Made by a program: the position numbers and the translations under genes. From contig JAILLA010000108.1 in assembly GCA_024693325.1 (NCBI GenBank), positions 1 through 64,000 on the forward strand: a stretch of DNA of 64,000 bases. The letters are read 5' to 3'. Positions within the stretch are counted from its first letter, which is position 1. Every line of letters starts with the position of its first letter. The stretch comes from Solobacterium sp. (GTDB taxonomy: Bacteria; Bacillota_I; Bacilli_A; Erysipelotrichales; Erysipelotrichaceae). A model generated the notes under the pieces. The model worked only from the letters and a program-made list of their open reading frames with translations. It did no database searches and was not told the DNA's origin. This document shows, one piece after another, positions 1-64,000 of the stretch.

Positions 1-2
1 CT

Positions 3-638
3 CCGATTCCTGAAGAGGGAAAATGGGTCCAGGCAAAAGAGGTAAAGGACATTTCCGGTTATACTCACGGCGTTGGCTGGTGTGCTCCTCAGCAGGGAAC
101 CTGCAAGCTGAGTCTGAATGTCAAGGACGGTGTGATTCAGGAAGCTCTGGTCGAGACGATCGGATGTTCCGGCATGACTCATTCCGCAGCAATGGCAAGT
201 GAGATCCTTCCCGGCAAGACGATTCTGGAAGCACTGAATACCGACCTGGTATGCGATGCGATCAACACCGCAATGCGCGAACTGTTCCTGCAGATCGTGT
301 ACGGCCGCACACAGTCCGCTTTCTCTGACGACGGTCTCCGCATCGGCGCCGGTCTGGAAGATCTCGGCAAAGGCCTCAGATCCATGGTCGGTACCATGTA
401 CGGTACGCTGGCAAAGGGTACCCGCTATCTTGAGATGACCGAAGGTTATGTCGTAAAGATGGCGCTCGACAAGGACGATCAGGTCTGCGGCTACCAGTTC
501 CTCAGCCTCGGCAAGATGATGGATGCGATCAAGAACGGCATGACCCCGAATGAGGCTTATGAGAAGAATCTTGGTACGTATGGTCGCTTTAAGGCAGAGG
601 ACGGAGCGGTCAAGTGGATCGATCCGAGAAAAGAATAA
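3..638 (+). CDS. Iron-sulfur cluster assembly scaffold protein (NifU/IscU-like), 5' end missing
   Basis: The frame is open from the window edge, so the N-terminus lies outside. About 211 residues are visible. The text fits the IscU/NifU N-terminal scaffold fold (PF01592): a Cys in GWCAPQQGTC, a second in ETIGCSGMTH, and the helix-rich remainder with two further Cys. These scaffolds assemble Fe-S clusters on conserved cysteines in the cytoplasm. The stop is followed 12 bases later by the GGGtGRT gene with a strong AGGAGG site, so the two are co-transcribed. This pairing recurs in Firmicutes and suggests a shared task, but the partner's role is unknown. The family call is good; the exact function as a general or a dedicated scaffold is not decided. 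Confidence 0.8.
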   Translation, partial: PIPEEGKWVQAKEVKDISGYTHGVGWCAPQQGTCKLSLNVKDGVIQEALVETIGCSGMTHSAAMASEILPGKTILEALNTDLVCDAINTAMRELFLQIVYGRTQSAFSDDGLRIGAGLEDLGKGLRSMVGTMYGTLAKGTRYLEMTEGYVVKMALDKDDQVCGYQFLSLGKMMDAIKNGMTPNEAYEKNLGTYGRFKAEDGAVKWIDPRKE

Positions 639-650
639 GGAGGTGCGGCA

Positions 651-1670
651 ATGGCTCTGTTTGAAAACTATGAAGGACGTATGCCTCAGCTGCAGCCCGT
701 TCTTGACAAGTACGGCTTCAAGAGCTTTGAGGATGTAAAAGCTTTTACCAACGGCAAGGGTGTGGATGCTTACAGTATCGTAGAGAGCACGCAGCCGATC
801 TGTTTTGAAAACGTAAAGTGGGCTTATGAGCTCGGCGCAGCGATCGCCATGAAGGAAGGCGCAACGAAGGCTGCTGACGCAGCTAAATGGATCGGCGTCG
901 GACTGCAGGCATTCTGCATTCCCGGATCTGTCGCAGACCAGCGTCAGGTCGGTATCGGACACGGCAACCTCGGCGCAATGCTGCTGGATGAAGAGACCGA
1001 ATGCTTTGCTTTCCTTGCAGGACACGAATCCTTTGCAGCCGCAGAAGGCGCGATCAAGATCGCTCTGAATGCGAACAAAGTTCGTCAGAAGCCTCTCCGC
1101 GTCATTCTGAACGGTCTTGGAAAAGATGCAGCGATGATCATCAGCCGCATTAACGGTTTCACCTATGTCCAGACCAAGTACGATTATCTTTCCGCAGATG
1201 TAAAGGAAGATCATGCCCTGACGATCGTAAGCAAGACTGCTTATTCCAGCGGTGACCGCGCAAAGGTCAACTGCTACGGTGCAGATGATGTCCGTGAAGG
1301 TGTTGCGATCATGTGGCATGAAGGCGCAGATGTTTCCATCACCGGCAATTCCACAAACCCGACACGTTTCCAGCACCCGGTTGCAGGAACCTATAAGAAA
1401 GAGCGCTGGGAAGCCGGCAAGAAATACTTCTCGGTAGCTTCCGGCGGAGGCACGGGACGTACTCTGCATCCGGACAACATGGCTGCAGGTCCTGCTTCCT
1501 ATGGTATGACGGATACGCTGGGCCGTATGCACTCTGACGCACAGTTCGCAGGTTCTTCTTCTGTTCCTGCACACGTAGAGATGATGGGCTTCCTTGGCGC
1601 AGGCAACAACCCGATGGTCGGTATGACTGTTGCAGTTGCTGTTGCTGTTCAGGAAGCAATGTCCAAGTAA
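651..1670 (+). CDS. GGGtGRT protein (conserved, function unknown)
   Basis: This 339-residue protein contains the motif SGGGTGRTLHP (residues about 262-272) that names the GGGtGRT family (PF14057). It is soluble, glycine-rich, without signal peptide or membrane segments. The start is fixed by AAGGAGG a few bases upstream of the ATG. It follows the Fe-S scaffold gene directly and precedes a terminator, making a two-gene unit. Family members usually sit beside such a scaffold, which suggests a role in Fe-S or metal handling; this is inference from context only. Ending in an alanine/valine-rich helix, it appears complete. Confidence 0.85.
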   Translation: MALFENYEGRMPQLQPVLDKYGFKSFEDVKAFTNGKGVDAYSIVESTQPICFENVKWAYELGAAIAMKEGATKAADAAKWIGVGLQAFCIPGSVADQRQVGIGHGNLGAMLLDEETECFAFLAGHESFAAAEGAIKIALNANKVRQKPLRVILNGLGKDAAMIISRINGFTYVQTKYDYLSADVKEDHALTIVSKTAYSSGDRAKVNCYGADDVREGVAIMWHEGADVSITGNSTNPTRFQHPVAGTYKKERWEAGKKYFSVASGGGTGRTLHPDNMAAGPASYGMTDTLGRMHSDAQFAGSSSVPAHVEMMGFLGAGNNPMVGMTVAVAVAVQEAMSK

Positions 1671-1700
1671 AGAATAATATCCGGTAGATTTCAGTCTGAG

Positions 1701-1730
1701 AAAGCTCCCGAAACTCTTTGGGGGCTTTTG
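1701..1730 (+). terminator. Intrinsic terminator after the Fe-S scaffold/GGGtGRT unit
   Basis: The arms AAAGCTCCC and GGGGGCTTT are separated by a short loop that itself contains AAA/TTT pairing, and a T-rich stretch follows. It lies 31 bases after the stop of the GGGtGRT gene. Confidence 0.8.
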
Positions 1731-1912
1731 TTTCCGGAAGCCGGAGCAGCTTTCGCAAAATGATAAAAATGCTCCGGTATCCTCTGCATTATCTTACAGA
1801 TCAGTGAATCATATCGATAGTTCACTGTGCCTGTTTTCCGCTATGATAAAAGTATAAACAATGATCCAAAATCAAATCATTTGCATATCTGAAAAGTATA
1901 AAGGAGGAAACT

Positions 1913-2968
1913 ATGACATTTCAGAAAGGAATATGGCAGGAGGCTGATCCGGTGCTGAAAGGTTTTAATGAGCAGGAGATCATTGATGGTGTCAATGCCG
2001 GTCTTGCAGTACGTCAGCTCATCGAAAAAACGGTCGATGAGATCTGGAAGGAGGGATTTGACGCGGTCTGGTTCATGGGGATCGGCGGTACCTGGGCATC
2101 CGGAATGCAGGCTGAGATCTATATGCGCGGTCATTCATCTCTGCCGGTATATCTCGGCAATGCAGCTGAATTCCTGACGATCGGTGACAAAAAGTTTACG
2201 CCGAAGACACTGGTGGTGATCTCTTCGGTCTCGGGCACGACAACAGAGATGGTCGATCTTGCCGCAAGAGTACATGAACTGGGAGCGAAGATCCTCGGTT
2301 TCATCGATAATGAAAAATCCATTCTTGCCCAGCAGAGTGATTATCTGATCTCGGCAAAGGGAAATGACGCGCTGAAGTTTTTGATGCTGTGCAACTATCT
2401 GATGTACAAAAACGGCGAATTCGATGAATACGAAAGGTTCAATGCGGAAATGGAAGCGCATCTCGGCAGGGCACTTGCGGCTGTGGAAAAAGAAACAGAT
2501 GACTGGGCAAGGTCATATGTGAAAAAGCAGGCATCCTTCCGTGAACAGAATCCGGATTACCCGATCTATTTTGTCGGCAGCGGCATGTTGTATCCGACTG
2601 CCTACTCAATGGCTATGTGCTCATGGGAGGAAGGTTTCTGGCTGCGCACAAAATCGATTGCCGCACAGGAATTTTTCCACGGCATGATGGAAGTCGTGGT
2701 GAAGGATACACCCCTGATCATCCTGATCGGTGAAGACGCATCAAGACCGCTGGCGGAAAGAGTTGCCAGATTCGTCCCGCAGGTCTCGGAAAACTACGTC
2801 ATCCTGGATACAAAGGAATTTGAACTGGACGGCCTGGCGGAAGAATTCCGCAGTGCACTCAGCCATATTGTTATGCGTTCTGTTTTCATGCGTCTTAATG
2901 CTTACTGGGAGCTGGAACTGAGGCATCCGCGCCGGATCCGCAGATACTATCGTCAGCTGAAGTACTGA
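1913..2968 (+). CDS. SIS-domain sugar-phosphate deglycase/isomerase, FrlB-like
   Basis: The 351-residue protein has two SIS (sugar isomerase) domains. The phosphosugar loop reads SSVSGTTTE (residues about 104-112), and the C-terminal QEFFHGMMEVV segment and the RRYYR ending match fructoselysine-6-phosphate deglycase FrlB and GlmS-type proteins. Such enzymes split or isomerise 6-phosphorylated amino sugars or Amadori products in the cytoplasm. The start has AAAGGAGG just upstream. A terminator follows at 3042-3084. The neighbouring NagA-like remnant on the other strand fits a former amino-sugar locus. No PTS or kinase lies nearby, so the exact substrate (fructosamine, glucosamine or other phosphosugar) is open. 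Confidence 0.8.
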   Translation: MTFQKGIWQEADPVLKGFNEQEIIDGVNAGLAVRQLIEKTVDEIWKEGFDAVWFMGIGGTWASGMQAEIYMRGHSSLPVYLGNAAEFLTIGDKKFTPKTLVVISSVSGTTTEMVDLAARVHELGAKILGFIDNEKSILAQQSDYLISAKGNDALKFLMLCNYLMYKNGEFDEYERFNAEMEAHLGRALAAVEKETDDWARSYVKKQASFREQNPDYPIYFVGSGMLYPTAYSMAMCSWEEGFWLRTKSIAAQEFFHGMMEVVVKDTPLIILIGEDASRPLAERVARFVPQVSENYVILDTKEFELDGLAEEFRSALSHIVMRSVFMRLNAYWELELRHPRRIRRYYRQLKY

Positions 2969-3041
2969 CACGTCTTAACGATATGCAGGATAATTGGATC
3001 TGTACACCGGATACTGATTTGAAGATCTGATGAAGAAAAAG

Positions 3042-3084
3042 AACAGTCAGGACATGCTGTTATGCCGTGTCCCGGCTGTTTTTT
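3042..3084 (+). terminator. Intrinsic terminator after the SIS-domain gene
   Basis: Arms AACAGTCAGGACA (3042-3054) and TGTCCCGGCTGTT (3068-3080) pair with one wobble and one mismatch and are followed by a T run. The hairpin also overlaps the stop of the opposing NagA-like remnant. Confidence 0.75.
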
Positions 3085-3540
3085 GAGTGTCTGATCCTCT
3101 TTTTCCTTTCTTACGCGATCTTGTATTTTCCGGAAATTCCTTGTTGTACGGTACTTCTTCTTCCCGGAGGTCAAATACTTTCCTTCCTTCTACGAAGGTG
3201 CAGACAGCATTGAATTCTGTATCGATAACTGCTGCATCAAAATCATTTCCCGGAACGAGTTCCCCTTTTTCCTTGAGGTCATGTTTTTCAGCAGGATTAT
3301 ATGAGGAAAAACGCACGGCGTCTTCAAGCGGTATATGCAGTTTCTCTACCAGGCTCTTCAGACTGAACAATACCGGTTTTCCTGACCCGGTCAGTCTGCC
3401 GGTCTGTGAGAGACAGTAACCTCCTCAGTTACGGTTATGGCTTTCCGGCTGCCGACACTGGTTTTGCCCATTGAGGCACCGTCATAAATACCTGCCGGGA
3501 GACCGGAAAAGTCACCATTGTACGGCGTATGAAATATGAC
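3047..3540 (-). pseudogene. Remnant of an N-acetylglucosamine-6-phosphate deacetylase-like gene (nagA-type)
   Basis: The minus strand holds the C-terminal third of an amidohydrolase of the NagA type. The open part (3047-3370) has the typical end-of-barrel text LEDAVRFSSYNPAEKHDL, then KGELVPGNDFDAAVID and VEGRKVFD. Just upstream, in another frame, GLPAGIYDGASMGKTSVG and ITVTEEVTVSHRPAD continue the same protein, and the two parts are split by a stop and a frameshift near 3400-3410. The metal-binding N-terminal two thirds are missing, so no enzyme can be made. The extreme C-terminus also runs into terminator sequence of the facing SIS gene, so the end is not native. It is a decayed gene, probably once part of an amino-sugar locus with the SIS deglycase. 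Confidence 0.7.
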
Positions 3541-3584
3541 TGTCTTTCAGAATGCCGGATTATCATAATGCCATTTGGTGTATT

Positions 3585-3611
3585 AAAACAGGACAGCTCG
3601 TTCAGCTGTCC
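3585..3611 (-). terminator. Intrinsic terminator of the alpha/beta hydrolase gene
   Basis: A perfect 8-bp inverted repeat GGACAGCT/AGCTGTCC (3591-3598 and 3604-3611) is followed on the minus strand by TGTTTT. The gene's stop codon lies inside the hairpin. Confidence 0.75.
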
Positions 3612-4351
3612 GTAAAGGCACGGATATATCGTTTTGCAATGTCGTTATATCTGCCGCGGAACATGTGTCCTGCGCCTTCGATCTCATGGTATTCACAATT
3701 CGGATATTCACTTACAGCTCTTCTTGCATAGTGAACATCCACGATCCGGTCTCTGGTACCCTGCAGATACAGGACAGGACCGTCATAGTCTCTGATCTTT
3801 TCGAACGGGTCCATATCGATCACATCTTTTACATAGCGGGCACCTAGCCGCATCGGCCCGCACCACATCTTTTCAGGGATATTTCCGGGATCAAAGCGTG
3901 AGAACATCATGCGTCCCCGTCGGGCATCATCAGGGATGCAGAAAGCCGGATACAGCAGAATAAGTGAAGCGATCTGCTCACTTATCCGGGCTGCTGTAAG
4001 TGCCGAGACGAGTCCGCCCTGGCTGCAGCCCAGCAGGCTGATCCGGTCTTTTTGGATATATGAAAGACTCTGAACATACCGGATCACTGCCCTGAGATCT
4101 TCAATTTCGGTTAGTACTGACATGTCGGTCGTATTTCCTCCGCTTTTCCCTTTGAGACAACCGCCGCAGAAATCAAAGGTAAAGGCAGTATAGCCATTTC
4201 CGGCAAGGAGCTCCGCATAACCGGTACACATGGAAGAATCCGCCATAAAGCCATGACAGAGGATGAATGCGGGCTGTACATCATCAGAATGACGGAAGAT
4301 CCTTCCTCGTATGATGAGATCATCTCTTTTGCATGTGAAGTACTGTTTCAT
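3602..4351 (-). CDS. Alpha/beta hydrolase (serine esterase/acylhydrolase-like)
   Basis: About 249 residues with an alpha/beta hydrolase fold: HG motif in LCHGFMAD, nucleophile elbow GCSQGG (Ser110), acid Asp201 in GTRDRIVD and His229 in GAGHMFRG. It resembles the dienelactone hydrolase/BD-FAE-like cytosolic esterases; substrate unknown. An upstream ATG at 4372 exists, but GAGGG precedes the ATG at 4351, which I prefer because the next protein text (MKQYFTCKRDD) is the family-like beginning. It lies 17 bases downstream of the DMT transporter gene, so the two probably form one operon. Confidence 0.8.
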   Translation of the reverse strand: MKQYFTCKRDDLIIRGRIFRHSDDVQPAFILCHGFMADSSMCTGYAELLAGNGYTAFTFDFCGGCLKGKSGGNTTDMSVLTEIEDLRAVIRYVQSLSYIQKDRISLLGCSQGGLVSALTAARISEQIASLILLYPAFCIPDDARRGRMMFSRFDPGNIPEKMWCGPMRLGARYVKDVIDMDPFEKIRDYDGPVLYLQGTRDRIVDVHYARRAVSEYPNCEYHEIEGAGHMFRGRYNDIAKRYIRAFTDS

Positions 4352-4368
4352 TGCGCTGCACCCTCTTT

Positions 4369-4800
4369 TCAAAAAAGATTAATGACTGCGAGCCCGATCA
4401 GGCATACGAAGACGCCGAGAATTTTGTTCAATGTCAGCGCTTCATGATACAGGAAATATCCAACAAAAACCAGCACGACAGCAAGAAAAGCTGCCTGCAC
4501 GATGAATCCCCGGCTGATCTGCCAGCCTGCTTTGTAGGCATAGATCCATCCGACCTCCAGGCCGACTACAGTAAAACCCAGAATGATCGAAGCCCAGTTC
4601 AGTTTTCCGTATTCCTGCAGCAGATTCCCGTTATGGTTCAGCAGAAAGTAAAGAACTCCGCTCACGATCGCTCCGACAAGATACGTGGCTGTAAGTGAAG
4701 CCAGCGGATCCACGTTATCCGGGACTGACTTTGCGGAGATCTGATAAAAAACATTTGACAGCACGATCAGTGCTATCGGCCATATATAAGAGATCATCAT
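4369..4800 (-). CDS. Small DMT/EamA-type membrane transporter, four-helix form
   Basis: The 143-residue protein is almost wholly hydrophobic with about four to five transmembrane helices and ends in GVFVCLIGLAVINLF, typical of EamA-half or SMR-like drug/metabolite transporters. Such short units work as dimers in the membrane. The start is supported by GGGAGGA directly upstream; a second ATG one codon in could also serve. It is followed by the hydrolase gene. The transported compound cannot be read from sequence. Confidence 0.75.
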   Translation of the reverse strand: MMISYIWPIALIVLSNVFYQISAKSVPDNVDPLASLTATYLVGAIVSGVLYFLLNHNGNLLQEYGKLNWASIILGFTVVGLEVGWIYAYKAGWQISRGFIVQAAFLAVVLVFVGYFLYHEALTLNKILGVFVCLIGLAVINLF

Positions 4801-4982
4801 CGTTCCTCCCTGTCAGATCATTCACGATCATCAGCAACATCACATCCTATACTATCATTTCGGGGGACTCCTGTTTGTTTCTTTGCCCGGATCCTGCAGA
4901 AAAAGAGTCACGGCCTCCGGAAGTCTGATGAGCGTTCATAGTTCATCAGTTCCCAGCTGTATTTTTGTTGTCTTTTGGCGTT

Positions 4983-5038
4983 AAAAACCCGCCTCTGCGG
5001 ACAATGCCTTTTATGTTTGCGTTGTCCGCCGAGACGGG
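4983..5038 (-). terminator. Long-stem intrinsic terminator after the glutaredoxin-like gene
   Basis: Arms of 17 bases, 4988-5004 and 5022-5038, pair with two mismatches; on the minus strand the hairpin is followed by five T. It closes the minus-strand LysR-HAD-glutaredoxin set. The remaining 180 bases between 4801 and 4982 hold no gene that I can support. Confidence 0.75.
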
Positions 5039-5085
5039 ATCATATCAATATGTGCTTGAAAGTTTTCGCCTTTTGTGTCTGCTGT

Positions 5086-5412
5086 TCAGCAGCCTTTTCT
5101 GTCCAGGCTGCATGCCTGTCCGGAGGTCAGGGAAGCTTCCGGGATGAAGATCTCATAGCCGTTTTCCGTCAGCCAGCTCTCCCAGTTTGTCCAGACCTTG
5201 CCGTTGTCATCAACAAGGGCAGGCAGGCCGATGTCGTTGACTGCCTTCAGATGATCGAATACCGGTTCCCGGTCACGGATCATCAGGAAAGCACCAAGGT
5301 TGCGGAGGCTGTCTAGGATATCGATAAATTCGTAGGGGGCATTGTTGCGGTCCAGATTCTCCTTCAGGACAACGCAGTAGGGGCATTTCAGGCTTCCGTA
5401 TACTGTGGTCAT
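5086..5412 (-). CDS. Glutaredoxin-like thiol oxidoreductase
   Basis: The 108-residue protein begins MTTVYGSLKCPYC: a thioredoxin-fold beta strand followed by the CPYC redox motif (Cys10, Cys13) of glutaredoxins. The GLPALVDDNGKVW text gives the cis-proline strand (LPA). Beyond about residue 95 the sequence is not family-like. It would reduce disulfides or handle low-molecular thiols in the cytoplasm; similar proteins are annotated as glutaredoxin-related. It lies 47 bases downstream of the HAD gene in the same direction. Confidence 0.75.
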   Translation of the reverse strand: MTTVYGSLKCPYCVVLKENLDRNNAPYEFIDILDSLRNLGAFLMIRDREPVFDHLKAVNDIGLPALVDDNGKVWTNWESWLTENGYEIFIPEASLTSGQACSLDRKGC

Positions 5413-5459
5413 AGCGTTTCTCCTTTATATGGTTTCTGCTGAATCATTTTTGTGATGTA

Positions 5460-6302
5460 TCAGATCAGTCCGATATATTTGAATGCGTTCCAGATGCCGT
5501 CATCATTGACATCGGTCGTGATGTAATCAGCTGCTTCTTTGATCTCCGGTCCGCCGTTGCCCATTGCTACATTGAATGCGCACTGTTCAAACATGGAGAG
5601 GTCGATCTTCGCGTCGCCGAAGGAGATCGTATCCTTCCGGTCCGCGTGGATATATTTCAGCAGTGATTCGATGGCTGTCTTTTTGGTAATGCCGCTGGGA
5701 CCCAGGTCACCGAAGATGGCAAGTTCACCTTTGCCGCCCCAGGTATTGGCGACCATGTCGGTGAATTCTGCTTTGGAATCCAGATGATCCTGATAGGTAC
5801 GGAGAACAAAGCTGATCTTGTTGACGTCATCTCTGTAACGGTCGTCTCCGTCTACGATAAAGTACTGCTTTTTGATGCGCTCCAGCTGTTCTTCGGGCGT
5901 GGTATTGCCTGTTCCTTTGCCGGCACGGTAGCGTACATAGGCTTCCGGTCCCTGCTCCAGGAAGGTCGGATCGACGTATCTGCCGGAATTGCATTCCAGT
6001 ATGAATCCGATATGCCGTTCATCACACCAGTCAACGACGCGTTTTGTCTGTTCCCTGGTCAGGCTCTGATGCATGACGACTTTTCCGTTATCCTCTACGT
6101 AACCGCCGTTGGCACCGATCATGCCGTCAAGATCCGGAAGATCTCTCTGCAGGATCTCGGCTTTCGAACAGCCGGTGCAGATATAAACACGATGACCGTT
6201 TGCACGGGCGAGATCGATCGCTTTTTTTGCGGAAGCGGGTGTTTTCGCTTCATAGTCGATCAGTGTGCCGTCCACATCAAGAAATACAACTTTACTGTCC
6301 AT
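5460..6302 (-). CDS. HAD-superfamily phosphatase, Cof/IIB type
   Basis: The protein opens with FLDVDGTLIDYE, the DxDGT nucleophile motif, has CTGCSK as motif II region, and ends with FGDAKIDLSMFEQC and VAMGNGGPEIKEAADYIT, the Mg-binding and tail motifs of Cof-type IIB HAD phosphatases. These dephosphorylate sugar phosphates or flavin-type small molecules. I place the start at 6302 because AAGGAGA lies at proper distance; the ATG 33 bases earlier has no such site. About 280 residues, full family length. It is downstream of the LysR gene by 66 bases. Confidence 0.85.
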   Translation of the reverse strand: MDSKVVFLDVDGTLIDYEAKTPASAKKAIDLARANGHRVYICTGCSKAEILQRDLPDLDGMIGANGGYVEDNGKVVMHQSLTREQTKRVVDWCDERHIGFILECNSGRYVDPTFLEQGPEAYVRYRAGKGTGNTTPEEQLERIKKQYFIVDGDDRYRDDVNKISFVLRTYQDHLDSKAEFTDMVANTWGGKGELAIFGDLGPSGITKKTAIESLLKYIHADRKDTISFGDAKIDLSMFEQCAFNVAMGNGGPEIKEAADYITTDVNDDGIWNAFKYIGLI

Positions 6303-6368
6303 GATAGTTTCTCCTTTTTTTGTCATCTCCATCATAACAGGTCAAAAGCATTATTTAGAATGCAATGC

Positions 6369-7310
6369 TCATTTGTTTCTGTTTGTCCGCACATTCTGGT
6401 CGCCGAACACTTCAAAGATGACATCCTTCAGGGCTAATGCCGCATTGGAATGGTATCTTCCCGGAGATAAAGCGACTGCCAGCTCGATAAACGGATTCTC
6501 GTTTTTGATGGAGAGGAATTCCGCATTGCTGAAATAATGCCGGGAACTGTAATACGTGAAGGCCAGACCCTGTCCCTCCGCTGCCATCGCAGCCGCAAAC
6601 AGGGCGGTCATTTTTTCGTTATATGCCTTAGGGATCAGATCATTTCTTGCGAAGATCCTTCTTGCTTCACGGCCGAGGATCGTATCGTAGTCACTGAGAT
6701 AATACTCAAACGGAGCAGTATCCCTGATATCTATGGATAATCTGATGTCAGAATCAGAGCGCTCTTTTTCTGAAGCGTATTCCAGTACGGGATGGTTTTT
6801 GCCGGTGATCAGGCAGATCTCATCCCTGATCAGGAATTCCGGATCGATCCGCTTGTCAGAAGCAGGCAGAACGATCAGCGCAATATCGATCTCACCGCTC
6901 AGCAGCATCTCTTCCAGTGCCATGGAGTTCTGTTCAACGATATTGATATGGATATCCGGATACAGTTCGCGGAAACGGCTCAGGATCGGCGGGGTCAGAT
7001 AGGAACCGCGGAATCCTGAGATCCCGAAGATGACGCTGCCTTTCTGCAGTCCGGCAATATCCTGCATCTCATCCTGTGCCCGGTGAAATTCCGAGAGGGT
7101 ATGGTAGGCAAAATCGATCATGACCTTGCCTGCTTCGGTCGGGCGGACTCCGGTGGATGTCCGGATAAACAGTTTATAGCCGAGATTGGTCTCGAATGTT
7201 GTCAGAAACTGGCTGAGACTGGATTGTGCCATATACAGGCGCTCAGCAGCCCGGGAGATGCTGCGTTCTTCATAGACTGCGATCAGATAATTCAGTTCTT
7301 TTAGTTCCAT
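6369..7310 (-). CDS. LysR-family transcriptional regulator
   Basis: About 313 residues. The first 60 hold the LysR winged helix-turn-helix (YEERSISRAAERLYMAQSS), and the rest is the periplasmic-binding-like effector domain. AAGAGGTG precedes the ATG at 7310; a longer reading to 7355 lacks support. It is transcribed away from the DUF6282/MatC pair across about 200 bases, the usual layout for a LysR protein and its target. Control of that pair is therefore likely, with a small acid as inducer as a guess. Confidence 0.85.
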   Translation of the reverse strand: MELKELNYLIAVYEERSISRAAERLYMAQSSLSQFLTTFETNLGYKLFIRTSTGVRPTEAGKVMIDFAYHTLSEFHRAQDEMQDIAGLQKGSVIFGISGFRGSYLTPPILSRFRELYPDIHINIVEQNSMALEEMLLSGEIDIALIVLPASDKRIDPEFLIRDEICLITGKNHPVLEYASEKERSDSDIRLSIDIRDTAPFEYYLSDYDTILGREARRIFARNDLIPKAYNEKMTALFAAAMAAEGQGLAFTYYSSRHYFSNAEFLSIKNENPFIELAVALSPGRYHSNAALALKDVIFEVFGDQNVRTNRNK

Positions 7311-7481
7311 GCCTTCACCTCTTGCGTGATAGTGCGCTTTTGATGAATTCATCATGACATCATATCTCCTTTCCCGGAATCGGAGAAAACCATATGGTAT
7401 CCATCGGTTTTACCGATATCTAGTATAACATTTCTTCCGTTTCGCAGATGGGCAGGAATTGCTAAATTGTAATTGCAAATA

Positions 7482-7497
7482 AAGAAAGCGCTTTCCA
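7482..7497 (+). promoter_or_regulatory. Candidate cre site (CcpA box) upstream of the DUF6282 gene
   Basis: AAGAAAGCGCTTTCCA agrees with the cre consensus WTGNAARCGNWWWCAW at 14 of 16 positions and contains the palindrome GAAAGCGCTTTC. It lies just before the ribosome site of the DUF6282 gene, so bound CcpA would act as a roadblock. Confidence 0.5.
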
Positions 7498-7511
7498 AAC
7501 AGGAGGAGAAG

Positions 7512-8372
7512 ATGAGCAGAATTTCAATGAAGGGCGTGTGTGACATGCATGTCCACACAAATCCGGACCTGCGGCTGCGTGCTTATGACGATTTCGAACT
7601 GGCTGACGCGGCAGTCCGGGTCGGGGCAAGAGCGATCGTGATCAAGTCGCATCTCGGATTTACAGTCAACCGCGCATATCTGACAAACAGATATGTCGAA
7701 CGGACATACGGACCGGATACAGGCTTTACGATGTACGGCGGCGTCGTGATGAACAAAGTGATCGGCGGCGTCAATCCGGAAGCGGTGGAAAAAGGTCTGA
7801 AGCTTGGCGCAAAAGTCATCTGGCTGCCGACCCAGTCCGCAAAGAGACATCTGGAAAAGATGGGACAGGATCCCAAAAAAGGAATCGAACTGGTAAGAGA
7901 CGGGAAGGTCATTCCGGAGCTTGAGGAAGTATTCCGCATGGTGAAAGATTACAACGCAGTTCTCGGAACGGCACATGTATCACCCGAAGAAGCCTTCACA
8001 GTTGTGGAAGCTGCCAGGAATGCAGGCGTAGAAAAGATCGTGATCACGCATCCGGAATGGTGGGTCGTCGATATGAGCCTGGAAGACCAGATCCGTCTGG
8101 TCAGGGACTTCGATGTCATCCTGGAACGGTGCTATGCACAGAACATGGGCGGCGGCAAGTACAAGTCCAACCTGCCGGACAATCTCGAACTGATCAAAGC
8201 AGTCGGATATGAACATGTCATGGTGGATACCGACGGCGGCCAGACCGAGAATCCGCACTGGGAACTTGCGCTGGAAGAATATATGCAGTATCTGGCAGAT
8301 CACGGAATTCCGGAGGATCAGGTGTATCACATGACAAAGACGATCCCTTACCGTCTGCTGGGAATCGAATAA
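7512..8372 (+). CDS. DUF6282 family metal-dependent hydrolase-like protein
   Basis: The 286-residue protein has metal-ligand signatures of a PHP/amidohydrolase-type TIM barrel: HVH in CDMHVHTNPD near the N-terminus, KSH, GTAHVS, THPEWW and VDTDGG. This matches DUF6282, whose reaction is not established. AGGAGGAG before the ATG at 7512 decides the start over an ATG at 7473. The next gene, 31 bases on, encodes a MatC-like permease, and a LysR gene faces it. An uptake-plus-hydrolysis unit for a carboxylated or cyclic amide compound is my inference. Confidence 0.75.
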   Translation: MSRISMKGVCDMHVHTNPDLRLRAYDDFELADAAVRVGARAIVIKSHLGFTVNRAYLTNRYVERTYGPDTGFTMYGGVVMNKVIGGVNPEAVEKGLKLGAKVIWLPTQSAKRHLEKMGQDPKKGIELVRDGKVIPELEEVFRMVKDYNAVLGTAHVSPEEAFTVVEAARNAGVEKIVITHPEWWVVDMSLEDQIRLVRDFDVILERCYAQNMGGGKYKSNLPDNLELIKAVGYEHVMVDTDGGQTENPHWELALEEYMQYLADHGIPEDQVYHMTKTIPYRLLGIE

Positions 8373-8403
8373 ACAAAAAGGGAAAATGTGAAGGAGAAAA
8401 ATC

Positions 8404-9717
8404 ATGCTGAGTATCGCTATCGTTGCGGCAATCGCTGTCGCTATATATCTTGGATATAAAACAAAGATCAACACAGGTCTGTTCTGTATCGTATTTGCCT
8501 ACATCATCGGCTGCTTCGTAATGGGTCTGAAAACAAAAGAACTCATCGGTTTCTGGCCGACATCGACCATGTTCGTTATTCTCTCCGTATCGCTGTTCTA
8601 TAATTTCGCGGCGATCAACGGGACACTGGAAAAGCTTTCCGGCAGCCTGCTGTATGCCTGCCGTAAATTCCCCGGCCTTCTGCCGTATGCGCTGTTTGCG
8701 ACTGCAGTAATTCTTTCAGTCATGGGTGCAGCTTACTTTACGGTCCTTGCCTTCCTTGCCCCGATCACAATGCTGATATGTGAAGAATCAAAGATGGATA
8801 AGCTGACAGGGGCTGTCGCCATCAATGCAGGCGCGCTTGCCGGCGGAAACTTCCCGACTGCAGCTCTGGGTGTCGTATTCCGCGGACTGGTAGACAACGC
8901 TTATGAAGCAGCTCCCGGCCTGACTGCTCCGGATTCCTTCTCCATGATGATGAAGATCTGCGGCTTTGCGATCGTATTCTCACTGATCCTGATCACGATC
9001 ATGCGCTATGGTTTCAAGTCCAACCGGAATATCGGCAAGGGCGTGGAATTCCGCAAGCCTGAACCGTTCAATGAAAAACAGAAAAAGACACTTACACTGA
9101 TGCTGGTCATGATGGCAGTTGTCCTGATCTTCCCGCTCCTGAAGATCGTAATGCCTTCTTCCGCACTTATCGCAACGATCGGCAGTAAGATCGATGTTGG
9201 TCTTGTCGCGATCGTCTTCGCAGTCATTGCACTTCTTCTGGATCTTGCACCGCAGAAGGAAGCCATTGCCAGGATCCCCTGGAATACGATCATCATGATC
9301 GCCGGCGCAGGAATGCTGATCGCTGTCGCTGTCAAGGCAGGAACGATCGAAGCACTGTCCAACTGGATCGGTTCCAATGTACCGACACCGCTGATCCCGA
9401 TCGCATTCAGTTTCGTTGGTGCTATCATGAGCTTCTTCTCTTCCACGACAGGCGTTGTTGCACCGGCTCTGTTCCCGCTCATTCCGGGTCTTGCAGCATC
9501 CAGCGGCCTCAGCGCAATTGCACTGTTTGCCTGCACGGTACTTGGCGCTCAATCCAGCGCGATCAGCCCGTTCTCTTCGGGCGGCAGCCTGATCCTTGGC
9601 TCCTGCGGCAATGAAGAAGACCGTCAGACACTCTTCAACCGTCTGCTGATGACCGCTGTACCGATCAGCGTGATCAGCTGCGCAGTCTACAACTTCATCG
9701 TTGCAATGGTCTTATAA
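8404..9717 (+). CDS. MatC/SLC13-like membrane permease (dicarboxylate-type carrier)
   Basis: The 437-residue protein has about 11-12 transmembrane helices. The first 150 residues resemble the MatC N-terminal family, with the signature stretch around NAGALAGGNFPTAALG; the second half has the matching SSTTGVVAPALFPLIPG re-entrant loop of ion-transporter-superfamily carriers. It would import an organic acid at the inner membrane. AAGGAGAAAAATC precedes the ATG. Its position behind DUF6282 makes the two a likely import/catabolic pair. Confidence 0.8.
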   Translation: MLSIAIVAAIAVAIYLGYKTKINTGLFCIVFAYIIGCFVMGLKTKELIGFWPTSTMFVILSVSLFYNFAAINGTLEKLSGSLLYACRKFPGLLPYALFATAVILSVMGAAYFTVLAFLAPITMLICEESKMDKLTGAVAINAGALAGGNFPTAALGVVFRGLVDNAYEAAPGLTAPDSFSMMMKICGFAIVFSLILITIMRYGFKSNRNIGKGVEFRKPEPFNEKQKKTLTLMLVMMAVVLIFPLLKIVMPSSALIATIGSKIDVGLVAIVFAVIALLLDLAPQKEAIARIPWNTIIMIAGAGMLIAVAVKAGTIEALSNWIGSNVPTPLIPIAFSFVGAIMSFFSSTTGVVAPALFPLIPGLAASSGLSAIALFACTVLGAQSSAISPFSSGGSLILGSCGNEEDRQTLFNRLLMTAVPISVISCAVYNFIVAMVL

Positions 9718-9760
9718 CAGTCAATTCATAAACGAACATTATCAAACATTAAGCAGAAAG

Positions 9761-9790
9761 CACCGGTTTTCAGACAGCCGGTGTTTTTTA
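9761..9790 (+). terminator. Intrinsic terminator after the MatC-like gene
   Basis: CACCGG and CCGGTG form a perfect stem with a 12-base spacer and are followed by TTTTTTA. Confidence 0.85.
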
Positions 9791-9809
9791 CTTCCTTCAG
9801 GATGTGAAA

Positions 9810-9839
9810 TTGCTGAGAACTGTTCTTGTTTGATATACT
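9810..9839 (+). promoter_or_regulatory. Candidate sigma-70-type promoter for the GH32 gene
   Basis: TTGCTG and TATACT are spaced 18 bases apart, about 40 bases before the GH32 start and just after the preceding terminator. Confidence 0.5.
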
Positions 9840-9877
9840 TTTTCTAACAGATGTTTCATCTGGAGAGGAATCATAAT

Positions 9878-11359
9878 ATGCGTGAGTGGACGAGAGAAGA
9901 AAAATACCGCTATCTGAAGGATCCGCAGGAACTTTCAGAACTGTATCAGAAAGTCTCCTCTTCAGTCTGGCGGCAGTCTTATCATAATCAGGCTGTTACC
10001 GGGCTGATGAACGATCCCAACGGCTTTGTCTGGCACGATAACCGCTGGCACCTGTTTTATCAATGGTGCCCATGGGGTGCCGTACACGGTCTGAAGTACT
10101 GGTACCATATCGTGTCAAAGGACCTGGTGACATGGAAGAATCTCGGAATATGCCTGATACCGGACGAAGCAGACGGCTACGACAACAAAGGTGCGTATTC
10201 CGGTTCGGCAATGCCCATCGGCGACAAGATCTATCTCTACTATACAGGCAATCACCGTGATGAAAACTGGGTCCGCCGCGCCTATACATGTCTTGCCCGC
10301 CTCGGAAATGACGGATGGCCGGAAAAATATCCGCTGCCTTTATTCGGCCCGCATCCGGATTATACCGAGCATCAACGGGATCCGAAGATCATCAAGGCAC
10401 CTGATAAGGACCTATGGTATCTGCTCATCGGTGCTCAGACAAAGTCAAAAGACGGATGTGCGCTCGTATATGCATCGGATGACCTCCAGCATGGCTGGGA
10501 ATTCAAAGGGGAACTGAAAGTACCGGGCTATGAACATTTCGGTGACATGTGGGAATGTCCTTCGGTCGAACAGTTCGGCAATCAGGATGTCCTGCTGTTC
10601 TGTCCCCAGCATCTGACGCTTCCCGGAAGAGGAGGAAGCCGCAACCACAACGGCTATATTCTGGGAACAATGGACTGGGACACCCTGACATTTACGCCGG
10701 ACGGGCAGTTCCATGTACTGGACTTCGGATTTGATTCCTATGCGGCTGCCTGTGCGAATAACCTGCAGGAAGCAGATAGGGCGATCCTGATCGGCTGGAT
10801 GGGCGTACCGGATGTTTCCTATCCCACTGATGAGGAGGACTGGGCAGGCTGTCTGACCCTGCCAAGAGAACTGACAGTACGCGGCAGACGTCTGGTCCAA
10901 AGACCGTTGCCGGAGCTGAAAAAACTGCGTGATGAGAGGATCATCATGAAAGCCGGAGACGGCGGCTGTTATAAACTGCCGAAAGCTGCAGAGATCGAAC
11001 TGGACTGCAGACCGGGTGATGTAGAGCTTGATTTCTTTACCGACAGTGAAGGAAAAGGTGGCGTAACGATCCGTTATGACGAAGCAAAAAAAGAGATCGT
11101 TGTGGACCGTTCCGGCATGAAGCTGACATTTAATGAAGAGGAAGGTTTTTCCCGTACCCGTCCGCTGGAGGCAGGCCTGTATCATCTGCGTATCTTTGTC
11201 GACGCCAGTTCGATCGAGATCTTCGTGAATGACGGGGATGCTGTATTTACCTCCCGTGTCTTCCCGACAGAGGAAGAACATCATTTCCGTGTCAAAGGCG
11301 ATGTATTCCCGCGTCTTTGGACGCTGAAGCCGGCGGTGAGGGACCATTTCCTGATCTGA
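9878..11359 (+). CDS. GH32 glycoside hydrolase (sucrose/fructan hydrolase)
   Basis: About 493 residues with the full GH32 triad: nucleophile Asp46 in MNDPNGF, transition-state Asp168 in QRDPK and acid/base Glu226 in MWECPS. A five-bladed propeller is followed by the beta-sandwich with the VDASSIEIFVNDG signature. It has no signal peptide, so it acts in the cytoplasm on sucrose, sucrose-6-phosphate or short fructans. GGAGAGG before the ATG at 9878 fixes the start. No sugar transporter is adjacent, so the gene stands alone between terminators; substrate choice is not decided. Confidence 0.9.
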   Translation: MREWTREEKYRYLKDPQELSELYQKVSSSVWRQSYHNQAVTGLMNDPNGFVWHDNRWHLFYQWCPWGAVHGLKYWYHIVSKDLVTWKNLGICLIPDEADGYDNKGAYSGSAMPIGDKIYLYYTGNHRDENWVRRAYTCLARLGNDGWPEKYPLPLFGPHPDYTEHQRDPKIIKAPDKDLWYLLIGAQTKSKDGCALVYASDDLQHGWEFKGELKVPGYEHFGDMWECPSVEQFGNQDVLLFCPQHLTLPGRGGSRNHNGYILGTMDWDTLTFTPDGQFHVLDFGFDSYAAACANNLQEADRAILIGWMGVPDVSYPTDEEDWAGCLTLPRELTVRGRRLVQRPLPELKKLRDERIIMKAGDGGCYKLPKAAEIELDCRPGDVELDFFTDSEGKGGVTIRYDEAKKEIVVDRSGMKLTFNEEEGFSRTRPLEAGLYHLRIFVDASSIEIFVNDGDAVFTSRVFPTEEEHHFRVKGDVFPRLWTLKPAVRDHFLI

Positions 11360-11360
11360 C

Positions 11361-11401
11361 AAAAAAAGCGATGGTGACCGATATTGATCACCATCGTTTT
11401 T
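11361..11401. terminator. Bidirectional terminator between GH32 and XRE genes
   Basis: GCGATGGTGA and TCACCATCG form the stem with A-rich and T-rich flanks on both sides, so it can serve both converging genes. Confidence 0.8.
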
Positions 11402-12368
11402 AAGCACGTTTCTTCTGTTTATGCATGCCGTACAGGGCAAGGAACAGCAGGTACAGCAGGATCGTCAGGATCATGATCCCGCTCAGATAATATGGTGCGT
11501 TGTAAACCTGCCCATATCTGCCGGCCAGTACCAGCAGAAGGCTGATCGTAAAACAGAATGGCAGGGCAGTGAGTTTCAGGATGGTTTCCCTGTACCGGGT
11601 CCGGCGCATCAGGAATAATGCGGCAAGGCCGGTCAATGTGAAGCCGGCGCCGAATACTGTCCATGCGTTGTATACGAGCCTTGGCAGAGTCCAGACACCA
11701 TCGTACGGATTCTTTCCGTCAGGTGTATACAGGAGTCTGTCTCCGTTCTGGCCGGGATAATACCATACTTCATTCAGATCATCTTTGTTTCCTAACAGGA
11801 TCATCTGGCTCTTTGCCCGCCCGGTGAGCCGGTCAAAAAGAGTTTCATAACAGCTCAGAAAGGTCTGATCGCCGCTGTCCGGGAAATTGACTTTGTCCAT
11901 GTTCCATCCTGAGACCGGCTGGTTGATGATCGCGATCACCCGTCCGTCGGATAGGACCTCCGCTTTCAGCGCGTCACCGGGATCCTCAATATAGATCGGA
12001 CAGTTCAGGTGCACGACTGCCAGAACGAACAGGATCAGGCTGACCAGGAAACCGGTCAGGATGTTCCTGGTCGTTCTTTTATGAAGCAGTTCTTTTGCCA
12101 GGGTCAAACTGTCGTCTGCCAGAAGCCGGACGTCCTCCCCGCTGAGGGCAGACGGGATACGTTCTCCTTTCAGGATCTCTGCCGTACTGATGTCCAGAGC
12201 AGCAGCGATATCCTCCAGGCTGCTGATATCCGGGAAGCCCCGGCCTGTCTCCCAGCGTGAGACAGCCTTATCGGATACCTTCAGCATATCCGCAAGCTGT
12301 TTCTGGGTAAGATTCTTTTCTTTCCGCAGGTCTGCAATGAACCTGCCTGTTTTTTCTTGATCGATCAT
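11400..12368 (-). CDS. XRE-family regulator with C-terminal membrane domain
   Basis: The first 65 residues form an XRE helix-turn-helix (LTQKQLADMLKVSDKAVSRWETGRGFPDISSL). The remainder has a membrane segment near residue 110 (ILTGFLVSLILFVLAVVHL), an extracytoplasmic stretch of about 100 residues and three further helices. It is a membrane-tethered regulator whose outer segment may sense a signal. GCAGGAGGAATT before the ATG at 12368 fixes the start. It has no obvious partner: it converges on GH32 and diverges from the M28 peptidase, which it might control. About 322 residues. Confidence 0.8.
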   Translation of the reverse strand: MIDQEKTGRFIADLRKEKNLTQKQLADMLKVSDKAVSRWETGRGFPDISSLEDIAAALDISTAEILKGERIPSALSGEDVRLLADDSLTLAKELLHKRTTRNILTGFLVSLILFVLAVVHLNCPIYIEDPGDALKAEVLSDGRVIAIINQPVSGWNMDKVNFPDSGDQTFLSCYETLFDRLTGRAKSQMILLGNKDDLNEVWYYPGQNGDRLLYTPDGKNPYDGVWTLPRLVYNAWTVFGAGFTLTGLAALFLMRRTRYRETILKLTALPFCFTISLLLVLAGRYGQVYNAPYYLSGIMILTILLYLLFLALYGMHKQKKRA

Positions 12369-12525
12369 AATTCCTCCTGCTTTCAAGGTAGGACGAGCAC
12401 GCTGCACAGTCACCCTATGAAACGTAGAGTGCATGGTTTGGACTGTTTTTCAGGTATATGCAGGCTCGAATCACCTGCTTTGGTATGTTCTGTTTCCGTA
12501 TAAAGAGTTTTTTACTCTCATACGT

Positions 12526-12531
12526 TATAAT
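12526..12531 (+). promoter_or_regulatory. Candidate -10 element for the M28 peptidase gene
   Basis: A perfect TATAAT lies 29 bases before the start codon; no convincing -35 box is seen at 16-18 bases. Confidence 0.4.
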
Positions 12532-12559
12532 ACATTCAGGAAAAGAGGGTTTTGCAAGT

Positions 12560-13849
12560 ATGAATAAAGAAAGAGCTTGGAATCTGCTGAAAGAGATCAG
12601 TTTTGTACGTGTATCCGGTACAGCAGAGGAAAAGAGAGCGGCAGAGATCTTCCTGAAAGCCGCTCAGGATGCCGGAGTGGATGCAGTTATTGAAGAGTTT
12701 GAGACAGAAAATGCAAAGGTATATGAAGCATCCCTGGAAGTGCTGGAGCCGGAATATAGGAAATACCCGGTGATCGGTATCGGAAAAACAGCAGCCACTG
12801 CGGATGAAGGTGTCTGCGGCGGATTCAAATATATTGAAAATGGTTTGGACGCAAACCTGACGGATATTGCCGGAAAGATCGTCTTGGTACAGGGCAGGGT
12901 TATGCCGGAACTGGCAAAGAAACTGAAGGAGAAGGGGGCACTTGCTTATATCCTTTTGGCCGGAAATATCTATGAAGAAGACAGTATCCGCAATGAACTG
13001 CGGCCGACCAACGCCTTTGGAACTTCTCATGAGATCCCGGGTGTTAAGCTCCATATGTGTGACGGAGAGGAGCTCGTACGTTCGCGCCCGGAAAAGGTCA
13101 GGGTCATCCTGAAGACGGAAGAAGTGAAACAGCCTTCCTGGAACGTTGTTGCGACGATCGAAGGGACCGATCTGAAAAATGAAGTCCTTGTTTACAGTGC
13201 GCATTATGATTCCGTTCCTTATTCCCCGGGATCCTGGGACAACGGGACCGGCTCGGTAACGGTATGGGAACTGATGCATTACTTCAAAGAACACAGACCG
13301 AGAAGGACGATCCGGTTCCTGCTGTGCGGAAGTGAAGAGATCGGTCTGGTCGGTTCGAAAAAGTACTGTGAAGCACATCAGGAAGAACTGAAGGATGTCA
13401 TCTTCAATATCAATTTTGATATGACAGGAGTCACGCTTGGCTACGAACATGTACGCTGCTCATGCAGTGAGGATACGATGCATGCCATTGAGCATCTGGC
13501 AAAGGTGGAAGGCTTCCCGCTTGACGCGAAGCTAGGTATGTATTCCTCTGACTCCAGCAGCTTTGCGGAAGCAGGTGTTCCTGCATGTACATTTGCAAGA
13601 CTTGCCCCGCGCGGCGGTGCTGAGATCCATAACCATCACGATACGATGGACCGGCTGGATCCCGATTCCTTTATGACCACACTCTGCTTCACGGCAAAAC
13701 TCGGTGAGCAGATCGCCAATGCGGCAGTGAACCCCATTCCCCGTAAGTTCGCCCAGAAAGTGACTGAGGAGATGGAGGAACGGGCAAAGATGCGCGGAAC
13801 CGACAAAAAAGATAAAACTGCTGACAAACAGGAAGAGAAGAAGGACTAA
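12560..13849 (+). CDS. M28-family zinc aminopeptidase with PA domain
   Basis: About 429 residues. The zinc ligands of M28 peptidases are present: His215 and nearby Asp in SAHYDS, Asp227 in SWDNGTGS, the catalytic Glu pair in GSEEIGLVGS (259-260), Asp287 in NFDMTG and a late His in IHNHHDT. Residues about 60-190 form the inserted PA-like domain. There is no signal peptide at the chosen start (GAGGG upstream), so it would cleave peptides in the cytoplasm; the frame stays open upstream but that stretch does not look coding. The C-terminus is a charged lysine-rich tail of about 25 residues. Monocistronic, with a terminator at 13896-13925. Confidence 0.85.
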   Translation: MNKERAWNLLKEISFVRVSGTAEEKRAAEIFLKAAQDAGVDAVIEEFETENAKVYEASLEVLEPEYRKYPVIGIGKTAATADEGVCGGFKYIENGLDANLTDIAGKIVLVQGRVMPELAKKLKEKGALAYILLAGNIYEEDSIRNELRPTNAFGTSHEIPGVKLHMCDGEELVRSRPEKVRVILKTEEVKQPSWNVVATIEGTDLKNEVLVYSAHYDSVPYSPGSWDNGTGSVTVWELMHYFKEHRPRRTIRFLLCGSEEIGLVGSKKYCEAHQEELKDVIFNINFDMTGVTLGYEHVRCSCSEDTMHAIEHLAKVEGFPLDAKLGMYSSDSSSFAEAGVPACTFARLAPRGGAEIHNHHDTMDRLDPDSFMTTLCFTAKLGEQIANAAVNPIPRKFAQKVTEEMEERAKMRGTDKKDKTADKQEEKKD

Positions 13850-13895
13850 GTACAAACTTCTTAATCAGCCGCAATCAGCATCAGACATCAAATAC

Positions 13896-13925
13896 AGACC
13901 TTGCATGTATAATGTGAGGTCTTTT
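13896..13925 (+). terminator. Intrinsic terminator after the M28 peptidase gene
   Basis: AGACCT and AGGTCT pair, extended inward by CAT/ATG, and are followed by TTTT. Confidence 0.65.
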
Positions 13926-13993
13926 CATACACTGCAGTTCTGTATTGCTGCATGATCGATTATGAAAAGATGGTGAAATAATTCACAGAATAC

Positions 13994-14022
13994 TGTACTC
14001 TTTGCGGATAGTACGTTATACT
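13994..14022 (+). promoter_or_regulatory. Candidate promoter of the riboswitch-ABC operon
   Basis: TATACT at 14017-14022 lies 17 bases after the weak -35 TGTACT, and about six bases before the aptamer begins. Confidence 0.4.
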
Positions 14023-14027
14023 GGAAC

Positions 14028-14176
14028 CACATTGAGGGAGTAACCGGTGATGAACCGGACAGACCGTCAGCACGGCGAAAGCCCGGTCTGTTCTGAAAGG
14101 TGAGACTCATGCACGGAGCTGTGCATGGGGATCGTGAATAGAAAATCCTGTGCAGCTGCTCCGCTGCACTTTTTTA
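14028..14176 (+). promoter_or_regulatory. yybP-ykoY-type (manganese) riboswitch with expression-platform terminator
   Basis: The leader holds the two conserved halves of the yybP-ykoY aptamer: GAGGGAGTAACC on the 5' side and GGTGAGACTC on the 3' side, closed by a CAT(T)GAG/CTCATG stem. Between them are a CCGG/CCGG hairpin and a long stem ACAGACCG...CGGTCTGT whose loop has the CGUCA motif that contacts the metal site. A perfect hairpin CATGCAC/GTGCATG (14108-14126) and then a terminator, GTGCAGC/GCTGCAC plus six T (14150-14175), follow. The class binds Mn2+ and usually turns genes on when it is high. It lies directly before an ABC ATPase. The call rests on pattern matching by eye; a covariance search would settle it. 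Confidence 0.72.
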
Positions 14177-14189
14177 CAGGAGAAGTATT

Positions 14190-14924
14190 ATGCTGAAAGT
14201 AAACCACATGACAAAACACTACGGCAGAACAGCTGCCTGTTCTGATCTGACATTCACGCTGGATCAGGGCAGTGTCACAGTGCTTCTGGGGCCAAACGGA
14301 GCGGGAAAAAGCACATTGATGAAATCTGTGATCGGTCTGCTCAGGTTTGAAGGGGAGATAACCGTGAACGGTTTCTCTCCGGATCAGCCTGAAGCACGCA
14401 GGCTGCTCGGATATATCCCGGAGCTTCCCGCGCTCTATCCGAATCTGACCGTATGGGAACATATGGAATTCCTTGCCAGGGCATACCGCCTGAAGGATTA
14501 TAAAGAGCGCAGTGAAGCGCTTCTGAAACGTTTTGAACTGTATGAGCACAGAAAGAAGTTCGGGGATGAGCTTTCAAAAGGTATGCAGCAGAAGCTGAAT
14601 ATCTGCCTGGGCCTCCTGAGTGAACCGGAGGTGCTGCTTCTGGATGAACCTATGATCGGTCTGGATCCCCACGCCATCAAGGAAGTCCGCAGTATGATCC
14701 ATGAACAGAGGGATCTGGGGAAAACCATGCTGATAAGTACACATATCATTGACAGTGTGTCTGATTTCTTTGATCGTGCACTGATCATGCAGAAAGGCGT
14801 GATCAAGGCGGATGTGACCAGGGAACAGCTGGAAGAAAACGGACAGACCCTCGAAGAACTGTTCTTTGCCGTGACCGAAGGGATCGGCAGGGATGAAGTC
14901 AGCGGGGAGGAATTCGCAAAATGA
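14190..14924 (+). CDS. ABC transporter ATP-binding protein
   Basis: The 244-residue ATPase has Walker A GPNGAGKST (34-42), a signature LSKGMQ (128-133, a variant of LSGGQ), and Walker B LLLDEP (149-154). It belongs to the CcmA/YhaQ-like drug-exporter ATPases. AGGAGAAG after the riboswitch terminator sets the start. Its stop overlaps the start of the next gene by four bases (ATGA), so the ATPase and permease are translationally coupled. With the permease it would form an exporter; the riboswitch suggests expression in response to manganese. Confidence 0.9.
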   Translation: MLKVNHMTKHYGRTAACSDLTFTLDQGSVTVLLGPNGAGKSTLMKSVIGLLRFEGEITVNGFSPDQPEARRLLGYIPELPALYPNLTVWEHMEFLARAYRLKDYKERSEALLKRFELYEHRKKFGDELSKGMQQKLNICLGLLSEPEVLLLDEPMIGLDPHAIKEVRSMIHEQRDLGKTMLISTHIIDSVSDFFDRALIMQKGVIKADVTREQLEENGQTLEELFFAVTEGIGRDEVSGEEFAK

Positions 14925-17482
14925 AACTGTTTCTGTATTACAGTCTGCATGCCTTCATAAACCAGCTGAGAAAAATCTTTAAAACATGGGTGCTGGTGCT
15001 GATCCTTGCCTGCGGACTGATCGGCGGACTGATCGGATACGGCGCGGCGACACTTGTAGAGATTTCGGAAGAAACATATGCGGAAGTTCCGCAGGAAAGC
15101 ACTGCCGATCTCATACAGGAACTGCCGGAAGGAATTACGGTCGGAGATATTACGGAACTGGCTGCCGGTGCTGTGATCGCAGGTGTGCTCCTGTTTGAGA
15201 TAGCCACCGCCCAGAAAAACGGCGCTTCGCTGTTTCTGCCGGCGGATGCCGCACTGCTGTTCCCGTCTCCCATGAGGCCGCAGTCGGTACTGATGTTCCG
15301 TATCGCGACACAGCTGGCGACAGCCCTTGCCGGAAGTATCTACATGCTGTTTCAGCTGCCGAACCTGGTGCTGAATGTCGGTATGTCGGTACCGGGAGCG
15401 CTGTCCCTGATCCTTGCATGGGCTTTTCTGATCATGACCGGCAAGCTGTTTCAGCTGCTGATCTATCTGCTGTCTTACCGCAGCGGATTTGTAAAAAAAC
15501 ATACCGTGAACGCAGTGGCTGTGTTTACTGCCGGATGCGCGCTTCTGTTCGGCATGTATTATCTGCGCAGTTCGAAAGACCTGCTTTCTGCGGCAGTTGG
15601 TTTCTTCAATGCGCCGGCATCGTACTACATACCGGCATTCGGCTGGATGAAGGGAATGGTACGTGCGGCGCAGGAAGGAAATATGCTGCGAACACTTCTG
15701 TTCATCCTTGCCCAGACGGTGTTCTGTATCCTTATGGTTCTGGCGATCTACGGCATGAAAGCTGACTTCTATGAAGATGCACTGAAGAAGACCGAAGAGA
15801 CGGCAGCCAGACTGGAAGAGGCGACCGAAGGCAGGGTCCGTACTAGGAAACGCAAAGAAACGAAACGTATGGTGTCTGATCGCAGAATGCGCGGAAACGG
15901 TGCTTCAGTGTATTTCTTCAAGACACTGCATATACGCTTCCGTGACATCAGGAAGGGCATTTTGTCAAAGACTGCGCTCACATATCTGCTGTGTGCCGGA
16001 GGAATGTCTGCATTTGTCAGACTTGTTCTTCAGAAGGATTCGCTTCTGCCGGCTGTGCTGGTACTGGGAGTTCTCGTGTTCTACCGGTCTCTTGGAAATC
16101 CGATGAATGATGACGCGGCGAAACCATTCTTTGTACTGATACCGGAAAGCGCCTGGAAAAAACTGTTTTATTCCACTGCAGGAGGATGTGTCTGCTGTCT
16201 TCTGGATCTGCTGCCGTCATTGATCTTCTGTACGATATTTCTGAAGGCGGATCCGATTGAGGCGCTGGCCTGGATCCCGGTACTTGTATCGGTCGATTAT
16301 TACGCAACATCCGCCAGAACATTCCTGGATCTTTCACTCCCGGAATCACTTTCCAAAAATATCCGGCAGACGCTTCTGATCCTGTTCCTGTATTTCGGAC
16401 TGCTTCCGGATATTGCGGTCATTGCGATGGGATATGCATACAACAAGGTAGGAAGAGCCGGAATGGCAGTCGCTTTGCTGAATGTGTTCTTTGGCAGTCT
16501 GTTCTTCGGACTTGCCGGAATGTACCGTGACCCGGTACAGGGCAGACAGGTCAGGCTCACCTGCAGCAGGGGAAGTCAGGATGACGCAAAACAGATCTTC
16601 AGCAGACTCGGTTTCTCTCTGAGCGCGCTGCTGGCTTCCAGTGTGATCCTGCAGCTTCTGGCTTCAAAACTGCAGACGGAAAATGTATTTCTCCAATGGA
16701 GTCTGGTATTCCTGCCGATCTGGGTCAGCGGATTATTGCTGCTGCCGGCTGCCAGGGCGGTACCGTCATCCGGGAGTACATCCGTAAGGCTTAACGTACG
16801 GGACGCTGTTGACAGCTTCCTGATCAGCCTGTTCCTGATGTATTCAGCCAATGTATTCGGACTGCTTGTAACCAATGCGCTGAACCGCTTCCTGCATATT
16901 GTCTCCCAGAATAATGTACAGTCATTGCTGATGGAAGATAATATCCCGCTGAAACTGCTGTTTGCTGTGATCCTTGGACCGTTGTTTGAAGAGACGGTAT
17001 TCCGGAAATTCCTGATCGACAGGACAAAGCGGTTCGGCGGCAGGACGGCAGTCATTCTCAGTGCTGTAGCATTCGGCCTGTTCCATGGCAATCTGAACCA
17101 GTTCTTCTATGCGACGATGCTGGGATTGATATTCGGATATGTATATCTGAATACCGGCAGGCTCAGATATACGATCATCCTGCACATGCTGATCAACTTC
17201 ATGGGAGGCATTATCGCTCCGTATCTGGTAACTCATATGCCGGACTTTATATCCGATAACGTATCACTGAAGCTGATCCTGGGAGGTGCGTATTTCCTGA
17301 TCCTGTTTGCGGCATATCTGCTGGGGTTTGTACGCCTGTGCATCAGGGCGAGAACTGTCAGATTTGATACACAGTCGGATGAACTGGTTCTGCGTGAGGG
17401 CAGAAGGGCATCCTGGATGAATCCCGGTATGATCACGTTCACCGTGATGTGCATCGGAATGTTTGTTGTATCGATGATCTGA
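14921..17482 (+). CDS. ABC exporter permease fused to a CPBP intramembrane protease
   Basis: The 853-residue membrane protein has two parts. Residues 1 to about 540 form a polytopic permease like the putative ABC exporter family (PF16962), with a charged loop near 290-320. Residues about 560-853 form a CPBP (CAAX protease and bacteriocin-processing) domain with all three motifs: EETVFR (Glu690, Glu691), FGLFH (His722) and HMLIN (His755, Asn759). CPBP proteases cleave within or near the membrane, and some act in peptide maturation or immunity. Fusion to the permease suggests that cargo is cleaved during export or that the protease guards the exporter. Start overlaps the ATPase gene. No small substrate gene was seen beside it. 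Confidence 0.8.
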   Translation: MKLFLYYSLHAFINQLRKIFKTWVLVLILACGLIGGLIGYGAATLVEISEETYAEVPQESTADLIQELPEGITVGDITELAAGAVIAGVLLFEIATAQKNGASLFLPADAALLFPSPMRPQSVLMFRIATQLATALAGSIYMLFQLPNLVLNVGMSVPGALSLILAWAFLIMTGKLFQLLIYLLSYRSGFVKKHTVNAVAVFTAGCALLFGMYYLRSSKDLLSAAVGFFNAPASYYIPAFGWMKGMVRAAQEGNMLRTLLFILAQTVFCILMVLAIYGMKADFYEDALKKTEETAARLEEATEGRVRTRKRKETKRMVSDRRMRGNGASVYFFKTLHIRFRDIRKGILSKTALTYLLCAGGMSAFVRLVLQKDSLLPAVLVLGVLVFYRSLGNPMNDDAAKPFFVLIPESAWKKLFYSTAGGCVCCLLDLLPSLIFCTIFLKADPIEALAWIPVLVSVDYYATSARTFLDLSLPESLSKNIRQTLLILFLYFGLLPDIAVIAMGYAYNKVGRAGMAVALLNVFFGSLFFGLAGMYRDPVQGRQVRLTCSRGSQDDAKQIFSRLGFSLSALLASSVILQLLASKLQTENVFLQWSLVFLPIWVSGLLLLPAARAVPSSGSTSVRLNVRDAVDSFLISLFLMYSANVFGLLVTNALNRFLHIVSQNNVQSLLMEDNIPLKLLFAVILGPLFEETVFRKFLIDRTKRFGGRTAVILSAVAFGLFHGNLNQFFYATMLGLIFGYVYLNTGRLRYTIILHMLINFMGGIIAPYLVTHMPDFISDNVSLKLILGGAYFLILFAAYLLGFVRLCIRARTVRFDTQSDELVLREGRRASWMNPGMITFTVMCIGMFVVSMI

Positions 17483-17496
17483 ATAAAATCATACTG

Positions 17497-17523
17497 AGGA
17501 GGACCGTGAGGTTCTCCTTTTTG
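17497..17523 (+). terminator. Intrinsic terminator after the ABC-CPBP operon
   Basis: AGGAGGACC and GGTTCTCCT pair through one G-U, with a GTGA tetraloop, and are followed by TTTTT. Confidence 0.8.
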
Positions 17524-17681
17524 TGATCTGAGCGGGATATATACCGGACTTTACTGTTGCACATATTCCACGGCAGATTTCTGTTATACTTTTTTTAAAG
17601 ATCATCAGATACGCCTTCCAAAAACATCAACAATTTCAATCTATCACGAGAATCATTACTGTGCAGGGAGGATAAGGAATC

Positions 17682-18575
17682 ATGAAATATGCTGCGGCAG
17701 TCGATATCGGTGGAACAAATACAAGAATTGCACTGATCAACGAAAACTACGACATTGAAGAACGCATCCAGTTCCCGACAGACGCAGAAGATCCCTGGAC
17801 AGTGCTGAAAAAGATATGTGAAACGATCAGAGGATTCGATAAACAGGTCATCGGTACCGGGCTTTCCTGTCCCGGACCTTTGGACCTGATCAATGGCAGA
17901 GTACTGACTCCGCCGAACCTGCACGGACCATGGCATTTCCTGAATATCACGGATGAACTGGAGCTGCTCATGCGTATGCCCGTATATCTGGAAAATGACG
18001 CTAATCTGGCAGCCCTGGCAGAAGCATTGCTCGGCGCAGGGAAGGATCACCGTATCGTGCAGTATCTGACGGTATCCACGGGACTCGGCGCCGGTCTGGT
18101 CATTGACAGAAAGATCTATCGCGGTGCTCATGGATTTGCAAACGAAGTAGCCAATACGATCCTGTTTGCCAACGGCCCGCAGCATGGCGAACTGCTGGCA
18201 GGAGCTTTGGAAGCGATCAGCTCCGGTACAGCGATCGGTCATAGGGCTGTCATGGCAGGACTGGTCATCAGGCATGCCGGAGATGTAAATGATCTGGCAC
18301 GTGCCGGAAATCCTGCCGCAAAGCTGATCATGAATGAGGCAAAACAGTATCTTGCGAATTATATAGCCGGTGTGATCGGTTTTGCAGACCCGGATATTAT
18401 CATTCTCGGCGGATCGGTCGCACTGAAGATCGACGGTTTTGTACAGGAAGTGGAAGAACTTGTAAAGACAAAAGTTTATCCGGTCGTACGGCCGTATGTA
18501 AATATCCGGAAAGCAACCCTGGATGAAGACTGCGGACTTCTCGGGGCTGCATGTCTCGTATTTGAAAACAATTGA
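17682..18575 (+). CDS. ROK-family sugar kinase/regulator-like protein
   Basis: The 297-residue protein starts with the phosphate motif VDIGGTNTRIALI (Asp8) and has the catalytic Asp in LENDANLAALAEA and the STGLGAGLVIDRKIYRG loop of ROK proteins. The usual zinc motif CxCGxxGC is absent, and no helix-turn-helix precedes the fold. It is likely a hexose kinase acting on glucose, fructose, mannose or similar. GGAGG precedes the start. It lies ten bases before the PMI-ROK fusion gene in the same operon, which suggests phosphorylation of mannose or fructose followed by isomerisation. Confidence 0.85.
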   Translation: MKYAAAVDIGGTNTRIALINENYDIEERIQFPTDAEDPWTVLKKICETIRGFDKQVIGTGLSCPGPLDLINGRVLTPPNLHGPWHFLNITDELELLMRMPVYLENDANLAALAEALLGAGKDHRIVQYLTVSTGLGAGLVIDRKIYRGAHGFANEVANTILFANGPQHGELLAGALEAISSGTAIGHRAVMAGLVIRHAGDVNDLARAGNPAAKLIMNEAKQYLANYIAGVIGFADPDIIILGGSVALKIDGFVQEVEELVKTKVYPVVRPYVNIRKATLDEDCGLLGAACLVFENN

Positions 18576-18584
18576 GGAGCTGAT

Positions 18585-20429
18585 ATGACGATTCTGAAAC
18601 TGAAGCCTGCCTGCAAGGATTATCTTTGGGGCGGGCAGAGACTGAAAAATGAATTCAACGTAGAATATGACGGTGATGTGCTTGCAGAAGCCTGGGAACT
18701 TTCCTGCCATCCTGATGGTCCGTCCATGATCGAAAACGGGCCGTATGCCGGGAAAAGCCTGAAGGAGTACATCGATGAAAACGGCATGGAAGTGCTTGGC
18801 ACTCACTGCCGCAGATTCCGGGAATTCCCGATCCTGACAAAGTTCATCGATGCCAAGGACAATCTGTCTGTCCAGGTCCATCCTTCCAACGGTTATGCCC
18901 TGCAGAATGAAGGACAGTACGGAAAAACTGAGATGTGGTATGTCCTTGATGCTGAGCCGGGAGCCTATCTTTATTACGGCTTCAGGAATGAGATCTCCAT
19001 TGAAGAATTCTCAGAACGGATCCGGACCAATACACTTCTGGAAGTACTGAATCCTGTCGAAGTGCATAAAGGGGATACCCTGTTTATTGAATCAGGTACA
19101 CTTCATGCGATCGGAAAAGGCATTCTGATCGCGGAGATCCAGCAGAATTCCAATGTGACCTACCGGGTATATGACTATGGAAGGGTCGGGAAGGACGGCC
19201 GTAAGAGAGATCTGCATATCGAGAAGGCACTGGCTGTGACCAACCGTGTGCCGATCGTTCAGCATGGTGAAAACTATCCGCATATTGCGGACTGCGATTA
19301 TTTTACGGTAGACAAGCTTGATCTGGACGGCAGGCTGACATACCGCATGCAGGGGAATGTTGATGAAACATCATTCCTTTCCATCCTGATCCTGGATGGA
19401 GAAGGAACGATCCATAACCGCGGGGAAAAGATCAGCTATCGTAAAGGCGACAGCCTGCTTCTGACAGCAGGCAGCGGTGACTATACGATCGAAGGAAAGT
19501 GCGATGCGCTCCTGACCACTATACGGGAAAAAGCCAACCCGATCCGTGCCGGCATTATTATCGGTTCGGCAAAGATCCAGATGGGACTGGTCAATGACCA
19601 GAATGAACTGATCGCAGTCAGGGAATATGAGACTGACAGAAAAAAGACAGCTGCGGAAATCGTAGATGAAGTAGCGGAAAAAACACTGGCTCTGCTTGAG
19701 GAGAATAAGGTGCCTCTTGATCAGTGCATCGGAGTCGGCGTCGGTGTACCGGGAACGATCGACCGCAGGAACGGCAGGGTGATCTATTCCAACAACCTGC
19801 GCTGGGAAGATGTCAGTCTTCAGGAGATCCTCGGAAAAGTAATTCCCTGTCCGGTAAGGATCGCAAATGATGCGGACTGCGCAGCGCTCGGAGAAGCGGT
19901 TGCCGGAGCCGGCAAGGAATACAGCGATGTCATGATGTTTACGCTCGGCAATGGTGTCGGGGGCGGTATTATCCTGAACGGGGAAGTATTCGAAGGCGGC
20001 ATTATGGGCGGCAGTGAAGTCGGACATATGGTCGTCCGCCAGGCAGGAAGACAGTGTACCTGCGGCAGAAAAGGGTGTCTGGAAGCTTATGCTTCCGTGC
20101 CTTCATTGCTGAAAGCAGCCAGACAACGAAAAAACAGGGAGGTATCCCTGCAGGAGATCTTCAGCAGTCTGGATGATATCGACATGGAAGAAGTCGTGGA
20201 ACAGTATCGGGAAATGCTCGGGACAGGCATCGTGAATATCGTCAATCTGTTCCGTCCCCAGCTGATCCTGCTGGGCGGAGCACTGTCTCCATTTGTCAGA
20301 CAGATGATCCCGGAGCTGAAGACAATGATGGAGGAAGACTGTTTCGGCGGCGTGTACGGAACCATCCCTGAGCTGAATGTTGCCCAGCTGGGAGATACAG
20401 CCGGAATGATCGGTGCAGCAAATCTGTAA
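18585..20429 (+). CDS. Fusion: mannose-6-phosphate isomerase (type I) plus ROK domain
   Basis: Of 614 residues, about 1-315 are a class I phosphomannose isomerase with zinc ligands Gln97 and His99 (SVQVHPSN), Glu116 (KTEMWYV) and His174 (SGTLHAIG). Residues about 321-614 are a ROK domain with catalytic Asp429 (ANDADCAALGEA), the GNGVGGGI loop and the zinc motif CTCGRKGC (491-498). The usual first phosphate loop DIGGTK is changed to IIIGSAK, losing the Asp, so the kinase activity may be weakened. The enzyme would interconvert mannose-6-P and fructose-6-P, with a linked sugar-binding or kinase half. GAGGAG precedes the ATG. Terminator follows. Confidence 0.85.
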   Translation: MTILKLKPACKDYLWGGQRLKNEFNVEYDGDVLAEAWELSCHPDGPSMIENGPYAGKSLKEYIDENGMEVLGTHCRRFREFPILTKFIDAKDNLSVQVHPSNGYALQNEGQYGKTEMWYVLDAEPGAYLYYGFRNEISIEEFSERIRTNTLLEVLNPVEVHKGDTLFIESGTLHAIGKGILIAEIQQNSNVTYRVYDYGRVGKDGRKRDLHIEKALAVTNRVPIVQHGENYPHIADCDYFTVDKLDLDGRLTYRMQGNVDETSFLSILILDGEGTIHNRGEKISYRKGDSLLLTAGSGDYTIEGKCDALLTTIREKANPIRAGIIIGSAKIQMGLVNDQNELIAVREYETDRKKTAAEIVDEVAEKTLALLEENKVPLDQCIGVGVGVPGTIDRRNGRVIYSNNLRWEDVSLQEILGKVIPCPVRIANDADCAALGEAVAGAGKEYSDVMMFTLGNGVGGGIILNGEVFEGGIMGGSEVGHMVVRQAGRQCTCGRKGCLEAYASVPSLLKAARQRKNREVSLQEIFSSLDDIDMEEVVEQYREMLGTGIVNIVNLFRPQLILLGGALSPFVRQMIPELKTMMEEDCFGGVYGTIPELNVAQLGDTAGMIGAANL

Positions 20430-20444
20430 TTGTTTTATGGATCA

Positions 20445-20479
20445 GGCAGTCTGAAAAACAGAATTCAGACTGTCTTTTT
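20445..20479 (+). terminator. Intrinsic terminator after the PMI-ROK gene
   Basis: An 11-bp stem, GGCAGTCTGAA paired with TTCAGACTGTC by one G-U, is followed by TTTTT. Confidence 0.85.
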
Positions 20480-20621
20480 GTGCAGGGAACATCTCCGGGC
20501 ATCATGAAACTGCAGAAGGAACAAAGACACGGATCTGATCAGATATTTTTCCGGAATTCATCTGTACACTTTCAAAACTGCCGCAAAGAATGATACTTTG
20601 ATAGCAGCGGAGGTTCAATGT

Positions 20622-21098
20622 ATGTTTAGAGAATTGGTTAGAAAGCATAAGCAGCTTGGCATGGATGAAACGATCAATGTCCTGAAAACGGAAACAAGGG
20701 GTGTACTGAGTGTCAATGGTGATGACGGTTATCCGTACGGGATGCCGATGAATCACTACTATAACGAAGATGACGGATGTATCTATTTTCATCAGGGAAG
20801 AGTCGGTTACCGCCTGGAAATGCTGAAGAAGGATCATAAGGTTTCATTCTGCACGTTTGATAAAGGTTATCGGAATGAAGGTGAATGGTCATTGAATGTA
20901 CGCAGTGCCATTGTGTTCGGAACAATAGAGATCATTGATGATCCGGAGGTCATTGCGGATATCGGGGATAAGCTGAGCCGTAAGTTTACGCAGGATGAAG
21001 AGTATATCCGTCAGGAGATCCTCAGATCAGGTCCGGGGACATATATTCTGAAACTGACACCGGAATATATGACCGGAAAACTTGTCAATGAATCCTGA
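20622..21098 (+). CDS. Pyridoxamine 5'-phosphate oxidase-fold (NimA-like) flavin protein
   Basis: About 158 residues with a split-barrel flavin-binding fold: TRGVLSVNGDDGYPYGMPMNHYY, then IYFHQGRVGYRLEMLKKDHKVSF and an SAIVFGTIEII strand, as in the NimA/PNPOx-like family found in gut anaerobes. It probably binds FMN or haem and reduces small molecules; the substrate is unknown. The ATG at 20622 is chosen because GGAGG lies eight bases before it; the earlier in-frame start (20598) has no such site. It stands alone and converges on the AraC gene with 22 bases between. Confidence 0.8.
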   Translation: MFRELVRKHKQLGMDETINVLKTETRGVLSVNGDDGYPYGMPMNHYYNEDDGCIYFHQGRVGYRLEMLKKDHKVSFCTFDKGYRNEGEWSLNVRSAIVFGTIEIIDDPEVIADIGDKLSRKFTQDEEYIRQEILRSGPGTYILKLTPEYMTGKLVNES

Positions 21099-21120
21099 GA
21101 TCACTGTCAGCAGGAAAGGA

Positions 21121-22353
21121 TCAGTCATCCGCCCGCTGTTTACGGTACTGTGCCGGAGTGAGACCGGTGATCTCACGGAAATTCTGAATAAAGTAATTCG
21201 GTGTGTTGAAGGCAAGCTTGTCCGATATTTCATGAACGGAAAGAGAGGTCGTTTTCAGCAGTATCTTTGCCCGTTCGATCTTTGCAGAACGTATATAGGA
21301 GGAGACGGACTGACCGGTCTCCTTTTTGAATTTCTCAGTCAGGTAATATTCTGTATATCCTGCCAATGCGGCAAGATCAGAAGTCCGTATCTTACGGTCC
21401 AGACTGAGGTTGATATAATCACAGCATTTCTGGATCTCATGGGAATATCCGGGATCGGTATGCAGATAATGCACCCGGTAGACAAAATCATGATACATGG
21501 CATGTGCCAGTGTACTCAGCTCACCGGAATCACGGCAGTCTTCCACAGACTGGATATAGGAATCACCAAGATCATAAGCAATATCCGGCGGAAGTCCGCC
21601 TTCCATGGCTGCCCGGCTTACCAGTGTTGTGAATACGATAATGCTTGTTTTTACCTGACGCAGAGGTTCCTGTCCCCTGACCGGTACACCGGTGCTCAGT
21701 TTTGTACTGTTCTGCAGGGCATCCATATAATCAATATCGCCCCGTCTGACAGTGTCCAGCATAGCTTTTTCAGCAGTATAGACTTTGTACCTGTCATGAT
21801 TGATGCTTTCATAGTTCCTGATATTCATACCTGAGGTGTAACTGCTCTGCAGTGTTTGCAGATCCAGCTGCTGTCCGGTCAGCGTATTATGTATGATCAG
21901 GGCATAACGGATGAAGATGGAATAGGACATGACCGGCAGATCCTGCAGGAGATCACAAAGACTGTCCGCCCATGAAGAACGGACCGGATTTCTGATATAC
22001 GGGACCAGAGCACTGCGGACCTGCTGTTCATCCGGAGGACTGTAGAATGTCGGACCGATGACAAATATAAGGTTTCTGCTGCGCTCAGATTCATAAGTCA
22101 GCGCCCACTGCATGCCGATCGGGGAACCAACGATCTCGGGATATGTTTTTTCTGTATCTGCTGCATAGGAAGTCAGTTTCTCAAGACCCCCGAAGAAATA
22201 GAACGTCTGATCCAGCAGAGTCTGTTCTTCTTCGGGACAGGAGGACCCAATAAATCCGCCTTTGCTGTCATAGCACCAGATATAAAGTTTTTCACTCTTC
22301 GGGATAAGACTTTGAAACAGCACCAGATTCTGTATACCGGTCGACATAGGCAT
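21121..22353 (-). CDS. AraC-family regulator, copy 1 of the foraging cassettes
   Basis: The 410-residue protein has two AraC helix-turn-helix motifs in the last 100 residues (IRTSDLAALAGYTEYYLTEKF and VHEISDKLAFNTPNYFIQNFREITG). The first 300 residues form a domain shared with the regulators at 32955 and 52907 (a WCYDSKGGFIGSSCP-like start, FVIGPTF, an LPVMS helix) and not the usual cupin; I do not recognise it as a named sensor. AGGAGGTGATCTT precedes the ATG at 22353. It diverges from the GPH-GH2 operon across 185 bases and most likely activates it in response to a glycoside. Confidence 0.85.
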   Translation of the reverse strand: MPMSTGIQNLVLFQSLIPKSEKLYIWCYDSKGGFIGSSCPEEEQTLLDQTFYFFGGLEKLTSYAADTEKTYPEIVGSPIGMQWALTYESERSRNLIFVIGPTFYSPPDEQQVRSALVPYIRNPVRSSWADSLCDLLQDLPVMSYSIFIRYALIIHNTLTGQQLDLQTLQSSYTSGMNIRNYESINHDRYKVYTAEKAMLDTVRRGDIDYMDALQNSTKLSTGVPVRGQEPLRQVKTSIIVFTTLVSRAAMEGGLPPDIAYDLGDSYIQSVEDCRDSGELSTLAHAMYHDFVYRVHYLHTDPGYSHEIQKCCDYINLSLDRKIRTSDLAALAGYTEYYLTEKFKKETGQSVSSYIRSAKIERAKILLKTTSLSVHEISDKLAFNTPNYFIQNFREITGLTPAQYRKQRADD

Positions 22354-22458
22354 AAGATCACCTCCTGAATACCGAAAAAAAGATATTCTTTTATATTATG
22401 CGCTGTTTTCAGGCCTGTACAACACGAATTTTTGTAATTTTGGCCTTAGTTTCTGACT

Positions 22459-22486
22459 ATGACATGGAAACGCTTACACCTATAAT
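22459..22486 (+). promoter_or_regulatory. Promoter with embedded cre site for the GPH-GH2-GH78-GH43-GH1 operon
   Basis: ATGACA (22459-22464) and TATAAT (22481-22486) form a promoter with a 16-base spacer. The spacer holds ATGGAAACGCTTACAC (22464-22479), which fits the CcpA cre consensus at 15 of 16 positions. CcpA bound here would block RNA polymerase, giving catabolite repression. The remaining bases up to the AraC start offer room for an activator site, but I could not identify one. Confidence 0.7.
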
Positions 22487-22538
22487 CTAATTGTGAGGTG
22501 CAGATCAAGCGCACCGGACCCAAAAAAGGAGAATACTC

Positions 22539-24056
22539 ATGGAAAAAGAAACACTTACTCAGACAACGGCTGGTACTGTTGAATACCGCCGCGCAAAGCT
22601 CTGGCAGATCATTCTGGTCGCCTTCAACGCATTTAACGGAATGGCTGTTTACTTCCTGATCGGTCTTGCAAGTTATTCCGCAAGCATCGGTTACGGAATC
22701 GCAACACTTGTGGTCGGCGGACTGCTCACATTTACACGTATCTTTGACGCGATCACGGATCCGATCCTGGCATTCCTCTATGACCGTGTTATGACACCGT
22801 TCGGCAAAGTACGTCCATTGATGTTGCTGGGCTGGGTGATCCAGTGCACCGGCCTGCTCTGCTTATTCAACTTCTTCTCCAGCAAGGGACACGGAGTTGC
22901 GACATTCCTTGGATTCTATATGCTGTATGTCATCGGTTATACGATCATCAATATGACTGCGCAGACACTTCCTGCACTGATGACAAATGATCCGAAACAG
23001 CGTCCGACAGTCGGTGTCTGGCAGACAGCACTGAACTACATCACACCGATGGCACTGAATATCATTGTCTATACAAAACTGATGCCGGCATTCGGCGGAA
23101 GCTTCAATCAGGAATTCCTGAACATCGTAACATGGCTGTGCGTAACGCTCTCCTTTGTCGGTGTCGTGCTGGTATGCATCGGTATCTCTGCTTATGATAA
23201 ACCGGAAAACTTCGAAGGTATCGGCAAGACAGAACATCTGAAGCTGAGTGATATGGTGGACGTACTCAAGAGCAACAAACCCCTTCAGAGCTACATCATC
23301 TCCGCTTCCTCCGATAAGATCGCCCAGCAGGCTTCTGCTGCATCGATCGTCAGCACGATGCTGAACGGCATCCTGATCGGAAATATGGGTCTTGCGACAA
23401 CTCTCAGCATGATCGGCATGCTGCCGTCCATCCTGTTTGCGATCTATGGGGCACGCTACGCTGGTAAACACGGCAACAAAGAATCCATTGTTACCTGGAC
23501 ACGCAATTCACTGATCGCCAATGCAGTTATGATCCTCTTCTTCATCATCGTCCGCTTCACTGCAGGAACACAGTCCATCGCACATATGGGGATCACAATG
23601 ATCGTATTCGTTGTTCTGACCTTTATCGTCAATGGTTTCTCAATGTGTGTTACGACTGCCAATACAGGCTTCATGGCTGACATCATCGACTATGAACTTG
23701 ACCGTTCCGGAAAGTACATTCCGGCTGTTGTCACCGGTACTTACAGTCTGGTAGATAAGATCGTTTCTTCCTTCTCTGCTGCGATCGCAACCGGATGCGT
23801 TGCCCTGATCGGCTATACAGCGACTATGCCGCAGCCCGGTGATCCTTCGACTGCAGGTGTATTCATTATGACAATGTTCCTGAGATACGGTCTTGCTATT
23901 CTTGGCTTCCTCTGCACACTGTGGGCAATGAAGAGCTGCGGACTCGACAGAAAAGAAATGGAAAGAGTACAGAAAGACATCGCGGACAGAAAAGAAGAAG
24001 CACAGAAAGCATACCTGGAAGAAGAACTGCATAAAGGAGATCCGGTAAATGCGTAA
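22539..24056 (+). CDS. GPH-family glycoside:cation symporter, cassette 1
   Basis: The 505-residue MFS protein has about 12 helices and the GPH (glycoside-pentoside-hexuronide) hallmarks: DAITDPILAFLYDR after helix 2 and a middle loop with PKQRPTVG. It imports a glycoside with Na+ or H+. AAAAAGGAG precedes the ATG. The gene ends eight bases inside the GH2 start, so the two are coupled. It is about 40 per cent similar by eye to the other two GPH proteins here. It delivers the substrate for the GH2, GH78, GH43 and GH1 enzymes behind it. Confidence 0.88.
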   Translation: MEKETLTQTTAGTVEYRRAKLWQIILVAFNAFNGMAVYFLIGLASYSASIGYGIATLVVGGLLTFTRIFDAITDPILAFLYDRVMTPFGKVRPLMLLGWVIQCTGLLCLFNFFSSKGHGVATFLGFYMLYVIGYTIINMTAQTLPALMTNDPKQRPTVGVWQTALNYITPMALNIIVYTKLMPAFGGSFNQEFLNIVTWLCVTLSFVGVVLVCIGISAYDKPENFEGIGKTEHLKLSDMVDVLKSNKPLQSYIISASSDKIAQQASAASIVSTMLNGILIGNMGLATTLSMIGMLPSILFAIYGARYAGKHGNKESIVTWTRNSLIANAVMILFFIIVRFTAGTQSIAHMGITMIVFVVLTFIVNGFSMCVTTANTGFMADIIDYELDRSGKYIPAVVTGTYSLVDKIVSSFSAAIATGCVALIGYTATMPQPGDPSTAGVFIMTMFLRYGLAILGFLCTLWAMKSCGLDRKEMERVQKDIADRKEEAQKAYLEEELHKGDPVNA

Positions 24057-26238
24057 GATCACAGTACTGAAAGACGGATGGAAATTCCTGAAAGCCGATA
24101 TTCCCTGCGAAACAGCAATGGAATATGCTGCACAGGGAGAAACGGTTTCCCTGCCGCACACATGGAATGCTGTTGACGGACAGGACGGCGGAAATGATTA
24201 CCACCGCGGAACATGCTGGTATGTACGTGAACTCAGCAAAGAAGAAACAGAAGGAGAACGTCTGTTTCTTGAATTTGCCGGTGCGGCAATGAGCGCGGAT
24301 GTATATCTGAACGGAAAACATCTCGTGCATCATGACGGCGGTTATTCCGCATTCCGTACGGAACTGAGCGGGCATCTGGCAGAAACAAATATTCTGGCAG
24401 TATCCGTCAATAATACGGACAGCCGTACGGTATATCCGCAGAAAGCAGACTTTACCTTCTATGGAGGTCTTTACAGACCGGTCAGTCTGATCACGGTTCC
24501 CGAAGAACACTTTGAACTGCTGAAAGACGGAACACCGGGCATTAAAGTGACGCCTGTCGTAGATCTTGAGAAGAAATGCGCACATGTCACTGTCGAGACA
24601 TGGCATAACGGAAACAGCGTTGAGATCACAGTCAACGGGGAAACAAAAACCTGTGAAAAGAAATCGGAATTCGTCATTGAAAATGTACATCTGTGGGACG
24701 GTCTGGATGATCCGTTCCTCTATACAGCATCCGCAAAACTGGCTTCCGGTGATGAAGTCAGCACAAGATTCGGCTGCAGGGTATTCGCCTGCGACCCGCA
24801 GAAGGGCTTCTTCCTGAACGGACGCAGCTATCCGCTGCGCGGAGTCAGCCGCCATCAGGATCTGAAAGGCAAAGGAAACGCTGTCGGCAGAGAAGACCTG
24901 GAAGCGGATATGGCGATCATCCGGGAACTCGGCGCCAATACACTGCGTCTTGCCCATTACCAGCATGCTCAGGAATTCTATGATCTGTGTGATGAAAACG
25001 GCATCGTTGTATGGGCGGAGATCCCTTATATCACGATGCATATGAGTGAAGGCAGGGAAAATACACTGAGTCAGATGAAAGAACTGATCACCCAGTGCTA
25101 TAACCATCCGTGCATTGCGGTATGGGGCCTGTCCAATGAGATCACCGCTGCCAGCGCAGTCAATGAAGATCTGCTGGAAAACCACAGACTGCTGAATGAA
25201 CTGTGCCACAGAATGGATCCGACACGTCTGACGACCATGGCGAATGTATTCATGCTCGAAACAGACAGTCCGATCCTGGATATCCCGGATATCAACAGCT
25301 ACAACCTGTACTTCGGATGGTATCTCGGTGATCTGGAACAGAATGATGAGTTCTTCGATGAATACCACGAAAAATATCCGGACAGAGTGATCGGATTCTC
25401 CGAATACGGTGCTGATGCCAACCCGGCATTCCATTCATCCCATCCGGAAAAGGGTGACTATACGGAAGAATATCAGGCGCTGTATCATGAACATATGCTG
25501 AAGATGATCGAAGATCGTCCGTATCTCTGGGCAACACATGTGTGGAATCTGTTTGATTTTGCGGCAGACGGAAGAGATGAAGGCGGAAAGCACGGCGAAA
25601 ACCAGAAAGGACTGGTGACATTCGACCGTCAGACCCGCAAGGATGCATTCTGGCTGTACAAAGCTGCCTGGAATCATAAAGAACCGTTTGTACATCTGTG
25701 CGGAAAGAGATATGTGAACCGCTGCGAAGATGAAACAGAGATCAAAGTATATTCCAATCAGAATGAAGTCCGTCTGTATGTCGACGGTACACTGATCGGG
25801 ACGGAAACAGGTAAGACTGTATTCCGCTTCAGGATCCCGCTGATGGGCAATCACGTGATCCGTGCGGAAGCCGGAAATGTGTCTGACACGATGTGCATCA
25901 ACAGAGTCAGCGAACCGGAAGAAAGCTATATCTTCAATAAAGCAGCAGCTTCCGTCACCAACTGGTTTGATGCAAATGAGATCGATCCTTCCTGCTTCTC
26001 CATTCAGGATACGCTGGGTGCGATCCGTGAAAATCCGCAGGCAGGAGCGATCATCGATGCAATGATGGCAAAAGGCGCGTCTGAGCGCGGTGATGTAGCA
26101 GACGCGGTCAAAGATAATCCCGGCCTTCAGAGAATGATGGCCAGAATGACATTGATATCCCTGCTCAAGCAGAGCGGAGCGGATGAAGAAAGCATCAAGC
26201 AGCTCAACCGTGTTCTGCAAGGAATCAAAAAAGCATAA
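24049..26238 (+). CDS. GH2 glycoside hydrolase, cassette 1
   Basis: The 729-residue enzyme has the GH2 order: sugar-binding jelly roll (1-160), immunoglobulin-like domain (160-250), TIM barrel from 250. Acid/base Glu364 in GLSNEITAAS and nucleophile Glu452 in GFSEYGADA are present. No signal peptide, so it hydrolyses an imported beta-linked sugar (galactoside or glucuronide) in the cytoplasm. After residue 660 comes a helical tail, with RGDVADAVKDNPGLQRMM and LLKQSGA text, shared with the GH2 copies at 35953 and 49228. The RBS AAAGGAG lies inside the symporter gene. Exact sugar specificity cannot be told from sequence. Confidence 0.88.
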   Translation: MRKITVLKDGWKFLKADIPCETAMEYAAQGETVSLPHTWNAVDGQDGGNDYHRGTCWYVRELSKEETEGERLFLEFAGAAMSADVYLNGKHLVHHDGGYSAFRTELSGHLAETNILAVSVNNTDSRTVYPQKADFTFYGGLYRPVSLITVPEEHFELLKDGTPGIKVTPVVDLEKKCAHVTVETWHNGNSVEITVNGETKTCEKKSEFVIENVHLWDGLDDPFLYTASAKLASGDEVSTRFGCRVFACDPQKGFFLNGRSYPLRGVSRHQDLKGKGNAVGREDLEADMAIIRELGANTLRLAHYQHAQEFYDLCDENGIVVWAEIPYITMHMSEGRENTLSQMKELITQCYNHPCIAVWGLSNEITAASAVNEDLLENHRLLNELCHRMDPTRLTTMANVFMLETDSPILDIPDINSYNLYFGWYLGDLEQNDEFFDEYHEKYPDRVIGFSEYGADANPAFHSSHPEKGDYTEEYQALYHEHMLKMIEDRPYLWATHVWNLFDFAADGRDEGGKHGENQKGLVTFDRQTRKDAFWLYKAAWNHKEPFVHLCGKRYVNRCEDETEIKVYSNQNEVRLYVDGTLIGTETGKTVFRFRIPLMGNHVIRAEAGNVSDTMCINRVSEPEESYIFNKAAASVTNWFDANEIDPSCFSIQDTLGAIRENPQAGAIIDAMMAKGASERGDVADAVKDNPGLQRMMARMTLISLLKQSGADEESIKQLNRVLQGIKKA

Positions 26239-26263
26239 GCAAATTAGAGAAAGGGTGGATCAT

Positions 26264-27109
26264 ATGAGAAAAGGTGTACAGCAGATCATGCTGGGAACTG
26301 TAACAAAAAACAGAGAACAGACAATGAACGCGTTGAACAGGATCAGGACAGCCGGCTATGACGGGATCGAACTGAACCGCTTTATGATCCACCCCAGTTC
26401 CCTGATGGTAAGGGCACTCACAAAGGCGGCAGGCATGCCGACGGGAAACGGCGGAAAGCTGGACTGGCATGAAATGCTCAGGAGCAGCGGACTGTCCGTG
26501 ATCAGTCTTCATGCTGATTTGGGATCACTGGAAAAGGAAACAGATGAAGTGATCAGGGAAGCGAAGAGTTTCAATACGGATACAGTGGTCATAACAGGGA
26601 TGTACCGGTTCGATTATTCTGATGAGTCATCTGTAAGAGAACTGGCAGGACGTCTGGACCAGACAGGAAAAACGCTGAAGGAAAATGGTCTGCATCTGCT
26701 TTATCACAATCACAATGTGGAACTGCTGCAGGTCAAGCCGGGTGTACGCGCATACGACATCCTGCTTGGCGAAACAGATCCGGAATATGTGAACTTTGAG
26801 TTTGACAGCTACTGGTTTACGGACGGAGGAGCCGATGCGGCAGGCTGGATGGAAAAGCTTGGTTCACGCATGAAGCTCTGGCATATCAATGACCGGGGAA
26901 GCAGGCAGAAAGGTCCGGCAATGACGCCGATCCTGAAAGCAGACAGTATGGAGCTTGGGACAGGAAACATGGATCTCGACCGACTGAAGGATATTGCTGT
27001 GGGCAATGGCATAGAAGCTGTCGTACTGGAAAGTCATAAGAACTGGATCGATAAAGATCCGCTGAAGAGTATTGAACTGAGTGCCGCATGGCTGAATGAG
27101 AGGTTCTGA
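26264..27109 (+). CDS. Sugar phosphate isomerase/epimerase (AP endonuclease 2-like TIM barrel)
   Basis: About 282 residues. The text GYDGIELNRFM, LLYHNHNVELL and VNFEFDSYWFTDGGADAAGWM marks the xylose isomerase-like TIM barrel family (PF01261), in which Glu, His and Asp bind a divalent metal. The last stretch has VVLESHKNW. It would interconvert keto and aldo sugars released by the neighbouring hydrolases. I place the start at 26264, where AAAGGGTGG precedes; the reading to 26183 overlaps GH2. Fifth-codon coupling to the next gene is tight: the stop at 27107-27109 lies one base before the GH78 ATG. Confidence 0.83.
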   Translation: MRKGVQQIMLGTVTKNREQTMNALNRIRTAGYDGIELNRFMIHPSSLMVRALTKAAGMPTGNGGKLDWHEMLRSSGLSVISLHADLGSLEKETDEVIREAKSFNTDTVVITGMYRFDYSDESSVRELAGRLDQTGKTLKENGLHLLYHNHNVELLQVKPGVRAYDILLGETDPEYVNFEFDSYWFTDGGADAAGWMEKLGSRMKLWHINDRGSRQKGPAMTPILKADSMELGTGNMDLDRLKDIAVGNGIEAVVLESHKNWIDKDPLKSIELSAAWLNERF

Positions 27110-27110
27110 T

Positions 27111-29378
27111 ATGGAAAAGAATCGTTATTACGGAACACTTCCTGCAGTCTGGCAGGCAAAATGGATCGATCCGGAGCTGCCGCATGATCCGTCTGTAAAG
27201 CAGCCTGCTTCAGTACTGCGCAAACAGTTTGAGGCAGGAACGATCAGGTCTGCAGTGCTTTATATGACATGCCATGGTCTTTATGAAGCATATCTGAACG
27301 GACAGCGTGTCGGAAACTTTGTGCTGGCACCGGGAACCGGTGACTATCGGAAACGTCTTTGTGTTCAGGCATATGATGTCTGTGATCTTCTGAAAACAGG
27401 AACAAATGAACTGATCGTCACACTGGGAGACGGCTGGTACCGGGGAAGTGTCGGTATTGACGGTCTGCGTAATTATTACGGTGAAGATATTGCGCTGCTT
27501 TGTCAGCTGGAAGCAGACGGAAAGGCGATCTGCTTCAGTGATGAGACCTGGGAAGCTTCCCAACAGGGACCGGTCAGGGTGAATGATCTTCAGCAGGGAG
27601 AAACGTATGATGCCCGGAAGGAAGAGATCACGGAATGGCACAATGTGACTGTCAGGGATTTCGAATACAGAAACCTGAAAGCGGATCAGAGCGTACCGGT
27701 CAGAGAACAGGAACGCTTTGAAGGAAAGATCATCAGAACACCAAACGGGGAAACGGTGATCGACTTCGGGCAGAACCTTGCCGGTTATACTGAGATCAGG
27801 GTCCATGCGGAAGCAGGACAGAAGATCACATTATGGCACGGGGAAACACTGGATGAAAACGGTAATTTCACCCAGAGCAACTTTGACCCGGGGGACCGCA
27901 ATCAAAACGGAGGCATTCCCCAGAAGACAGAGTATATCTGCAAAGACGGGGAAAATGTTTATCATCCCTCTTTCTGCATGTTCGGCTTCCGTTATGCGAA
28001 AGTTGAAACAGACATCGATCTTTCCGACGCGCAGTTTACAGCCATTGCTGTATATTCCGAAATGCCGCAGACAGGCTTCTTTACATGCGGGAATGAAGAT
28101 GTGAACAGGCTGTTTCTGAACAGCCTCTGGTCCATGCGTTCCAATTTCGTGGACATCCCGACCGACTGTCCGACAAGAGAAAGAGCAGGATGGACCGGTG
28201 ATGCCGGTGTATTTGCGCCGACTGCCGTATACCTGGCTGACTGCTATCCTGTGCTGAAAAAATGGCTGGAAGAATGCCGCATTGCACAGCATGACAACGG
28301 TCTTGTAGAGAATATCGCACCGGTGAACAACAGCGGAAGCGTGATCTCGAACATGCTGCAGGGATCCGCAGGATGGGGCGATGCATGTATCCTGGTACCA
28401 TGGGCTTTATATAATGCATATGGAAAGAAAGAGATCCTGTCAGAAAATTACCGTATGATGAAAGGATGGATGGCTTTCTGTGAAAAGCGTGCGTCAAAAA
28501 CACGGCTTGGAAACATGAAAAACCCTTATAAGAAATATCTGGTCGATGAAGGCTTCCATTTCGGGGAATGGTGCCAGCCGGATGTGGACAATACCGAGGC
28601 GATGAAGCAGACCATGATGCACGGCAATCCGGAGGTCGCAACAGCATACTACTTCCGGTCCGCATCCTTGATGAAACAGATCGCAGAGATACTCGGGAAA
28701 AACACAGACGCAAGGAAATACGCTGAGATCGCGGAGAATGCGAAACTGGCATATCGGTATACCTGCACAAAGAACGGCAGGATCGAATCTGAGCGGCAGT
28801 GTGAATATGTCCGTCCGCTGGCCTTCGGACTGCTGGATGGGGATGAAGCGGAAGATGCTGCATACGCACTGAATGAACTTGTGAAAAAGAACGGATATCA
28901 CCTGAATACCGGTTTCCTTTCCACACCGGATCTGTGCCGGGTACTGGCGGATCATGGTTATGCGGATATGGCATACCGTCTGCTGCTTCAGGAAGAATGC
29001 CCGGGCTGGCTGTATGCTGTCAGAAAAGGAGCGACTACGATCTGGGAAACATGGGACGGGATCCGTGAAGACGGTACCGTACATGATTCACTGAATCACT
29101 ACTCTTACGGAGCCATCAGCGGCTGGCTGTTCAGCGGGGTATGCGGCATTCATCTGAATGCCGGCAGGATCACGGTCAAACCGCAGCCTTCCGAACTGCT
29201 CGGATATGCATGTGCCCGCTGGAATTCTCCTGTCGGAACGATCGAAAGCAATTGGAAATACGGGTCAGGAAAGCTGATCCTGGATATCACTGTACCGCTT
29301 GAAGCAGAGATCGAACTGCCGGATGGCAGAAAGGAGTCTGCAGGGAAAGGAGCACACCACTATGAAATACTTCTGTAA
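27111..29378 (+). CDS. GH78 alpha-L-rhamnosidase-like hydrolase
   Basis: About 755 residues, with two beta-sandwich domains (RKQF... and the YLNGQRVG strand) and then an (alpha/alpha)6 barrel. The barrel opens with DCPTRERAGWTGDAGVF, the signature of bacterial alpha-L-rhamnosidases, and the C-terminal beta domain includes GHQ-free text SPVGTIESNW. It would remove terminal rhamnose, or a related deoxy sugar, from a glycoside. No signal peptide, so the substrate must be imported. GAGAGG precedes the ATG at 27111. The reading from 27096 overlaps the upstream gene and has no RBS. It overlaps the next gene by 17 bases. Confidence 0.85.
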   Translation: MEKNRYYGTLPAVWQAKWIDPELPHDPSVKQPASVLRKQFEAGTIRSAVLYMTCHGLYEAYLNGQRVGNFVLAPGTGDYRKRLCVQAYDVCDLLKTGTNELIVTLGDGWYRGSVGIDGLRNYYGEDIALLCQLEADGKAICFSDETWEASQQGPVRVNDLQQGETYDARKEEITEWHNVTVRDFEYRNLKADQSVPVREQERFEGKIIRTPNGETVIDFGQNLAGYTEIRVHAEAGQKITLWHGETLDENGNFTQSNFDPGDRNQNGGIPQKTEYICKDGENVYHPSFCMFGFRYAKVETDIDLSDAQFTAIAVYSEMPQTGFFTCGNEDVNRLFLNSLWSMRSNFVDIPTDCPTRERAGWTGDAGVFAPTAVYLADCYPVLKKWLEECRIAQHDNGLVENIAPVNNSGSVISNMLQGSAGWGDACILVPWALYNAYGKKEILSENYRMMKGWMAFCEKRASKTRLGNMKNPYKKYLVDEGFHFGEWCQPDVDNTEAMKQTMMHGNPEVATAYYFRSASLMKQIAEILGKNTDARKYAEIAENAKLAYRYTCTKNGRIESERQCEYVRPLAFGLLDGDEAEDAAYALNELVKKNGYHLNTGFLSTPDLCRVLADHGYADMAYRLLLQEECPGWLYAVRKGATTIWETWDGIREDGTVHDSLNHYSYGAISGWLFSGVCGIHLNAGRITVKPQPSELLGYACARWNSPVGTIESNWKYGSGKLILDITVPLEAEIELPDGRKESAGKGAHHYEILL

Positions 29379-31170
29379 TCCTCTGAATATCAATTATCGT
29401 TATCAGTTCAATGCGGACCCGAGAAAGCATGGACAGCTGCAGATCTGCAGGGAAGCCGCAGATCCTTCAATGATTTGCTTTCAGGGAAGATACTGGATCT
29501 TTGCGTCCATGACGCTGGGTGTCTGGGTATCGGATGATCTGGTGAGCTGGGAGAATCACCGTCTGCCGGCAGAACTGCCCTTATATGATTACGCGCCGGA
29601 TGTACGGGTGATCGGAGACTATGTATATTACTGTGCTTCCAACCGGGAACATGCCTGTAATTATTACCGGACAAAGGATATCCTGAACGGTCCTTATGAG
29701 AAGATCGAAGGAACATTCCCGTTCTGGGATCCCAACCTGTTCCGGGATGATGACGGCAGAATGTATTTCTACTGGGGCTGCTCCAATACGACACCGGTAT
29801 ACGGTGTTGAGGTTGACCCTGAAACACTGAAACCTGTCACGGAAAAGAAAGAACTGCTCTTCGGTGACCCGCACCATATCGGATATGAGAGGATCGGCGA
29901 AAACAATACAACACTTCCTGCATCAGAGGAAGAAGTTGAGGCAAAATATCAGGCTTACCTGAAACACAGCGGGGTGCCGGAGGACCGTCTGCCGCCGGGT
30001 GTGGCACCGCTGATCAGGGGCATGTTTACCAACCGCCCGTATATTGAAGGCGCATGGATGACAAAGCACTGCGGGAAATACCATCTGCAGTATGCGTCGC
30101 CCGGTACGCAGTACAACACGTATTCCGATGCTGTGTATGTCGGAGAAACACCGCTCGGACCGTTCGTCCTAGCGGAAAACAGTCCGTACTCCTACAAACC
30201 GGGCGGATTTATTCCCGGTGCAGGACATGGTTCCACAATGCAGGATGACCAGGGCAACTGGTGGCATACTTCCACAATGCGTATTTCCGTAAACCATGAT
30301 TTTGAACGCAGAGTCGGTCTCTGGCCGGCAGGCTTTGATCAGGACGGGGAGCTGTACTGTAATCAGCGCTACGGTGACTGGCCGATGAGCTGCTCAGGCT
30401 TTCGTCAGGATGCCTGGAGGGATCCGGAGTGGATGCTGTTAAGCGTGAACAAAGCAATGAGCGCTTCCTCCTGCACAGAAGGACACGGACCGGAAAAGGC
30501 GGCTGAAGAAAATGTGCAGACCTGGTGGAGAGCAGAAACAAACAGCAGAGATGAATGGCTGATGCTGGATCTTGGAAAAGAGTTCTCTGTCCATGCCATC
30601 CAGGTGAACTTTGCGGATGATCATATCGACATTCCCTGTCCCGGTGAGATCCGTCCGGGCTCCCAGGCACGCTATATCGAAGAACGTGATCTGAAGACAC
30701 AATGGAAACTGGAAGGATCTTCTGACGGAACAAATTGGTTCGTTATAGAGGACAAGAGTAATGTGGATACAGATCTCTCCCATGACCTGATCGTCAGGGA
30801 AGAAGGTCTGCAGATCCGTTATCTGCGTTTAAGTAATATTGCTGTTCCGTATGAACAGAACCCCTGTGTTTCCGGTCTGCGGGTATTCGGACTGGGCGAG
30901 GGAGAAAAGCCGGCTGTACCGGAATTCAGCGCAGAGCGTTCCGGGAGTCTGGATATGCTGGTAAATATCGAACCGCAGGAAAACACCCTTGGATACAATA
31001 TCCTGTTCGGATCATCGGAAGAAAAACTGTATCACAGTATGATGGTGTTTGAACCGGGAGAACACCGGATCGGTGCCCTGATCGATGGAAGAAACTATGT
31101 GATAAGAGTGGATGCCTTTAATGAAAACAGAATCACAGAAGGCATATGCAGGAAAATGGAGGAAGAATAA
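29362..31170 (+). CDS. GH43-like glycoside hydrolase with C-terminal discoidin-type domain
   Basis: The 602-residue enzyme has a five-bladed propeller: DPSMICFQGRYWIF and PDVRVIGDYVYYCAS hold the likely catalytic Asp strands, WDPNLFRDDDGRMYFYWG is the metal strand, and IEGAWMTKHCGKY the catalytic Glu. From about residue 355 a discoidin (F5/8 type C) domain, with SSCTEGHGPEKAAEE and WLMLDLGKEFSVHAIQ, would bind sugar. Ends with a fibronectin-like stretch. It probably releases arabinose, xylose or galactose. AAAGGAG precedes the ATG at 29362; the earlier in-frame codon (29299) is inside GH78. Confidence 0.82.
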   Translation: MKYFCNPLNINYRYQFNADPRKHGQLQICREAADPSMICFQGRYWIFASMTLGVWVSDDLVSWENHRLPAELPLYDYAPDVRVIGDYVYYCASNREHACNYYRTKDILNGPYEKIEGTFPFWDPNLFRDDDGRMYFYWGCSNTTPVYGVEVDPETLKPVTEKKELLFGDPHHIGYERIGENNTTLPASEEEVEAKYQAYLKHSGVPEDRLPPGVAPLIRGMFTNRPYIEGAWMTKHCGKYHLQYASPGTQYNTYSDAVYVGETPLGPFVLAENSPYSYKPGGFIPGAGHGSTMQDDQGNWWHTSTMRISVNHDFERRVGLWPAGFDQDGELYCNQRYGDWPMSCSGFRQDAWRDPEWMLLSVNKAMSASSCTEGHGPEKAAEENVQTWWRAETNSRDEWLMLDLGKEFSVHAIQVNFADDHIDIPCPGEIRPGSQARYIEERDLKTQWKLEGSSDGTNWFVIEDKSNVDTDLSHDLIVREEGLQIRYLRLSNIAVPYEQNPCVSGLRVFGLGEGEKPAVPEFSAERSGSLDMLVNIEPQENTLGYNILFGSSEEKLYHSMMVFEPGEHRIGALIDGRNYVIRVDAFNENRITEGICRKMEEE

Positions 31171-31171
31171 T

Positions 31172-32455
31172 ATGACATTTCCGAAAGGATTTCTGATCGG
31201 TGCCGCAACTGCTGCGCACCAGGTAGAAGGAAACAATATTCACAGTGATTACTGGGCACAGGAACATATGCCCCATACCAGTTTTACCGAACCAAGCGGT
31301 GAAGCCTGCGACCATTACAACCGTTATGAAGAAGATATTCAGCTGATGGCAGATGCAGGACTGAATGCCTATCGTTTTTCAGTGGAATGGGCAAGGATCG
31401 AACCGGAAGAAGGAAAGTTCGATGAGAATGAGATCGAGCATTACCGTAAGGTCATTGCCTGCTGCAGACAGCACCATATTGAACCGCTTGTCACATTAAT
31501 GCATTTCACCAGTCCGGTATGGCTGATCAGAAAAGGCGGATGGGAAGCAGAAAGCACAGTGGAATATTTCCGCAGATATGCGTCATATGTAACGCAGAAA
31601 CTCGGATCTGAACTGAATTACATCTGTACGATCAATGAAGCAAATATGGGACTCCAGCTGGCTGCGATCTCAAAAAGATTCCGTCTGATGGCAGAACAGG
31701 CTGCGAAAAACGCAAAGAAAGCAGAGGGGACTGTCCAGGTGGGCATGAACTTTGAAAAGATGATGGAGAACATGAAGTATGCGGCAATGGAAAATGCTGA
31801 GATATTCGGCACACCGCAGCCTCAGATCTTCGTCAGTTCCCGTACACCGGAAGGTGATCTTCTGGTCATGAGAGCACACCAGGCCGCAAAACAGGCGATC
31901 AAAGAACTGTATCCTGATATCAAAGTCGGCATCACACTGTCCATGCATGACCTGCAGGCGCTGCCCGGCGGAGAGCAGTTTGAACAGGCTGCCTGGGAAG
32001 AAGAGTTTACACATTATCTGCCTTATCTTGAAGGCGATGACTTCCTGGGAGTACAGAACTATACCAGAACCCAATACGGTCCGGAAGGACAGCTGCCGTG
32101 TCCGGAAGGAGCGGAACTGACCCAGATGGATTATGAATTCTATCCGGAAGCCCTGGAACATGTCATCCGCCGTGTTCATGAAGATTTCAAAGGGGACCTG
32201 ATCGTAACGGAAAACGGCGTAGCAGTTTCTGATGATACGAGAAGAGTGGAATTCATCCGCAGAGCCCTGCAGGGTGTGAAAAACTGCATGGATGACGGTA
32301 TCCCCGTAAAGGGATACTGCTACTGGAGCCTGATGGATAATTTTGAGTGGCAGAAGGGCTTCAGCATGACATTCGGTCTGATCGCGGTCGACCGCAGCAC
32401 CCAGACAAGAATTCCGAAAGATAGTCTGAAATATCTCGGAAGTTTTGCCGGATGA
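31172..32455 (+). CDS. GH1 beta-glycosidase
   Basis: The 427-residue enzyme has acid/base Glu156 in CTINEAN and nucleophile Glu347 in VTENGVA. The TFNEP motif is changed to TINEA, but the Glu is kept. Other GH1 marks are YRFSVEWARIEPEEG, MHFTSPVWL and SLMDNFEWQKGF. It cleaves terminal beta-glucosides or related sugars in the cytoplasm. GGAGGAAG lies before the ATG, one base after the GH43 stop, so it is the last gene of the six-gene operon. A terminator follows. Confidence 0.88.
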   Translation: MTFPKGFLIGAATAAHQVEGNNIHSDYWAQEHMPHTSFTEPSGEACDHYNRYEEDIQLMADAGLNAYRFSVEWARIEPEEGKFDENEIEHYRKVIACCRQHHIEPLVTLMHFTSPVWLIRKGGWEAESTVEYFRRYASYVTQKLGSELNYICTINEANMGLQLAAISKRFRLMAEQAAKNAKKAEGTVQVGMNFEKMMENMKYAAMENAEIFGTPQPQIFVSSRTPEGDLLVMRAHQAAKQAIKELYPDIKVGITLSMHDLQALPGGEQFEQAAWEEEFTHYLPYLEGDDFLGVQNYTRTQYGPEGQLPCPEGAELTQMDYEFYPEALEHVIRRVHEDFKGDLIVTENGVAVSDDTRRVEFIRRALQGVKNCMDDGIPVKGYCYWSLMDNFEWQKGFSMTFGLIAVDRSTQTRIPKDSLKYLGSFAG

Positions 32456-32471
32456 TCAGCAGAATACAGAA

Positions 32472-32504
32472 AATGGATGAGATCATGTGTCTCATCCATT
32501 TTTA
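32472..32504 (+). terminator. Intrinsic terminator closing the six-gene glycoside operon
   Basis: A perfect 11-bp stem, AATGGATGAGA (32472-32482) with TCTCATCCATT (32490-32500), is followed by T's. Confidence 0.85.
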
Positions 32505-32954
32505 TGAGGTTTTAAATGCAGAAGAAAGACCGTACACCAGTGCCGTAATGACACCGACTGCGGAAAGAAGATGAATGTTTGTGCAGATGCGTTACGTAAA
32601 GCTCTTTCGCACATGACGTATAGTTTTTGCGGAACAGTGTGAGCAGATGCTGGACCCCAGGAAGCCGGCTGCACCGGTTAACAGCTATATAGTTAATTCT
32701 TTTGATCGATTGACACGATTGACACAGAGATAAGAAACAGCAGAAATCAAGCGGCATTTGATAATTTGCGTTTTTGTTTCCGGATTAATAAATTGCATGT
32801 GCTTCGGACTGTCATGCTATCATCAGTTAATCAGAACAGACTTCGCTGACTTGCAGCATCGGAGTATAATGTTAAAAACAGAATATAATTTCAGATACAC
32901 ATGATAAGAATGCATGAAACCGAACATAAAACAAGAACTGATGAGGAATGAATT
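32505..32954. other. Gene-free stretch between GH1 and the second AraC gene
   Basis: No coding frame here has family-like text or a ribosome site. It contains a tandem 9-base repeat GATTGACAC (32708-32725) and, near the right end, a promoter for the AraC gene: TTCGCT (32842-32847) and TATAAT (32865-32870), spacer 17. The rest shows nothing that I can name. Confidence 0.5.
32842..32870 (+). promoter_or_regulatory. Candidate promoter of the second AraC gene
   Basis: TTCGCT and TATAAT are separated by 17 bases and lie 85 bases before the AraC start. Confidence 0.45.
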
Positions 32955-34172
32955 ATGAGATTCACGTCTGCCGAAATTGATGAACGTCTGAAGACTTTTT
33001 CAGAACTGCTTTCCTATAACTCGGTCTGCTTTGTCTGGACCTATGATACGGAAGGGACTCTTCTGTCTTCCAATTGTCCGTATCCCGGTCTGGATTTAAT
33101 ATTCCGAAATACCGATTGTTTCCAGTTCATGATCGATCAGGTTCAGGATCCGGCACCGCTGATGCTCAGCAGTAATTACGGACTTGTCTGGGGGGCTGTA
33201 TATGAAACCGGAGATGAAGCAAAAAGAATTCATGTGATAGGTCCGGTCTTATCCCATGAAATAAGTCCGGCGGAGATGGAACATATTATCAGCGGCAGAA
33301 TCAGCATGAAATGGAAACCGCGTTTTCTGGAATTCATGAGAGCTCTTCCGGTTCTCAGTCCGCTGATGTTCATACACAGAATCATGATGATGCATCACTT
33401 TATTACCGGAGAAAAGATCGCTGTCAGTGATGTGATTATGCAGAAGGAAAAGAAAAAAAGATGGCCGAAAAAATCGGATGAACCGAAAGAATACGCTGAC
33501 AGAATCCAGGTATATATGTCTGAACAGTCGCTGCTCAGCATGATCCGCAACGGTGATCTGAATTACGGGAGTATTATTGACAAAGTTTCGAGAAATCTGG
33601 TCGGAAAGGATATACTTTCCTCAAATGCACTTCAAAATGCAAAACTCGGACAGGTTCAGTTTATTGCGCTTTGTACCCATGCGGCGATTGAAGGAGGTCT
33701 GCCGGCAGAAACAGCATACAACCGGAAAGATGCTTATGTACAGGAAGTGGAAAGGGCTCAGAGTGTTACGGAGGTCAGCCAGATCGGCAGGGAACTGTAC
33801 GCGGATTTTGTGCAGCTGGTCCATAAGCAAAAGAACAGTCTTCCTTACAGCAAACCGGTCCGGAGTACCTGCGATTATATTCAGAATCATCTGGGAGACA
33901 AACTGTCTACAGGGCTTCTTGCAGAGCGTGTAGGCTATGCGGACTATTATCTTTCCCGTATCTTTAAGAAAGAAACCGGAATCAGTATTGATGAGTATAC
34001 AAGGAATGCAAGAGTGGAGCGGGCCAAGGTTCTTCTGGTGTCAACAAAGGATTCAATTCAGGATATCGCGGCAGCATTGGGATTCGGAGAGCGGAATTAT
34101 TTTGCTGTAACATTTAAAAAAGTGACAGGAATACCGCCTGCCGCCTATCGGAAAAAACATTTGAAAATGTGA
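32955..34172 (+). CDS. AraC-family regulator, copy 2
   Basis: The 405-residue protein shares the unusual N-terminal domain of copies 1 and 3 (FVWTYDTEGTLLSSNCPYPG, IHVIGPVL, LPVLSPLMF) and ends in two AraC helix-turn-helix motifs (LSTGLLAERVGYADYYLSRIF and IQDIAAALGFGERNYFAVTFKKVTG). AUG is preceded by GAGGAAT. It points the same way as the following GPH-GH2 pair, unlike copies 1 and 3, and a terminator separates them, so it can act as a separate activator of them. Confidence 0.85.
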   Translation: MRFTSAEIDERLKTFSELLSYNSVCFVWTYDTEGTLLSSNCPYPGLDLIFRNTDCFQFMIDQVQDPAPLMLSSNYGLVWGAVYETGDEAKRIHVIGPVLSHEISPAEMEHIISGRISMKWKPRFLEFMRALPVLSPLMFIHRIMMMHHFITGEKIAVSDVIMQKEKKKRWPKKSDEPKEYADRIQVYMSEQSLLSMIRNGDLNYGSIIDKVSRNLVGKDILSSNALQNAKLGQVQFIALCTHAAIEGGLPAETAYNRKDAYVQEVERAQSVTEVSQIGRELYADFVQLVHKQKNSLPYSKPVRSTCDYIQNHLGDKLSTGLLAERVGYADYYLSRIFKKETGISIDEYTRNARVERAKVLLVSTKDSIQDIAAALGFGERNYFAVTFKKVTGIPPAAYRKKHLKM

Positions 34173-34205
34173 AACGGACAGTTCATATAATAAGCACAGA
34201 AAAGA

Positions 34206-34247
34206 TATTTGCTTTGCAGTAAATAAAGCAAATATTTTATTTTTTTA
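34206..34247 (+). terminator. AT-rich intrinsic terminator after AraC copy 2
   Basis: A perfect 11-bp stem, ATATTTGCTTT (34206-34216) with AAAGCAAATAT (34226-34236), is followed by TTTATTTTTTT. Confidence 0.75.
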
Positions 34248-34387
34248 TCCAGATATTACATATTTTGCTTTCTTTCTATATGCGATACTTCAAATGGAAA
34301 AACTCAGAGGAAGCAGTGAAGAACAGAAAGGCGCCTTGTTTGCCTGTGTTCCCCAGGTGGTTCTGAATCTAAAAAAGGAGATAGAAA

Positions 34388-35854
34388 ATGAGTACTGCAA
34401 ACAATGTGTCCACAGCGGACAAAAAAGTATATACCAGCGCAAAACCCTGGCAGATATGGTTCTATTCCTGTGTGCCTGCCGTGGGCAACTTCTTCATGAT
34501 CGTATTTACATTAAATGCATATATTGCAAAAGGAGGATACGGACTGGCGACTGCTGTTGCGGCATCTGTCGTATCCGCAGGAAAATTGTTTGATGCGGTT
34601 ACCGATCCGATCTGTGCAGTTATTTGTGCAAAGATAAACAGCAAGAAATATGGTGCGGTCCGTCCGATTCTGGCACTTGGCCTGGCTCTCCTGATCTTCT
34701 CGGTTGTCGGTGTGATGTGGCTCTTCCCCGGCAAGGGATTAATTCCGTACACAATCTGCTATATGAGTTATGTGCTCGGACGTACGATTCATAATCAGGG
34801 AAAGAATATTGCGTCCAATCTGATTACAAACAATCCGAAGCAGCGTCCTCTCATCGGTCGCTATTCCCAGTATTATGTCATGATTCTGACAACAATGCTG
34901 TCATTGTGGAGAGCAAAGGTTCTCTTCCCGAAATATGGTGGCATGACGTTCGAAATGATGCAGGACATCGGTCTCGCCTGTGTGATCGTCTGCACGGTGA
35001 TGGATATCCTGGCATTCATCGCCCTGAAAGACTGTGATACATATGAAAATGTCGCAGCTCATCACAGACCCGGTGTCAAAGTCAGCCTGATTGACATGTT
35101 CGGCATGCTGAAGCACAACTCCGCATTCCTGACCGGCGCAATCGCCGATGCAACAGACAAACTGGCAAACGAAGTCGCATCCGCTGCTGTTGTCAGCACA
35201 CTGGTATTCGGAATTCTGATCGGAAACTACAGATTCACCGGTGACATCAGCATCTACACAACCATTGCCACACTGATTACAGTCACATTTATTACCGGCA
35301 GAGCAAAAAAGATCGGTGCCGGAAAAGCATATCTTCAGTACACATGGATTGCATGCGGAATCGCTGCGGCAATGTTCTTCTTCTTCCTGTTCTGTGATTA
35401 TACTCAGGTCAGTGTTTCGCCTGTTCCGACATTTATCTTCATTGTTCTGTATTCACTGCTGACAGCCTCGAAGGCAACAACGCAGTCCTGTGTAACAACA
35501 ATGTATCAGGATATTGCGGACTATGAATTCTATCTGACCGGCAAATATGAACCGGGTCTGGTTGTCGCAACAATTACAATGCTCGGAAAAATCGTTGCTT
35601 CGGTCGGCGGCGTTCTGACAGCTGCCATGCTGGCAACGATCGGATATGTTGCCGACGTTCCGCAGCCCGGAGATCCGTCCAATCCGAAACTGTTCGCTGT
35701 CACAATGATAATGTGGCTCGGCATGATGATCTTCGGATGGGTCAGCTCAATTATCGCAATGCACTGGTATCCGCTATCCGCTGAAAAGATGGTTGAGATC
35801 CAGGAAGCGAATGCAAAGCGCAAGGCTGAAAACCTGGCAGCACAGAAACACTGA
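34388..35854 (+). CDS. GPH-family glycoside:cation symporter, cassette 2
   Basis: The 488-residue MFS protein shows the GPH marks: KLFDAVTDPICAVICAK in the first loop and NNPKQRPLIGRYSQ in the second, with about 12 membrane helices. It imports a glycoside with a cation. AAAAAAGGAG precedes the ATG. The terminator after it (35877-35910) is weak-to-moderate and stands before the GH2 gene, so read-through or a promoter of its own must serve GH2. Confidence 0.87.
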   Translation: MSTANNVSTADKKVYTSAKPWQIWFYSCVPAVGNFFMIVFTLNAYIAKGGYGLATAVAASVVSAGKLFDAVTDPICAVICAKINSKKYGAVRPILALGLALLIFSVVGVMWLFPGKGLIPYTICYMSYVLGRTIHNQGKNIASNLITNNPKQRPLIGRYSQYYVMILTTMLSLWRAKVLFPKYGGMTFEMMQDIGLACVIVCTVMDILAFIALKDCDTYENVAAHHRPGVKVSLIDMFGMLKHNSAFLTGAIADATDKLANEVASAAVVSTLVFGILIGNYRFTGDISIYTTIATLITVTFITGRAKKIGAGKAYLQYTWIACGIAAAMFFFFLFCDYTQVSVSPVPTFIFIVLYSLLTASKATTQSCVTTMYQDIADYEFYLTGKYEPGLVVATITMLGKIVASVGGVLTAAMLATIGYVADVPQPGDPSNPKLFAVTMIMWLGMMIFGWVSSIIAMHWYPLSAEKMVEIQEANAKRKAENLAAQKH

Positions 35855-35876
35855 AAACAGTTTCTTTCATCAGACG

Positions 35877-35910
35877 AAAAGCCTCTGAAGCAAAAGTCAG
35901 AGGTTTTCTT
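35877..35910 (+). terminator. Intrinsic terminator between GPH and GH2 of cassette 2
   Basis: CCTCTGA and TCAGAGG pair, flanked by AAAAG and TTTTCTT, so it may work in both directions. Confidence 0.7.
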
Positions 35911-35952
35911 AAAAAGAGATGCACTGATGAAATATGAATTGGAGTGAGAAAA

Positions 35953-38163
35953 ATGAGAAAAGTTATATCGCTGAATCAGGGATGGAAATTCTGCAAAACC
36001 GCTGATATTCCGGATGTACTGCCTTCCGGATGGGAAAGCGTCAGTCTTCCCCATACATGGAATGCGGAAGACGGTCAGGACGGCGGCAATGACTATTGGC
36101 GCGGAACCGCGATGTACTGCCGGGAACTGGAAACCGGCAGACCGGAAAAGAACATGAGACTGTTTCTTGAAGTCGGAGGTGCCGCAAATATTTCCGAGGT
36201 CTATGTGAACGGAATCAGACATGCGCGGCATGAAGGCGGATATTCTCTTTACCGTACCGATATTACCGATGCGCTGCAGGATCACAATCTGATCTGCATC
36301 AGCGTGGATAATGGGGCAAATGATTATATCTATCCTCAGAAAGCGGACTTTACATTCTACGGTGGTCTTTACCGGGATGTAAATCTGATTATGGTTCCGC
36401 GGCAGCATTTTGAACTGGAAAAAGACGGAACATCCGGTATAAAAGTGACGCCGGCTGTGAATCCTGAAACTTGCAGCGCGGATGTCACTATTGAAACATG
36501 GCAGAGCGGCGGGGATGCCGTCCGCATCAGCATCGGTGATCAGACGGTCTGTCAGAAAATTACAGGCAGCCATATGTCGGTCAGTTTCCATATTGAAAAT
36601 GTCCGTCTCTGGAACGGAACAGAAGATCCTTATCTCTACACAGCAAAGGCTGAACTGATTCAGAACGGTGAAACAGCGGATGAAATCAGTGTCCGTTTCG
36701 GGTGCCGCACGTTCGGTTTTGATCCGGAAAAGGGATTTATTCTGAATGGAGTCAGCTATCCGCTTCACGGAGTCAGCCGTCATCAGGACCGGAAGGGACT
36801 AGGAAATGCACTGACACTGAGGGAACATCAGGAAGATATGGAACTGATCCGAGAAATCGGTGCGAATACGATCCGTCTGGCTCATTACCAGCACGCACAG
36901 GAATTTTATGATCTGTGTGATGAAAACGGAATGATCGTATGGGCGGAGATTCCGTATATTACGGAACACATGCCTGCCGGCAGGAAGAATACGATTGACC
37001 AGATGCGTGAACTGATCACGCAATGTTATAATCATCCCTCCATTGTATGCTGGGGGCTGTCCAATGAAGTGGCAGTGCACGGTGTCAGTGAGGACCTGAT
37101 GGAAAATCACCGCCTGCTGAATGATCTCTGCCATAAAATGGATCCGACACGTCCGACAACCATGGCACATGCATTTATGCTGGAACATGAGAGCCCGCTG
37201 ATCCGGATTCCCGACATCGGCAGTTATAATCTGTATTTCGGCTGGTATCTAGGGACGCTGGAACAGAACAGCAGTTTCTTTGACGAATATCATGAGAAAT
37301 ATCCGGAACGGATCATGGGATTCAGTGAATTCGGTGCGGATGCCAATGTTCAGTTTCAGACATCATCTCCCCGTCAGGGCGATTATACGGAACAATATCA
37401 GTGTGTGTATCATGAGGCGATTCTTGACTGCATTAATAAGCATCCATGGCTCTGGTCAGCGCATGTATGGAACATGTTTGACTTCGCTGCTGACGGAAGA
37501 GATGAAGGCGGTGAACATGGTCTGAACCAGAAAGGACTGGTCAGTTTCGACCGCAGACTGAAAAAGGATGCATTCTATCTCTACAAGGCAGTCTGGAATC
37601 ATCAGGATCCGTTTGTTCATATCTGCGGAAGCAGGTATATCGACCGGGCTGAAGAAGTGACGGAAATCAAGGTGTATTCCAACCAGTCTTCCGTGACATT
37701 GCTGGTTGACGGAAAAGAATGCGGCACGCAGCAGGGCAGTGTAAAGTTTGTGTTCCGTATCCCGCTGACAGGCGAGCATGTCATCACTGCGGTTTCCGGA
37801 AATCTGAGCGATACAATCCGTATCCGGAAAACAGAAGCAGTCAATCCGGACTACTGCTTCTTACATGCGGGTACAGTTGACAACTGGTTTGATGAAGATG
37901 ATTTTGATTCTTCCTGCTTCTCCATACGCGACAGCTTCGGTACACTGATGAATCATCCGGAGACAGCTGTCATTACAGGTGAGGTGATGGCAAGGATCCG
38001 GGAAAAGCGCGGAGATGCAGCTAAGTCGGCAGGCAATAATCCCAACCTGCAGAAAATGATGGTGGGAATGTGCTTTGAAGACCTGCTGAAACGTGCCGGA
38101 GAAACAATTTCAGCAGAGGATGCTGCAGAAATAAACCGCCGCCTGCAGCAGATCAGAAAATAG
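35953..38163 (+). CDS. GH2 glycoside hydrolase, cassette 2
   Basis: About 736 residues with the same layout as the copy at 24049: jelly roll, Ig-like domain, TIM barrel with acid/base Glu in GLSNEVAVHG and nucleophile Glu in GFSEFGADANV. The tail has KRGDAAKSAGNNPNLQKMM and DLLKRAGETI, again shared by all three. GGAGTG precedes the ATG at 35953; a GTG nine bases earlier is in frame but overlaps the RBS. The enzyme is cytoplasmic. No other hydrolase follows in this cassette; a terminator closes it. Confidence 0.87.
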   Translation: MRKVISLNQGWKFCKTADIPDVLPSGWESVSLPHTWNAEDGQDGGNDYWRGTAMYCRELETGRPEKNMRLFLEVGGAANISEVYVNGIRHARHEGGYSLYRTDITDALQDHNLICISVDNGANDYIYPQKADFTFYGGLYRDVNLIMVPRQHFELEKDGTSGIKVTPAVNPETCSADVTIETWQSGGDAVRISIGDQTVCQKITGSHMSVSFHIENVRLWNGTEDPYLYTAKAELIQNGETADEISVRFGCRTFGFDPEKGFILNGVSYPLHGVSRHQDRKGLGNALTLREHQEDMELIREIGANTIRLAHYQHAQEFYDLCDENGMIVWAEIPYITEHMPAGRKNTIDQMRELITQCYNHPSIVCWGLSNEVAVHGVSEDLMENHRLLNDLCHKMDPTRPTTMAHAFMLEHESPLIRIPDIGSYNLYFGWYLGTLEQNSSFFDEYHEKYPERIMGFSEFGADANVQFQTSSPRQGDYTEQYQCVYHEAILDCINKHPWLWSAHVWNMFDFAADGRDEGGEHGLNQKGLVSFDRRLKKDAFYLYKAVWNHQDPFVHICGSRYIDRAEEVTEIKVYSNQSSVTLLVDGKECGTQQGSVKFVFRIPLTGEHVITAVSGNLSDTIRIRKTEAVNPDYCFLHAGTVDNWFDEDDFDSSCFSIRDSFGTLMNHPETAVITGEVMARIREKRGDAAKSAGNNPNLQKMMVGMCFEDLLKRAGETISAEDAAEINRRLQQIRK

Positions 38164-38181
38164 AATAAAGGTAATGACAAG

Positions 38182-38213
38182 GCTTCTGATCGAATAAATC
38201 GGAAGCTTTTCTT
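38182..38213 (+). terminator. Intrinsic terminator after GH2 of cassette 2
   Basis: GCTTCTGAT and ATCGGAAGC pair with one wobble and are followed by TTTTCTTT. Confidence 0.7.
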
Positions 38214-38474
38214 TATGAAAAGAGCCTGCAGCGATGTGCAGGACTGAGTAAGCCGGTGAAAGAAGCGCTCGGGATTGATTCGGAAGAATGATGACTTCCT
38301 TCATCCCCGGAATAATACTCCGGATGATTATACCTCCCGCTTCCGGAAACAGCAGGCGGTAAAGTGCTGCTGAATCCCATTCTTCCGGCAGATCATCCGG
38401 TTCAGATTTCCGGATTCCGGCATATCCATCGGGTATTGCAGAAATTCATATTCCTGAGGCTCTCTTCTTATTTG
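38214..38474. other. Gene-free stretch between converging GH2 and FAD-oxidoreductase genes
   Basis: No supported gene lies here. Several GC-rich partial inverted repeats built on TCCGG/CCGGA occur between 38310 and 38430, but they do not line up into one fold that I recognise. Confidence 0.4.
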
Positions 38475-38523
38475 ATAAAAAAGAAAGATCCGGATTGCTG
38501 CAAATGCAGAATCACGGATCTTT
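38475..38523 (-). terminator. Intrinsic terminator after the FAD-dependent oxidoreductase gene
   Basis: AAAGATCCG (38484-38492) and CGGATCTTT (38515-38523) enclose a second stem, CTGCA/TGCAG. On the minus strand the hairpin is followed by CTTTTTTATC. Confidence 0.75.
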
Positions 38524-38530
38524 ATGATTG

Positions 38531-39928
38531 TCAGTCGAGGATAACTTCCTGCTTCAGCAGAGCTTCCCGCAGTTCCTGGTAAGAGAGTTCTCTCGATGTG
38601 CAGTTTTTTGCGGCACAGAGTGCTGCAGCTGTACCTGCACCCTGTCCCATGACCTGACATCCAGGTACATTTCTGGTAGACATATGTGCTTTCAGGTCAG
38701 TAGTGACACATCTTCCGGCCATGAACAGGTTGTCGCATCCTTTTGCCAGCAGCATCCTGTAAGGGAATCCATAGAATCCCGGATCAGCAATGACGCATTC
38801 CGGATGATGCTCACTAGCAAGATCGTGAAATCCGTAGATACCGATTTCATCTTCGAATCTTGCACCGGCCGTGATCTCTTCGTTTGTCAGCATTTTATCG
38901 CAGACAGCCGCATTTGTTGCACGAATTCCAAGTTGTGTGGACGCCCAGGAAATATAGGCATCTTCGAATCCGGGAACACAGGACTTCAATGCGTTGCCAA
39001 ACTTCATGATTTTGATGCGCATTTCCATTTCCGCATTGCTGAGATCCATGGCTTTTGAAGCATCACACATGATGCCTTTGGAGTTGTTGATATATGTCAT
39101 TTCGCCCTTGTGGATGGAAGACATGCTGGTAAAAGCACGCATGTCAAGATCGACGATTTTCTGATACCGTTCCGGATCGCGGACCTGAGTGAATGCATAT
39201 TGTTCCGCCGTAATGCCCGCATAAGGCGTGTCCGAGTGACTCAGACGGACAGCTCCTTTTGGATTCTCTGCGACCATTTTGTCCGTGTCTACACCGGCCA
39301 TGCCGAATACCAGACCTGTCGGTCCGCCGCATACTTTATCATAATCCTGCCACAGCGGAACCTGTTCTACACCGGCCCGCTTTGCGATATCTCCGTCACC
39401 CGAGCAGTCGATATACTGCTTTGCTCTGACTGCTGTGCGTCCGTCCTTGTTTTCGATCAGTGCTGCTGTGATTCTTGTTCCATCCATCAGGACACCGCAG
39501 AACATGGTCTGAAGAAGTACGGTTACACCGGCCTCCATCAGCATTTCACTGATGACGCCCTTATAGATTTCATGATCCGCGACATAACGGAAAGGACTGT
39601 GATGATGATCATCCGGTGTCGGAATGTATCCCGTACCGCCGTTTTCCTCCAGCATGCGCTGATTGAGTTCATACGGAATTCCTCCGACTACCCGTTTTGC
39701 GGTTTCCGGATTCCGGCTCATTGCATAGAAACTGTTGGCACCGATGCCGCCGTTGGTATAAGTTCCACCCGGTACCGGCATCTTTTCAGCGAGTACGACC
39801 TTTGCGCCCTGCCGTGCTGCAGCGATAGCGGCAATGCAGCCGGCTGTGCCTGCCCCGGCGATGAAGACATCTGCTTCCAGAACGGGTATCTTCCGCTCCG
39901 GCTCGATGATATAGTTCTCAGATTTCAT
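38531..39928 (-). CDS. FAD-dependent oxidoreductase (FAD_oxidored, PF12831)
   Basis: The 465-residue protein begins with the dinucleotide-binding motif VFIAGAGTAGCIAAIAAARQGAKV and has CSGDGDIAKRAG and, near the end, LFMAGRCVTTDLKAHMSTRN with a second GQGAGTAAALC motif. This is the family that binds FAD and often acts on sugars, ketosteroids or unknown metabolites. AAAGGAGCACG precedes the start. It is 28 bases downstream of the 2-hydroxyacid dehydrogenase gene and shares its operon, so both probably oxidise or reduce parts of one substrate. Confidence 0.82.
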   Translation of the reverse strand: MKSENYIIEPERKIPVLEADVFIAGAGTAGCIAAIAAARQGAKVVLAEKMPVPGGTYTNGGIGANSFYAMSRNPETAKRVVGGIPYELNQRMLEENGGTGYIPTPDDHHHSPFRYVADHEIYKGVISEMLMEAGVTVLLQTMFCGVLMDGTRITAALIENKDGRTAVRAKQYIDCSGDGDIAKRAGVEQVPLWQDYDKVCGGPTGLVFGMAGVDTDKMVAENPKGAVRLSHSDTPYAGITAEQYAFTQVRDPERYQKIVDLDMRAFTSMSSIHKGEMTYINNSKGIMCDASKAMDLSNAEMEMRIKIMKFGNALKSCVPGFEDAYISWASTQLGIRATNAAVCDKMLTNEEITAGARFEDEIGIYGFHDLASEHHPECVIADPGFYGFPYRMLLAKGCDNLFMAGRCVTTDLKAHMSTRNVPGCQVMGQGAGTAAALCAAKNCTSRELSYQELREALLKQEVILD

Positions 39929-39956
39929 ATCGTGCTCCTTTCCGGCATTATCTGCC

Positions 39957-40904
39957 TCAGAGAATGATGTTTTTCTGGCTGCCTTCCATCCAGGCTTTCA
40001 GATTATCGAATACGATTTCCGCGCGCAGGCTCATGGACTGTTCTGTCGCAAATGCGATATGCGGCGTCACCAGGCAGTTTTTGCAGTTCAGAAGCGGCTC
40101 ATCGACGCTGAGAGGCGGTTCTTTGTCAAATACGTCAATTGCGGCACCGGCGATTGTACCGCTGTTCAGTGCTGCAGCTAAATCCTCTGTTACAACAACC
40201 GGTCCGCGGGCAACATTGATCAGAATCGCAGATTTCTTCATCATGGCCAGTTTTTCGGCATTGATCATACCGCGGGTGGAATCATTGAGCGGACAATGCA
40301 GAACGACAATGTCCGAGCGTCTCAGGAGTTCTTCCTGTGAAACCTGCTCAATATAATCCGGTACATCGGAATGAAGGGAACGGCTCTGAGCAAGAATATC
40401 CGCACCTAACGCATGGAACAGTTCTGTGGTTCTGGTACCGATTTTTCCGAGTCCGATGATACCGACGGTCTTTCCTCTGATTTCCCATCCGACCAGTCCG
40501 GTCTTGTCTTTTCCTTCCCGGCATCTGTCTTCTACTGCCCGAAGATTTCTTGCCAGAGACAGTGCTGTACCGATGACAAGCTCGGAAACTGCCTCGTTGG
40601 AATATCCGGATGCGTTGGAGACCCTGATTCCTTTTGCTTTTGCGGCATCCAGTCCGACGTGATCAACTCCGGTAAATGAAACATCGATGAATTTCAGATT
40701 TTTGCAGGCAGAGATCACTTCAGCAGGCATCGGCATATTGGCGATGATCATCGCGTCTGCGTCTTCTGCCTCCCGGATCAGTGTTTCCCGGTCTGCAGTT
40801 CTGTCAAATTCTTCAAATACAACACCATTTTCTTCAAACGGCTTTTTACGTTCGGCAAGTTCTTCTTTCGAAATACCGAGTGATTCCATAATAACCACTT
40901 TCAT
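39957..40904 (-). CDS. D-2-hydroxyacid dehydrogenase (NAD-dependent)
   Basis: About 315 residues with GLGKIGTRT (NAD loop), the Arg in VNVARGPVV, the Glu in DVFDKEPP and the His in LVTPHIAF: the catalytic Arg-Glu-His set of the D-isomer-specific dehydrogenases. It interconverts a 2-keto acid and its D-2-hydroxy acid. GGAGGACTTAACACA precedes the ATG at 40904; the ATG at 40958 lacks an RBS. It is the first gene of a two-gene minus-strand operon. Confidence 0.88.
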   Translation of the reverse strand: MKVVIMESLGISKEELAERKKPFEENGVVFEEFDRTADRETLIREAEDADAMIIANMPMPAEVISACKNLKFIDVSFTGVDHVGLDAAKAKGIRVSNASGYSNEAVSELVIGTALSLARNLRAVEDRCREGKDKTGLVGWEIRGKTVGIIGLGKIGTRTTELFHALGADILAQSRSLHSDVPDYIEQVSQEELLRRSDIVVLHCPLNDSTRGMINAEKLAMMKKSAILINVARGPVVVTEDLAAALNSGTIAGAAIDVFDKEPPLSVDEPLLNCKNCLVTPHIAFATEQSMSLRAEIVFDNLKAWMEGSQKNIIL

Positions 40905-40942
40905 TGTGTTAAGTCCTCCATGTCTATCTGATTTCAAACAGA

Positions 40943-41212
40943 TTATAGAAAACAACACTGCGTACAGATATTTAAGGATTTGCTATTATATGTAAAATGT
41001 TGATTTTGTTTCCGGAATAAAAACGGACAGATCAGACTGCCCGCAGGTTTCAGCCGGCTTTCATAATCAGGTACCCGGTTTCCCCGCCAGTCATACATCC
41101 GTTTTACCATTTCATCCTGAAGCATTCTGACCGGTTTTTCGTCAATAGCATTCATTGTCTGAATGCGAAGTTCACGGGAGTTTTCTTTTACTGCTTTTGT
41201 TTCGGGCCGCAT
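40943..41212 (-). pseudogene. Truncated gene: short N-terminal fragment of an unknown protein
   Basis: An ATG at 41212 has a good ribosome site (AAAAGGAGAAATGTT) and opens a charged, helix-like stretch (MRPETKAVKENSRELR..., ending near ESRLKPAGS). After about 60 residues the text turns into low-quality cysteine and phenylalanine runs and stops at 40943. The natural gene has thus lost its body. It faces the decayed TetR gene at 41281, the usual arrangement of a regulator and its target. I do not recognise the family. Confidence 0.45.
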
Positions 41213-41280
41213 AACATTTCTCCTTTTACACACATGTCAAAATGTGTCAGATGTATGAAAATAGACGGAGGAAAAAAGAA

Positions 41281-41671
41281 AATGGCAAGCATGAGTGCAT
41301 CGGGAAGAAGAACAGACCGTGATATCCGTGAAAGCATGATTCGTCTGCCGGAAGAAAAGCCACTGTACAGAATTATCGTGCAGGATCTCTGCTGGATTCT
41401 GTTCCATGATACAGAGGGTGTTTTGCGTTCCGCCTGCTGGAGAAAATACAGCAAATTGCCGCTCAGGAGAATCAGGAATCGGACCCCCCGCAGATTTCGC
41501 ATCTCATATATGTACGGCGGAATTCTGACGGTGATTCCGGAATGGATCCGGAATGACTGCAGACCTGCAAAAGCAGAAGTAGCCAAGGTGATTGGGACAG
41601 GTGTGCACCAGGCATTTGCATGGTTCCCAGACATCGAATTTGAGTACAGAATAGCAAATACGCAAATATAA
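41281..41671 (+). pseudogene. Decayed TetR/AcrR-type regulator gene
   Basis: The start reads RTDRDIRESMIRLPEEKPLYRIIVQDL, the standard first two helices of TetR regulators (helix one, then a KPL..I.VQDI-like segment). Where the recognition helix with a TFYRHY-like motif should follow, the frame reads LFHDTEGVLRSACWRK and is unlike the family. In another frame LLEKIQQIAAQENQESDP looks like the next TetR helix. So the recognition helix is damaged by an indel or deletion near 41400-41430. The protein could not bind DNA. It may once have controlled the truncated gene at 41212. Confidence 0.55.
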
Positions 41672-41755
41672 AAAGAACGATACAGAAGATACATTATAAG
41701 CGTAAGAACTTTTGTACATGATTCATTGATGAGAATAAACAGGAGGCAGTGATCT

Positions 41756-43714
41756 ATGAGCTGGTGGACAAATTACCCGTGGAGAATGGTACAGACAAAC
41801 TTCCGTGAAATTGACATGGCAGATGTTGATGCGGAAAAATTCGCACAGGATCTGGCAGACTATGGCGCAACAGTTGTGACATTGAATGCCGGAGGCATTC
41901 TTGCAAGCTATCCGAGTGAACTTCCGTTTCATACTGTCAGCAGTTATCTGACCGGAAGCTCTCTGAAAGAGATGGTTGAAGCATGTCATGCAAAAGGGAT
42001 CAAAGTCATTGCACGCATGGACTTCTCCAAGATTCCGTATGCAGTATATGAACAGCATCCCGATTGGGCATTTATTACTGCAGAAGGAAAGATCATCGAG
42101 CAGAACGGTTTCGTGCAGACCTGCCAGAACAGTGAATACCAGCAGGAAAAGGTCATTGAGATTCTGCAGGAGCTGCTGAGCACGCATCCGTTTGACGGTG
42201 TTTACTGCAATATGAGCGGCTTCATTGCGACCGACTACAATGAAAAGATCCATGGCTTCTGCACATGTGCTAACTGCCGGAACGGCTTTAAGGCAGCTAC
42301 AGGCATGGATGTTCCGCAGAAGATGGATATGCGTGATCCGGTAATGCTGAGATACATGGGCTTCCAGTCTGCGGCTTCCGGAAAACTGCGCGCTAAGATG
42401 AACAAGGCGATCAAGGCACTCAATCCGGAAATCGCTCTGGATAAAGTTGATTATCTGAGAACGGAATCGCATACGGCGATCGGTGAACCGATCTGGGTAT
42501 ACAGCGCTTCCTCCAATTCCAGGATCACTTCCGGTGCACAGCGTACATTGGTTTCTGACAATGCAAGCGTGGACTTCATGGGTTTCCGCTACCGCGAAAG
42601 TTCTGTTTCACCGGGTGTGCTTGAACTCCGTCAGTGGCAGAATCTTGCCAATTCCGGAAGCACCAGTATTTATATCATGGGGCGTCTGGACAACCACAGG
42701 GACAAGGCAGTCTTTGCAGGCACAAAGGATGTCTTCCGATTCCATAAGCAGAATGAAGATCTGCTCACGGGTCTTGCCAGTGCAGCAGAAGTGCTTCTGG
42801 TAAGCAAATCCAGACAGGGCAGATATGATCCCGAACAGTACGGTTGGGTTCGTGCACTGAGTGCCACCCATATTCCGTTCGATGAAGTCCGGGCAAACGG
42901 TGTCAGTGAAGCTGCACTTGCCGGCAAAAAGACGGTGATTCTTGCAGATGCGTCCGATCTGAGTCCGGATGCCTGCGCCCTGATCGATGCATTTGCAGAG
43001 AAAGGCGGAACGGTCATTTCCTCCGGTGATTCAGGTGTGCGCGGAAAGGCAGATACACTGAAATGCCTGGGCGTAACAAAAGTGACAGGAAAAACAAAGA
43101 CAAAGAGCACTGCCTTTACGGTAAAGAAAGAGGAAGAACAGCTGTTCTCAAAGAGTGCTGTGTCTCCGGTCATTGCGGCAGGGGATGAAGTGACGCAGGC
43201 AGAATATGCGGAAGGTATTGTGAAATATCTGAATACGGAACCGGAACCTCGTCTGGGACCGCCGGAAGTCTGCTATCCGACAGAGGAAACAGCTGATCCG
43301 GGTGTAACTGTATATTCATACGGCGAAGGAAAGGGAATCTTTGTTCCGTGGAAGTGCGGAAGCTTCTACCATGCGGAAGGATATACCAACATTCTGAATT
43401 TCATGCAGGATGTGCTGTACTCCCTTGCCGGACTGAAAAATATGGCTCCGGATATGCATCCGACAGTCGAACTTGTATACAGCCGGAAAGAAGGAAAGAA
43501 GGTCGTTTCCCTGATCAACGCGAGCGGTTATTTCGGAAACAGCTTCTTTGAACCTGTTGAAATGCATGACATCGTCCTGGAGATCCCCGGAGCATATGCT
43601 TCCGCAGAAGCACTGAACGGCGGAACAGCATCCCTGACAGCCGGGGAATCTGTGACAGAAGTGCATCTGGATGTGCTGAAGCACTTCGAGATGATCGTTC
43701 TGGAAGAAAACTAA
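41756..43714 (+). CDS. GHL6/alpha-amylase-like TIM-barrel protein, putative glycoside hydrolase
   Basis: The 652-residue protein starts with WWTNYPWRMVQTNFREID and has a TIM barrel of hydrolase type: GIKVIARMDFSKI, DGVYCNMSGF and CTCANCRNGF (a CxxC pair) match GHL6-type (PF14871) putative hydrolases. A second Rossmann-like domain at about 360-440 (KTVILADASDLSPDAC) resembles the trimerisation domain of GH42 beta-galactosidases, and the end is a beta-sandwich. No signal peptide. GGAGGCAG precedes the ATG. It stands before a 2-hydroxyacid dehydrogenase gene 82 bases away, and faces two oxidoreductase genes. The reaction is unknown. Confidence 0.68.
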   Translation: MSWWTNYPWRMVQTNFREIDMADVDAEKFAQDLADYGATVVTLNAGGILASYPSELPFHTVSSYLTGSSLKEMVEACHAKGIKVIARMDFSKIPYAVYEQHPDWAFITAEGKIIEQNGFVQTCQNSEYQQEKVIEILQELLSTHPFDGVYCNMSGFIATDYNEKIHGFCTCANCRNGFKAATGMDVPQKMDMRDPVMLRYMGFQSAASGKLRAKMNKAIKALNPEIALDKVDYLRTESHTAIGEPIWVYSASSNSRITSGAQRTLVSDNASVDFMGFRYRESSVSPGVLELRQWQNLANSGSTSIYIMGRLDNHRDKAVFAGTKDVFRFHKQNEDLLTGLASAAEVLLVSKSRQGRYDPEQYGWVRALSATHIPFDEVRANGVSEAALAGKKTVILADASDLSPDACALIDAFAEKGGTVISSGDSGVRGKADTLKCLGVTKVTGKTKTKSTAFTVKKEEEQLFSKSAVSPVIAAGDEVTQAEYAEGIVKYLNTEPEPRLGPPEVCYPTEETADPGVTVYSYGEGKGIFVPWKCGSFYHAEGYTNILNFMQDVLYSLAGLKNMAPDMHPTVELVYSRKEGKKVVSLINASGYFGNSFFEPVEMHDIVLEIPGAYASAEALNGGTASLTAGESVTEVHLDVLKHFEMIVLEEN

Positions 43715-43796
43715 TTATCAGATATAAAAGCAAATCTGCATATCAAACTGAGAGTTTTGAACTTCTATAATCTGTGTGAAAAGTGAGGAAACAACC

Positions 43797-44915
43797 ATGC
43801 CGAAAATCAGAAAAGTCGTATCAACCGTCTGGTATAACAAAGAAAACTACCATGCGCTCCGCAATGTTTTCCCAGAAGCAGAATTCGTATATGTGAACTT
43901 CTACGAGAAGGATAAGATCAGGGAAGAACTGAAGGATGCGGATGCCGCGATCATTCTCGGTGATGTGGACAACTGCATGCTGGAAAGCGATACGCTGAAA
44001 TGGATCTTCTGTGATCATTCCGGTCTGAACGGTTCAGCCAGGGATGAAGTGTTCGCAAAGAATATCATCGTGACCGGAGCTGCCGGAAGAAGCGCACCGG
44101 TGCTGGCAGAACACTGTATTTATTTCATGCTGCAGGGATGCTACCACACAAAAGAACTGCTGAAAGCACAGGAAGAGGGAAAATGGGGCGTTGAAGGCTC
44201 CAATACCTGGAAGGGACTGTATGGCAGAAAGGTCGGAATTCTCGGCCTCGGCAATAACGGCAGGATGCTGGCAGACAGACTGCAGGCATTCGGCATGGAT
44301 GTCTATGCATATGACAAGTTCCCGATCAAAGGTTATGACTGGCTGAAGGGCAAGTTCATTGCCAATAACGGAGATACACCGGACTGGATCCTGGAGAACT
44401 GTGATTTCGTTGTCCTGACACTGATGCTGACGGATGAGACATATCATATGTTCAATGCGGAAACATTTAAAAAGATGAAGAAAGATGCTTTCCTTGTCAA
44501 CATGGCAAGAGGCGGCATCGTAGATACACAGGCTCTGACAGAAGCACTGCAGAACGGTGAGATCGCAGGTGCAGGACTGGATGTCATCGAGGAAGACCCG
44601 CTTCCTTCCGATCATCCTTTATGGAGAATGCCGAATGTCTATATCACACCGCATACCACACCGCAGGTACCGGACCGTGCAAGGCGCAGTATTGAGATCA
44701 TCCGGGAAAATGCCAGAAGGTTTGAAGCCGGTGAACCGATGCTGAATGTCATGACAGAACGTGACCGCTTCACGGCAGGCGGCGCTGTTACAAGCGGATT
44801 CGCAAGGCTGACCAATTCCAATCTTTCCAAGGAAGAGATTGAAAAAGTTCCTTTGGAGAAATTCCTCGGTAAAAAAGGATGGAAAGATCCTTCTGAATGG
44901 AATTATCTGGACTGA
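43797..44915 (+). CDS. D-2-hydroxyacid dehydrogenase-like protein, second copy
   Basis: About 372 residues, with the NAD loop GLGNNGRML, catalytic Arg in VNMARGGIVD, Glu in VIEEDPLPSDHPLW and His in ITPHTTPQ. The family is the D-isomer-specific dehydrogenases, only distantly like the copy at 39957; this one is longer by a C-terminal stretch of about 60 residues. GTGAGGA precedes the ATG at 43797. It follows the GHL6-like gene and ends at a terminator. Its substrate is likely a keto or uronic-type acid made in this locus. Confidence 0.83.
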   Translation: MPKIRKVVSTVWYNKENYHALRNVFPEAEFVYVNFYEKDKIREELKDADAAIILGDVDNCMLESDTLKWIFCDHSGLNGSARDEVFAKNIIVTGAAGRSAPVLAEHCIYFMLQGCYHTKELLKAQEEGKWGVEGSNTWKGLYGRKVGILGLGNNGRMLADRLQAFGMDVYAYDKFPIKGYDWLKGKFIANNGDTPDWILENCDFVVLTLMLTDETYHMFNAETFKKMKKDAFLVNMARGGIVDTQALTEALQNGEIAGAGLDVIEEDPLPSDHPLWRMPNVYITPHTTPQVPDRARRSIEIIRENARRFEAGEPMLNVMTERDRFTAGGAVTSGFARLTNSNLSKEEIEKVPLEKFLGKKGWKDPSEWNYLD

Positions 44916-44931
44916 GCAATTCATAGATAAC

Positions 44932-44962
44932 AGCGGAAGCTGAAAGGATGCTTCCGCTTTTT
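44932..44962 (+). terminator. Intrinsic terminator after the second hydroxyacid dehydrogenase
   Basis: AGCGGAAGC and GCTTCCGCT form a perfect stem, followed by TTTTTC. Confidence 0.85.
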
Positions 44963-44989
44963 CAGATAACGGACATAAGGAGCGTGTAT

Positions 44990-45919
44990 ATGGGCAGAAC
45001 TGATGGAACGATCCGAGACTATATCGGCTGTAGAGGTGATCACTCTTTTGAAGAAAAAGAGCTGAATGATGCAGACAACCTGGTACTGTGTTTCTTTTCA
45101 TATGTTAACCTCAGAAATGTCTGGGAAAATGGAAGTTCCATGACGATCCGGGATGCTGTCAGCAGACTTGGTGAAGCCAGCGGGATCCGCCTGGAAATGA
45201 TCGCGGCCGCTGAACATCCGGAAGAGATCATTGAAGCTACTGCTTCATCACAGCGTTTCGGAAATATCCGGATCCTGGAACATAAGGATATCCTGATCCC
45301 GGAAGAACATGTCCAGTTTTCCACTTCGCTGTATGAATTGAGGAAAGGTGTGCTGTTTCTTGCGTACCGGGGAACGGATGCGTCCACAGCCGGCTGGAAA
45401 GAAGATTTCATGATCACCTTTACAGAAACAAAGGCACAGGAAATGGCGCTGTCATTTCTGCAGGATGTGATCGGCAGGTATGGTTCTGCTGGAAGCCGGT
45501 TTTATGTCGGAGGGCATTCCAAGGGAGGCAATCTTGCAATGTATGCATCATCACTGCTGGAGGATGGACAGTGTTCGTTCCTGAAACACGTTTATGTGAA
45601 TGACGGACCGGGATTCTGCCGGGATGTTCTGGATTCTGCACTGCTTGAAAAGATCGATCCTGTTACTACAGATATCATTCCGGAATACTGCGTGATCGGA
45701 AAACTGTTTGCGCCGCAGTTTCAGAATACCCGTATCGTGAAAAGCAGCGGGAAACGGATCTTCCATCGGTGTGATGCTGGCGATGGAACGTACAATGCTT
45801 GGGACTTATGGAAACCCGGCAAATCTATTCACCGTGAAAATGGAAGCAGGGACCGGTGCTTTTGCGGCAGTGATCGTACTGCTTGCCGGGATTCATCTGA
45901 TCCTGATATCAAGGCGTAA
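44990..45919 (+). CDS. Mbeg1-like (DUF2974) alpha/beta hydrolase, altered 3' end
   Basis: The protein has the Mbeg1-like form: LNDADNLVLCFFSYVN, then FLAYRGTD and the nucleophile GGHSKGGNLAMY, and RIVKSSGKRIF near the end. AAGGAGCG precedes the ATG at 44990. Up to about residue 258 the text is family-like; after that (RCDAGDGTYNAWDLW and on) it is not, and ends without the usual family tail. In another frame the same DNA reads GVMLAMERTML and a membrane helix with a lysine-rich end (45750-45962), which looks like the tail of a different membrane protein. So the gene was probably joined to the rest of another gene. Confidence 0.7.
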   Translation: MGRTDGTIRDYIGCRGDHSFEEKELNDADNLVLCFFSYVNLRNVWENGSSMTIRDAVSRLGEASGIRLEMIAAAEHPEEIIEATASSQRFGNIRILEHKDILIPEEHVQFSTSLYELRKGVLFLAYRGTDASTAGWKEDFMITFTETKAQEMALSFLQDVIGRYGSAGSRFYVGGHSKGGNLAMYASSLLEDGQCSFLKHVYVNDGPGFCRDVLDSALLEKIDPVTTDIIPEYCVIGKLFAPQFQNTRIVKSSGKRIFHRCDAGDGTYNAWDLWKPGKSIHRENGSRDRCFCGSDRTACRDSSDPDIKA

Positions 45920-45962
45920 AAAGAAAGAGAGACTGAAAAACTATGAAGAACAGCGGATATGA
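45750..45962 (+). pseudogene. Tail of an unidentified membrane protein, out of frame with the Mbeg1-like gene
   Basis: The frame reads SSIGVMLAMERTMLGTYG, then a hydrophobic helix (AFAAVIVLLAGIHLILIS) and a charged end (RRKKKERLKNYEEQRI). This is the pattern of the last helix of a permease, but no helix precedes it. It overlaps the MATE gene start by 20 bases, as a former upstream neighbour in an operon would. No ribosome site precedes its internal ATGs, so it is probably not made by itself. Confidence 0.5.
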
Positions 45963-47283
45963 AAAAGTATTTCAGGACGGATCAGTATGGCGTTCGATAT
46001 TCAGGATGGCAATTCCTTCATTGATCACGATCATTATCATGATCTTCTATAACATGGCGGATACATTCTTTATTGCCCAGCTTGGTGACTACGCAAAAGT
46101 AGCTTCGGTATCGATCGTTACGCCTGTCTTCAGTATGATCATGGCCTTGTCAACGATGATCGGTGCCGGGGGAAGCGCAGTCATTGCCGGTGATATCGGG
46201 GCAGGCAATCGTGAAAAGGCAATGAATGATTCCAGTACCTGTTTTTATGCGGCAGTCGTTCTGGGTATCGTACTGAGCGCGATTCTTCTGATGTTTCCCG
46301 GTCCGCTGCTGCAGATGCTCGGTACGAAACCTGAAATGTGGAATGATTCCGCCATGTATCTGCGCATCCTGTCCTGCGGAACAGTGTTTATGCTGATACC
46401 GTCAGCGATGGGAATGATCGTCCGGGCGGAAGGTGCTGTCAAAGAGGGCCTGATCGGCAATATGACCGGAACTGTAACAAATCTGATCCTGGATCCGCTG
46501 TTTATCCTGGTCTTCCGCTGGGGCGTGCCCGGTGCGGCAATTGCGACAGTCATCGGCAATATTCTCAGTTCCAGCTATTACATTTTCTATGTGCTGAAAA
46601 AATCCCATGCACTTTCACTTTCCCTGCACAGGGCACTGATCTCACCGCTGGCGATCCTGCCCGTAGCTTCCCTCGGTATCCCGAATGCATTAAGCACGAT
46701 CCTTTCCGGATTTTCCTCTGCGTTCTCCAATTCCCTGCTGAGCGGATACGGGACACAGGCGATCGCAGCCAGAGCTGCGGCCGGCAAGGCAAGCATGCTG
46801 ATATCCATGGTGCAGATGGGCATCTGTATGGGTGTACAGCCTCTGCTGGCATATCATTACGGTGCCGGGGATCAGAAACGCCTGAGAGAAGTACTGCAGA
46901 AAACAGCGCTGCTGACCGGGATGATCGGTGTTGGTACGATGCTGATCTGCTTTGTGTTCCGCCATTTTATTGTTTCATTGTTTCTGAAGGACATGGCAGT
47001 AGCAGCCATAGGTGAAAAATATATGCTTTATGTCATGGCCGGAGCACCATTCCTCGGGATCGTATATCTGACGACCAGTTTCCTGCAGGCTTCAAAAAAC
47101 GCAGGCAGTGCTGTGATCGTATCCCTGCTCAGACAAGGACTTCTCCTGATCCCATTGATATATCTGTTCCACAGGATCTTCGGGTTCTACGGGATCGCAG
47201 CATCTCATATGGCCGCAGATATTCTTGCGGCATTGCTGGCCGGAGTCATCTTTTTCCGTGAATACCGCAAATTCGTGAAATAA
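45943..47283 (+). CDS. MATE-family efflux transporter
   Basis: The 446-residue protein has about 12 helices in two similar halves, with the N-terminal MATE marks FYNMADTFFIAQLG, MIGAGGSAVIAGDIGAG and the second-half GVQPLLAYHYGAGDQKRLRE. It exports drugs or metabolites using Na+ or H+. The ATG follows a weak AGAGAG site and overlaps the remnant frame before it, so it may be translated by coupling. A closer substrate cannot be read. Confidence 0.88.
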   Translation: MKNSGYEKVFQDGSVWRSIFRMAIPSLITIIIMIFYNMADTFFIAQLGDYAKVASVSIVTPVFSMIMALSTMIGAGGSAVIAGDIGAGNREKAMNDSSTCFYAAVVLGIVLSAILLMFPGPLLQMLGTKPEMWNDSAMYLRILSCGTVFMLIPSAMGMIVRAEGAVKEGLIGNMTGTVTNLILDPLFILVFRWGVPGAAIATVIGNILSSSYYIFYVLKKSHALSLSLHRALISPLAILPVASLGIPNALSTILSGFSSAFSNSLLSGYGTQAIAARAAAGKASMLISMVQMGICMGVQPLLAYHYGAGDQKRLREVLQKTALLTGMIGVGTMLICFVFRHFIVSLFLKDMAVAAIGEKYMLYVMAGAPFLGIVYLTTSFLQASKNAGSAVIVSLLRQGLLLIPLIYLFHRIFGFYGIAASHMAADILAALLAGVIFFREYRKFVK

Positions 47284-47384
47284 AACAAATATCCGAACAA
47301 AACATATAAACCGCAAATATTGTCATTACTTTCCGGATGCTAATTTATAGGTGTCAAAACAAAGTAGAATCAGGAGATTGAAAA

Positions 47385-49154
47385 ATGACTGCTACAAAAG
47401 AGAAAAAAGGGCTTCTTGCCAATCGATTCACTTCATCGTTCTGGGATTCAAAGATCAAATCCGCGAATGTTACCGGTAAGGAAAAATGGCTTGGTTATGT
47501 TGTCGGACCGTTCGGCGTAATGCTGCTGCAGTCCATCGTCAACAGCTACTTCAACCAGTTCCTGACCGACACGCTCGGATTCACCGTAAGCCGCGGCATG
47601 TGGATCGCCGGCTTCATGGTCGTATTCCCGGTCATGTCCAAACTGCTCGATGCCATCACAAATGTCCTGATGGCAAAGATCCTCGACAAGACAGCCTGCA
47701 AACAGGGTAAACTTCGTCCCTGGTTCATCCTGTCCCTTCCGATCACAGTGATCAGTATTCTGATGATGTTCGCGATTCCGGATATGGATGCCAAAGCACA
47801 GGCGATCTGGGTCGTTATCTCATACAACATGTTCTACTCCGTCGGCTACACGATGTGGTACATGGCATATGAACTTTCCGCAGCACTCTCTACAAGAAAT
47901 GTCAAACAGCGTTCCGGCAACTCCATGATGGGTCAGATCACCAAGAATATCGGTACAGGTATGATCTCCATCATCTTCCCGACACTGCTCTCCGCGATCG
48001 CCAAAGGCTTAACCGGCGGAAACATGAAGCAGGGCTATCTCTTAACACTGTCCTTCATGTGTGTCATCGCAGTACCGCTGACATTCATCCAGTACTTCTA
48101 CACACGTGAAAGAATTACGGAAGAACGCCGTATGACTGATGTTGATGAAAATGAAGGAAAAGTTGAAGAAGCGACATTCCTCCAGCAACTGAAAGCCTGT
48201 GTCAAAGATAAGTACTGGCTCATGTTCATCCTGCTGATCTTCATCTATCAGGTACTCAACGCTCTCAAGGGCGTCAGCCAGGTCTACTACGCAGGATGGG
48301 TCGTCAGAGGAAACGCATATGGTGAATATGCTGCGATCCAGAGAAACTTCACAATGATCTCCATGGCTCCGATGGGACCGATGCTCTTCATTGTCGTACC
48401 CCTGATCAAAAAGTTCGGCAGACATCTGATGATCATCATCGGTTCAATCATCGCAGCGATCGGTGCGATCATCGCCTTCTTCGGTGCCGGAAACACATTG
48501 CCGGTCTATATCGGAACAGGTCTCGGCGGCGTTGGTGCTATGTTCTACGTCTATACCATGATGAGCTTCACAGGCGATGCGATCGACCACGTTGAATACT
48601 CTCAGAGAGTCCGTGTAGAAGGTGTCACAGCTGCTCTTGTCGGCTTCATGCATTCACTGGCAAACGGTCTTGGACAGGGTCTGTTCAACCTCGGCCTGCT
48701 CGCTACAAAATATGTCACACCTGAAGCGATCGGCACATTCGAAAAGAACGGAAAGATCATCGAGAAATTCGCTGATCAGCCTGCCGCAGCAACAACATGG
48801 ATCAACTTCTCCTACCAGGGCGCGATCGCTCTGACAGCGATCCTCTTCTTCGTACTGTTCATGTTCTTCTTCGATATCGACAAGAAGATGCCGGCAGTTC
48901 AGGAAGAACTGACAGAGAGAAAGAAGGCTGAATGTGAAGCTAAGGGTATTCCGTATGTATCACCGCTGGAACAGCAGAGAGCTGAGATCGCAAAGCAGCA
49001 GGCTGAAGCAGAAGAAAACCGCATTAAGGAACTGAAGGAAAAATGCGAAAAGCAGGGCCTGGACTTCGATACGGAAAACCAGAAATACCTCGAAAAGAAA
49101 GCAAAGAAAGACGCTAAGAAAGCTGCTAAAAAAGCAAAACAGAATAAACAGTAA
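47385..49154 (+). CDS. GPH-like MFS symporter with a long charged tail, cassette 3
   Basis: The 589-residue protein has about 12 helices and GPH marks (KLLDAITNVLMAKILDK; VKQRSGNS in place of PKQRP). After residue about 500 comes a soluble tail of roughly 90 residues rich in Lys, Glu and Gln, ending in KKAKKDAKKAAKKAKQ, probably coiled coil. Copies 1 and 2 end 30-50 residues after the last helix and lack it. The ATG follows AGGAG. A terminator separates it from the GH2 gene. Confidence 0.85.
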   Translation: MTATKEKKGLLANRFTSSFWDSKIKSANVTGKEKWLGYVVGPFGVMLLQSIVNSYFNQFLTDTLGFTVSRGMWIAGFMVVFPVMSKLLDAITNVLMAKILDKTACKQGKLRPWFILSLPITVISILMMFAIPDMDAKAQAIWVVISYNMFYSVGYTMWYMAYELSAALSTRNVKQRSGNSMMGQITKNIGTGMISIIFPTLLSAIAKGLTGGNMKQGYLLTLSFMCVIAVPLTFIQYFYTRERITEERRMTDVDENEGKVEEATFLQQLKACVKDKYWLMFILLIFIYQVLNALKGVSQVYYAGWVVRGNAYGEYAAIQRNFTMISMAPMGPMLFIVVPLIKKFGRHLMIIIGSIIAAIGAIIAFFGAGNTLPVYIGTGLGGVGAMFYVYTMMSFTGDAIDHVEYSQRVRVEGVTAALVGFMHSLANGLGQGLFNLGLLATKYVTPEAIGTFEKNGKIIEKFADQPAAATTWINFSYQGAIALTAILFFVLFMFFFDIDKKMPAVQEELTERKKAECEAKGIPYVSPLEQQRAEIAKQQAEAEENRIKELKEKCEKQGLDFDTENQKYLEKKAKKDAKKAAKKAKQNKQ

Positions 49155-49162
49155 CTGATTGA

Positions 49163-49198
49163 CAGGCTGACGGCAGTGGCCGTCAGCCTGTTCTTTCT
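49163..49198 (+). terminator. Intrinsic terminator between GPH and GH2 of cassette 3
   Basis: CAGGCTGACGG and CCGTCAGCCTG form a perfect 11-bp stem with a six-base loop, followed by TTCTTTCT. Confidence 0.82.
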
Positions 49199-49227
49199 AA
49201 AACAGATCAGATCATTCGGGAGGCAAT

Positions 49228-51414
49228 ATGAGAACAAGAATCGGATTGAATGAAGGATGGCAGTTTAAAAAGCCCGGAACAGACAGCGTCACGGTGGATC
49301 TTCCCCATACCTGGAATGCCATTGACGGACAGGACGGCGGAAATGACTACTGGAGAGGTACAGCAGTATATGAAAAGGTGTTCTCCTGTCATGAAGATCT
49401 GACAGATAAAGAGGTTTATCTGGAGATCCCTGCAGCAGGAATGAGCGCTGATGTCATACTGAACGGAACAGAACTGTTCCATCATGATGGGGGATATTCC
49501 CTGTTCAGAGTGGAACTGACAAAGCATCTGCAGGAAGAAAATACATTGGAGATCCGTGTTGACAACAGTGCGAATGACAGAGTCTATCCGCAGATGGCAG
49601 ACTTTACATTCTATGGAGGACTGTACCGTGGTGTAAACCTGGTGACCGTTTCCAAAACACATTTTGAACTGGTAAAGGATGGAACGTCCGGAATGAAAGT
49701 CACATCATCTGTTGATCTGGAAACAAACAGTGCAGACGTGACTGTCGAAACATGGCAGAACGGCGGCGAACAGGTACAGTTTGAACTGGATGGAAATATC
49801 TGTGTCGTCCCTGTAAAAGACGGATATGCAAGTGCACTGTTTACACTGAAAAACGTTCATCTCTGGAATGGTACGGAAGATTCGTATCTCTATACCGTCA
49901 ATGCAAAGCTGCTTTGCGGCGGAAAAACGGAAGATGAGATCTGCACGAGATTCGGCTGCCGGGAATTCCATATGGATCCGCAGAAGGGATTCTTCCTCAA
50001 CGGCAGAAGTTATCCGCTGAGAGGTGTTTCCAGACATCAGGACAGGATCGGCATCGGCAATGCCCTGACGCTGAAGGATCATCAGGAAGACATGGAGATC
50101 GTGAAGGAACTCGGCGCCAATACACTGCGTCTTGCCCATTACCAGCACGCACAGGAATTCTTTGATCTCTGTGATGAAAACGGGATCGTCGTATGGGCTG
50201 AGATCCCTTATATCTCCAAACATATGACAAACGGAAAAGCAAATGCAGTCAGCCAGATGAGGGAACTGATCACACAGTGCTATAACCATCCATCCATCGT
50301 CTGCTGGGGACTTTCCAATGAAATTACGGCAAGCGGCGCAGTGACGGAAGAACTGCTTAACGATCACAGAGAACTGAATGATCTGTGCCATAGAATGGAC
50401 AAAACAAGACCGACCGTCATGGCGCATGCGTTTATGCTGGAAAAAGATTCCCCGCTGATTCCGGTCTCCGATATTGCCAGCTGGAATCTGTACTTCGGAT
50501 GGTATCTTGGAACACTTGAACAGAACGATGCGTTCTTTGATGAATATCATACAAAGTATCCTGACCGCGTTGTCGGATTCTCGGAATACGGTGCTGATGC
50601 CAATGCAAAATTCCATTCCTCTGCTCCGGAACAGGGTGACTACACGGAAGAATATCAGTGTGTCTATCATGAACACCTGCTGAAGTGCATTGAGGAAAGA
50701 CCGTATCTCTGGGCCACGCATGTATGGAACCTGTTTGACTTTGCGGCAGACGGCAGAGATGAAGGCGGTAAGAAAGGACAAAACCAGAAAGGTCTTGTGG
50801 AATTCGATCATAAGACAAAGAAGGATGCGTTCTATCTGTACAAAGCAGCCTGGTCAAAAGAACCGTTTGTGCATCTTTGCGGAAAGAAATACGCGGACAG
50901 GGCAGAAGAAAAAACACAGATCAAAGTCTATTCCAATTGTGGGTCCGTCACTTTATATGTCGACGGACAGGAATGTGAAACAAAGACAGGCGATAAAGTA
51001 TTCGTATTTGAACTTCCTATAACAGGTGAGCATCAGATCAGGGCTGTGTCCGGAGACTGCAGTGATGAGATGACGGTACGCAGGGTATCTGAGCCGAATC
51101 CGGAGTATCTTTTCCGGAAACAGGCTGTGATCAACTGGTTTGACGCAGCAGATTATGATCCTGCATATTATTCCATCAAGGATACCATGGGTGCGCTCAG
51201 ATCCAATCCGCATACAGGCGCGATCCTTGCAAAGATGATGGAACGGATGACCGCAAGCCGCGGGGATGTCGCAAAAGGTGCAAACGAAAACAAGAATCTG
51301 CAGAAACTGATGGAAAATCTGCCTCTGGAAAGCCTGATCAAGCAGGCAGGAGACAGTGTACCGGGTGAAATGATCCGCAGTCTGAACGCGGCACTGCAGA
51401 AGATCAAAAAGTAA
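49228..51414 (+). CDS. GH2 glycoside hydrolase, cassette 3
   Basis: The 728-residue enzyme repeats the layout of the other two GH2 copies: LPHTWNAIDGQDGGNDYWRG in the first domain, acid/base Glu in GLSNEITASGA and nucleophile Glu in GFSEYGADANA. The tail carries RGDVAKGANENKNLQKLM and LIKQAGDSV, as in the others. GGGAGG precedes the ATG. The enzyme is cytoplasmic. Sixteen bases after its stop comes the GH43 gene, so the two are coupled. The preferred sugar is unknown; the presence of GH43 suggests a mixed side-chain substrate. Confidence 0.88.
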   Translation: MRTRIGLNEGWQFKKPGTDSVTVDLPHTWNAIDGQDGGNDYWRGTAVYEKVFSCHEDLTDKEVYLEIPAAGMSADVILNGTELFHHDGGYSLFRVELTKHLQEENTLEIRVDNSANDRVYPQMADFTFYGGLYRGVNLVTVSKTHFELVKDGTSGMKVTSSVDLETNSADVTVETWQNGGEQVQFELDGNICVVPVKDGYASALFTLKNVHLWNGTEDSYLYTVNAKLLCGGKTEDEICTRFGCREFHMDPQKGFFLNGRSYPLRGVSRHQDRIGIGNALTLKDHQEDMEIVKELGANTLRLAHYQHAQEFFDLCDENGIVVWAEIPYISKHMTNGKANAVSQMRELITQCYNHPSIVCWGLSNEITASGAVTEELLNDHRELNDLCHRMDKTRPTVMAHAFMLEKDSPLIPVSDIASWNLYFGWYLGTLEQNDAFFDEYHTKYPDRVVGFSEYGADANAKFHSSAPEQGDYTEEYQCVYHEHLLKCIEERPYLWATHVWNLFDFAADGRDEGGKKGQNQKGLVEFDHKTKKDAFYLYKAAWSKEPFVHLCGKKYADRAEEKTQIKVYSNCGSVTLYVDGQECETKTGDKVFVFELPITGEHQIRAVSGDCSDEMTVRRVSEPNPEYLFRKQAVINWFDAADYDPAYYSIKDTMGALRSNPHTGAILAKMMERMTASRGDVAKGANENKNLQKLMENLPLESLIKQAGDSVPGEMIRSLNAALQKIKK

Positions 51415-51430
51415 AGAATGAGGTGTCAGA

Positions 51431-52876
51431 ATGAAAGGACAGGTTTTTAACCCTTATCTTCCCAGCTGGGAATATGTGCCGGACGGAGAGCCGAGAGTGT
51501 TCGGAGACAAACTGTATGTTTACGGAAGTCATGACAGATCTGACGGTGAAGATTACTGTCTGAACGATTATGTCTGCTGGTGGGCTCCTGTTTCCGATCT
51601 GAGTGACTGGCATTTTGAAGGAACGATCTACAAGGCAGTGCAGGATCCGCGTAATACGGATGGAAAAATGCATATGTGTGCCCCGGACTGTGTGCAGGGA
51701 CCGGATGGAAGATATTACCTCTACTATCAGCTGCATGCCCTGCAGTGCACCTGCACGGCGGTATCCGACCAGCCGCAGGGACCGTTTGAATACTACGGTG
51801 CCGTACAGCACGAAGACGGAACACCCTGGGGTGAAAAGAAAGGCGACACTTTCGTCTTTGACCCAGGTGTGCTTGTGGATGATGATCAGAAGGTCTATCT
51901 CTACTGCGGGTTCTCAACAAAAGGACTCATGCAGCAGGTATTCAAAATGCGCGGCAATAAAGTGGACGGGTCTGTCTGCCTGGAACTGGACGCGGATATG
52001 ATCACAGTCAAAGGTGAGGAACATCCGATCGTACCGGGATGCACAAAAGCAAAGAATACGGAATTTGAAGGCCATGCATTCTATGAGGCAAGTTCCATCC
52101 GCAAAGTAAACGGGAAATACTGCTATGTATATTCTTCCGAACTCAGCCATGAACTGTGCTATGCGTACAGTGACTCCCCAACCGGCGGATTCCATTACGG
52201 CGGAACGCTTATCAGCATTGCCGACATCGGCTATCACGGCAATCAGAAACCGCTGAATTACCTGGGCAATACCCATGGCGGCATGACAGAGATCAACGGC
52301 CAGTGGTATATCTTCTACCATCGTCAGACAAATAGAAGAAAGTGCTGCAGACAGGGCTGTGCGGAAAAACTGAATATTCTGCCGGACGGCAGGATCGAAC
52401 AGGCACAGGTGACCTCCTGCGGCCTGAACAGCGGACCGCTGAAGGCAAAAGGCTGCTATGAGGCAAGAATTGCCTGCCTGCTGAACGGAAAAGACGGCAT
52501 CATTTCCAGTGACGGAGCGGAAAAGAAGGATAAGAAGCTTCTGTATCCGTACTTCACCCAGGCAGGAGAAGACCGGGAATCTGACGGCGATCAGTATATT
52601 GCCAATATGAAAGACGGCGCATGGTGCGGATTCCGTTACTTCGCTTTTGAAGGAGATGAAACATTGATCAGCATCCGTGTAAAGAGCACATCATATGGCG
52701 TGGTTACAGTGCATTCTGAACGTGACAGTAAACCGCTGGCTGAAGTTGCAGTCTCTCCGTCTGAAGAGTGGACAGTACATAAAAACACACTTGATGTGAA
52801 AGAAGGAGTCTCAGCATTATACTTTGTGTTCCATGGGACAGGTGTGATGGACTTCAGCTCCTTTGAGATCAGATAA
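51431..52876 (+). CDS. GH43 glycoside hydrolase with C-terminal beta-sandwich domain
   Basis: The 481-residue enzyme has a five-bladed propeller: NPYLPSWEYVPDGEPRVFGDKLYVYGSHD holds the first catalytic strand, CAPDCVQGPDGRYYLYY and FDPGVLVDDDQKVYLYCG the following blades, and FYEASSIRKVNGKYC the likely acid Glu. After about residue 330 comes a CBM6-like sandwich (GAWCGFRYFAFEGDE). Family members cleave arabinosides, xylosides or galactosides. AGGTG precedes the ATG. It is the second gene of the GH2-GH43 pair, closed by the terminator at 52884-52909. Confidence 0.85.
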   Translation: MKGQVFNPYLPSWEYVPDGEPRVFGDKLYVYGSHDRSDGEDYCLNDYVCWWAPVSDLSDWHFEGTIYKAVQDPRNTDGKMHMCAPDCVQGPDGRYYLYYQLHALQCTCTAVSDQPQGPFEYYGAVQHEDGTPWGEKKGDTFVFDPGVLVDDDQKVYLYCGFSTKGLMQQVFKMRGNKVDGSVCLELDADMITVKGEEHPIVPGCTKAKNTEFEGHAFYEASSIRKVNGKYCYVYSSELSHELCYAYSDSPTGGFHYGGTLISIADIGYHGNQKPLNYLGNTHGGMTEINGQWYIFYHRQTNRRKCCRQGCAEKLNILPDGRIEQAQVTSCGLNSGPLKAKGCYEARIACLLNGKDGIISSDGAEKKDKKLLYPYFTQAGEDRESDGDQYIANMKDGAWCGFRYFAFEGDETLISIRVKSTSYGVVTVHSERDSKPLAEVAVSPSEEWTVHKNTLDVKEGVSALYFVFHGTGVMDFSSFEIR

Positions 52877-52883
52877 CCAGATA

Positions 52884-52909
52884 TAAAGAAGCGTCGGTGC
52901 GCTTCTTTA
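52884..52909. terminator. Bidirectional terminator between GH43 and AraC copy 3
   Basis: A perfect 10-bp stem TAAAGAAGCG with CGCTTCTTTA and a six-base loop lies between the two converging genes and touches the AraC stop. Confidence 0.75.
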
Positions 52910-54133
52910 TAGTTTCTGATTCTGTTTGCGGTATTCTGCCGGGGGAGTACCGACGATCTTCCGGAAGGTATCCGCAAAGAAACTGCGGTTGCCAAAACAC
53001 AGCCGGTCACTGATATTCTGGATGCTCATTTCGGTCGTTGCCAGCAGGATCTTTGCACGGTTGATCCGTGCATCACGGATATATTCATTGATCGACATGC
53101 CGGTCTCTGTTTTGAATTTGCGTGACAGATAATATTCCGAATAACCGACACGGCGTGCCAGTTTTTCCAGTTCGATCGCGCTTTCCAGATGGGTGTCAAT
53201 ATAGTCACAGCAGCTCTGTACCGCCGGAGAAAACAGATTGGTATTACGCCTGTTATGAACGGTCTGAATAAAATCTGCGTACATGGTATGGCCGATCTGA
53301 ACAGCATCTGTTACTGAATTGCACTGCATGATATCCCTGATGTAAGCATCTCCTTTGGCATATGCTGTTTCCGGTGAAAGTCCCCCTTCGATCGCAGCAC
53401 GTGTACACAGTGAAATGAATACGACCTGAGATGTTTTTGCGTGCCTGAGGGCATTTTCATCACCGGATCCGACACCGAGACTGATGGAAGCAGCGTGTTC
53501 CAGTGCTTTTTTATAAAACAGATTTCCTTCCCGCACCATACGAAGCAGCTCCTGTTCCGCCATATAAGTCTGGATACGGTCACGTTTCGGCATCCCTGAG
53601 GTATCCGGATCCTTGCGGGTGTTGACTGAGTAGAATACCATATCAGCCACCCCGACCTTTTTGCCGGTGACACAGTAATTCATCATGATCGCCTGCTGAA
53701 ACAGAACGGATGACATGACGACTGGGATCTGCCGGAGTATTTTGCGGAACTTGGGACGCCATGACTCGGTTATCTTGGAATTATTGATCATGGAAGCGAT
53801 CGTTTCCGCAGTCAGATCGATCGTGGCGACCGGACCATAAAGATAGATCTTTCGGACTTCATCATTTTCCCCGGTTTCGAACGAAGCACACCACATCAGT
53901 CCCTGGGCAATGCTCAGTATAAGCAGTTCACTATGGTTTTTGCTGTATTTGAGAAGATACTCCAAAAGTCCGGCTGCCTCAAACAATTTATGCAGGGCCT
54001 TACTGGAAGCGGTTGAAGTGATCAGGTTCCCCTGTGTATCGTAAGTGCTGAGATTGAAATCCCCTCCGCAGGACATGAGTTCGGAAAAGCAGGCGAGTTT
54101 CTCTTCAATGGTCATATCATGGAACTGCTGCAT
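52907..54133 (-). CDS. AraC-family regulator, copy 3
   Basis: The 408-residue protein has the same unnamed N-terminal domain as copies 1 and 2 (LSTYDTQGNLITSTASS, KIYLYGPVATI, LRQIPVVMSSVLF) and two AraC helix-turn-helix motifs at the end (IELEKLARRVGYSEYYLSRKF and IQNISDRLCFGNRSFFADTFRKIVG). It converges on GH43 and diverges from the DUF1116-FdrA operon across 292 bases. So it may control the GH2-GH43 pair, the FdrA operon, or both. The position relative to the divergent operon is that usual for a local activator. Confidence 0.85.
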   Translation of the reverse strand: MQQFHDMTIEEKLACFSELMSCGGDFNLSTYDTQGNLITSTASSKALHKLFEAAGLLEYLLKYSKNHSELLILSIAQGLMWCASFETGENDEVRKIYLYGPVATIDLTAETIASMINNSKITESWRPKFRKILRQIPVVMSSVLFQQAIMMNYCVTGKKVGVADMVFYSVNTRKDPDTSGMPKRDRIQTYMAEQELLRMVREGNLFYKKALEHAASISLGVGSGDENALRHAKTSQVVFISLCTRAAIEGGLSPETAYAKGDAYIRDIMQCNSVTDAVQIGHTMYADFIQTVHNRRNTNLFSPAVQSCCDYIDTHLESAIELEKLARRVGYSEYYLSRKFKTETGMSINEYIRDARINRAKILLATTEMSIQNISDRLCFGNRSFFADTFRKIVGTPPAEYRKQNQKL

Positions 54134-54425
54134 AAAGACTCCTTACAGAATTGACATCGGTCAGAATTGAAACAAGTATTGTATGAATAATTCAATTATA
54201 TGGATGTGCCGCCGGATTTGTGAATGAATAATAACACTTTATGGCATTTTTTTGACAAACTGCAGAGAAAACTGTTTCTGCGTTTTTTCGTTTTTGATGA
54301 CAAATTTATGAATATTTAAGCGAATGCACAAATATATCGCAGAAGGCATAATTGCTAATATTCAGATGTAGAAAAGAGGTACTGCAGATGTTTGCGGTAC
54401 GCCAAAGTCAGGAGGAGTTTAAACA
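54134..54425. promoter_or_regulatory. Divergent control region between AraC copy 3 and the DUF1116-FdrA operon
   Basis: The stretch is AT-rich and gene-free. It has TTGACA at 54252-54257 and, overlapping the spacer, an imperfect palindrome GCAGAGAAAACTGTTTCTGC (54262-54281) of the size of an activator or operator site. A TGACAAATTTATGAATATTTA segment follows near 54298. No strong -10 lies at the right distance from TTGACA, so the promoter may need an activator. Confidence 0.4.
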
Positions 54426-55685
54426 ATGACAGTAGGTGAAAAGGTCGCGGCTGCCAATCAGAAAGTTCTGGATATTATGACAAAAGCCAGACTTGTCTGG
54501 ACAGATGTCAAGCCTGCAATTGATGCGGTCCCGGGCATGGAGAAGAATCTGATTCTGATTCCGGGCCCGCCGATCGAACCGGAGGATCTTCCGATCCCGC
54601 TGAAAACAGCGGTATGCGGAGCAGCGATCCATGACGGACTTGCAAAGACAATGGATGATGCATGGGAAATGGTTCTGAAAAGAGAGATCCGTATCGGTTC
54701 ATCACAGAATTATAACTGCGGAAACGCAGCTTCCAGTGTTATGAGCCCCAGCATGCCGGTATTTGTTGTAGAAGACAGAACAAACGGCGGAACAGGATAC
54801 TGTGTACCCCATCCGGGATCCAATCCCAGAGTTCTGAGATGGGGTATTTACGGGGATGATGTAGAAGAGAATCTCAGTTTTATCCGCGGAGACTATGCTG
54901 CAGTACTTGGTGAAGCAGTCCGGAAATCAGGCGGGATCGACCTGATCCGCATCCTTTCCAAAACAGCAGGCATGGGTGATGAGAACCATAACCGCCAGCC
55001 GGCAGCTTCCATGGCACTGGCCCTGGAACTGGTACCGTATATGCTGGATGTTGATCATCCTGCAAGAGACAGGGTCATTAAGGAAGTCTGCGCAAATGAC
55101 CGTTTCTTCCTGCATGTCATGATGGCAGGCGTTGAGGCGATCATGCAGTCCTGCAAGAAAGTACCATATTCTACAGTCATGGTCGGCATGGGCGGCAACG
55201 GAATTGAATTCGGGATCCAGACCGCCGGTACCGGAAACAGGTGGTATACGACAGAAGCACCTAAGATCACCGGAACATTCCTGAAACCGACAACTACCGA
55301 AGCAGATCTGCTCGGATACCTCGGAGACAGCTGTGTAACGGAAGTATGGGGACTTGGCGGAATGAGCGCAATTGCCGGACCTTCCTATCTGAGAATGACC
55401 GGCGGAACATTCCGCGATGCACAGGAACGTACGGAAAAAGCAAGACAGGTATCGCTGGGTGAACATACATTCGCTCCGGTACCGTGGGATGACTACAGAG
55501 GTTTCCCTGTCGGGGTTGATGTCCGCAAGGTCGTCGGACTGAACGTGCTTCCGATCAGCCACGGCGGATCTGCACTGAAGACAGGCGGACAGGCAGGCGC
55601 CGGTGCGGCAGAACTGCCGATGGCATGCTTCAGGGAAGCGGTTGAAGGACTTGTTGAAGAAATCAGAAAACTGGAGGGTGAATAA
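54426..55685 (+). CDS. DUF1116 protein (YlbE/AllG-like)
   Basis: The 419-residue protein is DUF1116, with IPGPPIEPEDLPIP, SQNYNCGNAASSVMSPSMP and MVGMGGNGIEFGIQTAG as recognisable blocks. In E. coli the relative YlbE (AllG) works with FdrA (AllF) and YlbF (AllH) as oxamate transcarbamylase, which makes carbamoyl phosphate from oxalurate. Here it starts a six-gene operon before FdrA. CAGGAGGAG precedes the ATG. No AllH-like gene (DUF2877) and no carbamate kinase are in the operon, so a different acyl donor may be used. The catalytic residues are not known to me. Confidence 0.82.
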   Translation: MTVGEKVAAANQKVLDIMTKARLVWTDVKPAIDAVPGMEKNLILIPGPPIEPEDLPIPLKTAVCGAAIHDGLAKTMDDAWEMVLKREIRIGSSQNYNCGNAASSVMSPSMPVFVVEDRTNGGTGYCVPHPGSNPRVLRWGIYGDDVEENLSFIRGDYAAVLGEAVRKSGGIDLIRILSKTAGMGDENHNRQPAASMALALELVPYMLDVDHPARDRVIKEVCANDRFFLHVMMAGVEAIMQSCKKVPYSTVMVGMGGNGIEFGIQTAGTGNRWYTTEAPKITGTFLKPTTTEADLLGYLGDSCVTEVWGLGGMSAIAGPSYLRMTGGTFRDAQERTEKARQVSLGEHTFAPVPWDDYRGFPVGVDVRKVVGLNVLPISHGGSALKTGGQAGAGAAELPMACFREAVEGLVEEIRKLEGE

Positions 55686-55686
55686 G

Positions 55687-57231
55687 ATGCCGATTTTTAC
55701 CAGAATACAGAAAGACCGCTACATTGATTCACTGGAAACACTGAACCAGACAGCGGTACTGAATGATCAGCCGGGAATTGAGAGCGGCTATGTCGGAATG
55801 GCAACGAATGTGTTCAAGGAAGTCATTGAGGAGATCGGACTCGGAACACCGGAAATACAGAGCTGCACAGAAGCAGATTATGTGATCGTAGCTGAAGCAG
55901 AGTCGGAAGAAGCGTTTGAAAAAGCAGTAAATGAACTGACAGCAGGCAGCGCATCTTCCGAAGAGACAGAAGAAAAGAAATATTACTCCAGTATCCGTTC
56001 GGCAGTGATCGAACATCCGAGGGCAAATCTGTGCCAGATCGCCGTACCGGGTGAATATGCGCTGGAAGAAGTTAAGAAAGCATTGAATGCCGGTCTGCAC
56101 TGCTGTGTATTCTCCAATAATGTCCCCCTTGACCAGGAACGTGAGATGAAGGAACTTGCCAGAGAAAAGGGACTGCTCTGCATGGGTCCGGACTGCGGTG
56201 TTGCAAATATCAACGGTGCTGCATTGGTGCTCTCCAGCATCAATAACCGCGGACCGTTCGGCATCATCGGTGCGTCCGGCACAGGCATCCAGCATGTAGC
56301 CGCGATCCTGCATGAAGCAGGCACAGGTGTTTCCCAGACGATCGGTACAGGCGGAAACGACCTGAAGGAACCGGTCGGAGGGATCACGATGTTAATGGGG
56401 ATCGATGCCCTGGAAGCAGATCCTGAAACTAAATTTATTATCCTGATCTCCAGAAAGCCTGCGGACAGTGTACTGCAGAAACTGCTGGCAAGGATCCGGA
56501 CAATGAAGAAGCCTAGAGTCGTCTTCTTCATGGGATGTGATAAAGAAACGATCGAGGAGACAGGTGCTGTCTGGGCAGACAACCTTGATAACTGCGCACT
56601 GAGAGCACTGGAACTGATCGGAAATGATTACTCTCTCGGTGACCTTGAAGAACTGAAAGAAACAGCGAAAGAAGCTGTAAAGGGTATGGCACCGGAACAG
56701 AAGTATGTACGTGCAGCTTATACAGGCGGTACATATCTTGATGAAGGTATGCGCACCATGTGGGAAGCTGCCGGAGGGATCTGGTCCAATGCACCGCTGT
56801 CACCGGAATGGAAGCTTGCGGATGGTGAAGCCAGCAAAGGACATACAGCGATCGACTACGGTGAAGAAGAATTTACGCTCGGCCGTCCCCATCCGGCGAT
56901 CGATGCCGGAATCCGCAGACCTGCGATCCTGAAAGAAGCCGCAGATCCGGAAACAGCTGTGATCGTACTGGACTTCATCCTGACACCTCCGGGACATATG
57001 GATCCGTGCGGATTCGTAGTACCGGACATTAAGAAGGCACAGGAGATTGCAAAGGAAAGAGGCGGAAAGATCGCATTTGTCGCGTCCGTGCTCGGCACGA
57101 CTGCTGACTGGCAGGATATCCGCAAACAGGAAGAAGAACTGCGCGAAGCAGGCGTATATGTATGCCGCACAAATTACCGTGCAGCACTGCTTGCATCAGA
57201 GATCATCAGACTGAGAAAGGAGGCAGCGTAA
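55687..57231 (+). CDS. FdrA-like protein (AllF-like, acyl-CoA synthetase fold)
   Basis: About 514 residues with two domains related to succinyl-CoA ligase: a CoA-binding-like fold with RGPFGIIGASGTGIQHVA and a second with the GTGGNDLKEPVGG loop, which in the ligase family carries the phosphohistidine region, here without an obvious His. The text LCMGPDCGVANING is typical of FdrA. In E. coli the protein is part of the transcarbamylase for oxalurate. GGAGGGTG lies at the end of the DUF1116 gene and sets the ATG at 55687, with no gap. The usual FdrA C-terminal part is absent and sits in the small gene just after. Confidence 0.83.
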   Translation: MPIFTRIQKDRYIDSLETLNQTAVLNDQPGIESGYVGMATNVFKEVIEEIGLGTPEIQSCTEADYVIVAEAESEEAFEKAVNELTAGSASSEETEEKKYYSSIRSAVIEHPRANLCQIAVPGEYALEEVKKALNAGLHCCVFSNNVPLDQEREMKELAREKGLLCMGPDCGVANINGAALVLSSINNRGPFGIIGASGTGIQHVAAILHEAGTGVSQTIGTGGNDLKEPVGGITMLMGIDALEADPETKFIILISRKPADSVLQKLLARIRTMKKPRVVFFMGCDKETIEETGAVWADNLDNCALRALELIGNDYSLGDLEELKETAKEAVKGMAPEQKYVRAAYTGGTYLDEGMRTMWEAAGGIWSNAPLSPEWKLADGEASKGHTAIDYGEEEFTLGRPHPAIDAGIRRPAILKEAADPETAVIVLDFILTPPGHMDPCGFVVPDIKKAQEIAKERGGKIAFVASVLGTTADWQDIRKQEEELREAGVYVCRTNYRAALLASEIIRLRKEAA

Positions 57232-57232
57232 T

Positions 57233-57421
57233 ATGAGAGATGTCAGTAAGATCCTCAGTCTGTTCCGTTCGGAACTGGTTACTGTCAATGTAGGTCCGCG
57301 TTCTTTTGCGGAAGTATTGGAAAAACAGGGATATGAAGCCGTGCAGGTCGACTGGAAACCGGCAGCCGGCGGCGATAAGCATATGCAGGAACTGCTGGAA
57401 TATCTCGGAGGCTGGGAATGA
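57233..57421 (+). CDS. Small FdrA-tail domain protein, separate gene
   Basis: The 62-residue protein, MRDVSKILSLFRSELVTV then NVGPRSFAEVLEKQGYEAVQ and VDWKPAAGGDKHM, matches the C-terminal domain of long FdrA proteins; short stand-alone versions exist in other Firmicutes. It has AAAGGAGGCAG upstream inside the FdrA end and lies one base after that stop. Its own stop overlaps the next ATG (ATGA). It is likely a subunit of the DUF1116-FdrA complex. It has no membrane part or metal motif. Confidence 0.72.
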   Translation: MRDVSKILSLFRSELVTVNVGPRSFAEVLEKQGYEAVQVDWKPAAGGDKHMQELLEYLGGWE

Positions 57422-58593
57422 AAGTCCTGGTCTGCAATGTCGGAAGCACATCCCTGAAGTTCAAACTGTATGAAATGCCGGAAGCGAAGCTCCTGGCTGT
57501 AAGCGGTGTTGAACGTGTCGGCTCAGACCATGATGCCATCTTCCGTTATGAGAGATGTTCTGATGGAAATAAGGCCGGATTCGATAAAGCGGATATCCCG
57601 ACATATGAAAGCGGCATCCGTCTGTTTCTGGAATATCTCTGCTCCGGAAAGCATGGTGTGATCGAAGCAGTCAATCAGATCGAGCGTGTCGGTTATAAAG
57701 CAACGCTTTCCAAAGGTCATCTCGGAGTCCATGAACTGGATGAAGAAGTACTTCAGGGCATGGAAGACTGGATCTCACTTGCCCCCCTGCATAACCGCGC
57801 ATATCTCTCAGCAATCGAAGTGATGCGTACATTCCTTCCTGATGCAAGATTTATCGGATGCTTTGAAACAGCATTCCATCAGACGATCCCGATGGAGCGC
57901 AAGATCTTCGGTGTTCCGTATGAATGGTACGAACAATACGGTGTGCAGCGTCTTGGATATCACGGTGCTTCACACGGATATATCGCCGATGTGCTGAATG
58001 AGAGAGGAACAGAGTATTCCGCGATCAGCTGTCATCTTGGCGGGAGCTGTTCGATCTGCGCGATCGAGAACGGAAAAAGCGTTGATACCAGTTTCGGTAT
58101 GAGCCTGGAATCCGGACTGATCCATGCCAATCGCGTCGGTGATATGGATACCAGCATGAGTTACTTCCTGAGGGATGGAGGCATGAGTGATGAAGAGATC
58201 CTTGCCGGTCTGCAGAAGAAGGGCGGACTGCTCGGGATCTCGGGTGTATCCAATGATCTGCGCTATGTCATTGATGCCGCGAAAGAAGGCAATAAACGCG
58301 CGCGGCTGGCAGTGGATGTATTCGTGACCGGTATCGTCCACTATATCGGAAGCTTTGCAATGGACCTCGGCAGACTGGATTACCTGGTATTTACCGCCGG
58401 AATCGGAGAACACTCCGACTATATCCGTGACAAGGTATGTGCAAAACTGAACCTGCTTGGTGTAAAGCTGGATCCGGAAAAGAACAGCAGGAGCGAAGAA
58501 GTGATCTCCTCTGATGACTCCAACGTGAAAGTACTGGTCATTCCGACCAATGAAGAACTCGGAATAGCCAGAAGGACATACGAATACAAATGA
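57418..58593 (+). CDS. Divergent acetate/propionate-kinase-family protein
   Basis: The 391-residue protein has the ASKHA kinase fold of acetate kinase: NVGSTSLKFK (Asn7, Ser10, Ser12, Lys14), APLHN (His125), GYHGASHGY (His182), NRVGDMD (Arg239), FTAGIGEHS and IPTNEELGIAR (Glu379). Changes from true AckA are: GHRVVHGGE replaced by IERVGYKATLSKG (Arg90 kept), the FDTAFHQT Asp is Glu150, and HLGNG is HLGGS. So the acyl pocket is altered. It probably makes ATP from an acyl phosphate other than acetyl phosphate, perhaps the product of FdrA/DUF1116. Its start overlaps the small gene by four bases. Confidence 0.82.
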   Translation: MKVLVCNVGSTSLKFKLYEMPEAKLLAVSGVERVGSDHDAIFRYERCSDGNKAGFDKADIPTYESGIRLFLEYLCSGKHGVIEAVNQIERVGYKATLSKGHLGVHELDEEVLQGMEDWISLAPLHNRAYLSAIEVMRTFLPDARFIGCFETAFHQTIPMERKIFGVPYEWYEQYGVQRLGYHGASHGYIADVLNERGTEYSAISCHLGGSCSICAIENGKSVDTSFGMSLESGLIHANRVGDMDTSMSYFLRDGGMSDEEILAGLQKKGGLLGISGVSNDLRYVIDAAKEGNKRARLAVDVFVTGIVHYIGSFAMDLGRLDYLVFTAGIGEHSDYIRDKVCAKLNLLGVKLDPEKNSRSEEVISSDDSNVKVLVIPTNEELGIARRTYEYK

Positions 58594-59534
58594 AAGAATA
58601 TGCGTATTCTCCGTATCTGAAGAAACCGGAACAGATGCCGGACATTGATCCGCTGAAACCTGCTATGCGTGTCATGCTGAAAATGATCACAAAGACACAA
58701 CAGGCTGAAACTGCCGCATTTGTTCCGCCGGAAGGTGTGCGGATCAGGAAAATGCAGACAGAGTCAGCTGACGGCTGGAGCTTTGATACATGGATCGCTG
58801 AACCGGAAAACTGTCCGGAAAACAGCCCGGCGATCGTTCTGGTTCATGGCGGCGCATTCTACCTGCCGCTGTCTGTCAGTTCACTGGCACTAGGCTGTGC
58901 TTATGCGCAGAAGATGAATATACGGGTATTCCTGCCGGAGTATCGTCTGGTACCTTCATTCCCCGCACCGTGTGCCTTTGAAGACTGCCTGACATTATGG
59001 AAGGAACTCAATGAAGCAGGCTCGATATATGGAATCAATCCTGAGAGGCTGCTCCTGATGGGAGAAAGTGCCGGCGGCGCAATTACCGCAGGAGTGTGCC
59101 TGTATCTGAAAGATACCGGTATGAAGCTTCCGAAAGGACTGCTGCTGGTATATCCGGTACTTGATAACAGAACAGAAACATATCAGTCTGCACAGCGATA
59201 TGAAGATACTGTGTGGCCGCTGAAAGCCAACAGCCATATGTGGGCAGGCTATCTGAAAAATGCACCGGAAGAGATGATGAAATATCTTGTCCCGATGCAT
59301 CATGAAGATCTCTCCGATCTTCCGGTGACGTATGTGGAACCGCAGGAGATCGATATTCTCTGTGATGAAGGAACGACGTTTGCTGAAAGGCTGCAGGCAG
59401 CCGGAGTAAAAACAGAATTGAATATCATTCCCGGGTCATATCATTGCTTTGATTCGGATCTGACTTCAGATTTTGTACAGAATGTTATTGAACAGCGTAT
59501 CACTGCCGCAGAGGCAATGCTGGAAACAGAATAA
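58590..59534 (+). CDS. Alpha/beta hydrolase, hormone-sensitive-lipase type
   Basis: The 314-residue protein has the HGGAF oxyanion motif, nucleophile in GESAGGA and the late Asp-His pair (IDILCDEGT, SYHCFD). These esterases cleave small acyl esters in the cytoplasm. Its start overlaps the kinase gene stop by four bases (ATGA), so the genes are coupled. It may release the acid or alcohol entering or leaving the FdrA step; the substrate is unknown. Length fits the family. Confidence 0.83.
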   Translation: MKEYAYSPYLKKPEQMPDIDPLKPAMRVMLKMITKTQQAETAAFVPPEGVRIRKMQTESADGWSFDTWIAEPENCPENSPAIVLVHGGAFYLPLSVSSLALGCAYAQKMNIRVFLPEYRLVPSFPAPCAFEDCLTLWKELNEAGSIYGINPERLLLMGESAGGAITAGVCLYLKDTGMKLPKGLLLVYPVLDNRTETYQSAQRYEDTVWPLKANSHMWAGYLKNAPEEMMKYLVPMHHEDLSDLPVTYVEPQEIDILCDEGTTFAERLQAAGVKTELNIIPGSYHCFDSDLTSDFVQNVIEQRITAAEAMLETE

Positions 59535-59555
59535 GAAAGAAAGGAAAAAACAACA

Positions 59556-60437
59556 ATGAAAATCGGATTTATTGGACTTGGAATTATGGGAAAACCCATG
59601 GCAAAGAATCTTGTAAAGGCAGGGTATTCCCTGATGGTCAACAACCTGACACCGGAGCCGGTAGAGGAACTGGTCGCATGTGGTGCAGAGGCAGGTACAC
59701 AGCGTGAGATCGCGGAGACATGTGACATCATTATGACCATGGTTCCCAACAGCCCTCAGGTAAAGCAGGTCATGTGCGGGGAAGAAGGCGTCGGTGCACA
59801 CATGAGACCGGGCACGATCTTCATCGATATGTCCTCCATCAACCCTGTCGCTTCCAAAGAGATCGCGGAAGAACTGAAAAAGTATGGTGTCGAAATGCTG
59901 GACGCACCGGTATCCGGCGGAGAACCGAAGGCGATCGACGGTACGCTGTCATTTATGGTCGGCGGAAAGCAGGAGATCTTCGATCAGTGCAAACCGATCC
60001 TGGAACATATGGGTGCTTCTGTAGTACGCTGCGGTGAAGTCGGAGCAGGAAACACAACAAAACTTGCAAACCAGATCGTCGTAGCAGGAAATATCATGGC
60101 TTTGTCCGAGGCAATGATGCTGGCAAAGAAAGCAAATGTTGATCCCCAGCTTGTTTATGAAGCGATCAGGGGCGGACTGGCAGGCTCTACTGTCATGGAT
60201 GCGAAGGCACCGATGATGATCTCCGGAAACGACAAGCCCGGATTCCGTATCGATCTGCATATCAAGGATCTGAACAATGCGCTGGATTGTGCGCATACAG
60301 TCGGATCACCCGTTCCGATGACAGCGGCAGTTCAGGAAATGATGCAGTGGCTCCATGCCCATGAAGGCGGCTCCAAGGATCACAGTGCGATCGTTCAGTA
60401 TTATGAACATCTGACCGGTCAGAAAGTATCGGAATAA
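59556..60437 (+). CDS. NAD(P)-dependent 2-hydroxy-3-oxopropionate/3-hydroxyisobutyrate-type dehydrogenase
   Basis: The 293-residue protein has the nucleotide loop FIGLGIMGKPMAKNL, the substrate motif DAPVSGGEPKAIDGTLSFMVGG and catalytic Lys169 in GNTTKLANQ: the beta-hydroxyacid dehydrogenase family, closest by motif to tartronate semialdehyde reductase (GarR/GlxR). E. coli has GlxR in its allantoin-glyoxylate regulon, so this gene strengthens the link of the operon to that chemistry. AAAGGAAAAAAC precedes the ATG. It is the last gene of the operon, before a terminator. Confidence 0.87.
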   Translation: MKIGFIGLGIMGKPMAKNLVKAGYSLMVNNLTPEPVEELVACGAEAGTQREIAETCDIIMTMVPNSPQVKQVMCGEEGVGAHMRPGTIFIDMSSINPVASKEIAEELKKYGVEMLDAPVSGGEPKAIDGTLSFMVGGKQEIFDQCKPILEHMGASVVRCGEVGAGNTTKLANQIVVAGNIMALSEAMMLAKKANVDPQLVYEAIRGGLAGSTVMDAKAPMMISGNDKPGFRIDLHIKDLNNALDCAHTVGSPVPMTAAVQEMMQWLHAHEGGSKDHSAIVQYYEHLTGQKVSE

Positions 60438-60469
60438 AGCAGCTGTTCAGGACAGATCAGAGACAGAAA

Positions 60470-60500
60470 CGGTACCGGCAGGAATGCTGGTGCTGTTTTT
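60470..60500 (+). terminator. Intrinsic terminator closing the DUF1116-FdrA operon
   Basis: CGGTACCGGC and GCTGGTGCTG pair with three G-U pairs around a six-base loop and are followed by TTTTT. Confidence 0.7.
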
Positions 60501-60586
60501 CTGATGTTTGCCTATTACATTCTGAAAAAATGTAACAAGGAAATATCGAGTGATAAACAATACCCCGCAAACTTCAGGTCAGCAGA

Positions 60587-60615
60587 TTGACATGTTCTGA
60601 TGCATATAACACAAT
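60587..60615 (+). promoter_or_regulatory. Candidate promoter of the trp operon
   Basis: A perfect TTGACA (60587-60592) and the weaker CACAAT (60610-60615) are 17 bases apart, just before the T-box leader. Confidence 0.5.
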
Positions 60616-60621
60616 AAGCTT

Positions 60622-60890
60622 AACAAACCGATGAGGCGGAGATAACGTCAGACAGGAACGCGCAGAGAGCCCGGGTGAGGTGTGAGCCGGGTCGTAGACC
60701 ATCTTTCAAATGGACCGCTGAGGGCATGGGGAAAGGCATCCGCCGAGTATTCTGTGACGTGAAGGATTACGTTAGTTTCCGGAGATATGTTGGTATCTTG
60801 CAGAGAGCACGCTGATGCGTGAAACAGGGTGGCACCGCGAAACTGTATTTTCGTCCCTGATGGAATCGATTTCCGTCAGGGACTTTTTCT
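60622..60890 (+). promoter_or_regulatory. T-box leader, tryptophan-specific
   Basis: The conserved T-box AGGGTGGCACCGCG is at 60826-60839, followed by the terminator GTCCCTGA (60853-60860) with TCAGGGAC (60876-60883) and TTTTT. Stem I begins near 60633 with GGCGGA pairing to TCCGCC near 60740. In its specifier loop AAATGGACC carries the Trp codon TGG (60711-60713), followed by a purine as usual. Uncharged tRNA-Trp would bind here and prevent termination, so the trp genes are read when tryptophan is scarce. Confidence 0.92.
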
Positions 60891-60918
60891 GTTCTGACGG
60901 AGATTGCGGAGGTATCGA

Positions 60919-61716
60919 ATGAACAAAGACATTCTGAAAGAGCTGGCTGATGCGGCGCTTGAACGTACGGCCGGGCTTAAACAGAAACTGCCCCTTTCTG
61001 TCATACGGCAGGAAGCCTGCAATATGAACTGCCATACGGGATTTCCGTTTGAACAGGCATTGAAGACCGAAGAGATGTCATTTATCTGCGAATGCAAAAA
61101 GGCTTCTCCTTCCAAAGGATTGATCGCACCGGAATACCCGTATGTCGGGATCGCTCGTGCATATGAAGAAGCGGGAGCATCTGCCATTTCCGTTCTGACA
61201 GAGCCGACACAGTTTCTCGGAAGTATTGATCATCTGACACAGATCCATGAACATGTGAGTCTTCCGCTTCTGAGAAAAGACTTCACCGTGGATGAATACA
61301 TGATCTATGAGGCAAAAAAAGCCGGTGCATCCGCAGTGCTGCTGATATGTGCGATCCTGGGACCGGAGCAGATGAAGGATTACCTGCAGATATGTGACGG
61401 ATTGGGATTGTCGGTCCTTGCTGAGGCGCATGACGAGCGGGAGATCGAAACATGCCTGAATGCCGGCGCCCGTGTGATCGGTGTCAATAACCGGAATCTG
61501 CATGACTTTACCGTTGATATCCATAACGGTATCCGGCTGCGGAAGTATGTACCTGACAATGTACTGTTTGTAGCGGAAAGCGGGATCCGGACAAGGGCAG
61601 ACATCGAAGAACTTGAACAGGGAAAGATCAGCGGAGTCCTGATCGGGGAACAGCTGATGCGTTCGGAAAATAAAAAAGCAATGCTGGAAGAACTGAAAGG
61701 AGCAGCAATCAGATGA
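60919..61716 (+). CDS. trpC: Indole-3-glycerol phosphate synthase
   Basis: About 265 residues of the TrpC TIM barrel: [15 protein letters not shown] (catalytic Lys), [53 protein letters not shown] and FVAESGIRT. It closes the indole ring from carboxyphenylaminodeoxyribulose phosphate. GCGGAGGTATC before the ATG at 60919 decides the start. It follows the T-box leader directly and overlaps trpD by four bases. The usual trpE and trpG are not in front, so anthranilate must be made from genes elsewhere or be taken up. Confidence 0.95.
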
Positions 61717-62735
61717 TCAGGGAAGCAATTGTAAAAATCGTCAACAAAGGGGATCTGACATACGATGAGGCGTATACCGTCATGAATGAGATCATGTCAG
61801 GAAATACATCCCCTACACAGAATGCAGCTTTTCTGGCAGCACTTTCCACCAAATCCGCAAAAGCCGAGACGATCGATGAAATTTCAGGATGTGCACAGGC
61901 CATGCGTGAACACGCAACGAAGGCTATTCATCCGGGAATGGAAGTTATGGAGATCGTCGGCACAGGCGGAGACGGAGCCAATACATTCAACATTTCCACG
62001 ACCAGCGCATTTGTCGCTGCGGCATCCGGTATAAAAGTTGCCAAACACGGCAACCGGGCTGCTTCATCCAAATGCGGCACAGCAGATGTGCAGGAAGCAC
62101 TTGGCGCAGACATTCATCAGGACCCTGAGAAAGCATTGAGAATGCTGGAAGAAGCGGGTATGTGCTTCTTCTTCGCACAGCAGTATCACAGCGCAATGAA
62201 ATATGTCGGCGCGATCCGCCGGGAACTCGGTTTTCGGACAGTGTTCAACATTCTCGGACCGCTGACCAATCCCGCCAACCCGGAGTATTACCTTCTGGGA
62301 GTCTACGATGAGTATCTCGTGGAGCCGGTCGCCAAGGTGCTTGACAAACTTGGAGTCAAACGGGCTCTGGTCGTCTATGGACGGGCAAAGCTGGATGAGA
62401 TCTCAGCAGTAGGAGAAACAGTTGTGTGTGAACTGAAGAACGGATATTACCGGACGTCAGTCATCACACCGGAAGACTTCGGAATGATCAGCGGGAAAAA
62501 AGAAGAGCTGGCCGGCGGTACACCTGAGGAGAATGCTGAGATCACAAGAGGGATCCTCAGCGGAACGATAACGGGCACAAAGAGAAATGCAGTTCTGATG
62601 AATGCCGGAGCGGCGATCTATACGGCAGGCAAAGCTGCTTCCGTCGCAGACGGGATCCGGATCGCGGCAGAAATGATCGACAGCGGCAGAGCGCTGAAAG
62701 CGATGGATGACTATATTGCCGCTTCCCTGTCATGA
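61713..62735 (+). CDS. trpD: Anthranilate phosphoribosyltransferase
   Basis: The 340-residue enzyme has the phosphoribosyl-pyrophosphate loop [14 protein letters not shown], the [21 protein letters not shown] block and [12 protein letters not shown]: a complete TrpD. It joins anthranilate to PRPP. It has no TrpG fusion. The start overlaps trpC (ATGA) and the stop overlaps trpF (ATGA), so all are translationally coupled. Confidence 0.95.
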
Positions 62736-63355
62736 CGAAGATCAAGATCTGCGGTCTGCGCAGACCGGAGGATGTAGAAGCAGTCAACAGGTATCAGCCT
62801 GACTATTGCGGATTTATCCTTTCCAGACCGTTCCGCAGATATGTCAGTATTGAAGAGTTGCGCAGGCTCCGGGAAATGCTTTCCGCAGAGATCATACCGG
62901 TCGGTGTATTTGTAGATGAAGACTTTCATTATATTGCACAGTTCCTGGATGAGAAGCTGATCTCTGCAGTCCAGCTGCATGGATCGGAACCGGAGGAACT
63001 GATCAGGAAACTGCAGGAGTGCTATCCGCAGATCCCCGTGATCAAAGCATTTACGATCCGGTCTGAAGCGGATGCGCAGAAGGCGGTACAAAGCCGCGCG
63101 GATATGGTACTGCTCGATTCCGGTAAAGGCAGCGGAGCGGTATTTGACTGGAACATGATAAAAGACACCGGAAGGCCGTATTTTCTGGCCGGAGGTCTGA
63201 ACGAAGAAAACATAACAGAGGCATTGGCCGGATATCATCCCTATGCAGTGGATGTAAGTTCCGGCGCGGAAACAGACGGATGGAAGGATCCGGGAAAGAT
63301 CGCACATCTGATCAGGGCGGTGCGCATATTTGATGGAGAAAACTATGACAAATGA
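62732..63355 (+). CDS. trpF: Phosphoribosylanthranilate isomerase
   Basis: The 207-residue barrel starts with [19 protein letters not shown] (catalytic Cys in ICGL), and has [28 protein letters not shown] (catalytic Asp) and [20 protein letters not shown] at the end. It performs the Amadori rearrangement before TrpC. Its stop lies inside the start of trpB (63345), an 11-base overlap. Confidence 0.95.
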
Positions 63356-64000
63356 AAAAGGCAGGTTCGGTATTCATGGCGGACAGTATATTCCGGAAAC
63401 GCTGATGAATGCTGTAATGGAACTGGAACAGGCATATGACCATTATAAAAACGATCCGGAATTCAACCGGGAACTGACTGATCTGTTCAACAGATATGCA
63501 GGACGCCCGTCTCTGCTTTACTATGCGGAACGGATGAGCACGGATCTCGGCGGGGCACAGATCTATCTGAAGCGAGAAGACCTGAACCATACAGGCGCGC
63601 ATAAGATCAACAATGTGCTCGGTCAGGCACTGCTGGCAAAGAAAATGGGAAAAACACGTCTGATCGCTGAAACAGGTGCCGGACAGCATGGTGTCGCTAC
63701 CGCAACTGCAGCGGCTTATTTCGGCATGGAATGTGTTGTATTCATGGGTGAAGAAGACATCCGCCGGCAGGCATTGAATGTTTATAAGATGAAGCTTCTC
63801 GGCTCTGATGTTATTCCGGTCACTACCGGCACCGGTACATTAAAGGACGCAGTGAGCGAAGCTATGCGTGAATGGACAAGAAGGATCGATGACACACATT
63901 ACTGTCTGGGGTCTGTCATGGGACCGCATCCCTTCCCGACTATTGTGCGTGATTTTCAGGCAGTCATTTCAAAGGAAATGCGTGAACAGTTCCTGCAGGA
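63345..64000 (+). CDS. trpB: Tryptophan synthase beta chain, 3' end outside the window
   Basis: The frame opens at ATG 63345 behind GGAGAAAAC and reads [20 protein letters not shown], then [18 protein letters not shown], the pyridoxal-phosphate Lys in HTGAHK, and [15 protein letters not shown]. It condenses indole and serine to tryptophan, together with TrpA, whose gene should follow outside. About 218 residues are visible, of about 395 in the family. Confidence 0.95.

What the first reader, a model, noticed from the sequence alone, without database searches (positions are those of the whole stretch)
18585..20429. Mannose-6-phosphate isomerase fused to a ROK domain whose first phosphate loop is changed
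The isomerase half is complete. In the ROK half the DIGGTK loop reads IIIGSAK, losing the Asp, while catalytic Asp429 and the zinc motif are kept. The free ROK gene before it has a full loop but lacks the zinc motif. The two ROK proteins could be complementary, with one the kinase and the other a sugar sensor or scaffold.
Basis: partly seen in the sequence, partly recalled or inferred. Interest (0 to 1): 0.55.

Follow-up and report, generated by a model that had tools for sequence, protein, structure and literature searches.

The report
Sugar isomerase with disabled kinase domain
A gut-bacterial enzyme that interconverts two sugar phosphates carries a fused sugar-kinase domain whose phosphate-transfer parts are lost while its sugar-holding pocket is strictly kept, so it probably senses sugar rather than phosphorylating it.

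Summary
Window 18585-20429 encodes a complete class I mannose-6-phosphate isomerase (ManA) fused to a full-length ROK domain whose phosphate loop reads IIGSAK instead of DIGGTK. The fusion is a family spread over Erysipelotrichaceae, Lachnospiraceae and Selenomonadaceae.

I compared 75 non-redundant members, in two groups. In one (21, Lachnospiraceae-type, usually beside beta-mannan genes) 12 keep both kinase aspartates. In the other (54, mostly rumen/gut MAGs, with the window) none keeps both; the second-loop Thr and the loop's second Gly are replaced in 54 of 54, and the catalytic Asp is Asn in 17. Yet seven sugar-site and zinc residues are invariant in 75 of 75, and the domain evolves no faster relative to ManA than in intact members. 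Of 45 scorable free ROK proteins, 44 keep both acids.

Best reading: a former bifunctional sugar kinase/isomerase whose kinase half became a sugar-binding pseudokinase, probably regulating or scaffolding ManA. Loss of phosphotransfer is well supported; ligand and regulation are inferred. The neighbouring free ROK kinase sits beside the fusion in only 6 of 30 family genomes, so an obligate pair is not supported. I found no report of this fusion in the papers searched.

The parts
18585..19532 (+). ManA half (residues 1-316), class I mannose-6-phosphate isomerase; presumed metal/active-site residues Q97, H99, K114, E116, H174, R194 (names recalled) intact
   Evidence: TIGR00218 157.4 bits over cut-off 116.2; 1qwr E 1.8e-56; the six residues identical in 75 of 75 fusions
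19542..20426 (+). ROK half (residues 320-614), glucokinase-like fold, presumed pseudokinase
   Evidence: PF00480 210 bits; model residues 314-614 align to 2qm1_B, Z 36.2, rmsd 2.1, 299 aligned
19551..19577 (+). first phosphate loop GIIIGSAKI (residues 323-331); canonical DIGGTK: Asp, second Gly and Thr replaced
19869..19871 (+). catalytic Asp429, kept here, Asn in 17 of 54 group members
19950..19952 (+). Asn456 in second phosphate loop (canonical GTG), Thr replaced in 54 of 54
20016..20027 (+). ExGH sugar motif (E478, H481), kept
   Evidence: 75 of 75 invariant
20055..20084 (+). zinc motif CTCGRKGCLE (C491, C493, C498) and E500, kept
   Evidence: 75 of 75 invariant
17682..18575 (+). free ROK gene, 297 aa, nine bases upstream of the fusion, intact DIGGTN loop and D106, no zinc motif; probable active sugar kinase
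   Evidence: neighbour in 6 of 30 family genomes

Best explanation
The gene encodes a working mannose-6-phosphate isomerase tethered to a ROK pseudokinase. The ancestral fusion was probably a bifunctional enzyme: the ROK half phosphorylated a hexose (mannose most likely, from the pathway) and the ManA half turned mannose-6-phosphate into fructose-6-phosphate. In the window's group the ROK half has lost the residues that hold and transfer the ATP phosphate (loop Asp or catalytic Asp, second Gly and Thr of the loop, Thr of the second loop) but keeps the hexose site and the zinc site. It most likely still binds a hexose or hexose phosphate and uses the lobe closure of the ROK fold to regulate or stabilise the attached isomerase, much as ROK repressors use the same fold to read sugars without phosphorylating them. 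Shown: fusion, its spread, residue losses, residue retention, constraint. Inferred: loss of activity, ligand binding, effect on ManA.
For: Both acids kept in 0 of 54 rows of the window's group against 12 of 21 in the other. Column test: of 20 ROK columns at least 90% conserved in 53 presumed kinases, those strongly lost are G328 (0 of 54 kept), T456 (0), T329 (2) and D429 (37), all at phosphotransfer sites; T350 is kept in 41, and the other 15 in at least 51 (T329 was used to pick the kinases, so it is not independent). Seven sugar/zinc residues defined by the GNE structure paper (PMC2742894, passages) are invariant in 75 of 75. Control: 44 of 45 scorable free ROK proteins have an acid at the loop and Asp at the catalytic site; the exception, L010, has an N-terminal HTH-like segment as in ROK repressors. 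ROK-to-ManA divergence ratio is 1.65 in the 54-row group and 1.65 in intact members, so no decay; median dN/dS of the ROK half 0.151 over 60 pairs.
Against: No activity or binding data exist. The window protein itself keeps D429, so residual or altered activity is possible. Conserved pocket and zinc could serve folding alone. The relative placing of the two halves is not known: model pTM 0.53, with weak stretches in the ManA half. Within Lachnospiraceae and other Clostridia a test of one reason for kinase loss (mannose PTS) was not significant, p = 0.31.
Confidence: 0.6

Rival explanations
1. The fused ROK half is now only a structural part (dimerisation or folding partner) of the isomerase and binds no ligand that matters.
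For: F. nucleatum NanK has a dimerisation domain and zinc is thought to hold the active site of ROK proteins (PMC5458393, passages). In clade I the domain is lost or reduced in some lineages: L160 is a ManA ending in a ROK stub.
Against: Sugar-contact side chains N428, E478, H481, E500 are invariant in 75 of 75, not only the zinc cysteines.
Confidence: 0.2
2. The domain is still a kinase, slow or with another phosphate donor, using a rebuilt loop.
For: D429 is kept in 37 of 54 and in the window; the predicted fold is intact.
Against: 17 of 54 have Asn429; all 54 lost T456 and the GGT loop; 0 of 54 keep both acids.
Confidence: 0.12
3. The domain is a decaying remnant of a bifunctional kinase/isomerase that is no longer needed.
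For: Repeated change: 7 changes between intact and broken on the tree; truncated relatives in clade I.
Against: ROK/ManA divergence ratio equals that of intact members (1.65 and 1.65); ROK dN/dS 0.151; 73 of 295 ROK columns stay invariant in 54 rows.
Confidence: 0.08

Closest known systems
GNE (UDP-GlcNAc 2-epimerase / ManNAc kinase)
   Same: Sugar-epimerising enzyme fused to a ROK kinase domain; same five sugar residues and HC3 zinc site (PMC2742894); ROK halves align at Z 33.7 (2yhy)
   Different: GNE's first half is an unrelated epimerase (recalled) and its ROK half is an active kinase
ROK repressors (Mlc, NagC, Lmo0178)
   Same: ROK fold used to read a sugar; phosphate loops altered in the two examples seen here (L010, and L144 minus strand); Lmo0178 bound to inducer aligns at Z 32.9
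   Different: The window protein has no DNA-binding domain; the presumed reader is fused to a metabolic enzyme instead
Class I mannose-6-phosphate isomerase ManA (1qwr, B. subtilis)
   Same: First half, E 1.8e-56, Z 26.2, presumed active-site residues kept
   Different: Stand-alone in B. subtilis; here carries about 300 extra residues
ROK glucokinases (2qm1 E. faecalis, 3vgk S. griseus)
   Same: Closest fold and sequence of the second half
   Different: DxGxT loop and GTG loop lost in the window protein

Membership tests
ROK sugar kinase (motifs as in PMC5458393) | DxGxT nucleotide-binding motif | tested here: not met
   I-I-G-S-A in the window; no row of the 54-row group has D-x-G-x-T
ROK sugar kinase (motifs as in PMC5458393) | strictly conserved catalytic Asp | tested here: met
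   D429 present in the window protein; Asn in 17 of 54 of its group
ROK sugar kinase (motifs as in PMC5458393) | ExGH sugar motif | tested here: met
   E478-V-G-H481; E, G and H in 75 of 75
ROK sugar kinase (motifs as in PMC5458393) | CxCGxxGCx(E/D) zinc motif | tested here: met
   C491-T-C-G-R-K-G-C498-L-E500; the three Cys and the Glu in 75 of 75
ROK sugar kinase (motifs as in PMC5458393) | kinase activity | not testable with these tools
   needs purified protein
Class I mannose-6-phosphate isomerase | curated ManA model over its cut-off | tested here: met
   TIGR00218 157.4 bits, cut-off 116.2
Class I mannose-6-phosphate isomerase | presumed metal and active-site residues (names recalled) | tested here: met
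   Q97, H99, K114, E116, H174, R194 identical in 75 of 75
[quoted passage not shown]
   N-terminal half is ManA; no HTH domain in the Pfam scan, and NagC/Mlc models match the ROK part only

The most novel reading that the evidence does not exclude
A new kind of sugar-gated metabolic enzyme: a ROK pseudokinase that senses a hexose or hexose-6-phosphate and controls a fused mannose-6-phosphate isomerase, i.e. the ROK sugar reader wired to an enzyme instead of DNA, arising more than once from a bifunctional sugar kinase/isomerase still present in gut Lachnospiraceae.
Probability: 0.4. Interest if true: 0.7.

Novelty: new variant of a known kind. Interest (0 to 1): 0.52.

Why it matters
Pseudokinases are well known among protein kinases; a sugar kinase turned non-catalytic reader inside a metabolic enzyme would be a clean bacterial case, with presumed intact relatives (12 of 21 in clade I), presumed pseudokinases (54 of 54 in clade II) and a truncated form (L160) in one protein family. 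It makes the step from kinase to sensor testable with a handful of purified proteins. Family models match the ROK half well, so such proteins can easily be taken for sugar kinases.

Tried and rejected
Obligate pair with the upstream free ROK: rejected, neighbour in 6 of 30 family genomes (flanks up to 1.5 kb, some loci end sooner).

Kinase made redundant by mannose PTS (EIID, PF03613): looked strong in the first 28 genomes but not after 62 more handles (one genome, G493, was in both, so 89 in all). By group: intact clade I 3 of 13, broken clade I 4 of 11, clade II Lachnospiraceae or other Clostridia 8 of 18, Selenomonadaceae 15 of 18, Erysipelotrichaceae 24 of 24; within Lachnospiraceae and other Clostridia 12 of 29 broken against 3 of 13 intact, p = 0.31. 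Five genomes with truncated or fragmentary forms (G315, G609, G342, G483, G427) were left out of that count; 2 of the 5 have EIID. So taxonomy explains it.

Kinase made redundant by mannose-1-phosphate from GH130 phosphorylases: rejected as a general reason, since 8 of 12 clade I genomes tested have GH130 over cut-off and 0 of 16 clade II genomes tested do, though three clade II loci lie near GH130.

R. intestinalis RiGH1_D2 as a characterised fusion: considered, not supported; 14 of 15 genomes of the genus of G687 lack a match at 1e-90, and the paper's residue numbers fit GH1 plus ManA (my arithmetic). Whether R. intestinalis is among the 15 is not told by the tool.

A statistical link between loss of loop Asp and of catalytic Asp on independent tree pairs: too few pairs. 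Within clade I, loss of both acids goes with loss of T456 (11, 1, 3, 6; Fisher p = 0.016), but rows are related, so I do not lean on it.

Rows dropped before counts: L138 (reading frame split), L152 (stop in ManA part), L158, L159 (partial), rows with over 100 gaps, and all but one of each 95% identity cluster (123 rows to 75).

Full report
What is there. Window 18585-20429 encodes a 614-residue protein: a class I mannose-6-phosphate isomerase (residues 1-316) followed by a full ROK domain (320-614). Nine bases upstream lies a separate 297-residue ROK gene (17682-18575) on the same strand. The genome is a 3.6 Mb assembly; its closest named relatives in genome contigs are gut Solobacterium and Erysipelotrichaceae MAGs.

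The loop. ROK kinases carry DxGxT; the window reads I325-I-G-S-A. The second phosphate loop reads GNG for GTG. The catalytic Asp429, the ExGH motif and the zinc motif are kept. The motif list follows PMC5458393 (passages read) and the sugar-contact list follows PMC2742894 (passages read).

Spread. In 272 genomes of the window's family, 48 have a match at 1e-100; in 32 it runs past the ManA half (29 over nearly the whole length, three cut short) and in 16 it is ManA alone. In 397 genomes of the family of G288 (L137's genome; Lachnospiraceae-type), 13 have the full fusion, one of them with a stop in the ManA part, and three have partial or odd forms. In the named genome collection 523 places encode a relative; the best 80 were kept, and all 80 cover both halves; their titles name mainly Erysipelotrichaceae/Solobacterium, Lachnospiraceae (with Butyrivibrio, Roseburia, Dorea, Lachnoclostridium) and Selenomonadaceae, nearly all MAGs.

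Two groups. After removing partial rows and clustering at 95%, 75 of 123 rows were left; a tree without the trait columns splits them 21 to 54 with SH-aLRT 100 (quick tree, root not inferred). Clade I (21, Lachnospiraceae-type) has both Asps in 12, loop Asp lost but catalytic Asp kept in 6, the reverse in 2, both lost in 1. Clade II (54, with the window) has 0, 37, 10 and 7 (derived). Parsimony needs 7 changes between intact and broken. That intact is the older state rests on the wider ROK family, not on the root.

Which residues go and which stay. I took 53 presumed kinases (43 free ROKs with T at position 329, 10 intact fusions) and listed the 20 columns at least 90% conserved. In clade II, G328 is kept in 0 of 54, T456 in 0, T329 in 2, D429 in 37, T350 in 41; the other 15 columns are kept in 51 to 54. 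Choosing kinases by T329 makes that column non-independent. Sugar-site N428, E478, H481, E500 and zinc C491, C493, C498 are invariant in 75 of 75; for seven such columns all to be invariant by chance among the 73 invariant columns of 295 in clade II has probability 4.5e-5, which ignores that active sites are conserved in general.

Control. Of 46 near-full free ROK proteins in the loci held, 45 could be scored; 44 have an acid at the loop (D 23, E 21) and Asp at the catalytic site. The exception (L010) begins with a helix-turn-helix-like segment, as does L144 minus strand, which also has broken phosphate loops though it keeps both acids (the HTH call is by eye, not by a family scan). The control set holds some close relatives of each other.

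Constraint. Median NG86 dN/dS in clade II is 0.074 (ManA) and 0.151 (ROK) over 60 pairs with dS under 1.5; clade I gives 0.078 and 0.174 but over 4 pairs only (68 of 75 rows had codons). The median ratio of ROK to ManA divergence is 1.65 in clade II, 1.65 in intact clade I and 1.99 in all clade I. So the domain in clade II is not decaying.

Structure. AlphaFold2 on 45 rows gives mean pLDDT 78.6, pTM 0.53; the ROK half is confident, ManA has weak stretches (98-113, 188-229 with breaks) and the placing of the halves is unknown. The ROK half aligns best with ROK glucokinases (2qm1_B Z 36.2) and also with the inducer-bound repressor Lmo0178 (5f7r, Z 32.9); the ManA half with 1qwr_B (Z 26.2).

Context. 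Sixteen of 19 clade I loci have at least one gene of the GH1, phosphomutase, GH130, epimerase, GH36 or SGNH-esterase clusters near the fusion, against 11 of 49 clade II loci (flank lengths differ; representatives of these clusters identified). GH130 lies on the same contig within about 15 kb in 7 of 12 clade I genomes tested (positions). This gene set resembles the beta-mannan locus of Roseburia intestinalis, where mannose-1-phosphate is turned into mannose-6-phosphate and then fructose-6-phosphate (PMC6385246, passages read). Two ideas on why kinase activity became dispensable (PTS, GH130) were tested and not supported; see Tried and rejected.

The free ROK gene. It is a probable active kinase of the zinc-free kind; close relatives of it lie beside the fusion in 6 of 30 family genomes, other ROK genes in a few more. 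It may supply the lost activity in those genomes, but cannot explain the group as a whole.

Literature. Searches for the fusion and for ROK pseudokinases listed no paper that, by title and start of abstract, describes either; I saw listings only for those. Passages of PMC12696579, PMC13278490 and PMC4856308 do not mention it either. The library lacks most subscription journals. GNE mutants with lost kinase activity are known to me from memory only.

Verdict. Observation confirmed and widened; interpretation partly supported. Loss of ordinary phosphotransfer: about 0.85. Retained sugar binding: about 0.7. Regulation of ManA by the bound sugar: about 0.45. These three figures are judgements.

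Noticed in passing
window 14921-17482: 853-residue protein joining a putative ABC exporter permease (PF16962) to a CAAX protease domain (PF02517).
   Followed up: no
L160 (G315), 1498-2484 minus: Close clade I ManA that ends in the first residues of a ROK domain and then a stop: a fusion cut back to ManA.
   Followed up: partly
G609:C1:1078885-1081329: A mannose-PTS EIID gene lies about 600 bases upstream of a ManA (L161) without the ROK half.
   Followed up: no
G007:C23, G022:C45, G023:C61: Second ManA-like genes with open frames of about 507-514 residues, near 571-579-residue ManA-like genes.
   Followed up: no
G000:C102:18316-19305: The window's genome has a second, stand-alone ManA (42% identity to the fused one), so the fusion is not its only isomerase gene.
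   Followed up: no
window 20598-21098: PPOX-type flavoprotein resembling Nim nitroimidazole reductases but far below the curated cut-off.
   Followed up: no

Follow-up and report, generated by a model that had tools for sequence, protein, structure and literature searches.

The window, as we call the whole stretch of 64,000 nucleotides analysed here, comes from a rumen bacterium and contains a forward-strand operon in which an acetokinase-family gene follows homologues of AllG and AllF. The genes of the operon and its neighbourhood are listed below; counts refer to loci of clade I, the clade of the window kinase.

41756–43714, plus strand: GHL6-type putative glycosidase (PF14871), 22 of 33 loci
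43776–44915, plus strand: D-2-hydroxyacid dehydrogenase family protein (PF02826), homologue in 17 of 33 loci
47385–49154, plus strand: GPH-family sugar/uronide symporter (MFS_2; TIGR00792 below cutoff), 12 of 33 loci
52907–54133, minus strand: AraC-family regulator (Pfam HTH_18/HTH_AraC), divergent from the operon
54426–55685, plus strand: AllG homologue (PF06545, 211.6 bits; tblastn with E. coli AllG, 31.8% over 415 aa)
55687–57231, plus strand: AllF/FdrA homologue (Pfam CoA_binding and Ligase_CoA; 3dmy_A, E 8.6e-60)
57233–57421, plus strand: small ORF of 62 aa, a free-standing AllF C-terminal piece matching E. coli AllF 510–554
57418–58593, plus strand: acetokinase-family kinase with a Lys94/Glu150/Gly209-Ser210/Asn238 active site; predicted 2-hydroxyacyl-phosphate kinase
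58590–59534, plus strand: alpha/beta hydrolase (Abhydrolase_3; PF07859, E 1.9e-43), overlapping the kinase gene by 4 bases
59556–60437, plus strand: GarR-type 2-hydroxy-3-oxopropionate (tartronate semialdehyde) reductase (TIGR01505, 412 bits; cutoff 341)

The operon promoter probably lies in the intergenic region 54134–54425, and an AraC-family regulator is also divergent at the loci of close relatives (L004, L005, L007 and L008). For the AllF homologue, the ATG at 55687 was preferred as start over the GTG at 55603. This protein scored 367 bits against NF004760, under the cutoff of 433, and its alignment showed no His at the phospho-histidine column of succinyl-CoA synthetase. The small ORF behind it also matched residues 429–475 of 3dmy_A (E 7.1e-5); its stop codon overlaps the kinase start (ATGA), and an AllF-tail match was present in 31 of the 33 clade I loci. 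The hydrolase, found in 26 of these loci, may act as an esterase or lactonase of the kinase's pathway, and the GarR-type reductase, 45% identical to E. coli GlxR, recurs in 17. No phosphotransacetylase gene was found among the annotated operon neighbours of the kinase. A solved relative of the window AllG is 3clq, an uncharacterised protein; for the GHL6-type protein, no PDB relative was found by sequence at E 0.01.

Active site and tree position of the kinase

The kinase ORF encodes 391 aa from the ATG at 57418 to the stop at 58593 without internal stops; on re-check, the frame and coordinates given in an earlier sequence-only reading of the window were correct. In profile searches, PF00871 covered residues 2–385 (339.6 bits, E 2.6e-101) and TIGR00016 was matched with 342.3 bits, above the cutoff of 293.4, which makes the protein a full-length acetokinase-family member on both profiles. 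Scores remained far below the cutoffs of the butyrate-kinase profile TIGR02707 (53.6 versus 289 bits) and the NCBIfam propionate-kinase equivalog NF009045 (272 versus 580 bits). An AlphaFold2 model (mean pLDDT 94.6) has the acetate-kinase fold, superposing on 2iir with a Z of 51.0 and an rmsd of 2.3 Å over 387 residues; the top structural matches were 7fj7, 2iir, 1g99 and 1tuy (Z 50–51, 39–40% identity). The gene is a genuine acetokinase-family gene whose active site is altered.

The sequence-only reading had described an altered GHRVVHGG region, Glu150 for the Asp of FDTAF, and HLGGS for HLGNG, and all of these changes were seen in our alignment. It had further listed Asn7, Arg90, His182, Arg239 and Glu379 as kept, which holds for all except Arg90. 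Taken there for the conserved catalytic Arg, Arg90 is only an adjacent residue in the segment IERVG; the column of Arg91 (numbering of E. coli/Methanosarcina acetate kinase) is occupied by Lys94, and the pocket change is thus deeper than that reading had stated. According to PMC3475010, Arg91 and the metal-site Asp150 have defined roles in acetate kinase; the window protein has Lys94 and Glu150 in their place. Additional changes, absent from the earlier description, are Thr242 to Asn238, Pro234 to Leu230, Val93 to Thr96 and Asn337 to His332, while Asn7, Lys14, His125, His182, Arg239, Asp280, Arg282 and Glu379 are retained. With AckA, TdcD and PduW (PF00871, TIGR00016), the kinase therefore has the whole fold and most nucleotide and metal residues in common, but it differs by Lys for Arg91, Glu for Asp150, Gly-Ser for Asn213-Gly214 and Asn for Thr242, by its separate tree branch and by operon neighbours that lack a phosphotransacetylase. 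Aligned with the kinase, PduW (7fj7) has canonical GHR, FDTAF, HLGNG and GTR segments.

The changes co-vary at five positions, with Lys94 in place of Arg, Glu150 in place of Asp, Gly209Ser210 in place of AsnGly and, in most cases, Asn238 in place of Thr. Among 124 aligned kinases, which were collected by similarity and include near-copies, 67 carried the signature K-E-G-S-(N/S/A/E/T), 56 had R-D and one was intermediate with K-E-S-G-T; an R-E or K-D combination was seen in none of these rows. Lys94, Glu150, Gly209 and Ser210 were invariant in 32 rows of clade I, 18 of clade II and 15 of the L063 phylum set, which argues against chance changes in the pocket. Lys and Glu alone are insufficient as proof of membership in the signature clade, since the kinase of locus L079 has both at the catalytic columns, with neighbours otherwise canonical, and groups with canonical kinases.

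In a tree that sampled acetate and propionate kinases and left out PduW, the branch dividing 44 signature rows from 36 canonical rows had an SH-aLRT support of 100, and the same split was recovered with 99 after 16 columns covering the altered positions and their surroundings had been dropped. The window kinase fell outside the clade of AckA sequences, with EcTdcD on the canonical side. The family tree had been proposed as a check in the sequence-only reading, whose suggestion that another acyl group is likely stands because of this placement; it is also favoured by the AllF-AllG operon and by a separate canonical AckA encoded in the source genome. A normal AckA was likewise present in 23 of 26 genomes hosting altered kinases. 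Judged by their sequences, the altered kinases are a separate and widespread group within the acetokinases, found in several phyla.

Acetokinases are usually annotated as acetate kinases. If one clade of them carries another, likewise invariant set of catalytic residues, acetate-forming capacity is possibly over-counted in rumen and gut genomes.

Gene partners of the altered kinases

The altered kinases pair with two types of acyl-phosphate makers, PduL in microcompartment loci or AllF-AllG. AllF adjoins the kinase at 31 of 33 clade I loci, at none of 24 clade II loci and at none of 23 loci of other relatives. Its absence from the clade I loci L020 and L023 counts against the AllFG-fed route proposed below, as does the lack of both AllFG and PduL at all 24 clade II loci (AllH was found in four). 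The combination of AllF-AllG with the kinase occurs again in L117 and L129, there with a different AllG lineage. In a tree with flagged long branches, the AllG proteins of the window's clade group separately from the lineage linked to AllK. The AllF tail was found in three arrangements: fused to AllF in E. coli; at the N-terminus of AllG in six loci examined (L123, L125, L126, L127, L132 and L143) and, judged from ORF starts, in L129, L180 and L182; and free-standing in L117 and clade I loci.

In E. coli, AllFGH forms carbamoyl phosphate according to PMC11326118. This oxamic transcarbamylase with AllK resembles the window in that AllF and AllG homologues adjoin a putative acyl-phosphate-using kinase, but the window is without AllH, its kinase belongs to another superfamily and its AllG to another lineage, and sugar genes in its neighbourhood stand against the allantoin genes of E. 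coli. Only part of the OXTCase set was detected in the source genome: AllF and AllG were found, whereas neither AllH nor a match to carbamate kinase (TIGR00746) was detected in the assembly, which is 92% complete. E. coli AllK as query gave no match in the loci or the window.

Among the 25 best matches fetched for the L063 phylum set, PduL adjoined 14 of 15 signature kinases compared with 1 of 10 canonical ones. Locus L115 encodes a class II aldolase, aldehyde dehydrogenase, PduL, BMC shell proteins and lactate/malate dehydrogenase, a gene content that equals the PVM microcompartment set of PMC4207490. To PVM compartments, lactyl-CoA, lactyl-phosphate and L-lactate have been assigned (PMC4784909, PMC8857213). 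The PVM-type 'acetate kinase' of this fucose/rhamnose organelle of Planctomycetota/Verrucomicrobiota has the K-E-G-S signature and the tree side in common with the window kinase, and its acyl group as assigned in the literature, lactyl, is a 2-hydroxyacyl. It obtains its acyl-phosphate from lactyl-CoA via PduL, whereas AllFG is the proposed source for the window kinase. The acyl group is possibly not identical either, as PduL-linked kinases have Val/Ala/Phe/Pro in the acyl pocket where clade I has mostly Thr96/Leu124/Tyr181/Leu230.

Operons of the sugar-lineage AllG contain an IlvD/EDD dehydratase and an SDR, in most cases with an MBL hydrolase and an FAD oxidoreductase; L129 additionally has AllH, lactate racemase, EtfAB and an FAD dehydrogenase of the lactate/glycolate type. 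With identical queries, IlvD, SDR and MBL were found at none of 13 high-scoring AllG loci. For genomes reached via AllG, with AllF sought within the fetched stretches, a signature kinase was present in both genomes having sugar-type AllG and AllF, and only a canonical kinase in all six in which the stretch gave no AllF match; G596, G598 and G599, which have AllF and the signature kinase, were excluded from this count because they were reached via the kinase. Near the sugar-lineage AllG of the L063 phylum set, AllF gave no match in most cases (L136–L142), which indicates that AllG can serve sugar-acid operons without the AllF/kinase module. L129, L180 and L182 also carry KDPG-type aldolase and PfkB genes, which would allow a route bypassing AllFG.

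Possible reactions and rival explanations

The altered active site and the gene partners suggest that ATP is gained from phosphates of sugar-derived hydroxyacids, for example lactate or glycerate. We consider it somewhat better than an even chance that the window kinase is an ATP-forming acetate-kinase paralogue acting on a 2-hydroxyacyl-phosphate (glyceroyl, glycoloyl or lactoyl) supplied by AllFG, in which the AllG homologue is a putative subunit of an acyl-phosphate-forming transferase. The pocket changes, the tree split and the gene pairings are observed, whereas substrate, reaction and direction are inferred from them. AllF-AllG with the small AllF-tail protein would cleave an acylated 2-keto acid using inorganic phosphate. 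The likely substrate would be a 2,4-diketo sugar acid, which corresponds to oxalurate as its carbon analogue; pyruvate or hydroxypyruvate would leave as the analogue of oxamate, and the acyl part would be released as 2-hydroxyacyl-phosphate. The kinase would then transfer the phosphate to ADP, yielding ATP and the 2-hydroxyacid. Recurrent glycerate kinase and tartronate semialdehyde reductase genes next to the kinase make glycerate the most likely acid in the window's clade, followed by glycolate. Probably it is lactate in the related microcompartment kinases and lactate or glycolate in operon L129.

In the hydrolytic counterpart described in PMC11199699, 2,4-diketo-3-deoxyfuconate yields pyruvate and L-lactate. 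This non-phosphorylating L-fucose/L-rhamnose route 3 (FucF SDR with FucG or LRA6 hydrolase) shares with the sugar-lineage operons a dehydratase, an SDR and an MBL hydrolase as possible lactonase, and pyruvate and a 2-hydroxyacid would likewise be the products. Route 3 ends in hydrolysis, whereas AllF-AllG with the kinase would save the bond energy as ATP. More tentatively, with the odds rather against it, anaerobic gut bacteria might thus have a CoA-free substrate-level phosphorylation: AllF-AllG, as a phosphorolytic C-C lyase (a retro-Claisen reaction with phosphate), would split 2,4-diketo sugar acids into (hydroxy)pyruvate and 2-hydroxyacyl-phosphate, and a dedicated acetokinase clade would harvest the ATP, the same clade serving lactyl-phosphate in fucose/rhamnose microcompartments. 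Judged from our literature searches, such putative carbon-carbon chemistry of AllFG would be new, and the route as a whole a possible undescribed means of drawing energy from sugars. If the AllFG link is true, an ATP-yielding step is added to non-phosphorylating sugar-acid pathways, whose known enzyme is a hydrolase, and AllF and AllG gain a second role beside the allantoin breakdown to which the literature that we found ties them.

The kinase might instead replace AllK, AllFG converting oxalurate and phosphate to oxamate and carbamoyl phosphate. The homology of the window AllFG to AllFGH, characterised as carbamoyl-phosphate-forming (PMC11326118), would fit, as would the lack of a carbamate kinase match in the source genome and the position of the kinase in the slot that AllK occupies at 7 of the class's 11 AllG places. 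We nevertheless regard it as unlikely: the search of the source genome gave no AllH, which E. coli requires, and E. coli allC, allE, gcl and allK match nothing in clade I loci or the window. Moreover, kinases with the signature also accompany PduL at microcompartment loci, for which no part played by carbamoyl phosphate is known; the AllG branch of the window's clade is separate from the AllK-linked lineage (long branches flagged), and the surrounding genes encode glycosidases, a sugar symporter and enzymes acting on 2-hydroxyacids.

Slightly less probable again is an operon copy of AckA that works as acetate or propionate kinase despite its changes. Its TIGR00016 score, the predicted superposition on acetate kinases (Z about 51) and the eight retained residues named above agree with this. 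Drift of an acetate kinase is disfavoured, however, by the canonical paralogue (present in the source genome, as in 23 of the 26 genomes hosting altered kinases) and by the split from the AckA/TdcD rows on the tree; the Arg91 and Asp150 equivalents are altered in all clade members examined, and phosphotransacetylase is absent among the annotated operon neighbours. That the protein is no kinase at all, serving as regulatory or structural subunit of an AllFG complex, seems very improbable. The alterations do affect Arg91 and Asp150, with their phosphate and metal roles, and the nucleotide loop, and the gene overlaps that of the AllF tail, but each change is a conservative replacement that does not vary among the examined rows, the protein still has both histidines and the remaining metal residues, and the kinase is also found where AllFG is missing, with PduL, glycerate kinase or AllH as neighbour.

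With respect to the proposed 2-hydroxyacyl-phosphate route, no sugar-acid dehydratase was found in the window operon, which counts against a diketo-acid pathway there; the single IlvD/EDD match of the source genome lies away from the operon, at C6. The glycerate kinase of this genome is encoded on another contig (C64), where, judged by eye from ORF starts, it apparently lies in a distinct cluster of sugar-acid genes that includes a GarR-like gene of its own.

Active site and operon context of the kinase

Family and profile searches assigned the 391-residue product of 57418-58593 to the acetokinase family. Overlapping and adjacent genes place the kinase in a compact operon with AllF and AllG, which together with AllH are oxamic transcarbamylase subunits in E. 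coli (AllK being carbamate kinase):

52907-54133, divergent: AraC-type regulator
54426-55685, upstream of the kinase: AllG
55687-57231, upstream of the kinase: AllF/FdrA
57233-57421, + strand: small ORF of 62 residues between AllF and the kinase, an uncalled gene (AllF tail piece)
57418-58593, + strand: acetokinase-family protein
58590-59534: alpha/beta hydrolase, its start overlapping the kinase stop
59556-60437: GarR-type reductase, after the hydrolase

The sequence-only reading had the kinase ORF and its coordinates right and left the small ORF, whose stop codon overlaps the kinase start, unmentioned. In E. coli AllF, the match to this ORF covers the last 45 residues; in the solved FdrA structure (chain 3dmy_A) it covers residues 429-475. 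The tail piece is the C-terminus of AllF in E. coli and the N-terminus of AllG in six loci and also in L129, L180 and L182, and thus moves between subunits. Upstream of the operon, 31112-52876 carries a large glycosidase set (GH1, GH2, GHL6, GH43) together with MFS_2/GPH symporter, FAD oxidoreductase and 2-hydroxyacid dehydrogenase genes; the FAD oxidoreductase at 38531-39928 is 58% identical to the counterpart immediately before AllG in a Sphaerochaeta locus (L027).

Residues were mapped through an alignment with E. coli AckA, and their roles were taken from an excerpt of the Salmonella AckA paper (PMC3475010). Asn7, Lys14, His125, His182, Arg239, Asp280, Arg282 and Glu379 are unchanged. The alterations are Arg91 to Lys94, Val93 to Thr96, Asp150 to Glu150, Asn213-Gly214 to Gly209-Ser210, Pro234 to Leu230, Thr242 to Asn238 and Asn337 to His332. 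Retention of Arg90, as claimed earlier, was a misalignment, the Arg91 column being occupied by Lys94. In Methanosarcina AckA mutants, Arg91 and Asp148/150 reportedly matter for catalysis. Lys94, Glu150, Gly209 and Ser210 (the K-E-G-S signature; canonical kinases have R-D) were invariant in 32 rows of the window protein's own subclade (clade I; 33 loci plus the window, minus L029 and L030), in 18 of the 24 rows of a second signature subclade (clade II; L045, L049, L052, L053, L054 and L059 left out) and in 15 rows (L086-L100) from the phylum of the Opitutales locus L063. Asn238 was found in 32/32, 11/18 and 14/15 of these rows, respectively. The full alignment of 124 rows, gathered by similarity with near-copies included (L063 and L086 are one gene), contained 67 K-E-G-S-x, 56 R-D and one K-E-S-G-T row (L079).

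In a tree of 80 rows, built by a quick method without bootstrap, one branch separated signature (n=44) from canonical rows (n=36, including E. coli AckA and TdcD) with an SH-aLRT of 100, and of 99 once 16 columns at and near the signature were dropped. The window protein lay within clade I (17 rows, support 100) and outside the acetate and propionate kinases sampled, as the earlier proposal of another acyl group anticipated. Long branches were flagged for L100, L079, EcTdcD and EcAckA. L079, from Moorella stamsii (2237-9194), was placed among the canonical rows; its intermediate kinase, whose locus has a PduL match and, by eye, aldolase-like and aldehyde-dehydrogenase-like genes, may have shifted to a hydroxyacyl substrate independently. 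The structure model (pLDDT 94.6, 34-row alignment) has the acetate-kinase fold, with Z about 51 to 7fj7, 2iir and 1g99, a common fold that is uninformative on substrate.

Besides the window protein (339 bits), the window's own genome encodes a canonical AckA (503 bits, contig C38) and has a third, weak and partial match of 51.6 bits, probably a butyrate-kinase relative. Among the 26 genomes hosting 27 altered-kinase loci, 23 additionally hold a match of 448-553 bits, and a search of G597, G602 and G608 found none; 21 of these paralogues are in the 124-row alignment, where they account for R-D rows. The altered kinase is thus a paralogue and not the housekeeping enzyme.

Association with AllF and AllG

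Gene neighbours were counted in the best 80 of 236 relatives, comprising 33 clade I loci (65-96% identity), 24 clade II loci (46-58%) and 23 others (L060, L061, L063-L083). Because several loci stop early on their contigs, the clade I counts are lower bounds.

Neighbours of the kinase among the best 80 of 236 relatives
AllF: clade I 31/33, clade II 0/24, others 0/23
AllG: clade I 28/33 (L011, L017 and L025 have scant upstream DNA), clade II 0/24, others 0/23
Small ORF: clade I 31/33
Hydrolase: clade I 26/33
GHL6: clade I 22/33
GarR: clade I 17/33
2-Hydroxyacid dehydrogenase: clade I 17/33
Glycerate kinase (DUF4147/MOFRL): clade I 12/33
Symporter: clade I 12/33

Three clade I loci (L024, L026, L031) carry, in this order, 2-hydroxyacid dehydrogenase, GHL6, GarR and hydrolase genes, followed by AllG, AllF, the small ORF, the kinase and glycerate kinase. 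Neither AllF nor AllG was found in the clade I loci L020 and L023; despite this, glycerate kinase directly follows the altered kinase in L020. In L047-L049, L052-L054 and L059 the clade II kinase lies downstream of an operon that in L048, by eye, resembles one for a 2-oxoacid dehydrogenase; a NUDIX-like gene separates the two.

In the window's class, AllG was present in 10 of 395 genomes at 11 places: seven beside carbamate kinase (L122, L123, L125-L128, L143), two beside the altered kinase (the window and L129, from its own family) and two, on short contigs, beside neither (L124, L144). The L063 phylum set had AllG in 12 of 194 genomes at 14 places. A more careful tree of 38 AllG rows, with long branches flagged, separated three groups, clade I AllG, AllK-linked AllG and a sugar lineage; the sequences of L142 and L144 were too short for placement. 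Sugar-lineage operons L129, L135, L136, L137, L139, L140, L141, L180 and L182 contain an IlvD/EDD dehydratase and an SDR, and all save L140 have MBL and FAD genes too; L181 is cut at the dehydratase, L138 has the SDR only and the unplaced L142 FAD and MBL only. The same queries found no IlvD, SDR or MBL in 13 AllG loci of about >=300 bits (L122-L128, L130-L134, L143). At L130-L134, the high-scoring AllG loci of the L063 phylum set, AllK gave no match; in L134 a canonical acetokinase lies some 2 kb off. The genes of L129 run in the order GH43, MBL, SDR, FAD, IlvD/EDD, AllF, AllG, KDPG-type aldolase, PfkB, altered kinase, AllH, lactate racemase, EtfB, EtfA and FAD-linked lactate/glycolate-type dehydrogenase. 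The order in L117, from the other phylum set, is AllF, tail, AllG, altered kinase.

A role of AllF in introducing phosphate would predict the altered kinase where sugar-type AllG occurs with AllF, and its absence where AllG occurs by itself. Both genomes reached via AllG that hold AllG and AllF (G084, G252) had the altered kinase, whereas all six with low-scoring AllG and a fetched stretch in which AllF gave no match (G003, G026, G090, G137, G168, G189) had a canonical one (one kinase match each; L110 is that of G137), a co-occurrence of small numbers in genome sets partly separate in phylogeny. G321 (L144) was left out of this tally. AllG, AllF and the altered kinase are all present in G596, G598 and G599, with the kinase beside AllH (L042, L044, L046) and the AllFG sugar operon elsewhere; these genomes were picked for holding the kinase and therefore not counted as trials. 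The divergent AllG of L136-L142 (phylum set of G001), mostly in sugar-acid operons, came with neither an AllF match in the stretch nor an altered kinase in the genome; there it may work on its own as a hydrolase.

The kinase of the window is thus a real new acetokinase variant whose altered catalytic residues are conserved and which is linked to an AllFG module. The observation that drew attention to it proved informative and better than first described.

Proposed reaction and substrate

With moderate confidence, we infer that the altered kinase acts on a 2-hydroxyacyl-phosphate. The strongest clue comes from the PduL-linked sisters, by way of their assignment in the literature. The L063 kinase is 42% identical to the window kinase, carries the signature and adjoins PduL. 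Its phylum set comprised 194 genomes, 136 with a kinase match; among the best 25 of these, the signature was present in the first 15 and absent from the next 10 (L101-L110), and PduL lay in the 1.5 kb flanks of 14/15 signature (exception L100) and 1/10 non-signature loci (L109). The wider gene set was searched for in L115 and in parts of L113. L115, around L087, contains class II aldolase, aldehyde dehydrogenase, two BMC shell genes, PduL, lactate/malate dehydrogenase and an FGGY sugar kinase, which is the set of the Planctomycetota/Verrucomicrobiota microcompartment (PVM) locus in an excerpt of PMC4207490; the parts of L113 gave BMC shell, PduL and aldehyde dehydrogenase. For the PVM organelle, the PduL substrate is thought to be lactyl-CoA in a passage of PMC4784909, and a figure legend in PMC8857213 names lactyl-CoA, lactyl-phosphate and L-lactate. 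The propionate kinase PduW retains the canonical segments in alignment and R-D occurs in three lactobacillal kinases (L069, L078, L080) whose loci include a PduL match, which argues that the signature tracks the 2-hydroxyacyl assignment and not PduL as such.

E. coli AllFGH converts oxalurate to carbamoyl phosphate and oxamate, according to an excerpt of PMC11326118. A 2,4-diketo acid results when the NH of oxalurate (carbamoyl-NH-CO-COO) is exchanged for CH2 or CHOH. Oxamate is a classic pyruvate analogue. In non-phosphorylating fucose and rhamnose routes, as outlined in part of PMC11199699, an SDR oxidises C4 and 2,4-diketo-3-deoxy acids are then hydrolysed to pyruvate and L-lactate. AllFG would instead convert a putative diketo acid and phosphate to (hydroxy)pyruvate and a 2-hydroxyacyl-phosphate, from which the altered kinase and ADP would yield 2-hydroxyacid and ATP. 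When nine AllF homologues were aligned with E. coli SucD, the phospho-histidine column contained His in none of them, and those of the window, L026 and E. coli have none within six columns; one His lies one or two columns away in L027, L129, L180, L117 and L125, which makes the loss less certain there. Judged from these sequences, the missing phospho-histidine fits direct transfer to phosphate, not a synthetase cycle. No carbamate kinase candidate was found in the window's own genome, while all 14 control genomes matched; since 12 of these matches were below the cutoff and presumably are related kinases, the absence is less secure than it appears.

Several observations count against a 2-hydroxyacyl-phosphate kinase fed by AllFG: the window's operon has no dehydratase, clade II loci show no acyl-phosphate source, AllG occurs without AllF in other sugar operons, aldolase and kinase genes lie within the same sugar operons, pockets differ between the subclades, and L079 is intermediate.

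As to the acyl group, glycerate kinase and GarR recur in clade I, which suggests glycerate as the end product of both halves and makes glyceroyl-phosphate a first guess for the clade I substrate; Thr96 and Tyr181 add hydroxyls to the acyl pocket that would fit this compound. In L129, lactate racemase and the lactate/glycolate-type dehydrogenase suggest a lactoyl or glycoloyl group. The window's own genome also has a glycerate kinase (MOFRL match) in a separate cluster on contig C64 (L187, 8999-15059), where the other genes, judged by eye from their ORF starts, are GarR-like, DHDPS-like, enolase-superfamily-like and permease-like.
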